DNA from: Chrysomallon squamiferum
Taxonomy: Eukaryota > Mollusca > Gastropoda > Neomphalida > Peltospiridae
Direction: 5' to 3'
Length of the DNA: 64,000 nt
Assembly (NCBI GenBank): GCA_012295275.1
Contig: CM022667.1
Location: forward strand, 18,697,245 to 18,761,244
Shown here: positions 1 to 64,000 of the stretch, in pieces
Layout of the letters: every line of letters begins with the position of its first letter
Numbering within the stretch: position 1 is the first letter of the stretch
The notes under the pieces: generated by a model
Database searches by the model: none
Seen by the model: only the letters and a program-made list of their open reading frames with translations
Told to the model about the DNA's origin: nothing
Made by a program: the position numbers and the translations under genes

Positions 1-562
1 CAAAAAAATAGTACCCCAAAATAATAATTTGATGAGTTTTAAAACAGATTATTTTTACTTAAAGTTTTGATTAGCTGTAGCAGAGAAAGGTACCAAAAAT
101 TGTCAGGTAAATTGTTTGCAGTAAATCACGGCAATGCAAAGCTAAGAAACCTGTTTCTGCTTCAAATGACAGACTTTGCACATGTGCATCTTTAATTTGC
201 CTTCAGTTGCATGATTACTTCAATTTTGTTGCCCTTAATTAGTACCTGCATAACCTTTCTGGAGTAGGCTCTGAGGATTAGCCGAATTTATGTATTGAAG
301 AGGATTTTAGTTAAACATCAGATGCAGTCCTTTTAAGTAACTTTATATAAATATATATACACTACAGTATTTTTTTTTTAACTTATTATCACTAATTATT
401 TAATACATTTAGAATGACAAATCAAGCAACTTGTGTAAATAAAGTTGTGCAGTGCTATCATTTAACCACTTAAAACGCATCATGACTCTAAAATAAAATG
501 CATCTAAGTATGTACAAATAAAAATTATTTCAATACATGCAACAGTGGCTGCTCTTTAAACC

Positions 563-602
<40 letters not shown>

Positions 603-1571
603 TTAATAAATGTTGATGTTCTAATTCATTCTTACTGAAAATACATGGTTGCTATGGACTGAACGCAATGGTAAACTTCAGAGCCATTTTTCTCAATGAT
701 AAGGAGAAAGTCTGCCTTTGACACGATAAAATGGTCATAACCGAGTCGGTTTTCGAGGTATCAAAAACATTTTGTAGATTTTTAAAGCTTTTAATATACA
801 TAATCTATCTGATTATGAGAATTTCTCAACAATTTTACTTTTAATGCAGCTGCCCTCTTTTGGTACACTGGCTCATATTTTTCTTTCAAACTGAAAAAGT
901 AATTTTTAAACTAATAACAATGCAAAAATTAAGTTCATTTAACAAGATGGCCCTAGACAAAATATGGTAGAAAACTGACAAATTACTTATGGTACTGATC
1001 TGCATTTATCTTTTGAACAGAGTCAATGTCATCATTTTTGTTTGTTTTTATTTGTAGCTTTCGTTTTATGTTTATTTCCTTTCCATATTAAATATTAAAA
1101 AATTAATTAAAATTTAGGTTGCTGGTACCCACTCAAAGCCTGGCCTTATGCTTATTTTTTTTTAAATCTAAACCAAAGTCTCAAGTGACCTTATTTTGTT
1201 GAAAATACATGTAACCTCATCGTTGCATTCTAACCGGTGAACCTGAATTGTAATGCTTAACTGGGATATTGCAATGATTTGAATAATGAACGAAACATAT
1301 TGTACATTCTGACAGTATACATTATTATTTTTTGTCATGTCAACAGCATTAATTTAAATTTTTCAAATGGTCTTGTAATTCTGCAACTTTCGTTTTAGTC
1401 AAGCTAAATAAATATTAACGTTTCGTTAGATTCGTGTATAGTTCAATTGTTGTTTGCATCATCTGTGAAAATAAAAATGTCAATATATTTCGTTTAATAC
1501 AAGAAGAAGATTTGTTTTGGTTTCTGGGTGAGAAGTTTGGTCACCAACTAATTTAACGTTTCCATTCTCAC
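1..1571 (-). other. LSM14 intron 1 (partial), no other gene seen
   Basis: The stretch left of the LSM14 donor is AT-rich with short T and A runs and an (AAT)n microsatellite at about 562-603. No conserved exon was recognised on either strand. A more balanced patch at 640-780 was read in all frames and gave no recognisable protein. Confidence 0.6.
562..603. repeat. (AAT)n microsatellite
   Basis: About 14 near-perfect trinucleotide units inside the LSM14 intron. Confidence 0.9.
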
Positions 1572-1692
1572 CTTTAGCTAGAGCAACCGTCGATTCGTTT
1601 GGATCAATGGTGTACAGTATGCCTTCATATCTAATTTCTGCTTTAGATATCAGGCTTATTTTACTGCCAAGGTATGGTATTCCTCCACTCAT
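1572..1692 (-). CDS. LSM14: LSM14 first coding exon (partial gene)
   Basis: LSM14 (RAP55/Scd6 family) is a cytoplasmic mRNP protein of P-bodies that binds decapping and translational repression factors. The exon opens with [19 protein letters not shown] and continues with [20 protein letters not shown], which is the start of the family's N-terminal divergent Lsm domain and is nearly identical to animal LSM14 proteins. The ATG is the complement of 1690-1692. The open frame runs on to 1480, but conservation stops after ALAK, and a GTGAGA donor lies at 1571-1566 (complement), so the exon ends at 1572 in phase 1. The FDF and RGG parts of the protein are not in the window. No second exon could be recognised in 1-1571, which is AT-rich, so the first intron exceeds 1.5 kb. 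The gene is divergent from TAF4, with 2.3 kb between the two start codons. The identification is secure; the single exon does not separate LSM14A from LSM14B. Confidence 0.93.
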
Positions 1693-3864
1693 TGTGCTAG
1701 CCTACGACAAGGCTCACACTGCGGCAGGATGGCGAAGGATTGCAACAAACTATCTCTTTTCCTTGCAAATGGCGTTAAATTTACAATGGTCACCAGATGG
1801 CGCAATTCTTCAAAAACAACTGAACTCGGCAATAATCGAATATTTTCGTTTAAAGTCGGTAATTTACTTTTCTTCTCTACCCCTTTTTATTGTCACTAAA
1901 TAAATATGCATTAATATTAGCAAATATTTAAATGTTATTCTGACATTTGTACTGGTATAATCCTGTAAATAAACATCATTCGCAAAGAATCCAGTGAAAC
2001 ATATTTATCACGTTCGTATGCTGAATTTCAGCTGACTAGTGTTATTATGGGGGGGGGGAGCGGGGAAGCTATGTTATAACATTCTAAGGCATAAGCAGCA
2101 AGTAAACAACACACACACACAGTCCCATGGAAATAGTAGAGTTATCAGTTTTCTTTTACTGCTCGTCAGTGAGAAAAGCAACTGAGTGCTCGCAGCATGT
2201 GTATGGATGTATTTACTAGCTGTGTGTATAATATATGCAGAAAAAGATTATGAATTCATTATCGTTGGCTATACCACTGTCAAATAATGACATTTTTGTA
2301 GGGTTTTTTAATAGGCATTAACTTACAAATTTCCAGAATGTCTAACAATTATCCATCCACTTCATTATTGCTTATAAGTTTTGTTTAAAAATAGAAATGA
2401 AATAACTTGTTAAGAATAATTTGATAAAAACCGAAACGACGTGAATTCGGTAATCAATAACATCAGTGAAAAAGAGTTAAATGTGACAAACAGAAAAATA
2501 ATGTTAATAAGTTTATCCTGTGATTTATTTAACGTGATATTAAGTTATTTCAGAAATATTTTAATTATTTATTCGCTTCAAACCAGTTATTTACCAGTGA
2601 AACTTATATCGAAACCAATTTGAAGGTAAATATGAAATAAACTTCTTTATTTATGTTTTCATAGTGTCATAATGCAGCTTAAAAGCAATATTTCTAATCA
2701 TAATCGTTCGTAACTAGCGAATGGTTGAGTTTAACAACTTAGCAACATTTTGACTGATTTTGGTAGTAGACTTATATACAGCTATAAATCTTTTTAAAAA
2801 TTAAAAAATAAAAGGAAAAACGGGGGAAAAGGTTTAAAACAACAATAATAAAATAATCAGTACCGAAATTACAAACAAAATTTCATATTATGCTTAAGCG
2901 GGTGCTAGCACATAAGATTTAATTGTCAATATTACAAATAAAAGTTACGAACGCAACTATTTGTTATTTAAATTTCAAGACGATGTTAGTCACATTTAGA
3001 CATTGTAAACCTCTGAAAATAATTAAAGTCAAAAGTGATAAAGCCTTAAATGTTATATATAAGTTAAATTTAATTGAAAACCGCTATATTTCGTCTTCTC
3101 TAATTTTTCAAAATCATTGAGCGAAATTTTTGATGCTTTAAGAAAAAATGGAAATCATATTTTATAAATTAAAATGAGAGATAATTTCTTTCACGTGCGA
3201 AACCCGTACGGACGCGCAGTCATAAGTCTTTGTAAACATACATGTATTTTCTGAATAAAAATTTAAGCATTTCTTGACAGAAGTGCCCAGTATGATTACA
3301 GAGATCGATGAAATATTACAAATAATAGTTATAATGGGTAAGCATACGCACATACGAGATGAAAAAAGGGAATCGCATCATGAATAAGACTGACAGAATT
3401 ATAAATAAATAAAGGAATATGTACTTTTAAAATAATAAGAAGAAGAAGAAGAAGAAGAAAAAGAATAAAAAGAACCATCTTCACATACAAATTATTATTT
3501 TAGTATATGTGAAAAACATGTTCGTAATTAAGCGTACCATTGGTTCTTGATTCACTTAATCGACACTGAAACCGTTGTTTTTACTCATGACTATGACTAT
3601 GTGGCTTAATTATATTTGCAATTTTTACATATTACTGATTTTTGTTTTGTTTCATTTGTATTTTTCAATTAATATAAAACATTCTAATCCCTCTAAGCTA
3701 TTTTAATAATCTAGTCTTTAATCATTCTTTTCAGGTTGTAATAATTATAAACAATTGAAAAGTAAATGCAAGTGAAAAATACCACCTCCTATTCAGTTTG
3801 GGTAATAAAAAAAAAAAAGAAGAAAGAAAGAAAAGAAATAACACGTAAAACTATTTTGAACAAT

Positions 3865-3869
<5 letters not shown>

Positions 3870-3915
<46 letters not shown>
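3870..3915 (+). repeat. (GA)23 tract in the TAF4 promoter or 5' UTR
   Basis: An uninterrupted run of about 23 GA units ends 107 bases before the TAF4 start codon. Long GA runs can bind GAGA-type factors and keep promoters open in some animals. Here it may equally be a neutral microsatellite in the 5' UTR. Confidence 0.85.
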
Positions 3916-3919
<4 letters not shown>

Positions 3920-3978
3920 GTTTGCCAGAAAATAGTGTTCAGACAGGTGGCCGTAATTAATCCCACAATTCCATTCTT

Positions 3979-3987
3979 TGCGCATGC
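3979..3987 (+). promoter_or_regulatory. NRF1-like site upstream of TAF4
   Basis: TGCGCATGC, close to the palindromic NRF1 consensus, lies 35 bases before the TAF4 start codon in otherwise AT-rich DNA. NRF1 sites are typical of housekeeping promoters near the start site. This is a motif match only. Confidence 0.4.
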
Positions 3988-4021
3988 TCAACTTCAGTCT
4001 AAAATTTGGCGAGCTAGGGAA

Positions 4022-6201
4022 ATGGCGGATTCAGATTCTATAGAAGATTTTCTATCATCTGAGCTAGATGAGTATGAGGTGAATGCATTAGTTGACTCTT
4101 TAGAGTCCCAGTTAGCTTCTCCAACAAATAAGGAACTACCAAGAACGATATCAGATAGTGCTGTAAATAACAATCATATAGAAAACACATCAACAAGCAC
4201 TACCACTGCTTCTTCAGTTTCCCCTTTCTCTCAAAATATCGCTATCGTAGGTTCTGGTCATAAAATAGTGTCACAGCATAACAACAGTGTTTTGAGTTCA
4301 CCAGTTAATTCGGGTGTAAAAGGCAATACGACAAAATCACAAATTATTGGTATAAATTCTATAGATTCTCCATTAACTAGTGCTGGGGGTACACTCCATG
4401 CGAATGTAAACACTATCAATGTCAATGCAGTCGTTTCTAATAAACTTCCAAATACCTCACATGCGGCACATACAACGGGGACTCAACATAATAATGTAAT
4501 CAGCACAAATGTTCCACATGTTCTTGCAAATATAGGAACATACATGAATAATATTAGTAATAGTGATGTGCGAACAGTTTCTTCAAACAGTGTTACGAGC
4601 ACTAATCAGAATGTCACTCTTGGCAGTACAGCCAGTCACACAATGCATAATTTAGCTAGCATGGCATCTGAACAAAAACCAATGAAAAACACATCTAATG
4701 GAAGTCCTCATCAACAACATGTCGTGTACCAGGTCAAACAGGAATCTTCTAATGTGCTTATTAATAAAAATGACAGCACTCCAAATTCATCATTTGTTCT
4801 TAAGAGGGAAGTGAAACAAGAACATTCATTGAATAATATGACACAGTCAAGCAGTCCTGGAACTATTCTACCAGTTGGGTCTCAGATTAGTGGTCAGAGT
4901 GGCAATGTACAGATTGTAAATACAACCATCAAACAACCAGGTACCACCAACCCGAATGTAATCACTGTAAGGGCACAGGCTCCACATCAGCAAGTTACAG
5001 TTGTGAGACCACCACAAACACAAATTGTGAATCTTAGCACAGTCTCACCTGCAGGTCCCAGACCTCCAGGTGGTGCTTATTCCAAAACAGGTCAGCGTGT
5101 TGTGACTCCAATACGAATAGCAGCACATCAGCCTCAGATCAGTATTGCACCAAGACAGCCAGGAGCAACATCTGTGAGTATATTGTTTATTACATTATCT
5201 TTTTAACTGATATTGGAAGTTTAAACTATTGTTTAAAAAGTATTTTAACTGTAGATAATTCCTGATTGGATTTGTACCTAGTTATTGTGTATGTATATGC
5301 ATATAATTAAATTAAGATTATATTTGTATTCTTGTGAATCAAGTTAATAAACTTTGAAAAGAGAATCAGCTAAAGGGTACATTTTTGGATATTGTATGTC
5401 TGCTGATAAATGTTAAATAGTCATAAAGTTTTTAAAACTGAGTTTTCTGTAAATTATTATTATTTGTTAACAATCTTCTATCTCGTTCATTTACAGATTT
5501 AAAAAACCCAAATAAAACATTTATTGATTGCATTAAATGTATCAAGGATTCACAAAATATTTTAAAAATTGTTGTTAATATCTGGTTTACTGTGTGTCCG
5601 AGTTCACTGAAGTTAAGAAGCTCAGACTTTGTTCAGTAAAATTCATTAGTTCCTAAATAACTGAAATGGATCAGGATATTCCAGAACAAATTTGATTATT
5701 TTAATTAAATGATGCCTTTATTATAGATGCTTGCATAACTTTAAATTGAACATAATCAATGCTAAAGTGAAAAATATTTGTTTTCACAATATTTATCTAA
5801 GTCAAATATAATTGTGAATAGTCGCTTTAAAAGTGAAAAACAAAAGAATTGAAATAATAAAATATCACAGATTATTGGAAAGTAGTTTGTAGGATTTAAG
5901 CATTTTAAGACACTTGTTGGCTATTCGTTTTAGCATTGAAAAGACACATTTTGTTTCTGTTTACTGTGTAAAGTAACTGAATAACACCTTTCAGACAATG
6001 TCATTTGATTTCTAATTTAATAGAGCAATAATATTAGTAATACATGTAAGCTAAGTGTAATATAATATGTAAATCAATTTTATGCAATATTTATTATCCA
6101 TATAATTTTCATTAATGTTCTGTTAAACAAGCATTAGTTGTTTTGTATTGTGTGGTGCAGAATGGTCATGATTGAGCCTTTACTTGTCAGTTTTTAATGC
6201 C

Positions 6202-6239
<38 letters not shown>

Positions 6240-9200
6240 ATACATCCACACACACATACATGTTATAATTAATTATAGACTTCTGTTTCATATTTTGAAG
6301 ACAACAATCTCAATTAATGAGTACTTGTACTTTAAAAAAAAGAAGAAAAGAAACAGAAGACCTATTAAACATTTTTGATTGTTAGAAAGTTTATTTATGA
6401 CTCAGTTGCTTGCATTTTTAATGTCTATTGTCACAAAATTTGAAATGAAATGTATATCTGTATACAAGATAAATTTATAAACTAATTGTTATCAGTTTCA
6501 TGTATTGAGTTCTGCTTTGATATACATTGGAAAATCTGATCAAGTAACTGAGCATCATCAAACAGTTGACTGTTTATGTGGTAACATTACAAAATATATT
6601 TAAAAAAAGGGAGATAATGGAAACTGGTGTAATATTTGAAAAAGATATTATTACTATATTTGTTGTTAGAACAAAATTGTCCAGGTGAAAGAATAAATCA
6701 TGTAAATATACCAAATATATATTTAAATCTCATCTTTTAACTACCATTAAATGTACACTTGTATATGTAAGTATATGAGTACACTAAAACTATATTTATG
6801 TTGTAGATACTGAAAGACTGGCTAATTCAATAAATAATATTGACAGGATTGAGAGATAATATTAAAGCCCTTAACCAATTTTTTAAATATACTTTTACAG
6901 CTAGTAACAGAATTCACACACACACACAATCTCACATACACATACACACATTTCAAATCCACATTACCATAACAAAAATAATTTTGCCTAATTTTAGGTT
7001 AATTCAAGACCAGACAGTGAAATTTGTTCTTCATTTATATTGTGTATAAGTAAAGTTGATTATCATTTGACCTAGATCTTCTGGAAGTTCAGTGTTGGTT
7101 CAGACACAGATATCATGTTGAGACTTTTGATTCCATAAAAGATTAACACAGACTAAAAAACACTGGAGGAGGAATTACAAATAAGTCATTCCAAATTACA
7201 TCAAGTTTCTTAAATTTTTCACTGCTGCATTATCCTCAATTGCCACTTATTTTCATTTCATAAATACTAGATATCACACTTTTTGTGTATATCATTTCTA
7301 AGAAATTTTAAATTTAATTCTGTACATAAGAAAATAGAATTATTATTTTTCTTGTAGTATTAATAAAACCAATTGTTTTTTTTCTTTATAATTTTTAAGA
7401 CACTGGCTTAAATTTCAGAATACCATCACTCTTCCTTCTGGTTTTCAACTACCTCCTGGAACTCTTCTCATGAGAAATGAGCAGGGTCAACTAATGTTGA
7501 TTTCTACTACAAATCAAGGAGGTACTGGACCACAGACTGCTACAAAGATACAAACTGTAAGAGTAAGTAAGAAAAGAAAAAGAAAAGAAAAGCCCATTAA
7601 AATTGTATTTATATTACACTGACATAAAATAACATTAATTAACTTCTTTACTACCAAGATTGTTTATCAACATCAATGGTATGAGTTCAGACACATATGT
7701 TAATTTGTCTTTAGCACAGACTAAAAATACTGGATGAAGTATTAGGAATAAGTCATTCTGACTTCCGTCAAGTTTCTTATAAATAAATGAAAATATGTAG
7801 ATCTAGTCATTGACTAAAGAAAATGTTAGGGGTCCTGAGCTATGCAAAAATGTATATTCTTTAGTTATAAATGTATCTTGTTATCAGTTTCATGTATTGA
7901 GTTCTGCTTTGATATAAATTGGAAACTCTGTGGCATATCACACTGAAAACTGCTAATTATTAAAATGCTGTGAAGATTCTTCCTTTTGGAATCTAACTAT
8001 ATTTATTATTATTTTTTAATTTATTTTGGAGTTGTCAGATCATGCACTTTTTCTGTCAGTGGGTTACAGTGGGGTTTTTTACTTAGCAGAAACCATTTTT
8101 GTTATGTCACTATAATACTATTGTATATAATTATGTAAACAAAAAATGTATAATTTATAATTTCAGCCAGCAACCACACATCCAAGCAGCAGGCCAGCTG
8201 GTGTCCAGTCTGTTGTTACTGTACAGCAGGGTCATGCTCGTCCACATCAACCAACAGTGCTGCAACATCCTACTCCAGTAGGTGGTGCTCATCCCACCAG
8301 TTCTCCTCATAACATACAGTTGGTTGGGGCACCACAGGCTGTAACAACTACTACAGCTCAGCTGGGTAGGTTTAGCTTCTTTTTCAGTAAAGTTTCTCTT
8401 TTAGATAGTAACAGAAATCAGTATAATACCTTGAGGTGATATGCATATATATGGATTCAGTAATTAAAATCTTCAATCAAGTTTACCCTAATTTTTGTTT
8501 TTGTTGTGCTTTAAATTTTTTACGAAAACAATATGCATTTATTTAATTAATATTGGTTAAAATATTGGTGTATATTATATTTTATAAATATAATTTTGTG
8601 TATTATATATATACACATTCATTGTAATCACATGAAAACTAATTTTTGGAATGGATCTCTTGTAGAGAAAAGGACAGGATGCTTTTTTAAATCATGTTCA
8701 AGCATTATTCACAATTAATGCACATCTTTTTATAATTACTATTAATAATGAAGTAATATCTGCAGACTCTGAAAGTTTCTGGAACTGTATTATTAATACT
8801 GTTTTCTATGTTAAAGGACATTATTATTATTTTTTCTTTATTAACATGATTATTTTGTTTTTACTGTTTTGTTATTGTTATTTTTTGCAGGTCAATTACC
8901 ACTTCCTCTTTTAGAGAATGTTAAGAAATGTAAAAACTTTCTTTCCACTTTGATAAAACTAGCATCAAGTCAGCCTGCAGAAACTGTGCGCAATGTCCGA
9001 GACCTTATTCAAGGTTTAATTGTAAGCCGTTTTAAACATTTTGATCTTACTATTATTTTTTCCACTTATGAAAGAATTGGTTCAGTTAGTTTTCTTCTTT
9101 AAATAAGATAGAGACATCAGACAAGTTTATTTTTCAAAGAAGCAAAACCTGTTTAAAGGTTCAAGATGTTGACATCAACATGATCAGCAAAGTTTGTTAC

Positions 9201-12200
9201 AGTATTATCTGTAAATAATCATGTGATAATTTATATTTAGTTTGACATGTTGGTAACTTTACTATTTAATTTTTTTTTTCAGGATGGGAAAGTTGAACCA
9301 GAAATGTTTACAGAAAGGTTACAGGTTGAACTGAAGTCATCTCCGCAACCCTACTTAGTGCCCTTTTTAAAGGTAAATTTTGTGAATGAATGACATCTGC
9401 AGATATTCTGTTTGAAGACTAAATTAGCTTAAAGACATTTCATTTATAAGTGTTTATAAGTATCTATAAACATTGTTTGCAACGAAATACTGATTTTATA
9501 TTTTAATATTTACCATATTTTATTATGAAAGACATTAGTATTCTCTGTTTATTACATTATCATTATCATCCGAGGGAAAGGTGATTGGTGACAAAAATAC
9601 AGATATTTAAAGGATTTTCTTTTTTCTTGAAATCTGTGTTAAAAATGATTTCTTATATTGCAATTTATTTCTTTTTTCTAGAAAAGTTTGCCTTTGTTAC
9701 GGCAGTGTTTGCTAAATAATAAAATGACCATTGAAGGGGTGCGGGCACCCCCTCCTGAAGTTCTCAACCAGATGCAACACCAGGCAATACAACCAGTGCC
9801 TAGTACATTACAGCAGCAGATGCAACCTGCCCAAAGATTACAAATCCCACACAACATACATGTAAAGGTAAGGTTGAAATTTATGTTCTCATTTCATTTA
9901 GATAATTATAAAGCCCCAAAAAAATACCTCCTGCTACATACTGAAATAATTAATAACTTGAAACATTCAGTAAGGTGACTATAAAAAAAATTAAGTAAAT
10001 TGTTTGATTTGATCACAGGGAGTTACTTCTAGCACACAGCTAGTGTAACACATTATGATTATACATTTATTTAGTAATGGCAAAGGTTATAATTAATAGA
10101 TTATTAATTTTATTACGCTATAGGAATCACTGATTATCTGATATTTGCAAACCAATATGTATTTTATTTTTTAAAAATGCAGTCAATTTTGGTAGCCATG
10201 CAATAATTTAAGTTGATATTTAATAATAATAATAATTTTATATATATATATATATATATACACCCCTTTTTTTTATTCTTTTCAAAATGAAGTCAAAAAT
10301 TGGTGGTCAGTCCATCACTACATCTCCACACATACAGATCCGACCAGGCAGCAAATCAGTTCCTGTACAAAGCTGTTCACAGGTTGTACAGCCACTGCAA
10401 CGAAACAAACCAAACATAGTTGGTTCCCTGCCGTCCACAGTGAATGTTTTGCAGAGTCGTGTTAAAGTAGAAAACAGTCCAGTTTCAGCACATAAAGATA
10501 AAAGAAAATTTGAATCTCTGAAGTGAGTAACATGTTAAAAAAAATGTATAGTATAATTAAAAGTATTTGTTAATCAGTTATAAGACAGAGCTTTATTTTT
10601 TTGCATCCCACTTTTGCAGCATTGGGAGGGACAGAAACATTCCATGTTAGTCATAAACATTATACTCATGACGCCAGGATCTGAAATTAAATAGCAGAGG
10701 CAGATTTTTGTTTGTCTTTTCATATTTTGGTACAATGTTTTATTTTAATTTTTCAGAGATGATGACGACATAAATGATGTGGCAACAATGGGTGGTGTTA
10801 ACTTAACAGAAGAATCTAAAAACATTTTAGCAACTAATGCAGAATTCATAGGAACTCAAATCAGATCTTGTAAAGATGAAACATTTCTTTATCATGGTCC
10901 ATTACTAAATAGGATTCATTCATTAGGTAAAGAAATGTATTTATAAATATGTAAAGAAATTTATTTGTTTGGAAATTAAGGCATCTTGTTAAAAGTAGAG
11001 GTGATTGTGTTTTACAGACTAACTATAAATATTATGAGCTTTTTTAAAGCAATTTAGCTTTTTAGATATTTAAGCATTTTTCTGATACATTCCTAAAATT
11101 AACGATACAATAAAATATTAAAATAAAAACTGAAGTGATACGTATATTTTTATTATTATAGCAAAAAAATGTGGAATTGAAGACATTTCTTCTGATGTTG
11201 TAAATATTATATCCCATGCTACACAAGAAAGACTCCGTGATGTCACAGAAAAATTATCCACAATAGCAGAACATAGAATAGAAATGTATAAGGTAGTGAA
11301 AAATTACCATCCACTATTCTGAAATAAGTACTAGGAAAGAATAATTATTTTGGACCATTATTATATGTTAGTTTGGTTTATGTTATGTTGAAAAAAATGA
11401 TGTATTATTTCACTTGAACCTGCCTAATATTATGTATATCCAGTGTTTAAATATACTTTATAGTTTTGAAAACTGTGGCAGTATTTTCTTTTAATCTCCA
11501 GTCAGATTTGTTATATTTTAAGCAAAACATTTAAAGTCATATTTTTATGTTTTATAATTTCTGTTTTGCATGCACATGTAGATTATTTGGCAAATCCTGA
11601 TGTGCATTTAGATCAGGTTTACTCTTTTTTTTTTTTTTTTAATCTCAGATACAAAATGTTTGTAAATATATTTTCTGAATCATTTAATTTCTAAGAATCA
11701 GCAAATTAAATAAAACAGGTAAATCATTAAATTTGTCCAGGTTGATCCCAGATATGAGGTGACATCTGACACCAGGAGTCAGCTAAAATTTGTAGAAGAG
11801 CTTGACAAGTTAGAAAAGAAGAGGCACGAAGAACAAGAACGAGAAATTTTATTAAGAGCTATTAAGGTAGCAATTTAATTTCATGTTTATTATTAATAAT
11901 GATATATGCATGCTGGTTTATTTACTGTGTCACTCTGAAAATCATTTTAAAAAAGACCCTAATTAATTTTATGTCAAAAAAGAAGGAAAATATTTAAAAA
12001 AAGTATATATGTTTTTTGAATCTGAATTAATGTATAATGGTATATATTTATTAAAAATACCCAGTTTCACATATACACACACAAAATAATTTTTGAAATT
12101 TAGAATGTAAATGTTTATTTAAATTAGCATTCATTGTTAAAATTTTTATTTATTATTACAGAGTCGGTCAAAAAATGAAGATCCAGAACAGTTAAAATTG

Positions 12201-15200
12201 AAACAAAAAGCAAAAGAGGTAAGAATGTCCTTATCCATCACATAATGATTGATAAAATAATGTAGCATTTTTAGATTTTTGACAACACTAATTTCATTAT
12301 TATTATTTTGATATTTATCACATCAAATAATACATTGATAAACTCTGACAGTACTTCAAAACCAATGCTTTATTAACTGTTATTTTTGTTTAAAATGACA
12401 AAGTGTTTTAATATATGTCACAACCCTTATTTCATTAATTATTTCAGTATTATCAGGTCAAATTATAATTAATAAATGATAAATTGTTTTATATACATTA
12501 TTATTTTAGTACTTTTTGTGTGAAGTAATGATTAACAAAATAATAAATACTACTTTAGAGATATTTGAAAATGCTATTTTGTTAATTATTATTTTTTCAT
12601 ATTCCACTATTTTGAGTTTGTTTTTCTTTAACATAAGGTATTATTTTTATTTTAGGAATATGAATTTAAAAAAATAATAAAAAATATATTTTTATTTTAA
12701 ACAGCTGCAGGCAGCAGAAATGGAGGAAATGAGACAGCGTGAGGCAAACATGACAGCTCTGGCAGCCATAGGTCCTCGGAAAAAACGTAAACTTGAAGTA
12801 CCAGGACAAGGAGTAAATATAATTATAACTTTATTTAAATTGTCCAGCATGTCATATTATAACTGAAGTTGAGTTCTTCTGATACAAGCATAGGACATTG
12901 TTTAGCTTGATAATTGTAATATCATGCAGTTCTGATACATGAACATTGTGAGTCACAATAGTCTCAGAAAAGAACAAAATCTTATCATGTGTCACTTGCC
13001 TGGTGACTGAAAATTTCCACACATTATGTATCAAAATGCAAATAACTAATATTTGTAAGAAACTGGGAAATTATTTTTCATTCATTGTTTTCCACTGGTT
13101 CCTATTAATATCTAAACCCATTTATGATATAATAGCAACCACTTCCCCTAATTGTCAACTATTCTGAAAGTATTAGCAAAACCTCGTTCAAGTAAACATA
13201 TTTGTCGGTTCCAGTGGTGTGCAGAGGTCTGGTGATGCCCAGAGCCAACTCCTTGATTGTATGCCCCAAGTATACAGCATAGTACTGAGAAATATTATGA
13301 GAAAAAAAGATATTTTGAATATGTAAACACAGATGAAACACAAAATAAACACTTTATTAAATTTAAATATAAATCAACCAAATGTATTACGTTTTTTTTA
13401 TCTCTGATTAGATGCCCAGGGCCACTATCCCTTCAGCCCTCTCTCTGCATGCCACTGGTAGGTTCAATAAGAATACTTCAGTCATGTCTGTCTCAGGCCA
13501 CTAAGGTTTCTGAATTAAATAGTGTTGAAATATTTTTTTTTTCTTATGGAATATGTCAAGTCTACCATAGCAAACACCCAGTCATCAATGCACACAGTGT
13601 CAATAAAAGCTATCACGGCCTGGGAGTGTGCAGGTGCTGTGAGATGTTCATAATAATTGAACTCTTGACAGGTGACCTGTCAACAAACATATTTTTATTC
13701 ATCTTTACCATTAATCTGTTCCAGCCATCCAAAAGCACCCCCTTTTTCTTTTTTTGAAACATGATTTTAAATCAGAAGAAAGTATTTATAAATGATAAAT
13801 TAATAAAACAAATAAAAGAGAATGTAAAGAAATAAATTGGTTTTGTACAGTGTATTTATCTTGGAGATGAGACAATTTATTTTAACGCCTTTGGTTGGAG
13901 CTACATCCAGTGTATACATGTTTACATCTAATGCCATTCTTCATGAAATTGCTTAAGCTTCTTTTCATTTATTGTTTGAATTGCTTAATAATCAGAGAAA
14001 CAATTTTTTTGCAGTGTTTTTAAATAACAGTAAGAACTGACTGAACACTAGAGAAAATCTATTATTTAAATGAAAAATAAACTATTTAGCTATGTTTTAT
14101 GTAATAAGTAGTAATAAAATATAAACAAAAATAAAACATTTTCATTTATTTGAAAAACCCAATAATAAAAAACAAAGTTTTATCAGTCATTTCTGGCACT
14201 GGTTTTTTTTTTTTTTTTCCCTTCTCTTATGTGAGTGTGTGTGTGTGTGTAATTTTCTGATAGTTACTCATAACTGGTTATTAATTTTGGCTGTCTTTTT
14301 ATATTAAATGCCAGAAAAGAGCCACGAATTGTTTTCTGTTAATAAAATAACATACATAATATTTCTGTTAATATTTTTTCTTCTGTTTTACACACACACA
14401 CACATACACACACACTCCAACATACATGCACAAGGAACTATGTGAAAATCAGCCTTTGACTAGTCTGGATTTCTCTGTAAATCAGCACCATTTAAAAATC
14501 CCATCCAGTTGTTGTTAATTTATTATGAACAAAACGCTGTGTAATCCAGATGCTCTTTACATTGGATTCTGGGTGTAAATTACAGAACAAAAGAACAATT
14601 TATATAGTAATTAACTCTGTCAACAGATTTAGTGACAAAAGCAGAAGTCTGCATAAATATGTATGGCACACAGTATCTGACCATCACATAGTGACCATTA
14701 CTGGCAGTTGTACGAAACCAACATTTCAGCAGAATGAAAATAAGTAATGACCAGCAAGTTAAAAAAATCTGAATGGATTGACAATACACACAGTGATCCA
14801 GTAAGCAAAATTTTGTAAACTGACATTATTTTAAAAAAATAAATTAAAAAATAGTCTTTTGTTGCTATAACCAAAAGCAGATTTTTGCAACTAATGTTAA
14901 ACATGAAAGTCATGACAGAGGAGTTTGCTTTGAAGATAAATAAAAAAAAAACACAGCCATCTATGACAGACTGTTTCTCATGTGATACCCAACATTTAAC
15001 TATAACATTTGTAGTAAAACATGTTTCAATTTCATGTTTAAGCTTTATAAACAGGATCTCTCATAGGTCCACAGTGAATTGACACACATACATTTTTTTC
15101 TTTCTGCTTATATTTGATATAATACAGACATCTGTTTAAATTATTTACTTTATTATTTATATAGAGTTTGAAGAGCAGATTAAAAAGACAAGGAAAAATG

Positions 15201-15879
15201 ATAATTGTTATCTCTAACTGACTTTGCATTCTTTTCTTTTTTTAGTCTGATTCCAATACCAGTCCAATAGCAAATGGTCCTGGGTCATCTTCTTTGCGGC
15301 CTTCTGTAAGTTAATTTTATAAGAAAAATTGTAACTTCATACAACAAATACATTTCTGTGTTTAAAAATAAGTTTAAAACATAAAACCTGATGATATAAG
15401 AAATTTTTGGTGTCAAAACTGAAGATTAATGAAAATAAATAAGTTGCTATTTACTAATTATTAAACTATCTGTTATATACATATTATTATCAGTCGCATC
15501 CTTGATAATGTTACCTTTAAAAAAAACAAAGTCAGCACTGTTCTCTTAAATACATTTAATCACTTTTGAAAGCAAAAGATTAACCACACAAACCACTGGT
15601 GAAAAAACACTAATCACAGAGAAGTACTTATAAGTTTCAGACAACAGGAACAAAAACAAAATGATCAAAAATGAAAGATAAGAATTTAAGAATTTGTTTT
15701 TCAAATATACATTTTTGAATTATTAAACTTTTTGTAATCTTAGTGTTTATTTCATTTTTTTTTTGCAGATGTCGAGACCAAGAATAAAACGTGCTAATCT
15801 CAGGGACTTGATATTTTTGCTGGAACAGGAGCGGGCATCCACAAAGTCAAACATTCTTTATAAAACATTCCTCAAGTGA
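4022..15879 (+). CDS. TAF4: TAF4, transcription initiation factor TFIID subunit 4 (14 coding exons)
   Basis: TAF4 is a core scaffold of TFIID that pairs with TAF12 by a histone fold and binds activators through its TAFH domain. Exons: 4022-5173, 7419-7562, 8167-8365, 8891-9021, 9283-9372, 9682-9867, 10293-10522, 10757-10926, 11162-11292, 11741-11866, 12162-12218, 12705-12812, 15246-15305, 15769-15879. All have AG/GT borders and matching phases, giving 964 residues. The start MADSDSIEDFLSSE has a GAAATGG context and matches the family N-terminus; the open frame reaches back to 3935 but is not conserved there. Residues 30-500 are rich in S, N, Q and T. TAFH begins at ENVKKCKNFLSTLIKLAS (about 507-600). 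The C-terminal TAF4 domain begins at DDDDINDVATMGGVNL (712) and ends NILYKTFLK; GPRKKRKLE resembles a nuclear signal. Exon 2 has two possible donors six bases apart (after 7556 or 7562). The acceptor of exon 7 (after AAATGAAG) is the weakest. Confidence 0.95.
6486..6538 (+). repeat. 53-bp intronic repeat, copy 1
   Basis: This matches 7878-7930 at 51 of 53 positions by eye (shared core CAGTTTCATGTATTGAG). The sequence to its left is also similar between copies, so the true unit is probably longer and diverged. The family is not recognised. Confidence 0.75.
7147..7212 (+). repeat. About 65-bp intronic repeat, copy 1
   Basis: This resembles 7715-7779 in the same orientation, with shared blocks CACAGACTAAAAA, AATAAGTCATTC and TCAAGTTTCTTA. 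The two copies flank TAF4 exon 2 (7419-7562). Confidence 0.65.
7715..7779 (+). repeat. About 65-bp intronic repeat, copy 2
   Basis: Second copy of the repeat at 7147-7212, about 568 bases downstream, in TAF4 intron 2. It is more diverged than the 53-bp pair. Confidence 0.6.
7878..7930 (+). repeat. 53-bp intronic repeat, copy 2
   Basis: Partner of 6486-6538, in TAF4 intron 2 between exons 2 and 3. Confidence 0.75.
12813..15245 (+). other. TAF4 intron 12 with a hAT-like MITE
   Basis: This is the largest TAF4 intron, 2.4 kb. It contains the hAT-like element at 13212-13457, a GT tract near 14234-14250 and a CA tract near 14390-14415. Several short open frames on both strands show no family resemblance or codon signal. 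No exon is seen. Confidence 0.65.
13212..13457. mobile_element. Non-autonomous hAT-like element in TAF4 intron 12
   Basis: The 246-bp element begins CAGTGGTGTGCAGAGG and ends with the reverse complement of CAGTGGCATGCAGAG, so it has diverged terminal inverted repeats starting with the hAT-typical CAGTGG. The inner parts also pair (GATGCCCAG against CTGGGCATC). The 8-bp flanks are GTCGGTTC on the left and GTAGGTTC on the right, a 7 of 8 match, consistent with the 8-bp target duplication of the hAT superfamily. There is no coding capacity. Confidence 0.75.
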
Positions 15880-18168
15880 AACATGAAGCCAATAAAACAG
15901 GTTTTGCATCTTTCTCTGATCTGGCTTGATATCCGACAGTGACAGTTGCCTCTGTAATATGAGTACAGAAAAAGGAAAAAAATCTGACTTAGAAATTGCA
16001 GTCTGTTATGGTTTGGATTCAGTTTTCAAAATACAAGGATTGAAGGTGTTTATATATTGGACAAGTATAGAGTCTTGGAATCTTTGGAATTTATATTATA
16101 GTATATTTTATCCAGAACTATAAATTTCCAGAATAGTAAAGAACTTTGTTGTGATGGCTGCTAACAGACAGGAAAAATTGGCCATTATTCATTGAGGAAA
16201 GGAGAAGTATTGTCAGTGTTATGAACAAGTTACATAATAAAGATCCAGAAGAAAAACTCTCTGGGTTTTGACTGTCACTGTCATGAGGTTACAGTTGCAA
16301 GCCAGGAAACAAATAATGAGAGAAGCTCATATACTATAATACACAGAGTGATTGTGATACTTGATGTGCGATATATTCAACAACAGCAAGTTTATAAGTA
16401 ATTTTCAGTCTTCAAGTTAATAAATACTGCATGCAAAACAATAATGTTGAACTTGCAATATAAATGAAATAAAGAAATTTGTCTTTATCTGATTGCACCA
16501 AGATGAAAAATGTTATATAATAATGAGGGGGAAATGTTCATTCTAACCAAAAGAAATAAAACAATAGGAAAACATTGACAGCAAAAGTATTGAACCCACA
16601 GACTTGAAATCAATAAATAATATTTACCCAGTACTTTTCCTTATTACTATTATTATTGATTTTAGTAAATAAAGTTCAAGATGTTTCATAAATTATTTGA
16701 TAAGTATCATTCTTCCTTTTACATTTTCAGTTCAGTTTTTCTTCATTTGGGCCTAAACCCCAAAACCAGTTTTTCAACAACATATTTCTTTTTACTGGTA
16801 GTGCAGTAAAAAGGTATTTTTTTATCATGGAAATATTGTGCTTGGTAAAAAAATGAATTTATGTGCATGTCCTGAACAGATTATTAAAAATACTCTCTCT
16901 CTCTTTTTTTTTTTAATCATCATAGTAATTGTAAATTCAGTACAACACAACACTGCATTTCTGGAATCTAAAACTAGAGAAACGTCATTCCTTAGTTTTA
17001 AGATACAACAACCAGTTAATAATCGTAGCTTTAATTTATCTTTGTTATAATTTATGCTGTCTAAACAGTATTCTTCATTTTTAAAAAAATGAATATTCAT
17101 TGTCATGTTATTATTCATTAAGAAGAAATAATAATGTGTATTAAAGTGAAACCATTAATAAAATATTCTAAAATGAAAAGTGCTTAAATATAAAAAAATG
17201 TAAGAAAACAAAATATTTTTCTAGATACACTTTTCTCTCGCTCTCTATTTTACTACTTATTATTTAATGAGTTAATTTTTATTTTACTCCAACTTCTTAA
17301 AAACTATTTTAATATTGTATAGAAGAAAAAATATGTCATTTAACTGTGTTTTCAATTTATTAAATTAAATAATTTAGTTGAGAAATTTTTATGAAATGGA
17401 ATTATGTTTTGAACAAGATAAAACCTCTCATTCTTTAAATATAAATCATATTTCTGTATAATAATGTATATTTTTGATAGAATACTGGTATGTACAATTT
17501 TAAAGTGCTAATTCATGTGAAAAGTGAACATTCTGTGAATAGACTAATAATTTATTAGATTTATTATGATTATGATTATTATTATTATTGGGGTTTTTTT
17601 TTTTTATAATTTTATATTTTTTTGGATAAGAAATTATTTTTAATATTTTATTTATTGTTATTATTTATTTATTTTATTTATTTTTTAAAAATGTTTTCAT
17701 TATAGTTCAGTTCATAAAATGATTGTAAAAAAACAATAAATAAGCATGAATAATAACTGTGATATATTTACTATTCACTCTAGAAAATAAAAAAAATTTA
17801 AAATTGTATATTGTGAATTAAAATGTTTGATAGTAAAAATTATCTCTTTTCTTTGCAAAATGTTTTTCAGCTGTGAAAAGAAGACAATTATTTCTTTTTT
17901 ATGATTGTTTATGCTAATAATGTTTGGTATTTTCAATTTAATCAGTTTTCTACAAAATACTTTGTGTGCACCTCTATGTTTTTAAGTCTTAATTTAGTTT
18001 TAAAACTGTTTCCTAATTCAGATGTATTTAAATTTTTTATCCAGTATGAATTAGCAAGAGAATTATTATTTTTACTTTTTATTTTTTTCACATTTTTTTT
18101 AAAATGAAAATATGAATTAATTTTCTTTTCTTAGACTGGATAAGGAACTTGATATTTAAAACAAAATA
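15880..18168. other. TAF4 3' UTR and downstream AT-rich spacer
   Basis: After the TAF4 stop, AATAAA hexamers occur at 15891, 16236 and several later places. The first is only 12 bases from the stop, so a later site is more likely. The 3' end cannot be fixed. From about 16500 the DNA is AT-rich with T runs (for example 16900-16915), and no gene is seen on either strand. Confidence 0.5.
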
Positions 18169-18676
18169 CAGTTGTACCTTGACTTAAATGCCTCAACTTA
18201 CGAGTTTTCCGAGTTACAAGCAGTCACTTGGTCAATTTTTCTCTTTGAGTTGTGAGCCAAAATTCTAGTTAGGAGCGAGTTTCAGATATGCCGCTGCTAG
18301 TTGGCGCAGCAAACAATGCATCATCCAGCCAGCATCTCATTTGTTTACTTCATATGATTATCTTGCCGCAGAAGCATTTCTGTTGCATTGTGTTCCTGTT
18401 TTCTATCATCTCCAAGATAAATACACGTTACAAAACCAATTTATTTCTTTACATTCTCTTTTATTTGTTTTTATACAGTATTTATCATTTATAAATAAAT
18501 TCTTCTTATTTAAAATCATGTCACAAAAAAGAAAAACAGGGTGCTTTTGGAGGGCTGGAACAGATTAATGGCATTTCAATTAATTTCAGTTGAGGAAAAT
18601 TGTTTTGAGATACGAGCAAATTGAGTTACAAACTCAGTCATGGAACAAATTAAACTTGTAAGTCAAGGTACCACTG
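18169..18676. mobile_element. Tc1/pogo-like element with a transposase start remnant
   Basis: The left end CAGTTGTACCTTGACTTA and the right end (reverse complement CAGTGGTACCTTGACTTA) form 18-bp inverted termini with two differences, followed by looser pairing of CGAGTT/GTAACTC-type blocks. The left flank is TA and the right flank CA, so a TA target site may have mutated on one side. At 18518 an ATG opens MSQKRKTGCFWRAG before a stop. A basic MSxKRK-type start is common in pogo/Tigger transposases, so this looks like a deletion derivative that kept the start of its gene. The superfamily assignment rests on termini and target site only. Confidence 0.65.
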
Positions 18677-19166
18677 CAGTCTGATTGAATTAGTTTTTAT
18701 TACATTATAACATTCAAGGAATTTTTTCCAAACATTAATATTTTTCATATTTTTTCAAGAATATTTTGTAAATATAAAACTAAAAAAAAGGATAAAGACT
18801 ATGACTTAATTTTTAAATAATGAAAACACTTTGTTTTTATGATTTAATCTTTTTTAATATTAGCTTTTAATATTATATGAGTTCATTTATTCTTAGTTCA
18901 GCTGCTTCATATTATTAGTATTATTTTTATTATTTTTAAATTCAAATGATTACAGATAGTTATTCTTCAATTCAATATTTAGTATAGATATTATTTATTT
19001 AAATAAATATGTAAACAAACAAACAAACTCATCAACTGAATATTAAAACAATAACTCTCTATACAAAGTGATCAGACTATGGGGGATTATATTTAAAATT
19101 ATAAACCTGTCTCATATTCTATATAGTAGTTTGTTGTGTATCTTTTTCATTAAATTTACTTCTGGA

Positions 19167-19299
19167 TTTTGGGATTATTTAAAATATTTACTTGTGTGTT
19201 TTTCAGTCTTTCTTAATATTTATGTTACAAATTTTTGGGATGATTTAACATTATCTACTTGTGTATTTTTCAATCTTTCTTAATATTTATGTTACAAAA
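19167..19299 (+). repeat. Two tandem copies of a 66-bp unit
   Basis: TTTTGGGATTATTTAA and TTTTTGGGATGATTTAA begin two adjacent copies, and both end with CTTTCTTAATATTTATG and TTACAAA. The copies differ at roughly 8 positions by eye. Confidence 0.75.
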
Positions 19300-22200
19300 T
19301 ATCCCAGACATTAGAAACAATAGAAGACTATATTTATATTCTGTCATGTGTTACCCTAACATATTTTTCATTTGCTTTTTAAGTTAAATTAATGAGATTT
19401 ATATTTTTCTCCATAGAACTGTAAACCAATTTGATCATTACATACATTTATAAAAATATTTAATTGTTTGCAATTAGACAAAAGAAATTTAATCAGTTAA
19501 ACACTTGCTAAATTCATAAACAAAATTAATTGAAAAACAAATAAATGAAATGAAATACGCTAAAATATGCCTTTCTTGAAATTGCATTTTATCATAACAT
19601 CATTTTGTATATTTTAGTAACTTAAAGTGTAGTTTTATAAGTGTTAGTAGAGATGAGAATATTCTATTATTACTTGTGTACCCTGTACTGATAGAAATAA
19701 ACAGCAGTGGTTATCATTACAGACAGAAAGAGAGTTTATATAAAATATTATATAATGCATACAATTATTTTCATTTTGTAGATTCATACACATCATCTGA
19801 CCCATTCATCCATAATTAATATATTCAAAGCCAAATTTGTTTCATTGTTTTGTTATAACACAATTTGTATATTTTTATGAAAGAACATAAGATTGTTTTG
19901 CATTGTCGTCCAAATATTTCAGATATTCATTGTATGTATACACTGTAAAATAAGCTAGCTGATTTAATTTTTCCAGTGCTGGGAATACATTATGTGATCA
20001 TGTTTTTTAAAATTAAAAAAACAACAACAAAGACCTGACTCACAATATATGTATGTGTTTTGTTCTTTTTTTTAAAAAAAAAACAACTTTATTTGAAATG
20101 CTTACATTATTTTATTGTCACTCAGTGAGACTTACCCACAAAATTTCATTCATGAAAGATTAAGTTTACTTAAATTTTCTTATTCACCCTTGTTTATAAT
20201 TTATAATTATTTTATTTATTTTCAACAACTTTTACAGAAAATACCTTTTAAATTTTTAAACTAATTATCTTTAATTTACTGGATTTCTTACAGTTAAAAA
20301 AAAGAAAAAAGGAAAATGAGTAATAAGTGTAGAAAAATTAAGTCATTCACACAAATTAATTTATTTTAAAAAGAGGATACATTGTCATAAGGGGCAATAA
20401 AAATTTTAAAAAAAAAGCTAGAAAAATATAATAATAATAATAATAATAATAAAAGAAATGAAGAAAAAATGAAAAGAAAATTCAGATCAGTTACATTTAT
20501 TAAAAAACATGTCATAATATTAACTTAATAATTTTGTAAAAGTTGCTATTTATTTTCTCTGTATAAAATAAGGAACAACCTCATTATGATAAACTAAAGA
20601 AGTATTTTGTAAATATTCTGAACATGTTTTCTTCTATCAGTCAGAAATAATATTATAAAATAAATAAAACATTTATGTTATATTAATCTGAATGCATAGG
20701 TAAAATAATTTCTGTACTGACTTTTAAAAACCATGTAATCAAAACTGAATTTTGTGTTCCTTAAAAATCATACTCAACCAGCAACAGTATGATCTGTATT
20801 ATTGTTGTTAGTAATTCTGATCTGTTTCCAAATCATCCAAACTGGATATGGTTGTTATTCTTTTCTAATTTTTTTAAACAAAATACTCCAAATATAATAA
20901 GGTGTTTTTCAAAGTTATTGAATAATAATTTTACATCCGAGAAATTTTAGATATGGATTCTAGAACAAAAATAATATTAATTTTAATAAGAAAGATTGGG
21001 TTTTTTTCTGGAAATTTTTGCAAACCACAATTAGAGAAAATCTAAAAATCATTAGGCTTTGACTCAAATATAGAATGAGTAAATTTTAAATACTTATATA
21101 TGATTGTGAATTACAAAATTAATTTACATGAAATAAATATTTATAGTTTTCATTAATGATGTTGGTGATCTGGCTAATTATAAGACAAATCAGAAAACTT
21201 TCAGTGACATATCTTTACCTTTCTCATAACTGATACACTTAAAAAAGTTAATTTACTGAGACAGAATTGTTCTTGTTTTTATTAGTGAATAATATTTGTT
21301 ATTTTCTTTTCTTAAAGCCGTCTTTATTATTTTTAATGATACTATAAGCAAACTATCATTTTCACACTTTTTTTCATGTAAAACATTAGTTAACAAAAAA
21401 AATTGTCATATTTTGTGTACAAGCTGTTTATTGTTATAATCTCTTTAACATGAGACATGTGATGTGGATCTTTCACTTTCTTTTTCTCTTTCTAGACTTA
21501 ATGCCAGTGGCTTGAGATGAAAAGGCCTTTAAACTGAATATTTGGTTTATCTATAAGTGTGAGAACAATAGTATGTATGAAAGAAGACAGGTATCTGGGA
21601 ATGAATGTGTATGTAAATTTTTCTTTTTATATTTTCAATTTAAAAACTCACCACACAATGCACAGTAAGAAAACACTATTTATATTGCTTATCAGTGATA
21701 ATGGATGATATACTAAAACGTATGTCCATCAGTTGTGAAGGTATTCAAACTAATGAGAAGAGAAAAGATGTTTTAAATTTGATAGAACTATAACTATATA
21801 TTTGCTGCAAGATAACACTTTACAAAAGATCAAGAAATTATAATCAGGTGTCAGTGGGGCATAGATAATTGTTATTTCAATTCATTTAAAATTAATTCAA
21901 AAGGTTTAGTCATTTTTTTCTTTAACAACACAAAAACGTACTTTACTGTTCACAATCAGCTAAGTAGCATTGATGGTGATTCACTTTCATTAACATATAT
22001 GGTCCAAGAAATAAAGATAAACTAAGATATTTTAAACTGGGATCCAGGTACAGAGAAAATGGGAAATGTTTCAAAAACATGTGATACACTATATGTACAT
22101 AACATTCTAAGTGCAACACGATTTTCATTTGCTTTTTCTTTCACCTGAAAAGAGATGGATTTATTGAACAAAACAAAAGTAAAAAAACTGTGAAAATGGC

Positions 22201-22406
22201 AACATTCCTATTACTGTTAATAAGATTCTACTATAGTTAGATATTTTGATTTTGATGCATTTATTTATTCAAAGAAAAAAGAACCTGAGTCAATGAAAAG
22301 AAACTATTCTTGAGTGGCCACATCTTCTGTTATAATAAAATATTTCCACACAAACACAGCCACCAGAAAAAATGTTCAGTCTGTCAGTAAGAACATTTAT
22401 GTAACT

Positions 22407-22662
22407 TTCACAAATTGGTGTTAGGTGTAGAAACTAAAGTAAATAAATGTTCATTCATGCATTTAGTAAACTAAATATCAAGCACAAGAAAATATTAAAA
22501 AAAAATTAATAATACAAATAAAAATTAAAAAATTAATAATAATAATAAAAATTAAAATTAACAAAATATAGAAGAAATTAAATAATTTTCACAAATTGGT
22601 GTTAGGTGTAGAAACTAAATTAAATAAATATTCATTCATGCATTTAGTAAACTAAATATGAA
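22407..22662 (+). repeat. Two-copy direct repeat, period about 181 bp
   Basis: A block of about 76 bp starting TTCACAAATTGGTGTTAGG occurs at 22407-22483 and again at 22588-22662 with only a few differences. The copies are separated by A-rich, AAT-rich DNA. Confidence 0.8.
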
Positions 22663-24899
22663 ACAAAATAAAATACTTTAAAAAAATAATAAAATAAAAA
22701 ATAAAGAAGAAACTTATTGTTAATAAAAGAAAAATTAACACATGAAAGGACATTGCTGTATAATAGAATAACGACAAGGGCCTACAACTGACTTTTGGTG
22801 GATTTATATAAACAGATTTGAAACAATTTCAGATCAGTAACAATTGTATTAAGCAACTAGAAGGAATGAAATGAGCAAAACACTAACATTATTTTAAAAT
22901 TACTATTAGTTTTTATTTGTACAATAATAGATGCAGTTATACCTGGACCAATAAATTAAAATTTCCAATGTTCTTGTTAGGTAAAACTTGGTGAAATGTA
23001 TTGATTTTGTAAAAATTTAAAAAACTAGCATTACAAATAACTCTAATTATATTTTGAAGGACCAGAAATCATTTCCAAGCATATTTCATATTTTAGAAAG
23101 CAATGGAAATTAATTTTCATCTCATTATTTATTCTTCATAAACATTTTATATTTAAAATTTTAAAAGAAATATGATAAATATCAGGTTTCTCATTTTCAC
23201 TTGTTAAGACATATTAATGATTATCCAGTAAAACATTTTTCAACAATTTCTTTTTATTTTTTATTAATTTGTTTTTGTTTATCTCTGCTCACTTTTTTCA
23301 GGGAGCTATGTGATATTTCAAAGAAAAATGGTCAAAAATGTTTTCTAAATAAGAATTTTTTTTGTTTCAAACAAGGGAACATTGAACAGAAATACCTTAT
23401 AATGAAATGATTTATAATAAATAGGTGCAGATATTATATTGTATATATATATTCTGTCATAAATGTCAACAAATATTTGTAATGCAAATCCAGTTCTAAG
23501 AACAAAAATTACACCACTATCTTTTATATTTGTTTTAAAAATTATATAAAGGTATAATGATTATATGAATTACTCACAGATATTAACATATCTGAATTTA
23601 TATCTCATAACTTTATTAATAACTGAAACTTTACTTTTTTCTTTTTCTTGGAATGAATCAGAATGTTCAAATGAATTTGTAGCACTTTGTTTCTAAATGT
23701 TGCATAGCATCATCTCTGATTTGTTTATGTGCAAACAGTTGGTGATGTTGGCTTTAACTTAAATATATATAATTCTTTCATTTATGTTAATATGTTTCCT
23801 TTTGAAAATGAAATAAATATTTGTTGTAAATTATTTTTAGTAAAGGGATTCTAAAAATTGGATTATTATTCAAATATATTTGCCAATACCTGAAAATTCT
23901 ATACTTTTGAGATAGTGGGTGCATTATACACTGTTCTAAAATTTGATAAAATTTGGTTTACATATAGAGTTGAGTGTAACAATAAATATGACCAGCACAT
24001 AGTGTGGAAATACAAAAACAGTAATAAACATCACTTTTCTTATTACTTATCTACTAGAAGCACAACTCTCAAAAATCTATCTGAAAATCTATAATTAACC
24101 AGGTAATAAAATTTTAAATGTTATTATTCTGTTACCACAATAAATACCATTAAACTTATTCAGTAAATGGGTTCGGGTCATTCCATGTCAAATCACCCAG
24201 TGGGATAAACCGACCATCTCAGATTTTTATAAAACTTGGTATACTTAATGAGTGGGATCCCACATAAATTTTAGGCTAATCAGACCAGTAGTTTGGGATA
24301 TATGGCCCCCTGTATTTTGAGATTTTTGGCAAAAATGGGCGTGACCACAAACCTTTGAACCCTCATATCTCAGAAACTACTGGGCCGATCTTGCTATTGT
24401 TGAAAAGGCAATATGACAACGATTCCAAATCTGCCATTATTTTCCAGTTGGGGTAAACTAACCTTTTGACCTTTGTTATGACCTTGTGGATCATGTGACC
24501 TTGAGATAACCTTTCTTGAAATTTAATCTCCCACATGTTAACTAAAACATATATAAGTTTCAGAGCTATAATATTTTTTGTTTAGCCACAATTTAGATTT
24601 AAAAAATGCATATTGCATGGATGACTGATATTATGCATTACAATGTAATTTTCTACATGTATAGACTTTTCTGAGACCAAAAACTCATCTTTGATGTTAA
24701 AATCCACCTGACATGTCTGAAGAAATGCCTGAAGGATATGAAAAGATGCCAAATGGTATGGCATTTTCTACACAATCGGGCCCAAAGGGTTAACAGGACG
24801 TGTGGCTTCAGGCATGTCAGGAACTCCTTGAAATCCCCTGGTGAAATCCCCATTGAGCACATGGCAATTATATTACTATTATAACTCCCTTTAGACTCC

Positions 24900-25500
24900 C
24901 ACCACCACATGTATTACTTCTATCACCACCAGAACTTCTACCATTACTACTGTTACTAATGGTGCTATTACTACTTTAATTATTAGAACTACTACTGTCA
25001 CCATCATCACCACAACTGATACTTTTATTATCACAAATACTGTTACTACCTCTACCATTAGCATCACCATTATATCAACAACTACAATAGCTATTTCTTA
25101 TTTTTCTGCTTCTACTGACACTACTTCTTCTACTAGCACTATAATTAATATTACCACTTTTTCCACTAACACTAATTATACTAACACTCCTTCTACATTA
25201 CTATTATATCTTCTACTACCTATTGCCACTGCTACAACTACTACATCTATGAGATTACTTCCACAATTTCTACTGCTACTTGTAGCATGAAAATTGCTTT
25301 AGTTATCATTATGATTATTATTATCATTGTTATTGTCATTGTTATTGTTATCATCATCATCATCATGATTATTACTGCCAGTGGTAGTAATAATACTAGT
25401 ACTACTACTAGAATACAAATACTTCTACAGGTATTACAACACTGATACTTCTACAACTACAACTTTTATTATTATTACTTCAACTACTGTTATGTCTAAT
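24900..25500 (+). repeat. Degenerate ACT/ATT/ACC trinucleotide-periodic tract
   Basis: About 600 bases in which most triplets are of the form ACT, ATT, ACC or ATC (for example TACCATTACTACTGTTACTA). It looks like a decayed and expanded trinucleotide satellite inside the transposon. It has no coding resemblance. Confidence 0.7.
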
Positions 25501-25556
25501 ATAAGAATAGTGGTACATTTAGTATTACTATCACCGTTACATTATAAAGTAATACA

Positions 25557-26325
25557 GTGATTATGCCCGAGATAAAACTAGTCTTGAGATCAGTTCAGTT
25601 CACTGTGCTATTTTGTGACACTAATGGCTATGCTGGACCTTATAAAAGTAAGAACAATTTTGTTAACCTGTGCCATCATGAAGAGGACTTTGGTTTAGAA
25701 GGTGAATGGAACTTTTATGCAACATGCCACGAGAAAAGTGCCTGTGATGGAATTGGGGGATCGTGAAGAGGTTGCTGACAAAGGCCAGTTTGCAGTGTTC
25801 CTACACAGGCCCAGTCCTGACCAGTGAGGCTATCATGGACTTCTGCATCAAGAGTATTCCAGGTATTCACTTTTTCAACATCACACCAGAACACATAGCA
25901 AAGCATAAGTTGGAACTACAAGGGAGGTTTCAAGTGGCCAAAACGGTTAGTTCCTGTGTCTAAATCAAAGAAGTATGCCTACAAGCTAAGCCTGCAGAGT
26001 GACCCACCAGAACACGTATCTGTCCAGGATTCTCAGGATGATATGACAGAGTTACCAGTGAGCCAAGAAACAAAACTATGTTTGTTACCTGAATGATGTT
26101 GTGGCATGGGTTGGGCTAGTTGAGGACATTTCAGCATGGAGACTTCTTCATTCATTTCATCCACCCTCACAGACCTTCTAAGCTATTTTACTGGCCAAAC
26201 AGACACTTGTTGGATTAGTGAAGGGGACATCTTCTGTGTCATTGATACACCTTTTATTGCATCTTCTCAAAGGATGTACTCTCTGCATAAAAAGGATAGT
26301 GCTAGAATTGACAGAAGTGGGTGAC
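25557..26325 (+). pseudogene. C-terminal half of family A transposon protein, frameshifted
   Basis: The readable peptide runs from GYAGPYKSKNNFVNLCHHE through EWNFYATCHEKSACDGIGG (frame of 25557), continues after a stop in the frame of 25763 (KRLLTKASLQCSYTGPVLTS and onward to RFQVAKTV), and later shows WVGLVEDIS and CWISEGDIFCVID in other frames. Stops and frameshifts make it a pseudogene. The pattern HHEEDFG, then W-F-A-T-H-K, then CDGxGGxxKR is one the reader recalls from repetitive, uncharacterised invertebrate proteins. An Asp/His-rich core ending in CDGxGG could be a DDE/D-type nuclease, but the catalytic residues cannot be assigned here. The inverted repeats around it suggest it was the element's transposase. 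Confidence 0.55.
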
Positions 26326-27069
26326 CAAATGATTCTGTGACTGCTGAACTGGTGAGAAGGCAATGAGGGAAGTAGTTTGATATTATATGATCATAGCATG
26401 TAGAGAGTTGGTGATTCCTAGCATCAGGAATTGTTCATTCAGGTTTTAGCTAATCAGATGTTAATGGCAGAAAAGGTGATATTTTCATGGACATGCATTT
26501 TTCAAATCTATATTGTGGCTAAACAAAAAATATTACACCTCTGAAACTTTTATATGTTTTAGTTAACATGTGGGAGATTAAATTTCAAGAAAGGTTATCT
26601 GAAGGTCACATGATCCACAAGGTTATAACAAAGGTCAAAAGGTTAATTTACCTTGTTATATTGCCTTTTCAACAATAGCAATTTTATGAAGAGCTGTGAT
26701 ATTTTTTGTTTTGCCACAATATAGATTTAAAAAATGCATTTGCATGGATGACTGATACTATGCATTACAATGTAATTTTCTACATGTATAGATTAGGGGA
26801 GCCATATATCCCAAACCACTGGTCCGATTGGCTATGTGATCCCAATTAACATGTATACGAAGTTTCATAAATATCTGAGAGTTCAGGTTTAAAAATTATT
26901 TTTTTGTTTGATTTGACACTGAATAACCCTTTTCTATATTTCTGTAAAATGTATTTAGAGCAGAGTGTAGAATTTGGTTATTTTATACTTACACTGTTTC
27001 AATAAAGCTATACGAATTTTCTCCATGATGAGATTTATTCTACTTATAATAATTATGGAAAGTGTCTGG

Positions 27070-27167
27070 CTCAGTGTCAAATCACACACACAAAAAATAT
27101 TTTTAAACCTGACCATCTCAGATATTTATGAAACTTGGTATACTTGTTAATTGGGATCACACAGCAC
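27070..27167 (+). mobile_element. Solo fragment of a family A terminal repeat
   Basis: TCAGTGTCAAATCAC, then GACCATCTCAGATATTTATG and AAACTTGGTATACTTG match the outer 100 bases of the 24175 arm in the same orientation. No partner arm follows before 38057. Confidence 0.75.
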
Positions 27168-27999
27168 ATATACTGCATGAACTTCAAGTTACTTATGCAA
27201 ATCAACTAACAGCCATCATATCGTATCATATCCGTCATTCCGAAAAATCCGCGCGTTTTACTCCTTGCTAAGTCATAAATATTGTAATTAATCAGTGCAA
27301 AGTTTTATTAATCTGAAAATACTATCGTTCAACAATAACCAAAATGTATAGTTTGCCTAATCTCGGTTTGAATATATTTTACTTGAGCGAAGACATGTTT
27401 TTGAGACTTTTTTTTTTTTTGTAAAAATTGACTATATTATGCTAAGCAGATACACAAAAAGGCAAGTGCGTATGCACAAATATCAAAAAGTTCGTAGGAA
27501 AAAAAATCTTACTAAAATGATCTTCTTGGTCCTCGTAGACACAGACAGTTATTTTGTTTGTAAAATTCTCGCGATAAATGGCAAATTAAACTCGATGAAT
27601 CCAAGAAATTTTGCTCGAATATGAATTAAAAATTAAGTAATGACATTGTTTTTTGTTTTTTCACTATCCCTAATTCGCACCTTTTTGGGGATGGCTCCAA
27701 GCTTTAGTCGTGTTTGTGTATTGTACAAGATTATGGTTATAGGTAACACACACGCGCACACATCTTCACTATATATATATATATATGATTTTTTGCCTTA
27801 AGTATTTTAGACATAGTAACAAAATTTAATTCAGTGAGGGCAAGAAATGTGGAAAACATTGTTCAAAGCTAATTCATTATTGCTGAGGCTCTACTGTCTG
27901 AAAATGCAAGTGGCGAGTTATTCTACGATATGCACCTCCATGTCCAAATTCCGAAGCTTCGGGCATGTGTGTCTGCAATTTGTACAAGCACTATTATTG

Positions 28000-28000
<1 letters not shown>

Positions 28001-28036
<36 letters not shown>
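28001..28036. repeat. (TG)18 microsatellite
   Basis: A near-perfect TG run just upstream of the hAT element. Confidence 0.9.
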
Positions 28037-28037
<1 letters not shown>

Positions 28038-28165
28038 AAATTATTTTTATAACACGTTAACACCTTTCATTCTGTTTGTCTGGTAATGTACTGCAGAACC
28101 CTTATTTCATCCTTTATTGAAATATATTCCTAATATGAATAAAAACGCTTGTGGATCTTTTATAG

Positions 28166-28486
28166 CAGTGGTGGCAAAACTACAACACGCGTGTCAGCAG
28201 TGATAAACGAGGGCATTTTAAGTGACACGCGCGACATTGAGTACCTTGGACACTGATTTAATATATTCTCGACATAAAGGAATTGGCTGGAAAAAATTCA
28301 GTTCACAAGAGAAATTAAATAGGCAAGTAATATATTTTTATTTCTTTATTGTACAACATAGCATATATAATTCATATACTTGTGTGTTAAAACCATAATG
28401 TAATATACCATTTAACAATATAAATTTAGAAGTGACTCAGATATAAAAGTATTGACACGCCTAGCATCAAAGTTTTGCCACCACAG
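28166..28486. mobile_element. Non-autonomous hAT element with perfect 8-bp target duplication
   Basis: The termini CAGTGGTGGCAAAACT and, on the other strand, CTGTGGTGGCAAAACT match at 15 of 16 positions. The element is flanked on both sides by TTTTATAG (28158-28165 and 28487-28494), an exact 8-bp duplication, which is the hallmark of hAT insertion. The interior is 321 bp in total with no open frame, so it depended on a transposase from elsewhere. The exact duplication suggests the insertion is not ancient. Confidence 0.9.
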
Positions 28487-28494
28487 TTTTATAG

Positions 28495-31400
28495 TATATG
28501 CTCGTGTCAGTAGGTAAAATCTGCGCCACCATTATGGTTCTAAAATTCTGGAATTACCATACATGATAGATCCTATAATAAGTATTCGTATAAAAAATGA
28601 TTAAACACAAAATCGGTCTTTTGCTATATTTAATAGTCGAACTCTCTGGGACACAATTTGCTTTAAATAGTATTGTATTCATGTTTGAATGTCGTGCATC
28701 ATCGTGAATTAACGATCTGGGGATCTGTGAACTTTAACTTTGAAATATATTGACTGCATAAAATAATCACTGAACTCTGACTTTTGATAAAGCATCTTAC
28801 AATTTCTTTCAGCGGATTAAACAATTAACATTTGTATTAATTTTCATTAGTTTTTCTTTTTCTTTCATTTTATAAAATAAAAGATATTAAGTCATTATAT
28901 GATTTGTTCTTTTGTTTGGGATATAATTATTCCTGTTAACTGTTTAGTGGATTGGACCTTAAGTTAAATTTATATCGGGTTATCATCGATTACTAAAAGT
29001 TGTTTAATATAGAAAAAGAAAGGAAGACCGGCTTACAAAATCTAAATCCACTTAATTTGAAATATAATTTATCTACTAATACATTTTTGAAAAAAAAAAA
29101 ATACCAGATAATTTTTCATTTTCTAAGTCGTTTTTTTTTTTTTTTTTTGAATTGAGCAATAAAGTGGATAACTGTGTTAATGGAAAATATACCAATTTCT
29201 CTGAACGAATCAACATTTTCTTTTGTTTTAAAATTCTTTCCTCGGACAGTGTTTTCTTTCGTTTGTATCCCATTACTCAGTTATGCATTTTAGCATGGAT
29301 ATTAAACCTATTGCTAATAACGTGGCTCTTTTTTTTTCACCCATAGTAATCAATATTTTAATGATTTTTATTATTCTTACCAGTAAATTAGCATGGACCA
29401 ACAGGAACGATAACTCGTAACGGCATACATTACGTCAATTAAGCCTCCAGAAAGTTCGCCGATTTAATGGGTACAAACACCTAAATGTTCTGTTCTAACA
29501 GGGGGAACATTGACAACTACAAGAGTTAATACATTAATCTTTTACCGAATTATAATTTCAGTTTATTATGCAAGCATTTGCACAGAAATAATCCAGTTTG
29601 AAAACTTTGATCAAGTTAAAAAAAATAGTTACGAAAGGCGCGCGACATCATGGTTTGGTAATAGGAACAACCATCTTTATCTATATCAATGTAAATCATA
29701 AAAAGTTAAGAAAATAATTGAATTTGGAAGTTTAAAAATATCCGTCGACTCACGGAAACGTCCGATCGAAATCCAAGATGGCTGCGTCGAACGCCGATCA
29801 GTGTTTATAAATTTTTAAATACGTATGCCTTCATAATGCAATTAATTCTATATGGATTATTAAACGTAATTTGGGGAAATGTGTCATTTAATCAATGCCT
29901 CGTACACTCAGACGTCTTTTATTGAGTAGAAATTGCTGCAAAGGTCGAAAGCTTTTTGGAGGGGGTAACTTTGACGTCATACCATCTCGCACACGTTTCG
30001 TACTACATATTTTGTTCAGATATTATTAAGTCGCCGGAAAAAATAAAAATAAAAATTGAAAAATAAAAATTAAATTATATAAAAATAAATAATGTTCAAA
30101 GACACTGGCACGTGAATATGAAGATAACTATTCTCATTAGGTACCGTAATGTGGACACGTTACTCTGCTAAAACTGCATAGCGGAGAGTTCGGAGTACGT
30201 AGTTGTAAAACGATACTTGAAACCATTATAATTTCTTTTCTTTTTTTCTTTTTTTTTTGTAATATTTATTACCATTTTCAATGCATCAAAATTCGTATTT
30301 ATATGTAAAAAGCAAATTGATCACGTGTTATTTGATTGCCTTGATACATTCATTATAACGCTTGGTGCAGTTTTACAACATAAAATAATAATAATAAAAA
30401 AAAATAAAGGTACGTCAACTTTCCGTATAAAAAAAAAATAGTTAAAAATTAAATTTTCACTCTTTTTCGTTAATACAAAAAGCATTCAAATTCTAAAAAC
30501 TATTAAATATGCAAACAATGAGTTTCCAGTTTTTATTTTTTAAACATCATTGGTCCATTACTGAGTAATACTTATATTTTAAAAGTTACAAATAACGACG
30601 AATATTTCGATGCAGTGATTGAACTAAACTTACAATACTGTAAATTTTAGCTTTAATTTATTTTGTTAAAACGTGACTGACCATGGCATTATAATTATTG
30701 CAGGATTTGAAAATAACTTTTTATGGGTTGTTTTTTTCACTCGTTTTTGCCTCCCAAAGAGTGTCTTCCCATCTGGTAGAATTCCCAGTTCGTATAATTC
30801 CCATTTCGTAGAAAAAGCTCGTCTACCGCAATACCTGATTACCTCTGTATATAATGAACTTGGCCGGTACATACATCTGGTTTCTTTCTAACATTCAGAA
30901 GCGGAGCGCATTGTTCCTAAGTCGATTATGTAACATCATCCGAAAGCAGAAAAAGCGTTCACTACTCATTTGTTGTAGATTTTTTACTTTTTCATTATTA
31001 TCATCATCATCTTTCTCCTCCTCATTATCATCATCATAATCATCATCATTAACATTATTATTATAACATTATTACTATTATGATTGTTGTTGTTGTTGTT
31101 ATTATTATTATTATTCGTATTCTTCTTATTCTTATTCGTATTATTATTATTATTATCATTATTATTATTAAGCTGGTCATTTCTAATTCATAAACATTTT
31201 CTTTCCGTTACAAAACAACCGACCAATAATAAACAATTTTACATCATGTTCATCTATTAAAAATAAAATAAAATAAAATAAAAAAGTGGCACGATGTGTT
31301 TTTCGTTAATTCTCATGTTTGCTTCTGTAAAAGAAAACGACAAAAATATTATTATGAATAACTAATTTTATTCAACAATATAATTTAAAAAAACAAACAA

Positions 31401-31800
31401 AAAAACATTTTACATAAGAGTAATTCACTTATATTCAGTAAATAGAATATGTGAACGTTACATTTATCATTAACTGTTCGAATTAAACCATATTCAGTTT
31501 AAACATGTTCAAAATATGTTACTGAGCATATTTACGTTATGCACACATACATATTCACATTGTGCACATATTATACAATATATGTGACATAGTATATTAA
31601 TAGTAAGTACACTAAAGATATTATGACCTGCAAATACTTTGGCTATGACTGAAAAAGTTTATACGAAGGACCAAATCATTGGGAATACTTTCAGATGAAT
31701 ACCTTCTTTTTTAATTATTTACATTCACTACATTCGATACATAGATTATTTCGATATCTGTCATATTTGCATACTTTATGCGATAAGTGATTCCATACTA
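28495..31800. other. Spacer with a CpG-richer patch and trinucleotide tracts
   Basis: Mostly AT-rich DNA. A CpG-richer patch spans about 29630-30200. An ATT/ATC/TTG-rich trinucleotide tract spans about 30990-31170, and AAAAT repeats lie near 31260-31285. A 27-bp segment at 30767-30792 has an inverted copy at 32539-32563. No exon of a known gene is recognised. Confidence 0.5.
29773..29786 (+). promoter_or_regulatory. YY1-like motif in a CpG-richer patch, possible upstream promoter
   Basis: CCAAGATGGCTGCG resembles the YY1 consensus AAGATGGCGGC found at many animal promoters and translation starts. The ATG in it opens only a ten-codon frame (MAASNADQCL, then stop). The surrounding patch has more CpG than the neighbourhood. 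It could be the promoter or a 5' non-coding exon of ADCK5, 4.5 kb downstream, or of an unseen transcript. Motif evidence only. Confidence 0.3.
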
Positions 31801-32428
31801 CAATAATACCTCAGATTAAAGATGTAATTGGTTCCAAATTTCCGATAGTTAAGTGAGGTATCGTTAAGCGGGAGACTAATTTACACAGAATTAAGGTTAA
31901 AAGCAATGGTTACTTTCTCGCTGATGAAATTTGACATTAAAAGAAAAAAAGAAAAAAGAAAGGTGAAATAAGGAGAAATAAAACGGCAGTTTAGACATAA
32001 ATGATTTAATAAATTATAAGTATTAAGTAAACAGTAAATCATTTACAAATCAATTTATACAAATACATTAAGAAAATAATTATATGCCGCTCATTGTGGG
32101 TTCGTTTTTGTGGGTTTTGGTTTCATTTAAGATAATGTATTTTGTTTCTAAAGTTATTGTCTTCCGTTTCTTTTATCATCAGCATTTGCCGTTATAGTTA
32201 TTCGTTTTGACATATTGGAAGGGTAAATTACAAACGAGTTTGTCTAAATCAAAGCAGCTGAGAGAAGCTCGTCAATGAACGAAAAACGAACGAAAACGGA
32301 CTTTAAAAACATGCACTGAATCCATTTGTATCATTTATTTCGAGCAAATAACTATTAAATTTCTATTTATATAATTTGTAAAGAAAAAAGATCGTTAAAG
32401 CGGGATATCGTTAAGCGAGATGTTACTG
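31801..32428. mobile_element. Tc1/mariner-pogo-like miniature element flanked by TA
   Basis: The left end CAATAATACCTCAGATTAA and the right end (reverse complement CAGTAACATCTCGCTTAA) are imperfect inverted repeats, followed inside by GTATCGTTAAGCGGGA against ATATCGTTAAGCGAGA. TA dinucleotides flank both ends (31799-31800 and 32429-32430), as expected for Tc1/mariner-superfamily insertion. There is no coding capacity in its 628 bp. Confidence 0.7.
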
Positions 32429-33250
32429 TATTTATACAATAATAATCGGTTTCCTGATAATCTGGAACAGTTCATTATAATGACTGAGTAAAAACATGTA
32501 CGTCAATAAGACCACTGAACCAAATTTAGCCTTTCGACGAATTGGGAATTCTACCAAATGGGAGTGGGCACCACAAAGTAATGTACTATATTTTGGAAGA
32601 AATTGCAAATGTCTGTATTAATTTCTATTTCCTTTTCTTTTAGTCACGCACCACTACTTTAGTCTTCATAACGTAATACTTTTCGACTTTTACGTCGTGA
32701 ATTGATATGCTGTTCGTGATAATTGAGGTAAAGTATGAAACGTGATTTTCATTAACATTGTTCTACATGAATCTTAATAACTGGTAAGTTCTGTGCAGGT
32801 GAAACGTTTTATAGTTTAGGTTTAAGAAGGTTTAAATACTGTTTAGAAATGTTGCGTGTTCAGTTGACATATCTGGAGAGAAGGTTAAGGAAATGTCTGA
32901 TGACAGTGATAACATGTTGAATTTAAAGCTTGCTTGCTTCGGTACATTATGAACTTAGTTAATTAAAAAAAAAAAAAAAAAAAAAAAAAATATATATATA
33001 CACACAATGAAAATAGATTTTAATTTCATTTTATATACATTATATTTAATTTCATTACTATATTAGTATATACAGTTTAGATCCAGGCCTTGCCCTTGGC
33101 AAATGTAATTTTCTTCTGAATTTTTATTTTTACTGTTTTGTCGCATCAGCATGCAGTCATTTTCTAATTGAGATTTAGTCAGTCTTGGTTTCATTTTAGT
33201 CATCACCATCGTTACCAGTATCTAATGTGTTGCCATTTTTGCAAACAACT

Positions 33251-33284
<34 letters not shown>

Positions 33285-33577
33285 ATAAAATAAATTCACT
33301 CAAGGGAGGTAATCAACAATTATACCATTATAATTTATTGCTATGGCATGGATGCTCGACATACATAGACATTTTTAAATTGAAGTAACCTCTAAACATT
33401 TACATTGTTGAATTTACGATTTTGAATATTTTGTAAATCAAATAGCTGATGCAGATAAAATGTGGTAATCTTGCGTTTTTGGTGCTAGTCACATTATTAT
33501 TAGTTCTGGTTCAGTGGTTGTTACTTAAATATACATTCCGAAAATAAATAGCCTTTACTCAGTGGACTTGTACTGAA

Positions 33578-33619
<42 letters not shown>

Positions 33620-34246
33620 TTTTTTTTTTTTTTTTTTACACTGTTTATTTTAAGTGCCTCTGATTTGACAACCAGCAAGCAAAACAACAAATTACACCAG
33701 AATTTCTGCTGACAAGCTGTAGATCTAAACTTCAGAATATCTAAATTTATACCAAACTGTATGAAACAGAAAGCTATAATTAAAAAAAAAATGCTACTGC
33801 TAATAAATAATTTTTTGTTATTTGGATTGTGCAATACTATATTAATTGATTAAATATTATGAAAACAGAAAACAAAATTTGCTCTGTAAGTGTCCCAGAA
33901 ATTCTAAATTGGCACCAGTGATAAGGCATTCAACAGATTTACATGACTTTTAGTTTATTTTTCAGGGTTCACCATTCTTGGAAGGTTCTGCATGATATAA
34001 GGATGTAAGAGCAGATGAATGTAAAAACATACTTTAAAAATATCATATAATGCAGGATAATGGAAAGATTTAATTTATTAATGGGATTGATATAAAATTG
34101 TGTTTTTCAGTTACTTTTAACAGACAATAATTTTAAAAGTTACACTAATAAGGCTTGTTGAGAAGATCTGTTGAAAATGACAGATGAATTTGAAGAGCCA
34201 GTTTGGTAATTTAATCCACTGAAAACTGTAGACTTTTTTTTTAAGA
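32429..34246. other. Region upstream of ADCK5
   Basis: Contains poly-A runs at about 32965-32990 and 33254-33281 and an (ATT)n-(T)n compound tract at about 33579-33639. The ADCK5 5' UTR should lie near the right end, but no promoter motif stands out. No gene is seen. Confidence 0.5.
33579..33639. repeat. (ATT)n followed by poly-T
   Basis: About 13-14 ATT units run directly into about 20 T residues. Confidence 0.9.
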
Positions 34247-34261
34247 ATGATCATGGCACTG
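34234..34261 (+). repeat. 28-bp repeat containing the ADCK5 start codon, copy 1
   Basis: Nine T residues followed by AAGAATGATCATGGCACTG recur exactly at 41507-41534, in ADCK5 intron 7. This copy covers the ADCK5 initiation codons at 34247 and 34253. Confidence 0.8.
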
Positions 34262-34614
34262 ACATGCATCAAACAGATGAGACCATATATGAAATGTTAT
34301 TTCACATTGCCGTCTGTATTGCTATCAAAACCATTACCAGACCCTGTTAGGCATGGTTATATGTGTTGTGCCAAAGTAGAAAAATGCGTTCTTGTAACTA
34401 AAAACAACCAGTGTGGATTTAATCGTTGTTTGTTCACAAGGGCAAGGATTGTTAGAAAACACTGGGCAGTTCAAGGGGTTCTCATGTTTGGTGGTTTAGG
34501 TATTGTGTCACTTGCAGCCTACAACTACTTTCTGGATGTCCGACAGAAGAGACAAGTGAGAATACTGTTAGGTGGAATTGCCAGATTCTTAAGGTATATC
34601 AAGATTTAATACAG

Positions 34615-34663
<49 letters not shown>

Positions 34664-37600
34664 ATAACACTGGACAATTATTTTTATGATCAAGACATCT
34701 GTAGTGAAGATGACAAATTATTGGCTTTAAGTTTGAGCATAGTGATTTTGTTTCTGACAAATGTAAAATTGCATGTTACTATGTTATTAAGAAAATAAAT
34801 AATAGATCTCTTATTTTGTCTGTAGGTCATTACAAATTGGTCTTGCTATCTCAATGGACTATAAGTGGACACTGTGGGGTCTAGATGAGGATTCAGAAGA
34901 GTATAAAGAAGTCATTGGTCCATGTCATGAGCGAGCAGCTGAAAGAATTTTGGTTGGCTGCTTGAAGAATGGTGGACTTTATATTAAACTGGGGCAGGGT
35001 CTTGTATCAATGAATCACATTCTTCCAAAGGAATACACCAATGTGCTTGTTGTACTTCAGGATAAAACCCTGGCAAAAAAACCACATGAGGTATAAATCA
35101 TTTAATTAGGTTGATTGAATTAATTACTTCTTTAGTAACTTCAGATTCGCTTAATTCTGGGGTGGTAAATATAGGTGGGTCATTATTGTAAATATATATA
35201 ATCTTTTTCTAATGTTAATATTTGCTTATGAAATTATTAATTTAATTTAATTTATATAACCTCATACAGAAAAACTCTTTTGACAGATATAGACTTGCTT
35301 TTTGGAATAATTTATAAATTTCTTTAAAAAGATATTGCTTAAATAATACATTCTAAACTATAGCTGAATATGTTTTTAAAATAATTATATTAAACATTAG
35401 AAATGGAAAGTTATTAACTAGCTAAGTTAATGTTAGAGTTCTATATCCAAATCAGTTATTATTTCAAGGTTGAACAGTTGTTTTTGGAAGATTTTGGTAA
35501 GACACCACAGCAGATGTTTCGCTGGTTTGATGAAAAAGAAATTGCTGCTGCCAGCCTAGCTCAAGTTCACAAAGCTATCACACATGATGGCCAGAATGTT
35601 GCAGTCAAGGTACTTACGTACAAAACAAATTACATACATTCTTTTTATCACCATGATTTGATACAGTGAGTTTTTATATTTCCTAATGGTTCCAGGAATA
35701 TCATGATTATTTGTTAAAACAATGCATTACAAAGGAATAATAAACACTATTTTTTACCTCACTTTAGTCAATGTCCAGTAATTTGAAATAAAACAAATTA
35801 ATAATTGATTTTAACAGCAATGTTATATTTGGAAATGGTGCGTTTTAACAGGATTTGTATCTTTAGCCACTTCTGTTCTGATTGATAACAAGACAGCAAA
35901 TGTATGAAATATATTATCATACTGATAAATGATTTTGCTTTTGCAAACCTTATAAAGTTTCTTTACAGATACAGTATATTGACTTGAGAGACAGGTTTGC
36001 TGGTGACATTCGCACCTGTGAGATTCTTTTAACTATTATTGGCTGGATTCACCCTAAATTCTCTTTTGCATGGACACTTCAGGTGAGTAGAGGATTCATC
36101 CATTGTTTTCTTTAAAAGTTTGGTTAACAGTACTAAGTATAAAACTATTTCTTTATGATTTAAATTATTAACCAATGTCCTTAATGCTTGTATGAACATG
36201 AACAGCCCTCCAAAATTTCCTTATACCCATAAAATAACAAAAATATTTAAAAAGGCTTTTACAGCAAAACAAACATTATTTTAAAACAGATTACATTGTT
36301 AATATCTTTCTACTGTTATTGTACCTCTACTATGACATTATAGGTACTGGCCCTTTGATGGCCTTGAAAAAAGTATAGTCAATCAAGTCGAAAGTGGCTT
36401 TCACTTTTTTTATGAAGTACTGCAGTAATATTTTGATGCTTTAGATACCTTTGTTTATGTATTAATGATGTTACTATTTTTGAAAAAAAACTTTTTTATA
36501 TTTACAATGTAATCAGGATTATTTAAATTTTAATATATTTCTTCAAGGACTTAAAAGCAACCCTTCAGCAGGAACTAGACTTTGAAAATGAAGGAAGAAA
36601 CAGTGAACAGTGTCAAGAAGATCTCAAACACTTGAAATATGTCTATGTTCCAAAAGTCTTCTGGGAGATGACAACCAAGGTGAGTTAATTTTTATTAAAG
36701 TAATATATTTACCACTGTTTGGATCTGCATAATGTTTTTCTAATTTATATCAATTATCATTAAAATATTCTCATTCTGAAACCATTTTCTAAAAATCTTT
36801 GCAAGCTATTATGAGGTATATGAGATGATTTCAGTGTTATATAATTTTAGCAATAACTTTTTAAAATATCTGTTTAGTTATTGTAATATGTAGCAGTGGT
36901 CTTGCCAGCTTTTATGGAAGGGATGGCGGGAATTGGTGTAACTGGTGCAAGTTAAATGAAGGGATGGTACTGAACATTTTCAGGGTCAAGTCCTTGGACC
37001 ATTCTTCAGATTACTTGTTTGTCAAAAATACTTCTATAAATAATTGTATCAAATGCATTAACTATTAACAAATTTATTTTATTTGCAATTAAATAAAGTC
37101 AAAGTGTCTGTTGCCGGCAAATTTTGTCCGGTTATTCTTTACATGAATATACAAAATAATACACCTATACGTACTCACATGTATGTGTTTGTGTGTATGT
37201 ATACATATATATATAGATAGATAGATAGATATACAGATACTGTTTTGTAACCTGTATATATATTAATTATTATATAAATGTCTGTGAAATGTGAGATCGT
37301 TTTCGTTGCTCTGAAAGTAAAAAATTGCCATGCAGTATGATAATTAATATTTATGAGAATATGTACTGTTAATAATAATTATTTTTATATTGTGTGGATT
37401 GAACAACAAAGACAATATTTTAAAAAGTTGTTTATGTATTATAGGATAATGTAATTATTATACAGCTGTATTTGTAGTGATCATTAAAATTCATGTGCAG
37501 TAATTTAGCTGTGCAGCACCTGCTATAGTAGCCTTGATTACACAAGCATTGTGAGTAGCAGCAAATTTCAGAGGAATTGGATTTTGTCCCTTTGTAAATA

Positions 37601-40600
37601 AGACAGTCATGGCTTCGGACAAGACACATGAACTGCTGACCCCAAAAGTACAAAACAATGGCATGACAGCCAGTCTAAATAAACGGATGTCAGATATTGA
37701 TTACAGTATGAAGCGAGACCTCTGTATAGACTCAAGTCAAAGATTAAATTTATTTATTAAGTTGGAAAATTTGTTTTAATTTCAAATTTTGTTTTTACAG
37801 AGAATATTGACAACAGAATTTATTGATGGGTACAAAATTAGTGACATTGATGGAATAAAGAGCCTAGGACTTTCAATATCCGATGTAAGTAATTTTATTT
37901 TGTATATAATTATAAACAATTTCTGCATTACAAAAATAATTTAAAACAGGTACTGCATTAATAAATTTAATTCTGAAAATATTACCGATTATGTTTTATA
38001 TTAAAAGAGGATAAAAGGAACAATGAACATGAGTTAATATAGGGAAGGATTGGAAGGGGTCATTCCATATCAAATCACCCCCCAAAAAACAACAATTAAA
38101 TGTCTCCTATTTTTATGAAACTTCTTATACCTGGGATCCAGGCCAATCGAACCAGTGGTGTGGGAGATAGGGCCCCTCAGATTTTGAGATTTTTGGCAAA
38201 AATGGGTGTGACCACCACCCTTTGAACCCTCATATCTCAGGAACTACTAGGACAATCTTCATAAAATTGGTATTGTTGAAAAGGCAATACGACAAGGATT
38301 CCAAATCTGCCATTATTGAAAATTCTGGTGTACACTGACCGTTTGATCTTTGTTATGACCTTGAAATTGACCTTGGGGATCACGTGAACTTGAGATGACC
38401 TTTATTGAAATTTAATCTCCCACATCTTAACTAAAATATATAAAAGTTTCCTGGGTGTAATATCTTTTGTTTAGCCACAATATAGATTTAAAAGCTGCAC
38501 ATCCATGAAAATAACACCTTTTCTGCCATTAACATCTGCCATTAAAACCTGAATGATCAATTCTGGATGCTAGGAATCACCATCTCTCTTGATCACCGAG
38601 TAAGACGTTGTAGGCCTACATGTATGCATAAAGTTCACATAAATTTGAGAGAACTAGGCGTTTCTGACGCTTAACCTTCTCACCATCTTTGTTTTGAATG
38701 CTCACTGTATCCTTCATTCCCGGACACATTCTACTCTTCTTGTCACTTCCATAAAATTGGACTATTTCCTCCTTCATTTCATTTAACAGAATTTCCCTTG
38801 TTTCTTATCAGAGAGGGATAGAATCCCTTTCTCTTTCTTCACCACACAGCTTTTTTTTGACAAGGTAATTCATTGTTTCATATTCATTCATTGCCTTTCA
38901 GTGGTAAAGGGTGACAAAGTCAAGATTTGCATACACTCTGGGTAGGATTCAGACATCTTGAATTTCTCTTTTAACTCCTCCAACATGTTACTGAATAAAT
39001 GAAGATCTGATTTTTCTGATGAGCCAAGGTCACTTTCAGGAGAAAGAAATGGAATATCATAGACTATTTCAAGATGTCATTTTAATGTTACTGTAGCTGA
39101 TGCTAGTTTTTTCTGTCCTTTCATTTGTTTACTGGAACATGCTAGTGAATGGAGTTTAACAGGAGTTTCGCCTAAACGTGACAGGCTAGAATTCAAATCA
39201 AGGTCCTTTTCTGGGGAAACAACAACCAGCAGTTTGTCTGGCAAGTTATCATCAAATTCTTCCATAGTAATACCACCCATACTAAAGCCATCCTCTTCAG
39301 GGTTTTGGACCTTTGATTTCTGAAGTCAAATCAGACAGTCACAGCACAATGTGTCTCCTGGCACCAGTATCTTTGGAGGATTTACTAAGCATTTGCAAGT
39401 ACCCATGCTAAGAATTCTTAAAGATCTAGTGTGTGCTTGCTTAGGATGGCAATTAAGGGGATCACAACACTTTTTCCGCAATGTAGAAAACTTGATTAAA
39501 AGTTCTTGTTTGTGATGTAAACTGATACTCTTAATGTTCCATGTTTTGATTACACTTCAAAGAGTGAGGAGTTCGACTTCCTCAGTTTTCCACACACTTC
39601 GCAACAAATCCTTTTTGGTATGATGGTGTTGATAACACACATTTTCAGGAGAGTAAAAGCTGCAGTTAGCCCTGGAAGAAATAAGGATTTTCAGTTCAGT
39701 TCAATAGAACAAAGTCAGTACTTTCCTAAATATCAAATCAAATCCTGAAACCCTTTCAGTAAAGTTAAGCAGGTCATAAAATGGCAGCAGAGTACATGTG
39801 TCATTGCCAAAGGCCCACAAGTCTTGTTCATTTAGGTCAAACTTTTCAAGTATAAATCACAGTTTATCAAGGTGAAGGTAGACCTTGTTCATATTCTGTG
39901 CTGAAGACTGGATGTACAAATTCATTATGCAGTACATCACTTGATGAAGTCTGATTTCAGACTGGGTTGTACTGTAGTTGACTGAAACCTTGTTCAAAAC
40001 CATTGGCAAGGCACCTGACATGATAAAATGACTTAATAGGTTTTATGAAGAAAACATAATGCTTACATATCAACATCTGACATTGTGTCCAAGTTTAAAT
40101 CTTCAGATTGTCAAAGAAATGCAGATGAAGAAACTTCTTTGTCTTAAACTTCTAACTGCATGTTCTCAATGGGGATTGCATCATTAAAGGAGTTCCTGAC
40201 CTGCCTGAAGCATCACTTCCTGTTAACCCTTTGAGCCTGATTGTGTAGAACATGTCATGCCATTTGGAATCTTTTCATATCCTTCAGGCATTCCTTCAGA
40301 CAGGTCAGGTGGGTTTTAACTCCAAAGATGAGTTTTTGGTCTCAGAGAAGTGTATACATGTAGAAAATGTACATTGTAATGCACTGTATCAATCATCCAT
40401 GCAGGTATGAATTTTGTAAATCTATATTATGGCTAAACAAAAAATTTTACACCCAGGAAACTTTTATATGATTTAATTAACATATGTGGGAGATTAAATT
40501 TCAATAAAGGTAATTTCAAGGTCACGTGATCCACAAGGCCAATTTCAAGGTCATAGCAAAGGTCAAAAGGTAAATGTACCCCAACATTTTCCTGAGATAT

Positions 40601-43600
40601 GAGGGTTCAAAGATTGGTGGTAACACCCATTTTTGCCAAAAATCTCAAAATTCCATGGGCCATATCTCCCACACGACTGGTCTGATTGGCCTAAAATTTC
40701 AGATTTGATGCTGTGGGATCCCAATCAACAAGTATACCAAGTTTCATGAAGTAATTTTTTTGAGACTGTAACTTGTTCTTTTTTGGTTGTTTTTGATATT
40801 GTCATATCGTGTGAGCTATTCAACAAAATAGATTTCTATTTTTAAACTTTTTATTTTTATTTTTTATTTTTTTTTATTCTTTTTTTGTATAGAAAAAGAA
40901 ACTGTAAATAAATTTTATAGATTACTGTTGTCTATCCACATTTTATTCAGATAAAAGATAAGAATGATATGGTAGTGATTACCTAGTGATCTTCTTCTCT
41001 CTTTCTCTCTTTCATACCTGAAATAATATAAAATTCTCTTTAATAATCAATACATTTTATTGGCTAATTTACTTAATCTTTGTTACAGGCTGACCACAAA
41101 CTGATTAAATGCTTTGCTGACCAGATATTCCGTTCTGGTTTTGTTCATGCTGATCCACATCCAGGTAATATATTTGTACGGACTGGACCTGATGGTAAAA
41201 CACAGCTGGTTCTGCTTGACCATGGCCTGTATGAGAGACTGTCACAAAAAGACCGCAAGGCTCTCTGTCACATGTACAAAGCTATCATCATGAAGAAAGC
41301 AGATGACATGGAGAAGTATTCAAATATTCTCGGAGTTAGTGGTAAGAAAGGATCAGTTTTTATTGCTTTATTTAATATTGTTTCCTCCAAGGATGACAAT
41401 ACTTGATTATTAGTAAAGACTGGTGTTTCTAGCACAAATAAAACAATAACTTTGAATTATGTCATCTGTGGTAGTCATTTTGTAAATTAAAAAGTTACTG
41501 GCATAATTTTTTTTTAAGAATGATCATGGCACTGTAGTTCTAAAATAAATTTGCGAGTTACTGCAGAGAAATATTGACAATTTGTGATATTTCATACTAA
41601 TGTTGTTCATGATTAGACCTTATTTAAATTATTATTTGTTTATAAATAACAAATATTTTGTATGATACATGTTAAATGGATAAAGTTACTCATTGTCTAA
41701 CCATTATAATACAGTTATCTTGTAACTATGCAGAACTGAGATTTTATCTTTTTGCATCAAAACTTTGAATTATGACTGACTTTTTTTCTTAACAAAAATA
41801 TTTCTTGTATTAAAAAGAATTGTATGTGTTAGTAATGTAACAGGACAGTGTAATAACAAACATTTTAATGATTAATTTTTCTGTAAGTAATTTTCATGAT
41901 TACTGAACATATTCTTCAATAATTTACGTGGTTAATGTTTTTTAAGTTTATAATTTCTTATCAGAAAGGTTATACTTTCAGTTGAACAGAAGAGCAGGTT
42001 ATAATATTGTTTCTAAATATCTAAATTTCTCATAAAATATTAAATGATATATGTTTCGCGTTTTTAAAAAATATTGAAAATGAAACAGTGATAATAATTT
42101 CAAGTCAGAGTAATTTCCTTTGGACGTAGAAATTTTATTTTTATTTAAAATAAAATTAAATTAAATTAAATTTAAAAAAATATAAGTCAGTCAAACATTA
42201 AATACAAATACACACTTTAACAAAAATGTTTTCATTAAAACAATGTTACTGCTTTACATTTGTATAGAACATGTTAATCTGAAATACATATTTTATAATT
42301 CTGATTAAAAAAAAATTATATTAAGCTTTACTGGTTAATTAATATTGGTAATTTTTGTTGTTGATATTATTTTCAACAGATTTTCAAGTTTTTGCAACAA
42401 TTTTAATGCAGCGTCCAGTTACAGTGAGGAACAAGCCTCTCGTAAGCAATGTTCCTCGTTCGCGTCATGAGTGGCGTAACTTGTCAAAGGAACAAAAGGC
42501 TGAAATAAGGAAGAAGTTTACTGATCTTCATGATCGCATTTTGCAGGTCATGAGAGCTATGCCCAGTGAAATGTTTTGGATTCTTAGGTAGGATTTTGTG
42601 TTGAAAGTCTTGTATACCAACACTTGTTTCGTGTCGATTTTACAGCCATTATTAAATTCAGGCTTTTGAACATCATGTACATTCTGTTATTCTGAAGATA
42701 TCGAAAAATAGAATTACAAAATTTCACTGATTTGTTTTAAGTTGTTTTAATTTGAGAATGCAACCATTAAATGGACTATTTCCATTGATTAATTGCCTAT
42801 AATTTGCTTCAGTCTTTTACAGCCAGTTTTGAGACTAAGAAAAGAAAACATAGACATTTTATTTTTATTTTTCACAATTTATACTATTAACAGTGTACAT
42901 AATAAAATAAGTTTGTGGTGAAAACAAGTATATGCAATTAAAAGTTTGACATTCAAAGGTTTTGAACAAAGCATAACAGTGTCTTTTCAAACCTAAAATA
43001 TGAAAATAATTTTCTTTCATAATTGTCTGAGTTGCCGTAATTTATTGAGAATGCTGATAAGTACATTAAAACATTTTTAATAAATATTTTTTTAACACAT
43101 TGACCCACATTCATGATGTTTTGAACAAAACCAAGTCAAACATGAATTAGCATTAATAATTAGTGAATTGGTAAGGGCACAAACATTATTTATGAGTTTT
43201 AACTTGCTTCTCATTAGTAAGCATGTTTGGACATACAGTCCAGGAATCTGCAGAAAAGAGATTATCCATATATGTGACTTGTATCCTCAGTGTCTGCCAG
43301 TTTACCAACCGTATTGTAACTGCTGAATCAGAGTGCACTTGCAGAGATGAAATGTATCTGAACAGGCAGCCAACACATTTCATTCATAACATGTAGCTTG
43401 ATTCCATAGTTTAATTAATTTCTAAAATGAATACTAAAATGAATCTGGCTTCCATTTTCTTAAATCTATGCAAGTTGATATTAAATTAACTTTCTGTTCA
43501 ACAATTTTTAACAATTTTTTTTGCATACCACTTATTTCTTGATATATTTTAGATACTCTTATTTCATTTCATAAATTAGATTAAAAACATCATATTGTAT

Positions 43601-46600
43601 TATTTTTCCAATCAGCTTTTTAAAATAATTTATTATCAAAAACATCCATTAAAGCGTGTCACAGTATTCATTATCAAAAACATCATTTAAAATATCTCAT
43701 AATAATTCATTATCTAATAATCATTTAAAATATCACAAAATAATTTATTATCTAAAACATCATTTAAAATATAACACAATAATTAATTATCTAAAACATC
43801 ATTTAAAATATGCTGCAGTAATAAATTATCTAAAACTCCATTTAAATTATCTCACAATAATTCATTACCCAAAACATAAATTCAAAATATATCACAATAA
43901 TTCATTTTCCAAAACATCAATTTAAAAAATCTCACATTAATTCATTATCTAAACTGCCCAATGCCAGGTTTAAAATTATCTAAAACTACTGTTTCTTTAG
44001 ACAATTATCTACAAAGAAAAAAGTAATAATACCCCACCAATTTCAAAAACTTATTTTTCTATATATTTTGAATCTTTACCTCTTTGTCTATTGTTTGTGT
44101 TTTAAATTTCCTGATTCTTTTATTTTCTGATTTCTATGTTCAATTTTTAAAAATTGTTGAGTGAATTGTAATTTTAATATATGGCATAGTTATGTAATTT
44201 ATGCCCATAAGCACATTGTTTATGTTTTACACTTTGTCATTCTTTTCATTCAGGAACATTGTCATGAAAGTGTATTATACAAATGTTAAGAGAGGCTTGT
44301 TCTTCAGTCATAATTGGCTTTATAGAAAGTATTTTAATCTGTTTTCATATTTTCAGTTTACTTTTCCATTTATTTTTATTATTATTATTATTATTTTTGT
44401 TGTTTATTTATTTAACAGTTTTTTGAATAATACATTCTTTCATTTTGGATATTTGTTGATTTTTTGTTGTTTACCATATACAAAATCCATAACTTTCAAA
44501 AGCAAACATATATTTAGTTCTTCCCTTGCATAGTTACATTAATAATAATAATAATAATATATATATATATGTGTGTGTTATTAATGTTTCATTTCTGCCT
44601 TATCCATATGGACCATATTGACAAGATTTGTTTGAACAGATCTTTCCACCAATAAACAGCATAAAACAATAAGTATCTTAAGCTTGTACCAGGCAACACC
44701 AGTCTATAAATTTTTAAAGTTTTCAGATGAAAATATCAACAAAAGATTGTCACCTCTGGGGACTGCAACTTCTATTATCTTACTATTAATAGATAACTGT
44801 TAAACTTTTTTCTTCTACACAGACCCCTTAATCTTTGCTGAGATCTTAGTACAGAGACCTGTGACCAGGAGCACTTTTTATCTGCCCAGTCATTTGACTG
44901 ACAAAGACTTGGAATATATGCAGAGTATGGCTCGCAGACAGTTCGACAGAATTATGGCTGTTTTGCAGGCCATGCCACGAACTCTGTTGTTGGTGATCAG
45001 GTGAGGCTCTATTCTGTTTATGGGTCTCCTCCATTAGATGACAAGCTTCCAACATATTTGTTCCCACACAATTAATATTTTGAAATCTGGGAAGATGGCT
45101 CTTGGATGTTTTGGTTCTGAGGGTATAAATGTAAACAAATTAATTTTTGAAATTTTTATTTCCACTGTGATTTAAAAATAATAATAATAATAATAATTTA
45201 AAAAAATTAAGAAAATAAATTTATTTATTAATAATTAGAATTGAATTAAAAGCACAATGGTAGGAAAATATGCTTTGGGTATATCCAAAAAATTAGAAGC
45301 ACTTTCCACATTTTAGATCTGATTATAAGTTGGTACTTAATGATAATTATTGTATAGTTTCCACTCATAAATTTATAAAACAAGAAAGTGTTTACAGGTT
45401 ATTATTTTTTCATTTTTATAATAGTAAATGATATTAAGCCTGAATCCAAAATATTTATAGCAGCATTATTTTCCATGAAATAACATCTGTTGCTTTTTGT
45501 TTTTTGTTTGTTAATCCAGGAAATTAATCTGCTGTTTTTGATCCAATAGCTTCTGCATTGAGAAAGGAAACAATTAAACTAACTTTTGTTAAGATAGAAA
45601 ATACACTGGCTTTCATACTGCACTATAAATTATAATGCCAAGTATACAGAAGTACACACAGAGAGTAAATTGACCTTGTGACCAATAGCACTATTACTCA
45701 ACTGATGCCCTGTTCAAATATCTGCAGTAAAAATGTTTAGTTGAATATCCTAAAAAGCTGCATGCTAAAGTTCATGTTATCATTGTCTACATTTTTCTTT
45801 TTTTCATTTTCATGTTTATTTTCTTTCTTTTGTACCTTCATTTTTAATTATTTATTTCGTTTATATCATTTTTCATTTTAATTAGTTAAAAACAGTTTAA
45901 AAATCTAGCTAAACAGAGTTAAAAATTGTTGTTAAACTTGGAATGCTGTTGGCTGCCTCAGCATTTTGTCAGAGGTTTGGCATTTGTAACCAAAACACAC
46001 ACACACTTTTTTTAACTGAATTACACACATTGTATGTTAACAGATATTAGGGCATATAAGTATGGAAATTGTATTTCTGAATGACACACATGATATAAAA
46101 AATAAATAAAGTTATATCTGAGAAGGCTCAAAATTATTATTTATATAATTAAATCTCTTATGGTTGAAGTCAGACACTGAATGTTGTAATCTTTTACAGG
46201 TTGTTACAAGAGAAACATTTACTAAATAGATACTTGTATTTTTTTTATTAGGTTTGCATTTATTATTGTTATTGTTATTGTTATTTTAATCTATTCAGAT
46301 TTTAATCAAAACTAAGGTACTTTTGTTTTATTTTTTAATAATGTATTTTTTGTAAGTATGAAAAGTGAGTCTGACAGGCAGACCTGTGTGAAAGGCAAAT
46401 TGTTTGAAACTGGTTCAACATAAAAATACTTATTTTGCTTATTTTTCTGAGTAGTTATTTTTAATTATTATTTTCATATTTCATACATCTCTTGGCTTTC
46501 ATTAAAAGGTATTTAACTGATAAAAACATTCTTTATTTTAATGTTTACACTGACAGAAACTTGAACACAATTCGGTCTATAACACGAGAACATGGAAATC

Positions 46601-47782
46601 CTGTAGATCAGTACAGCATTATGGCAAGAGGGTATGTCTGTATTACAGACTTAATAATTAAATTATGTTTCAATTATATACTTAATATTAAAAATTAAAT
46701 TATGATTCCATTATAAACAAGCTTTTTATAACATTAAATAAAATTTTTATTATGATTCCATTTATTCTGTAAGTTTTGTTGTACTTTTCCTGTATGTTTG
46801 TAGTGCAAACTAATACTAAATATCTATATTAAATATTCAAATAAAATTGTGTTATATGTGAATCATTCAGTGAATTGATTTTACTGAATTCTTTAATTAA
46901 TCTGAGAATAATTTGAAAACTAATTATTATTCTCATGTTATGAGTTTGAAATTTTTACTTTAAATTTTTATTGCATTCAAATAAAAAGTGGAATTTCATA
47001 AGTACATTTTTGCTTATAATAAACTGAAAAGATTTTATATTTCTTCTGCATTTATGCTGTTGGATATAAATCAGTTTTTGTTTGGTGTATTAAAGTGTCA
47101 GTTTATGTTTTTGTGTGTGTGTTTTAGTGAGTGAAATTGAAACAGAAAGAACATCATTTCTAAATAAAACTTGTATTTATTTTTTATTATTTCAGTGCCA
47201 TTTCAGGCAGTGCACTCAACACAGAAAAAACATTTAGTGTAAGACACTTATTGTACTCCTGGTGGGAGAGATGTGTCTTCGATTTTAGAATTTATTCAGA
47301 AAATTTCAAATTCACTCTGATGAACTGGGTGGCCTTCTCTTATCTGAAGATTCTTAAGTGGATGGGTAGAGCTCCATCTATTGAAGAGTTTAAGAGATTT
47401 GCCAAGACAGAAGAAAGAAGGTAATATTTAGTTTTTTATGTAAAATAAATCATATAACCAATGTGTCTGACGACTATTTGCAAAATGACTAAGAAATCAG
47501 TGTCTAAGAGATTAGGAGTTAATGAATAGTTTTAATATTACATAAGAAATGAGAAAAAACTGCTGAACAACATATTTTTTAGTTCTTTGCAAATAACTAA
47601 AGTTCAAAGGAATTAAAAATCTGTTAAAAAAGAGAATATTTAGTTTCACTATTAATATATCAGTAAATACTGGTTTAAATTATTTATTTGAGAAAGTGTT
47701 TAAAATCGTTTCATATTTCCATGTTTTTACTCTTCTTATTTGCTTATTTTTATTTTATTTTTTTAGATATGAAGCTCTGTAG
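34247..47782 (+). CDS. ADCK5: ADCK5, aarF/UbiB-family atypical kinase (11 coding exons plus one alternative)
   Basis: ADCK5 belongs to the UbiB/COQ8-like protein kinase-like family, expected in mitochondria; its substrate is unsettled. Exons: 34247-34593, 34826-35090, 35469-35609, 35969-36082, 36548-36679, 37801-37884, 41089-41341, then 42380-42587 or 44823-45000, then 46557-46631, 47196-47420, 47767-47782. This gives 609 residues with the second alternative exon and 619 with the first; human ADCK5 is about 580. Visible family marks: KLGQG (170-174), the alanine-rich loop AAASLAQVH (230-238) in place of a glycine loop, VAVK with the nucleotide-binding Lys251, ELDFE (298-302, ExD), HADPHPGN (381-388) and DHG (405-407). 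All catalytic marks are intact. The N-terminus is basic and followed by a hydrophobic stretch near 83-95, as in mitochondrial membrane proteins. Start at 34247 or at the better-context ATG at 34253. AATAAA at 47996 is a likely poly(A) signal. Confidence 0.93.
34614..34659. repeat. (CA)n microsatellite just after ADCK5 exon 1
   Basis: About 22 CA units begin only 20 bases past the exon 1 donor at 34594. CA runs next to donors can act as splicing regulators through hnRNP L, which is general knowledge and not shown here. Confidence 0.9.
36893..37137 (+). mobile_element. Possible truncated hAT-like fragment in ADCK5 intron 5
   Basis: CAGTGGTCTTGCCAGC followed by a G-rich stretch (GGGATGGCGGGAATTGG) resembles the left end of some hAT elements. 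No matching right terminus or target duplication was found, so this is weak. The end coordinate is arbitrary. Confidence 0.25.
38057..40805 (-). mobile_element. DNA transposon with long terminal inverted repeats, copy 2 (family A), in ADCK5 intron 6
   Basis: The left arm (38057-38490) starts GGGTCATTCCATATCAAATC and closely matches the arm at 24175. The right arm (about 40390-40760) is its reverse complement, with shared blocks TTGAGATTTTTGGCAAAAAT, TTTGAACCCTCATATCTC, GATCACGTGA and TTTAATCTCCCACAT. The internal gene runs on the minus strand. Next to the right arm lies the same start region as in copy 1 (GAAGGAATGCCTGAAGG), then the N-terminal half of a protein (38640-40200). The C-terminal half present in copy 1 is missing here. 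The element is therefore a deletion derivative, antisense to ADCK5. The outermost right end is diverged and its boundary approximate. Confidence 0.78.
38640..40260 (-). pseudogene. N-terminal half of family A transposon protein, decayed
   Basis: Reading the minus strand leftwards, a cysteine-rich block appears near 39300-39500 ([14 protein letters not shown], then a CxC, then [10 protein letters not shown]), a fairly acidic block at 39077-39280 ([18 protein letters not shown]) and a later block at 38650-38790 ([13 protein letters not shown] and VKRQKRLVL). Several stops and frameshifts break it. The FYxSDxxSRxxPGxKDxVS and QKRLVL patterns are ones the reader associates with the same uncharacterised repetitive protein family whose C-terminal half is at 25557-26325. 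The paired cysteines suggest a zinc-binding domain that could bind the termini. Function is inferred from context only. Confidence 0.5.
41507..41534 (+). repeat. 28-bp repeat, copy 2, in ADCK5 intron 7
   Basis: Exact copy of 34234-34261. Beyond the shared 28 bases the sequences diverge (CACTGTAGTTC here, CACTGACATGC at the gene start). Confidence 0.8.
42380..42587 (+). CDS. ADCK5: ADCK5 alternative exon 8a
   Basis: Acceptor TTTTCAACAG, donor CTTAG/GTAGGA, 208 bases. It enters in phase 1 and leaves in phase 2. It encodes [15 protein letters not shown], then a basic middle (RSRHEW and KAEIRKK), then [19 protein letters not shown]. It is clearly homologous to exon 8b, with the same start and end pattern, but its middle is ten codons longer and more basic. 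Vertebrate ADCK5, as recalled, is closer to 8b in length and sequence. Confidence 0.88.
43625..43965 (+). repeat. 39-bp minisatellite between ADCK5 exons 8a and 8b
   Basis: About eight imperfect units of the type AAAACATCATTTAAAATAT followed by CTCACAATAATTCATTATCT repeat with a period near 39 bases. Because 39 is a multiple of three, one frame reads as a repeating 13-residue peptide; it has no start context or resemblance and is not a gene. Confidence 0.85.
44823..45000 (+). CDS. ADCK5: ADCK5 alternative exon 8b
   Basis: Acceptor TTCTTCTACACAG, donor ATCAG/GTGAGG, 178 bases, phase 1 in and phase 2 out, identical to exon 8a. It encodes [15 protein letters not shown], then a polar middle ([17 protein letters not shown]), then [20 protein letters not shown]. 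It resembles the block that follows the catalytic core in vertebrate ADCK5 (FAEMLMQRPV ... MAVLRALPRP). Joined after 8a it would read AGA CCC CTT AAT CTT TGC TGA, a stop in seven codons. Confidence 0.9.
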
Positions 47783-49394
47783 ATTGTTGAAGCAAGATAA
47801 TGATTAAACTTTAAAACTGTTTTACACATAACTTTTTTCAAATTGCAAAATCATGCCAGGTTTTGGTGGGGACAGAGCTGTATATTGGAAACAGCAAATA
47901 TATCACAAAACAATCCACACATAGATACAAACAGACAGACAGACATATATACTACAAGTCATATTGCTTGTCATTTCTCTCTTTTTGTTTTTCTAAATAA
48001 ACAGTAGTTGTACATATATCGTACATAAAAGTGGTTTTTCATATATTCAGAGACATTTTGCTTTTGCATATTAAACAAAGAGGATTAAAGCTCCTTTCTA
48101 GGTATCACATAATTCCATAATTTTGTGTGATTATGTCCAAAACCATCCTTAGTTAAAAAGAGTTAAGCAAACTTTTTGTATTATTTTTATATAAATAGAT
48201 ATTTACAGTATAATTAATATCATGAAAAACCTGAATAGTATTTTTAAAAAACTCATCTGCTACAGATTTTGACATCTTTAAATATTTATCATGAAGATTG
48301 CTGGGATGAACTTAGACATGTTTGTAAAGATTTGAGTTATTCAGAATTTAAAAAAATAAATTACTTACTCCACCTTATTATATTACAGTCAGTAACATTT
48401 TGTATTTAAATTTTTCAATTCATAGTATTAAATGGTATTACTGGTATGCAGAGTTATTGTTTTATTATTTTCCATTGACACATGAACTTTGACTACCCAC
48501 ATCAAAAGAACAGTTGTGGCCTTTTTTTTATGTTTATAAGAATAATGAGAGATATTTTTAAATTATAAACACACAATTAATCAGTAAGTAATTTAGTTTT
48601 GCACTTTTGTTAATGTAATAGCATATTATTTTTTAAATTTATTTCAGTTAATTAATACAGTAATTAACATGTAAATGATAAATAATAATAATAATAAAGA
48701 AAAAGTTTGCATGGTTTCTTAAAATGTGATGTTCTAAGGCTGGTCTTTCATTAGGTGAATGAAAGCGTTTACCATGCTTGTTTGTTTTTGTTTGATAGAG
48801 GAGGTTAAAGGGTAGTAAATTGGCAGAAGTATAATAAATTAATAATAGGAATCGTTAATTATTTTTTAAAAAGTTAAAATTGGAGCTGTTGAAAGTTTTA
48901 TTGTTTTCGAGGTTAAACTGACACCAGTGTTTACTAGCTAAACTGATTGTAGAAACAGATTGTTATTGAAAATCCAGATTTTCGAGAGATGCTGCAATTT
49001 TGTATTAATAAAATTCATGTATTTATAATTTAGGTATGAAGAATAGAGATAATAATGAAAAAAATTAAGCCACTTGTTTTCTCTTAGTTTTGTTTTATAA
49101 CTATTTGTTTTTGTTATCTGGGTAAATGAGCCCAGCTGTTGAAATCCTTGTTATGAATTTGTTAACACAGCTTTAACTAATCACTCTAATTGACTAAATA
49201 CTACCGATGAAAAAACTTTTGATAACTTATGAACCCTGGGTTAATTTGTTATTAATTTACAGTTAGTGCATTTATAAATAAAAAAAAAAAAAAATCAATA
49301 TTTCGTATTGACAATTTACATCCTCTGTGAATAACAATATGGATAATGTTAGCAGAAAAAATCAGGTAATATGTATATTAGTAGAAAAAATCAG
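47783..49394. other. ADCK5 3' UTR and spacer
   Basis: The AATAAA at 47996-48001 probably ends the ADCK5 mRNA near 48020. The remainder is AT-rich DNA with an (AAT)n tract near 48681-48697 and no recognised gene or element. Confidence 0.55.
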
Positions 49395-51107
49395 GTAATA
49401 TACATATTACCTGAAATATACTTAACTGATTTATACAGATTATCTGAAACGTGCAGAATGGTACTGACAAGTCTTTTAATCAATGTAATCGAGTTCTCCT
49501 TGACTGGTCACACTACCTTTAATGTACATGTTCATTGTTAAATCATTTCATAGACAAATGTTACAGTTAATCTGTATAATCCACCACTGCCGTTTTAACA
49601 AATCCTATCTATAGCGTACAATAACGTTGTTCCAGCCTGCGCAGATGGGATTAGTTGGAAAAACAATGTTTGATATAGGCTGCTGGTTTCCTTTAACTGC
49701 CTTCATTTGATTGGTAGATATAAATATCTTGGTGAATGGTCTTCTCTGTCACCTGCAAAAATGGATCTAGAGGAGACTTTCAGGCGTTATCCGCGAGTTA
49801 TATACTACCTAACGACGAATACATTGAGACTGTTGGCGAGTTGCTGGAAGCCATCATGCACCCAAGAAATCACCGTGTCAGTTTTACTTGCTTAAGAAAT
49901 ATAAACTGCTTTACATCATCAAGAGCATCCACATCGCTACTGGGCATGGAATACGAGACAAGATAATCAAGGAGGTCAACGAGAAGTACGCCGACATCAC
50001 CAGGATGCTGTTGCCTTGTTTTCAAATCCATGTCCATGTTAACCCTTCAATACTAGAAAGTGACAAAGGTCCGAATTCACAACGCAAGTTAACATTGAAT
50101 TTATGCAGGTGTAGCTTGACCTCGTCATCGTTCATTGGAAGCCGAGACACCGCCTGAGTCAGGGTTCAGTGGAAAGAGCCAACTGCGAAGTTTGCATGGA
50201 TGAATGATAGTGACATACAGGACGGGACTGTTGGACTCAAGTTTGTGCAATTTCAAAAGAATTCGAACCATCAGACTGGAATCGAGCGTTTTACTCTGGG
50301 AAGATTGACATCATCCAGCCTTCCCCAAGATGTCATGGAAGGTTGAAAATGAAAACGACTTTCTGTCTGCAATATCCCATCCATTATGGCAAACCCAGTC
50401 GAGCAATCCAGGGAGGAGGCAGAAATTGCACCAGTCTCACCCATCTCTGTACGTCAGGAGAAAATTAGGCTGCAGATAGGGCGAGAGAGAGTGCAAATCG
50501 GAAGCAATCTGATTGTGCCCATTCCTTCAGTTGACGAGGACGTGCAGAAGCTTAGGAGTTGTGACAGTGCAGTGACAACGATTTGTACGCAATCGATTTA
50601 AAAGGAGGAATATTGAATTGAAAGTACTCTAGAAACCAATTCTATGTGTGTGCTGCGACCTTGTATCAACCCGATGATGTCTGTACAGATTAAGATTTCC
50701 CTGCGCCAAGCTGTGCAAATGGAGTCAAAATGCAGGGGACAAGATATCACAAGATGAAACTGTGCTCGACTACATTGATCAATAGAATTGTTTTGAATTG
50801 AGAACTTTGACTACATTGATCAACAGAGTTGTATTTAATTGTTGTTTGTTCTGCAGTGCAGTATATGTTGTGTGATGCAAATGGTATGTGTTTTGAGCCA
50901 GTAGAGATTGCTAGCTTATTATTGTTTATGGTTATTCATTCAGTCAAATAACAACCTTGTCAGTACTATTCTGCACGTTTCAGGGAATCTGTATAAATTA
51001 GTGAAGAATATATCAGGTAATACGTATAATTAAAAAAAAAATTCAGCTACTGTGTGCGTATGTGTGTGTGTGTGTGTGTTAGCTGATTATACAGATTAAC
51101 TGTAACA
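49395..51107 (+). mobile_element. Defective Ginger/KRBA2-type element with terminal inverted repeats
   Basis: A perfect 23-bp inverted pair lies at 49559-49581 (begins TGTTACAGTTAATCTGT) and 51085-51107. A second inverted pair lies at about 49395-49471 and 50957-51030 (GATTTATACAGATTATCTG, then GAAACGTGCAG). The pairs interleave, and all carry a TTATACAGATTA-like core, so the ends have been duplicated or rearranged. Inside is an integrase-like pseudogene. Termini beginning TGT with an integrase gene fit the Ginger DNA transposons described in animals. The 4-bp flanks of the 23-bp pair are CAAA and CATA, a partial match only. Confidence 0.6.
49720..50640 (+). pseudogene. KRBA2/Ginger-like integrase remnant
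   Basis: Pieces in three frames join into one protein pattern: KMDLEETFRRYPRVIYY, NDEYIETVGELLEAIMHP, then LLYI followed by HIATGHGIRDKIIKEVNEKY, the His half of an integrase zinc-binding (HHCC) domain of the KRBA2/SCAND3/Ginger group, which typically reads HxATGHGGRDxM. Further on, at about 50165-50330, fragments RANCEV, DGTVGLKFVQFQKNSN and SSLPQDVMEG match the region just after the integrase core. The D,D-35-E core between about 50040 and 50165 appears to be deleted. With frameshifts, stops and the missing core the copy is dead. Confidence 0.6.
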
Positions 51108-52554
51108 CATACACACATTCAGAAAGATTATTTTTCTTAATCATTTGATTTTTAATACTTAAATAACTAAAAAATCTTTCATTAACATGTTCAGTGTTGA
51201 ACATTATTATTTTTATCTTATTTTATTATTTATTTTGCTTGTTTATTTATTTATATAATCAAGATACACAATACAGGAAACACTGTTACTTTTTAAGAGT
51301 TAGTAGATAATAGATAATAAATAATAAAATTGCTGTTGTGGAAATTCCGTTTCTATGACGCATCAGAATTTTATTCTAACAGTTATGCCAACAGCATATT
51401 AGGAGTACTGTTTTGTAGTGTTTGAATAGTTACAATTTCAACGACATAATTATATAATAGTTCGATTCATCAGAGGTAACCAAAGCATAAGTCACCTGGT
51501 GATAAAGAGCAGAAATTCGCGATAATCAGCTCTTCTTATAGGATCACTAATGACATGATCAAAATTTGTATGATTGTAGAAAATGCATATGATCTTAGTC
51601 TTTGAATAAAAACCGTTTAATCTTTTTCTAATATTTCTCATAAATTAGTAAACTAAACGTATGTAAGCTTAAATTATGAATGTATGCGTATACATTAAAA
51701 TGAAAGATCAAGTTTGTAATATCTATTCGATTGATATAAACAACATTATTTAATTGTATGTAAAACAAAAGTGAAATTTACTTTTAAAATAATTTATTTC
51801 AGAAAATAAAAATCAACATTACAGGTTCTCTATTGCTATGTGCAATATATAACCCGTAATGTTGATTTTTACATTATAAATGGTCATGAAAACAACGTTT
51901 ACATATTTACATCTCTTTTCAAAAATAATCATCAAAGAATCACAAACTAGGAAAAAGAGACAGTACATCCTACTTGAACTAACATCTGTCAGTGTATTTT
52001 ATATTTTGCATGAGAAAAACCGTTAGTCCTTTTTCAGAGGACTTTTAGAGAGAGAATAATATGCTCGTTCATTATTTTACAGACCACACATGATTTCACG
52101 GACACTACTTATTTGTTATTATTCTTTTATTCTTCGTTTTCATAGCTCGCTGTACAGTTCTAACCATAAGAATTCCGCATCAATCTACGAGTTTGGTTGC
52201 ACTTTGATATTCTACTGTAAAACCAAAAGAATTCAGGCCAGAAACATATCGCATATACGTTTAAAATAACACACGATATATATATATATATATATCTTGT
52301 TATTTTTTTAGGGGCTGTAGTTTTTTGGGGCACGTTTCCGTAACTGCCCCACTTATCTGACGTATCCACTTGTTGGCAACTAGAAAAATAAAACAAGAAA
52401 AATGTAAATAACAAATGTTGATATACTTCCTATTATGATTATAAATATCAAAATAAAAAATGATTTCAAACACCAAATAACTATTTAAAAAAGAATAAAA
52501 AGAAGAGAAAAAAAGAAATAAAAACTAAATGTCATTCAAAATTTTTGATTATTA
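51108..52554. other. Spacer with a strong hairpin
   Basis: AT-rich DNA with a 15-bp perfect inverted repeat (51808-51870) and an ATATAT tract near 52275-52292. No gene is seen. Confidence 0.5.
51808..51870. repeat. Hairpin-forming inverted repeat
   Basis: AAAAATCAACATTAC (51808-51822) is perfectly complementary to 51856-51870. Past one mismatch, GGTT pairs with AACC, leaving a loop of about 23 bases. This is longer and less repetitive than other chance inverted repeats in the window. Confidence 0.75.
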
Positions 52555-52578
52555 AAAGATTCTATTTATTTATTTATT

Positions 52579-52665
<87 letters not shown>

Positions 52666-52670
52666 TTATT
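52555..52670. repeat. (TTTA)n-(TTA)n microsatellite, LINE tail
   Basis: About seven TTTA-type units run into more than 20 ATT units, adjoining the 3' end of the minus-strand LINE, where it reads as (TAA)n. Confidence 0.85.
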
Positions 52671-52879
52671 TTTGTCTTACAACAAATACTGTATTAAATG
52701 TAGTGTCCAACAATATTTAAAACGAAAGCAAACTGGAATTTTGTTGAGCCTTGATATTTTATTATTCACTGCAGCTCTTGTACTACCTGCAATTGTTTCT
52801 ATATTGGCATATTACACAATAATAAAATATATACAATATATCAATATATCAGCCAGAGGATTTGAAAAAAAAATCATTA

Positions 52880-55025
52880 CCGAAAATAGTAAGTTTTTTA
52901 AGGACACCAGCTTTTTTAGAGTTAAATAATTTATAAATTTATGAATGCTTGGTTTAGATTGACATAAAAATGGTAGGTAACGGTTTCTTTTGATTCATAA
53001 AAAACATACGAGTAAATATATAATGAAACTGATCTCCGATGTTATAGTTATTACTTAATGGACACATTCTATTTTCTAATGGTATATCTTCTCGTATCAG
53101 TAAGAAGATTAGAATTTGAAAGTATAAACCATAACTTTGGACACCAGTATTTTCTCTCTATAAAGTCTCGAATGCGACAACATTTCTAAATAGTTTATAA
53201 TTAAAACATTAGACGAGTTATCAATGACAGAATACCAATAAAGTAAATAAGCCTTGTGTTAATGCATAATTTTAACATACCATTACATTGTGATAGCTGT
53301 ACATCATTGAGAATAAATTTAACATGTAATATCAATTTGTAATTAAAAACGTTATTGTTAACACCATTCAGCAATAGTATACACACTAGTAATGAAAACT
53401 TAGACTGCTTTCCCGTGATTGTTCGATACCAATTCTTACTTTTACAGTAATATAAACGTTCAAATTCTCCATTTAATAAGTACAGTGGAGTAGATTTTCT
53501 TACAGGTAATAACAATTTCATAAACTGGTTACAAGTTTTTTCCAGTAATAACAAATTTTCCAATCCCCGTAATGAGATGAATTGGTAAAATCATGCAGTT
53601 AAATAATTTTAGTTGACACATGATGGAAATGTTATGATGTCTTAGTTGTCGTAGAATGAAATACATAGCCTTCTGTGCTTGTGTATATAATATGTTTCTT
53701 GCTTTAGTAAATCTGTTCGAGTTAAGAAAAAAGTAAACAGAGATATGGATAACTTTCTACATTATCAAGCTTTGATTTTTCAAGATAAAACACTTTCTTG
53801 TTGCCATTAAAAATTAAGATTTTCGTGTTTTGTTAACAGTTTCCAATTAGCGAGTAACAATCAAAAATATTTACAGATTTTTCTGTATCTTGATAATTAG
53901 CTGCAATGAGTATAGTGTCATCAGCATAGACTAAAACAAAAAAGAACAATAGATATATGTATCAAAAAATCACTGAATAATTCGTCTATGTTTATGCCCT
54001 GGCAATTATTAATTTTAAATATATCTTCTATATCCATTGAGGTTCAATGAGAATAGTAAAGGAGATAAATTTTCAACTTGTCTACCACTAACACAACAGG
54101 GGAAATAGTGTGTTAATGGGTTATGTGCTCTAACACAAGATTTAATATTTTTATACATATTGTAAATAATCTGGAAACATTTACCATATATATGTATATA
54201 TACCATTTTTAATTCATTTTCCCCAAAGTCCGATTGTCCACACTGAATCAATAGCTTTGCTGAAATCTATATGTTTTTTCTTCCGTGCTTTCGTCAGTTC
54301 AATTAATCCGTAAAGTGTAAAAATGTGGTCATTTGTACAGTAATCCTTCCCAAATCCTGCTTGAACGTTCAGATCGTATATTATTTGTTTCAAGATAAAA
54401 CTTTAGTCTGTCATTTAACATAGTGATAAAAAGTTTGTTGTTCTCGAGATATTTAACAACTGTAAGTATTTCACTTTCTAATACAGGACTATTTAGTAAA
54501 TTGTTACATTCTAAATATATGGTAAAGTCTAGTTCTGGGTGGGATTATCACTAATGTTTACATCTTTAAAGTATAGTGTTTCTAAAGGTGATAAATTACA
54601 GTCAGTTCGTTGTATTTTTAGAAGTTCCCCCAAAACTCGCATGTGACATTTGCTAAGATCAGTAAGTTTTAGTTCTCTTTTCCAGTAGCGTTTTCTGAAA
54701 TGTTTTAATATTACATACTTTTATTGTTTACTGGTCTTTAGGAGTCGTTGTTTGTTAGTCATTTTTTTCCTATTTCTGTAAGCTGTTTTCGCTTCTGTGT
54801 ATTTTCTTCTTCATTGATCTGCATTGACAACCTTATATCCGCGTTTGGGGGTTATCTGCTTCTAGCATATCCAAATGTATTTACCGCGGTGTTCACGAAA
54901 TCGTTACTGATACTGTTCAGCGTGGCTGTTCATGCTAAAAAGATTCACTTAGGTAATAGTCGTGACGGAACCTTATTAGTGCCTCTTTGCCAGACTTGGT
55001 TTTAATTGTAATTTGGTTTTCTTTG
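52880..55025 (-). pseudogene. LINE ORF2 remnant: linker, reverse transcriptase, C-terminal region
   Basis: The minus strand reads, in broken frames, NVQAGFGKDYCTNDHIFTLY and IDFSKAIDSVW (54250-54370), ENLSPLLFSL (54045-54080) and the catalytic LVYADDTILIA (YADD at 53917-53928), in the order expected for a non-LTR reverse transcriptase. Further left come KLLLPVRKSTPLYLLNGE (about 53470-53530) and a ENRMCPLSN ... FHYIF block (about 53030-53100). The last is the C-terminal CCHC-like knuckle of these elements, with its second Cys changed to Ser. Upstream of the RT, 54560-55020 holds the endonuclease-RT linker (LGELLKIQRTDCNLSPL). Many stops show there is no function. Confidence 0.8.
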
Positions 55026-55029
55026 TAGT

Positions 55030-55732
55030 GAATTATAGAATATTCACAAAATCTTTATTTTTATATGTCCAGGTAAAGCAGAATGTCTGCTACCTGTATT
55101 GTAAATATCTTATTATATTACGGTAACATTTATTTAGCTACCATGTATAATCATGTTTATAATTTATATTTTTACAGTTCTTAACTGTTTACCTAATTAA
55201 TGATAGAAAACAGGGGTAAATATACAAAAACTAAATAGCAGAGCGTATGCAGACGTACATGGGCCATTTAGAAGCTCTATTGTATAATTAGGGGAAGTTC
55301 CGTTATTTAATAAACTAAAATACACTGGGGTTTAACAAACTCAAAATTGGCATTAAAAGCTACAAAGTAAATTCAGAAAGGCTATCTGCAGAGATGTAGA
55401 TTGAACACCCGAGCGATGGGTATATAAGTAGCGACACGCGTTTTGAAAGTCTTTGACTGTGCGCTAAAAAAACAAGTAGACAACCTGATAATGCGGTTCG
55501 TGGAAGCAACAAAAGTGAGAATATAAACACAATTTTACAAAACACTACACAACATAAACACACCCGCCTCCAACCCCAGAACCAACTGGCAACCTCCCCT
55601 CGACGTCTGAACTCCAAAAAGCAACAACAACGCGACGCTAACAACAACAACAAGCAAAAAGAAGCCCGACATGATGTCACGACGAGCCATTTTTTTTTGT
55701 TGTTTTTGTTTTATTTAGTAGTAGAAACTAAG

Positions 55733-55771
<39 letters not shown>

Positions 55772-57375
55772 GTAAATAAATAAATATAAATAAATAAAAC
55801 CCCTTAAACAGTGCCCAGTGCATATATATATGTATATGTGTGTGGATGTGTGTATGTATATGTATATATATATATATATACCCACATATGTGTACGTGTG
55901 TGTCTGTGTAGGGGTCTGTATATATGTATCTCTACTGCACCCTTTCGGATGTTAATAAGTAAAAACCACTCAAAGGTTTATTCCAAATTGCCCACTTCAA
56001 ATGCACTTGCACCCATCCCCTCCCATTCCTTTTCCCCCTTTTCCCTTCCCCTCTCCTGTCCCGGAACCCATCCCTGGCGATCCCAGAGATCGGATCCGGG
56101 ATAGGCGTGCCCGAACCTTGAATTGGACGTGGGCACGTAAAAAGAGTTCTCCATCCATCGACTGTGCGCCGTCTGCACAAGACAAAGGAAAACGCAAACA
56201 GTGGTAAATGTGTAAACTACATATATATATATATATAAAAAACAATTATCCATACTGAATTCGTGTCTGTGTTATATTTCTCTAGTGGAGGAATAGGAAA
56301 TAGGAAAAAAATTAACGTGCTAATCAGAGCAAGCTGTTGTGAAGCACGTCTGCGACGGGCACGCTTTCTGACAGGTCTCTAGTGGATACAGAATAGTCAT
56401 TTAGTAGTTTAAGCGGTCTCAGATAATTAACACCTTGTCACGTGACGCCATTATAGTCTGCTACCCTTTAGACGGGACGAGCCAAATTTTATGTAGTAAT
56501 ACCACTCAGACTAGTCACCGTGACAATAGTTCCTTTATTTAAATTTTCACTGTATTTGTCAGCCACATGTTTATTCCATTTTCGGAACTTCAATTCAGCT
56601 ACTTCAGTATTGTCTACTTGTTAATTCGTTTTTAAACTCTGAAAGTAACACATGGGCTATGAATGTCTGTATATAAAGGTTCAAAATCAAGGTATGTTCC
56701 CAGAACTGGCAGTCTCCAGATTAGGTAAGCGGTGAGGTGTTCTAATCCGCTTCCAGAAATAGGAAAACTGGCGTAAGCAATTAAGGCCAATTTAGAAGCA
56801 TGGAGATAACGAGATGTGTGAAGAATAGATGGGGCGATTAACAAGATTAACCTTAATGAGCAGTGAAGAGTAGAGGTGAGCCGGAATAGAGACTGCAAGA
56901 AAATTAATGTTTGGAGACATGAAATTAATGTTATATGTCAGTAAAATCTGGAGACAGGAAATACTACCAGTTTAAACGTGTGGGGTTAAAGAGAACAATT
57001 AAGAGATGTATGAAGAGGGTATCCAGAATAGAGGTCGCAAGGAAATTAATGTTATAACGTAAGATTTGGAGACCTATATAAATACTACACAGTCATGATG
57101 TTTGTTATGTTTGACCATAATTTATTGCCTTTGTTATTGCTTTGATCATCGATCAATAGTCAACCGTCAATGGTACGATTAATCGTCAGTGGTACCGGGA
57201 ACATCAGCTAAGGTGATGGCCATCAATTAAGGTGACGGAACACCAATTAGTAAGGGTGAGCAATAAACTGCCAGAAATGGAACAACAGGCGTGTCCAATT
57301 AAGATGTGTTATAATCTCACAGCCAGATTCAGGAATGCCAGAATCGGGAATAAACCAAAATCAAGAGCATCACAT
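55030..57375. other. Unidentified 2.3 kb insertion inside the LINE
   Basis: LINE similarity stops near 57380 (GTSIVDLL) and resumes near 55025. Between them lie a TATA-like GGTATATAAGTAGCG at about 55419-55433 in CpG-rich surroundings, an (AAAT)n tract (55730-55800), a TA/TG microsatellite (55826-55880), a GC-rich block (55990-56205) and a partly repetitive stretch (56700-57080) in which the GGAATAGAGACTGCAAGAAA / AGAATAGAGGTCGCAAGGAA pair recurs about 150 bases apart. A second TATA-like TATATAAATACTACAC lies at about 57073-57090. No protein family was recognised and no terminal repeats were found. It may be several nested insertions. Confidence 0.5.
55990..56205. other. GC-rich block of unknown identity
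   Basis: Unlike its AT-rich surroundings, this block has a pyrimidine-rich half (CCCATCCCCTCCCATTCC) followed by CCCGGAACCCATCCCTGGCG and GGATCCGGGATAGGCGTGCC. It is bordered on both sides by TA-rich microsatellites, as short interspersed elements often are. Overlapping open frames exist on both strands because stops are rare in GC-rich DNA; none resembles a known protein. Confidence 0.5.
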
Positions 57376-57379
57376 AGCG

Positions 57380-58040
57380 AGGTTATAGCAAATCAACGAT
57401 ACTTGTTCCCTTACAAGTAGTTTACCAATATTTTTTTTATCATTATCAACTATTCCGTTTACAAAATATACATGTTGTTATTATTTGCAAAATTCAATAA
57501 ATTTATATCCATGACTATGTGCTGACTTTTTCTTTCTAGAGAAATTCCTTAATTTAGTAGACTGTTCATAAAATTAAATAATTCATCTGAAAATTCTATC
57601 TGTTATTTTTGTTTCATATCACACATTATATAATTTGGGAGTGTCTGTGTTCTGGCGTTAAAATCGCTGACGAGAACAATATCATTTTCAGTACATATGT
57701 TATAAATTCAGCTTGCAACAAGTTAAAAGTATCACTGTTAAAGTAAGGAGAGCCAATAATTATATTAGATATGTTTCTAGATACAACTGAATCTTTAAAC
57801 TTAAACAATAATACATATTCAGATGGTTTTTTGATAAATTAGTACATTTGAAATAATATTATTTTGACAGTTAGTCATATGCCACCCGATTTAGCACATG
57901 ATTTTCCTTTTCTATTATTTCTATTATATACTATAAAACACTATCAATATCAAGTTTTGTTTCTACTAAACGCAACAACAATTTTGAAAAATTCTGGTGT
58001 ATGCAGTTTTGTTTTCAAGCATTAAACATTAACTCTATTT
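57380..58040 (-). pseudogene. LINE ORF2 remnant: AP-endonuclease domain
   Basis: Minus-strand fragments LKTKLHTPEFFKIV (near 57980-58020), SGGI, FKFKDSVVSRNISNIIIG and SPYFNSDTFNLLQAEF (57700-57770), then HGYKF..FCKNNNMYIVNG-like and IGKLL..GTSIVDLL-like pieces (57380-57520) follow the order of a LINE endonuclease domain. The reading frame changes several times. The domain is cut off by the insertion at about 57375. Confidence 0.7.
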
Positions 58041-58099
58041 ATGTAACAGTAGTGATTCGATACTTCAAACGGTTCATCTTGATTGTCGCCAGCGGCGAA

Positions 58100-59063
58100 C
58101 TTAGGCTGTCCTAGGCACGCGAGGAGTAATTGCGGGCATGCTTTGCTCGGATTTACAATTTGTGGGCTATTAATATTCGATTCGTTGTGTCTACCTTGTG
58201 TTTGAGTACTTGGGTACCATCGACTTCCTTCAGTAAAAAGTTTGTCGATTACTAATGTCGCACGGCGTACATGTTTTCAATAAACTTTGACCATAAACCT
58301 TTTCTGCGTTCCACAATCTCGCGCGGAAACTGTTCACCGATACCAAACTGAGTTCCTTTCAAAACTTTAGAATTTCTTCAAACAGTTTCTTTGTCTTTTA
58401 ATCTTTCAACAGGTCGTGGCCTAGTTGAGTTTGGTACATTCCGTCCGAGAAGGTGCACACGATCAAATGCAAAAATATTTTTGTGTTAGATTTGTTCTTT
58501 AAGAAACTGATTTTCTACTTGCTTTGTATCCTCATCGTCTTTTTCTACAATCCCGTTGAAAATCAGGTTGTTTCTCATTGATCGTGTCTGAATAACTAGC
58601 ACATTTGCATACGGATCATCATAATCATGCCGGAACTGTTAATTTCATTATAATATTTCTTAACTTGTTTACCTCTTCCTTCATAGCTGCAACCACATCC
58701 GCCACTTTCTTTCTTTCCGTATGGGCTTCTTCAAAGCTAGCGTTTACAAAATATATAGATTCTTCTAACTTAGGGATTTTTATGCAATTGAATTTTAAAA
58801 TCAGTGACAATGGTTACAATAATATTTAATCGTTTCGCAATACCTTCTATTTTTATCTGTTTTCTCCGAAATGAGAAGAAGTGTATGTGAGATTGCATTT
58901 ATTTTCTGAAATATCTGGTTGGTATCCATGATGGTATTTGCAGTTGTAACACAGGCTGAACTTGGTAAGCTGGATTTCCGTATGCAGGCGAGCGAGTTAA
59001 TGCACTGCTAAATAAAACTTGTGGTTGTGTGGCGGACGCACTAGTCGGAGAATCTGACGCCAT
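58100..59063 (-). pseudogene. LINE ORF1 remnant
   Basis: The minus strand opens with ATG at 59063 (MASDSPTSASATQPQ), shows a coiled-coil-like stretch at 58625-58810 (KVADVVAAMKEEVNKLRNII) and then RSMRNNLIFNGI-like, FDRVHLLGR, RPRPVERLKDKE and GIGEQFPREIVERRKGL (58290-58345). That is the order coiled coil, RRM-like domain and C-terminal domain of L1-type ORF1 proteins, which bind the element's RNA. At least three frameshifts or stops break it. Confidence 0.75.
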
Positions 59064-59119
59064 CTTTTCTTTCGCTTCTATCCGTTTATGATTGTTTTCT
59101 TTCTTCTTGTGTCCCTTCT

Positions 59120-59125
59120 TTTATT
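59120..59125 (-). terminator. Candidate poly(A) signal for the P4HA gene
   Basis: AATAAA on the minus strand lies 137 bases past the P4HA stop codon, just before the LINE begins. No other hexamer is closer. Confidence 0.4.
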
Positions 59126-59261
59126 TGCTGGTTATTTTGTCATATAATATGTTATATACTAATAATAATTTGTTTCCATCATATTTATGTTAAAATATTT
59201 AAAAACAAGATATATAATACCGCAGCTAATTTTCTTCAAGCGTCCACCCTCTTGTCATGCG

Positions 59262-61195
59262 CTACAGGCTGAACTGTTCTCCGCCAGAGGATACTCGGGC
59301 TAGTTGGTGCCCTGCATTGGGATTAATGTTTTTAAGTGGAATTAATGTTACAAAGTTAAATATACATACCCCACTTTTGTCCGTACAAAACAGGACAACC
59401 GCCATGCATAGTTCTTTGATCACGTTGCCCATCTGGAGTATAGTTATACCAAAACACAGCAGAATACTGAGAAAAAAGTTTTTAAATCAAACTAGCTGAA
59501 GTAATTTTTTTAATATAAAGGAATTTTTTTTTTTTTTTTTCATTTTATTTTATTTTTTTTTATTTGTTTTTCATTCATTTATTGTTTATTTGTTTTGTTA
59601 ACACTTGTGCGAGTTTTTGTATAGACCCTCTAACGTATTTACGCTATCATTGAAACATTCTACTATTTTTAACTGCAACTGCACTTCTATATTTATTGTT
59701 GATTTATTGGTAAAATAAGAAAAATACTGTTAGATTGGAATAAGTGGTTGGAATGATCTGTTTCTTTTTATACTCTACCTTAATTGGCTGAGCACCGATA
59801 CCTAAAAGTGGAAACACCGTAGCTCCACCAGCTTCAACATCACCTAACTGAAATGAAACAAACTTTAATAACTTAATAATCCTGTTTTAAATTCATTATC
59901 CAGTTATCAAAGCTATATGGCTTTACTGATTACACGGAGATATCATTTCACATGCAAACACATGAGTGTTTTTTATGCATACATACATACATACACATAT
60001 AGATACATAGATATTTACATATATACATACTTACACACATAATACATACATACATATATATTTACACACACACAATAATAATAATAATAATTATTATTAG
60101 TAGTAGTAGTAGTAGTAATAGTAGTAGGAGCAGCAGTAGCAAAGAACATCACTTACATAAAACATGAATGTCGCTAATCTGTCGCCGCTGTCTTTGGTAA
60201 AACCACTTAAACTTTTCAGAGTGTCTGGATCCTGGTGAAACAAACAAACAGAACAACAATAAATATACAGAGAGTCAGATAGAAAGATGATAAATATTAC
60301 TGTTAGAAATAGTCAACAAAACAAAACTTACGACATAATAATCATAATGAGGGATATACTGTCCACCTAAGCCATAATTCAGAACCTGAAATGTGAAAAT
60401 AAACATTTTAATAACAAAATAAAATAGAATATACTGATAACATAATTTACATGTATTCCCTTATGGCAAGTTAGCTTACATTTAGCATTGTTCAAAACTA
60501 TTGCCTGTAAGTTTTAGCAACTGTTGATAAAAATAACATATGACCAAAAAAACCACGAAAGTCTGCAAAACAATCAAACAACAAAACAAAACAAAACGAA
60601 ATAACAAACGAATAAACAACCAAATAAATAAATAAAACCCGATAATAGCTCCAAGTAGGTTCAGGATTCCACACTCTCAAAACTTTTAATTGTTAACGGA
60701 GATAGTACAGAGTTCAGATAAATGCTATACATTGTTAGTAATAACCTAATCACAGATGTTATAACTGCAGCAGAAAAGTACTCAAATCAATGACCTTTTT
60801 TCTTCTATGAAAAAAACAATTACCATTCCAGTCCTGGAATAAATCTAAATTTACAAATGATGTTATTTTAATAGTTTACTGTGTATATGTTGTTTTCATA
60901 AAATAAAAATGTGATCACATGTTTCTGTTCTGACATACCTGAAATGGTTCTGCAAGCGTTCTCTCCTCTCTGTAATCCGTGAGTAATCCTGTTATCTCTG
61001 AAACCCTTCGACTTAAGCGATGTATAATAGATGTATGATTGTCCCACATCCATGCCCTATTTTGAAACCAAATTGATTTTTTTTTTTTTTTTCGGAAATT
61101 ATATGAAAACGAAACGGGGTTCAGTTTTTAAAATAATTTAATATGCATTAAAACACAGAAAATATTCCTTAGGCATTACAAGAAATTTCTTTTTA

Positions 61196-61250
<55 letters not shown>

Positions 61251-61731
61251 TTTCATATTGCTTCATTTTCTCAAAATTCACTTCCATATGATGTATATGT
61301 TTTTTTCCCCATATATAAGAATAAGCTTAATTATTAAGATTCGAAATGTCACAGACACTATTCAGTCATTTTAAGACAGTTATGAGTATTTCATTAAATT
61401 AGGACCGTATATTTTTATTATTTATCTTTGTTTATATTCAAAGCTGTCATTAATTTGTATGCTGAAATATGAGACAATTACTCTGCACGCCTTTATAATC
61501 AGATCTACAACAGTTGTCTTTAGTAGAAGTGATATATAATATTTTGTATTTATTTTATTTTATTTTGCATGATATTTTCAATGATACATTTTAAATCAAT
61601 AATATAAACTATTCGTGCTGCTTTTTTCATAAAAAAGTAATTATTACCAGGAATCGCAAACATTAATCAACAGTATAAAAATTGTATTAAAAAAATCTAA
61701 ATTTTTAATCAAGATATGGCTTTCGTTACAT

Positions 61732-61778
<47 letters not shown>

Positions 61779-61922
61779 TTTGTGTGTGTGTCTGTGTGTT
61801 TCCTATTAAAAGGAATGATGGAATCTGACTGCATCTTGTGTCAATGTTAATAGCAAATTTTTAAATGAAAAAAGTTGGAAACAAAAATAAAAACAACAAA
61901 ATCATACACACAAGCATTGCAT

Positions 61923-61968
<46 letters not shown>

Positions 61969-62316
61969 TAACATAGAGAAACACACACTCACAAATGTAG
62001 AAACATACATACACAACAGCATACAGAACCATAGAGATGCACAATATCTATGATAAGGCTGAAATATGATAATTACTATACATTTTAAGCACCCCGCACC
62101 CATGCACACACATACACACACGAGAGAAAAACACCTGCATTCATTACTATACTGATAGACGAATACTATCGTACCTTGGTACAATTTAAACAGTGCTTTG
62201 TTACAAACAAAATGTATTCATAAACTCACACTTTACTTGTTCTTGCTTCATGCAGTTTAGGAGCATTTGGAGAATTACCAATCGCAGATCTTTCCAACTA
62301 AATTAATAATAATAAC

Positions 62317-62356
<40 letters not shown>

Positions 62357-62399
62357 GTAGTAGTAGTAGTAGCAGTAGTAGTAGTAGTAGTAGTAGTAA

Positions 62400-62433
<34 letters not shown>

Positions 62434-62959
62434 TTAGCACTGAAAATTTATCTGCATTATATTTATTAGTCGAACAGAAATAAAGAACAGTATGAAGTTT
62501 AAAAAACTAAAACCGGAATAACTTATATATTAATTTAGTGACTATTATGGGTGGTTAATCCGAGACGCTGTCGCCTAGAAGCTGCGGTGTGCTTTAGTTA
62601 CGTTGCAAAGTGCACTCGTTTAATATTATTATTGTTGTTGTTGTTGTAGTTAAATACTGAACAGTAGAAACTGGGGCTCTAATATATTAATAACGCTTGA
62701 AAATATACCTCTGTTATTATGATATTAATGCTCCATATGATATTTCAACATTATAATCATCTTCATTATCGTTATTATTAAGATTATTATCATTATTATT
62801 AGTAGTAGTAGTAGTAGTAAGGTTGTCAGATCAAGCGGACTGACGGAAACGAACTAAATCTATTAGATGAACATTTTGAACAGCTATGCAGAAAATATCA
62901 AAATACTAAACAAATGATACAGGTGCCCTAATTAATTAATTAAATTTATTTTTATTTTA

Positions 62960-63005
<46 letters not shown>

Positions 63006-63726
63006 CGTCACACGCTAAAGCTAATATTCTGTTAATGCGGACTGTGCTATGCGTTAAAATAGTTCGAAAGATTTCACATAAGCATTTCCCTAAATGTTTT
63101 CAGTCATTTTCTTTTCTTTTTCTTTATTATTTTTAAAGGGTTTTCTTCTGAAGAACGTGGCTAATCAAACTTTAGTTCAACAAAATGTAATATTATCTGA
63201 GGGAAATGAACAATATGTGTGCATGTACTTGATTTCCTCATCCGATTTTATACTCAGCTGCCTCATGAACTACTGACATTCTTGAAAGAATAATTCCTTT
63301 TAAACTTTTAAAAAGTTTAATCCTAACGGATCATAGTTGTATTTGCTTTATTAACAAAATTAATATAACAAAGTTATTGAAAAAGTTAAATTTTTCATTC
63401 TTACAAAGCTCATAAATACTTTCGTTACAAGACAGTTTAGGAAGAAGAAAAAAATCATTACTACCCATTTGGTATATATATATATATATTAATTACAGAA
63501 TGTAAACCTTCATTGAATAACATAATGTTATTATTAATATTCATTTAATTAAACTGTAACGAGCACGTACCATCGTTGTTGAAAGCTGTTTAATATGGTC
63601 CGTTTCGGTTTCGGAAATGACATCATAAAAAATGGCTACCGTTGGAGATTTACTCAATATTTCAGTTTTCCAGCGACGGTATGGAACGTTTCCGGTTGAA
63701 TAAAGGCAAACAGTTTTCCATGAGGT
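59262..63726 (-). CDS. P4HA: Prolyl 4-hydroxylase alpha subunit (P4HA), C-terminal half, 8 exons, 5' partial
   Basis: P4HA hydroxylates prolines in collagen in the ER lumen, using Fe(II), 2-oxoglutarate, oxygen and ascorbate, as a tetramer with PDI. Exons on the complement, 5' to 3': 63726-63571, 62297-62230, 61056-60939, 60385-60332, 60231-60157, 59847-59779, 59466-59370, 59311-59262. Phases agree throughout, giving 228 residues; the peptide-binding and N-terminal parts are off the right edge. Visible marks: [17 protein letters not shown] (start of the dioxygenase domain), [15 protein letters not shown] with the iron ligands Hx[33 protein letters not shown] with the distal iron His and the 2-oxoglutarate Lys. 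All four key residues are present. The last exon is less certain: its 58-base intron is very short and the ending [16 protein letters not shown] lacks the usual NKWxxxxGQ-type tail. If that intron is kept, the protein ends KWGMYI. It is probably one of several P4HA paralogs. Confidence 0.9.
61195..61250. repeat. (ATT)n microsatellite
   Basis: About 17 ATT units in the P4HA intron. Confidence 0.9.
61733..61966. repeat. (TG)n and (CA)n tracts in inverted arrangement
   Basis: A TG run of about 20 units (61733-61775, with a further TG run to 61800) and a CA run of about 19 units (61926-61966) lie 150 bases apart in the P4HA intron and are complementary. Confidence 0.85.
62310..62434. repeat. Compound (AAT)n-(AGT)n-(ATT)n tract
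   Basis: About 14 AAT units, then about 15 AGT-type units, then about 12 ATT units. The outer blocks are mutually complementary, so the tract is a large imperfect palindrome in the P4HA intron. Confidence 0.9.
63019..63163 (-). repeat. Intronic direct repeat of about 140 bp, copy A
   Basis: Matches 63784-63944 over its length with about 90 percent identity by eye. Shared blocks include CTGTTAATGCGGACTGT, TTTTCAGTCATTTTCTTTTC and TTTTCTTCTGAAGAACGTGG. This copy lies in the intron downstream (in gene sense) of the exon at 63571-63726. Confidence 0.85.
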
Positions 63727-63783
63727 CTACAAATAAATTGCAAAAGGTCAGCAAAAAAAAAAAAAAAAAAAAAGACTGAAAAT

Positions 63784-63944
63784 AAGCTAATATTTTTAGA
63801 AACCAGGTTCTGTTAATGCGGACTGTCTTATGCGTTAAATATTTTGAAAGATTTCATATAAGCGTTTCCCTATAATGTTTTCAGTCATTTTCTTTTCTTT
63901 TTCTTTATTATTTCTGAAGGGTTTTCTTCTGAAGAACGTGGCTA
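63784..63944 (-). repeat. Intronic direct repeat of about 140 bp, copy B
   Basis: Partner of 63019-63163, upstream in gene sense of the exon at 63571-63726. The spacing of about 781 bases between copies means the exon lies inside one repeat period. Confidence 0.85.
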
Positions 63945-64000
63945 GGAATATGAAATTTCTGTAATTTTCATTTGACTTCAAAATATATTCTGTACAAATT

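What the first reader, a model, noticed from the sequence alone, without database searches (positions are those of the whole stretch)
42380..45000. Frame-locked mutually exclusive exons in ADCK5
Exons 8a (42380-42587) and 8b (44823-45000) encode homologous blocks, share the same entry and exit phase and have good splice sites. Using both gives a stop after seven codons (…CTT TGC TGA). Skipping both also gives a stop (GAA ACT TGA at the next exon). Exactly one must be used, so two proteins of about 619 and 609 residues are predicted, differing only in the segment right after the kinase-like core. The reader knows of no report of this for ADCK5. Established parallel: in C. elegans and some other animals, COQ2 uses mutually exclusive exons to switch between ubiquinone and rhodoquinone. 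ADCK5 belongs to the UbiB family tied to quinone biology, so a hypoxia-linked or tissue-linked switch is a testable idea, but only an inference.
Basis: partly seen in the sequence, partly recalled or inferred. Interest (0 to 1): 0.88.

Follow-up and report, generated by a model that had tools for sequence, protein, structure and literature searches.

The report
Conserved swap exons in ADCK5
A snail-like animal's gene for the mitochondrial kinase-like protein ADCK5 carries two alternative versions of one exon, of which exactly one fits the reading frame, and the same pair shows up in other molluscs, in segmented worms and in a ribbon worm, so it looks like an old, useful switch whose purpose is not yet known.

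Summary
The window carries an intact ADCK5 coding region (34247-47782, + strand). At its eighth coding position lie two homologous exons, 8a (42380-42587) and 8b (44823-45000), with the same phases and GT-AG sites. Either one gives an open protein (619 or 609 aa); both or neither gives an early stop.

The pair is not private to this genome. Of the 120 ADCK5 relatives listed (of 3566 hits), 92 carry a B-type segment, 27 an A-type and one gene model both. Thirteen species have both forms on record: gastropods, bivalves, an annelid, a nemertean. In 9 of 13 the two records are identical outside the segment from end to end. A-type segments fall on one side of a 100/100 branch, and a profile of mollusc A segments recognises the annelid and nemertean ones. 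So the A exon is old and most likely arose once; B looks ancestral.

Databases already list such isoforms (X1/X2); my paper searches found no report. Exclusive use in this species, regulation and function are untested. The quinone/hypoxia link remains a guess: lineages reported to have the COQ2 e-exon also have this pair, but co-occurrence does not show a shared role.

The parts
34247..41341 (+). ADCK5 constant exons 1-7 (34247-34593, 34826-35090, 35469-35609, 35969-36082, 36548-36679, 37801-37884, 41089-41341); encode N-terminus and the ABC1/UbiB kinase-like core
   Evidence: splice model; Pfam ABC1 PF03109 residues 193-438, E 1.4e-76
42380..42587 (+). exon 8a (A-type, 70 residues, 446-515 of isoform A)
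   Evidence: (A profile E 5e-28)
44823..45000 (+). exon 8b (B-type, probably ancestral form, 60 residues, 446-505 of isoform B)
   Evidence: (B profile E 6e-31)
42588..44822 (+). 2235-nt intron between 8a and 8b; too long for steric exclusion of splicing; GT-AG
   Evidence: no U12-type donor pattern found
46557..47782 (+). constant exons 9-11 (46557-46631, 47196-47420, 47767-47782 with TAG); shared C-terminal tail

Best explanation
ADCK5 in this genome makes two proteins by mutually exclusive use of a tandemly duplicated exon. Shown here: two homologous exons with matching phases, of which exactly one keeps the frame; the same two segment types in molluscs, annelids and a nemertean; A-type segments set apart from all B-type ones by one strongly supported branch. 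Inferred: B, also found in deuterostomes and arthropods, is the ancestral form and A the derived alternative. Transcripts with both or neither stop early and should be removed by nonsense-mediated decay, so the frame enforces the choice, and regulation or competition between the two exons sets the ratio. Both proteins keep the whole kinase-like core; the swap replaces the roughly 60-70 residue, partly helical segment just after it. In A the invariant Glu of B is lost, about ten residues are added and the segment is more basic. The likeliest effect is a change in partner, membrane contact or regulation, with the catalytic core left unchanged.
For: Splice model and frame arithmetic. Window 8a and 8b each match the right family profile, built without the window. 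27 A, 92 B and 1 fused record among the 120 listed relatives; none lacks the segment. 13 same-species A/B pairs: 9 of 13 identical from first to last residue outside the segment; Littorina differs only at its N-terminus, Mya only at its C-terminus, C. virginica by two substitutions, Pomacea at both ends with one substitution. 58 of the 120 records list source 'lgn' (54 B, 4 A); 57 of these 58 have contigs of 1.8-3.5 kb that hold the whole frame, hence spliced transcripts (meaning of 'lgn' inferred). A segments on one side of a 100/100 branch, 28 against 42 rows. Mollusc A profile scores Owenia A 90.7, Paralvinella first half 56.7, Tubulanus A 50.8 bits, against 30.4, 21.6 and 16.9 for the mollusc B profile. 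Glu of the (A/C)EIL motif: 93 of 93 B rows (44 of 44 in the set without near-copies), 0 of 28 A rows. A more basic than B in 14 of 14 species pairs including the window (one ancestry, not independent). 8b has the better sites: donor/U1 pairing -11.6 against -9.1, 13 against 10 pyrimidines of 16.
Against: No RNA data for this species. Protein records are biased towards open frames, so transcripts with both or neither exon would not be seen. Most named records are automatic gene models. The site scores do not make 8a a weak exon: its donor pairs better than 7 of the 9 constitutive donors scored, so 'B is the default' rests on ancestry, not on splice sites. A evolves faster than B: mean identity over 91 species pairs 42% against 60%, core 72%, C-tail 45%. 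By plain identity, A was as close or closer to its own species' B than to another species' A in 26 of 182 comparisons, 15 of them with Tubulanus and the rest with the window, Littorina, Owenia or a scallop against distant A rows. The segment tree has few columns (70) and a very long Tubulanus branch. Genomic order of the exons was seen only in the window and, by a fused gene model, in Paralvinella. No solved structure found covers the segment, so its role is a guess.
Confidence: 0.88

Rival explanations
1. The exon choice is an oxygen- or anaerobiosis-linked switch that tunes ADCK5 for rhodoquinone or other anaerobic mitochondrial metabolism, run in step with COQ2 exon 6a/6e splicing.
For: ADCK5 is of the UbiB/ABC1 family. 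Rhodoquinone among animals is described only in nematodes, platyhelminths, molluscs and annelids; mutually exclusive COQ2 exons are reported for molluscs and annelids, with C. virginica, B. glabrata and Capitella as the species named in the methods (PMC7434440, passages), and for Alvinella and other alvinellids (PMC12403961, passages). A segments are present in C. virginica, B. glabrata and the alvinellid Paralvinella. Oyster AOX has a duplicated exon whose variant becomes dominant on air exposure (PMC5589949, 12 of 16 places seen). Human ADCK5 scored as hypoxia-essential in one cell screen (PMC13026493, passages).
Against: No link between ADCK5 and rhodoquinone found in print (one paper, with the two words in unrelated places of the held text). 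Nematodes and flatworms are not among the named records of the 120 listed relatives. Co-occurrence in a few lineages is expected from shared ancestry alone. A role of ADCK5 in quinone synthesis is only speculated (PMC11495197, passage).
Confidence: 0.15
2. The switch is tissue- or stage-specific tuning (for instance gonad, muscle or nervous system) without any quinone link, as most human tandem exon swaps are tissue-specific.
For: A survey of 236 human events reports three quarters of the isoforms as tissue-specific and most events as ancient (PMC9741552, abstract and 12 of 26 places). The pair here is also ancient.
Against: No tissue data for any mollusc were available here.
Confidence: 0.5
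3. 8a is a little-used or decaying exon kept mainly as a brake: its inclusion together with 8b makes a decay-targeted transcript that lowers ADCK5 levels.
For: 8a's sites are weaker than 8b's and its sequence less conserved; the two cephalopod-type records listed show B only.
Against: 8a's donor still pairs better than 7 of 9 constitutive donors scored. A-type residues are conserved across phyla, and A-only spliced records exist (P0085, P0088, P0091, P0093). A brake would not need conserved protein sequence.
Confidence: 0.06
4. A and B come from two paralogous genes, and the exon pair in the window is a coincidence of assembly or a lone duplication.
For: None found beyond the general possibility for gene models.
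Against: Both exons lie in one gene here; outside the segment the A and B records are identical from end to end in 9 of 13 species, which two old paralogues could hardly be.
Confidence: 0.01

Closest known systems
COQ2 exons 6a/6e (C. elegans, helminths, annelids, molluscs)
   Same: Mitochondrial quinone-related gene; homologous mutually exclusive internal exons; found in molluscs and annelids; one form shared with other animals and a second restricted (PMC7434440, passages)
   Different: Different gene and protein; the COQ2 exons remodel the enzyme core and switch product, whereas the ADCK5 exons lie after the kinase-like core and their effect is unknown; the ADCK5 exons differ in length by ten codons
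AOX duplicated exon 10 in oysters (PMC5589949, passages)
   Same: Mollusc mitochondrial gene with a tandem duplicated exon giving two proteins that differ in one homologous segment
   Different: Terminal exon with alternative 3' splice site; its authors found it in two oysters and not in four other molluscs; the ADCK5 pair is internal and spans three phyla
mrp-1 mutually exclusive exons (described in PMC7434440, passage)
   Same: Mutually exclusive exons in helminths, annelids and molluscs
   Different: Described there as independent origins and equal lengths; ADCK5 A segments group together
Human tandem duplicated exon substitutions (PMC9741552, passages)
   Same: Same class of splice event: proteins identical apart from one homologous stretch, often ancient
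   Different: ADCK does not occur in that paper's held main text; the A form is not seen in the three deuterostome records listed

Membership tests
Mutually exclusive tandem duplicated exons | Two adjacent homologous exons in one gene | tested here: met
Mutually exclusive tandem duplicated exons | Either exon alone keeps the frame | tested here: met
Mutually exclusive tandem duplicated exons | Products with exactly one of the two exist | tested here: met
   In 13 relatives, mostly gene models, and in lgn records read as spliced transcripts; not testable for this species
Mutually exclusive tandem duplicated exons | Transcripts with both or neither are rare | not testable with these tools
   Needs reads; protein records are biased to open frames
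Mutually exclusive tandem duplicated exons | A mechanism that forbids double inclusion (short intron, U2/U12 mix, competing RNA structure, or frame and decay) | tested here: inconclusive
   Short intron excluded (2235 nt) and no U12-type donor pattern; frame lock met; RNA pairing: 1 of 4 comparisons below all 15 shuffles, in AT-rich repeats
ADCK5 (UbiB/ABC1 family) | ABC1 kinase-like domain | tested here: met
   PF03109 E 1.4e-76
ADCK5 (UbiB/ABC1 family) | Closest named relatives are called ADCK5 | tested here: met
   most named records among the best 120 of 3566 hits say aarF domain-containing protein kinase 5; the others are unnamed, hypothetical or say only ABC1/ADCK
ADCK5 (UbiB/ABC1 family) | KxGQ, Ala-rich loop, invariant Lys, HxDPHPGN and DxG motifs (motif names recalled) | tested here: met
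   Read in the protein ([28 protein letters not shown]); all in constant exons
COQ2-type quinone switch | Exon choice changes quinone product | not testable with these tools
   Needs quinone assay
COQ2-type quinone switch | Restricted to rhodoquinone-making lineages | tested here: inconclusive
   Seen in molluscs, annelids, one nemertean; nematodes and flatworms not among the named records of the 120 listed

The most novel reading that the evidence does not exclude
Lophotrochozoans run a shared splicing programme that retools mitochondrial quinone proteins for low oxygen, with ADCK5 8b to 8a as a second, apparently unreported arm next to COQ2 6a to 6e, so that ADCK5-A serves rhodoquinone metabolism and its exon gives the first handle on what this orphan UbiB kinase does.
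Probability: 0.13. Interest if true: 0.88.

Novelty: new member of a known kind. Interest (0 to 1): 0.62.

Why it matters
ADCK5 is one of the least understood UbiB proteins. A pair of isoforms kept since before molluscs, annelids and nemerteans parted says that the segment after the kinase-like core has two separable jobs, and names the residues that separate them (Glu of the (A/C)EIL motif, the ten-residue insert, His for Phe in the long helix). This turns an orphan protein into one with a natural swap experiment. If the switch follows oxygen it would join COQ2 and oyster AOX as a further quinone-linked mitochondrial gene tuned by duplicated exons in these animals.

Tried and rejected
A search of the protein collection with the 70-residue 8a region alone found three candidates, none at E up to 1, and an 8a+8b alignment as short proteins found none. 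I nearly read this as absence of relatives; the full-length search showed that it was a limit of the word filter. Scans of viral contigs with 8a and 8b gave no relative. Rfam (gathering cut-off) and tRNA scans of the window gave nothing. Exons 8a and 8b folded alone gave mean pLDDT 68.6 and 70.9 with one long helix each: too weak for a fold search, so none was run. Searches of solved structures stop before the segment. Intron pairing between the intron upstream of 8a and the last 700 nt before 8b was -205.9 against shuffles of -179.1 (sd 7.6), 0 of 15 as low; the other three comparisons had 5, 14 and 15 of 15 shuffles as low. With AT-rich repeats and four tests I do not count this as a docking structure. 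My first reading that 8a's splice sites are weak was dropped: they are weaker than 8b's but its donor is better than 7 of 9 constitutive ones. Two papers that hold both search words were seen in passages and set aside: mouse Adck5 appears as a retained-intron row (PMC9467408), and the CoQ review only mentions ADCK5 (PMC11495197, of which 300,000 of 443,086 characters are held). I first took the window for an octopus from its look; the core tree puts it with gastropods, unstarred (88/84).
Full report
What is there. The window is animal DNA with long AT-rich introns. On the + strand at 34247-47782 lies an ADCK5 coding region of twelve exons, two of which, 8a and 8b, are alternatives. I rebuilt the model from the sequence: all introns are GT-AG, and exon 8a (42380-42587, 208 nt) and exon 8b (44823-45000, 178 nt) both enter after one base of a codon and leave after two. 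With 8a the protein is 619 residues, with 8b 609. With both, the frame shifts and meets TGA as the seventh codon; with neither it meets TGA as the third codon, GAA ACT TGA. The finding's coordinates and arithmetic are right.

Is it more than chance? The two exon proteins align with 21 of 66 identical, E 3e-8 for one comparison. Local intron sequence would leave 204 nt open with probability 0.005. Stronger evidence comes from relatives. Profiles built from other species' segments, with the window left out (27 A, 43 B sequences), were run against six-frame ORFs of 20 or more residues in the window. Each profile finds 8a and 8b only: A best at 8a (E 5e-28), B best at 8b (E 6e-31); there is no third copy.

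Relatives. A search with isoform B gave 3566 proteins, of which 120 are listed. All 120 were aligned and the exon-8 segment cut out: 92 are B-type (60-66 residues), 27 A-type (70-72), and one, a Paralvinella gene model, holds an A-type block followed by the later part of a B-type block. The Paralvinella model is probably a prediction error that used a site inside the second exon; it does suggest the order A then B. In 13 species both types are on record: Pomacea, Biomphalaria glabrata, Mizuhopecten, Aplysia, Littorina, Patella, Ylistrum, Crassostrea angulata, C. virginica, Saccostrea cucullata, Mya, Owenia (annelid) and Tubulanus (nemertean; taxonomy). Outside the segment the two records are identical from first to last residue in 9 of the 13. 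In Littorina the A record starts later, in Mya the C-terminal ends differ, in C. virginica there are two substitutions, and in Pomacea both ends differ with one substitution in the aligned part. Many of these records carry isoform labels X1, X2 or X3, so the isoforms are already in the databases.

Transcript-level evidence. 58 of the 120 records list the source 'lgn', 54 B and 4 A. For 57 of the 58 the longest contig is 1.8-3.5 kb and holds a whole frame of about 1.7-1.9 kb (the other, P0087, shares its record with a long NCBI contig), whereas the coding region here spans 13.5 kb, so I read them as spliced transcripts. That the label stands for assembled sequencing runs is my inference.

One origin. 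For the tree I used 70 segments: 68 relatives (27 A, 41 B) and the two window exons. 49 oyster-type B rows, near-copies of one another, and the fused Paralvinella row were left out before the segment set, and two further B rows (P0003, P0040) were left out of the tree. A and B are the two sides of one branch, support 100/100, in all 200 bootstrap trees examined; the program warns of few columns (70), and the Tubulanus A row has a very long branch. As a check, profiles made only from mollusc A (25) and mollusc B (28) segments were scored on other rows; unnamed rows were taken as molluscs from the core tree. Owenia A scores 90.7 against 30.4 bits, the Paralvinella first half 56.7 against 21.6, Tubulanus A 50.8 against 16.9. 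All ten B segments tested go the other way; one of them, Octopus, was itself in the B profile. So the A exon most likely existed before molluscs, annelids and nemerteans parted. B is the only type among the listed hemichordate, amphioxus, priapulid, horseshoe crab, insect and crustacean records, which makes B the likely ancestral form; but only 120 of 3566 hits could be seen, and B-type records rank higher for a B query, so A forms elsewhere are not excluded. Octopus bimaculoides and an unnamed record that groups with it are B only: a possible loss.

Two constraints. Over 14 species (the 13 and the window; 91 species pairs) mean identity is 42% for A, 60% for B, 72% for the core and 45% for the C-tail. 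Within species A and B agree at 27% on average. Against a clean split, A was as close or closer by plain identity to its own B than to another species' A in 26 of 182 comparisons; 15 of these involve Tubulanus, and the other 11 are the window, Littorina or Owenia against scallop or other bivalve A rows, or a scallop against the window. The profiles and the tree separate these rows; plain identity over 60-70 residues does not always. The Glu of the (A/C)EIL motif is kept in 93 of 93 B rows and in 0 of 28 A rows, window included and P0112 left out. His replaces Phe in 24 of 28 A rows, while 43 of 44 B rows have Phe. A is more basic than B in all 14 species pairs, though these share one ancestry.

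How it probably works. The Pfam ABC1 match ends at residue 438, just before the swapped segment at 446, and the catalytic motifs (names recalled) lie in constant exons. The segment follows the core, beyond what the solved relatives found cover. Folded alone each exon gives one long helix, with the extra residues of 8a before it (low confidence). I infer a change in partner, membrane contact or regulation, not in chemistry. For the splicing itself, steric exclusion is unlikely (2235-nt intron), no U12-type donor pattern was found, and the frame lock guarantees that wrong combinations stop early. 8b has the better donor and acceptor, but 8a's donor pairs better with U1 than 7 of the 9 constitutive donors scored, so 8a is not a weak exon and the ratio must be set by competition or regulation. 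A search for pairing introns is inconclusive.

What is known. COQ2 uses mutually exclusive exons to choose between ubiquinone and rhodoquinone, reported for helminths, annelids and molluscs (PMC7434440, passages) and found in Alvinella (PMC12403961, passages). Oyster AOX has a duplicated terminal exon whose variant becomes dominant on air exposure (PMC5589949, 12 of 16 places seen). Human tandem exon swaps are mostly ancient and tissue-specific (PMC9741552, abstract and 12 of 26 places). In the 12 of 27 places shown of an ADCK review nothing is said of such exons (PMC12193262). Searches that pair ADCK5 or the aarF phrase with mutually exclusive exons, molluscs, oyster splicing or rhodoquinone gave 1, 0, 0, 1 and 0 papers, none on this. 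Of the 104 papers that hold ADCK5, 40 were listed by title and start of abstract. The library holds only open-licence papers.

Verdict. A real, conserved exon pair that fits mutually exclusive splicing: a new member of a known kind, in a gene whose function is open. The quinone and oxygen reading is attractive and testable, but nothing here tests it.

Noticed in passing
37885-41088: Intron 6 of ADCK5 holds an element of about 2.6 kb with inverted ends (arms 38140-38243/40589-40692, 38318-38425/40484-40591, 38416-38493/40414-40491; 86-89% complementary); a similar reading ([11 protein letters not shown]...) at 24292-24453 suggests another copy.
   Followed up: partly
3872-12900: Upstream on the + strand lies a TAF4 gene (10749-10943 matches Pfam TAF4, E 2.7e-15; the outer limits are my reading of the ORFs).
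   Followed up: partly
58600-63730 (- strand): Several ORF pieces read to me like a prolyl 4-hydroxylase alpha subunit; the three pieces tried gave no Pfam match on their own.
   Followed up: partly
43643-43954: Seven-copy AT-rich repeat of about 39 nt between exons 8a and 8b.
   Followed up: no
P0111 (Octopus bimaculoides) and P0117: Cephalopod-type ADCK5 records sit on a long branch and are B-type only; the A exon may have been lost there together with faster evolution.
   Followed up: partly
P0006 (Biomphalaria glabrata isoform X3): B segment carries six extra residues at its start, perhaps an alternative acceptor or a model error.
   Followed up: no
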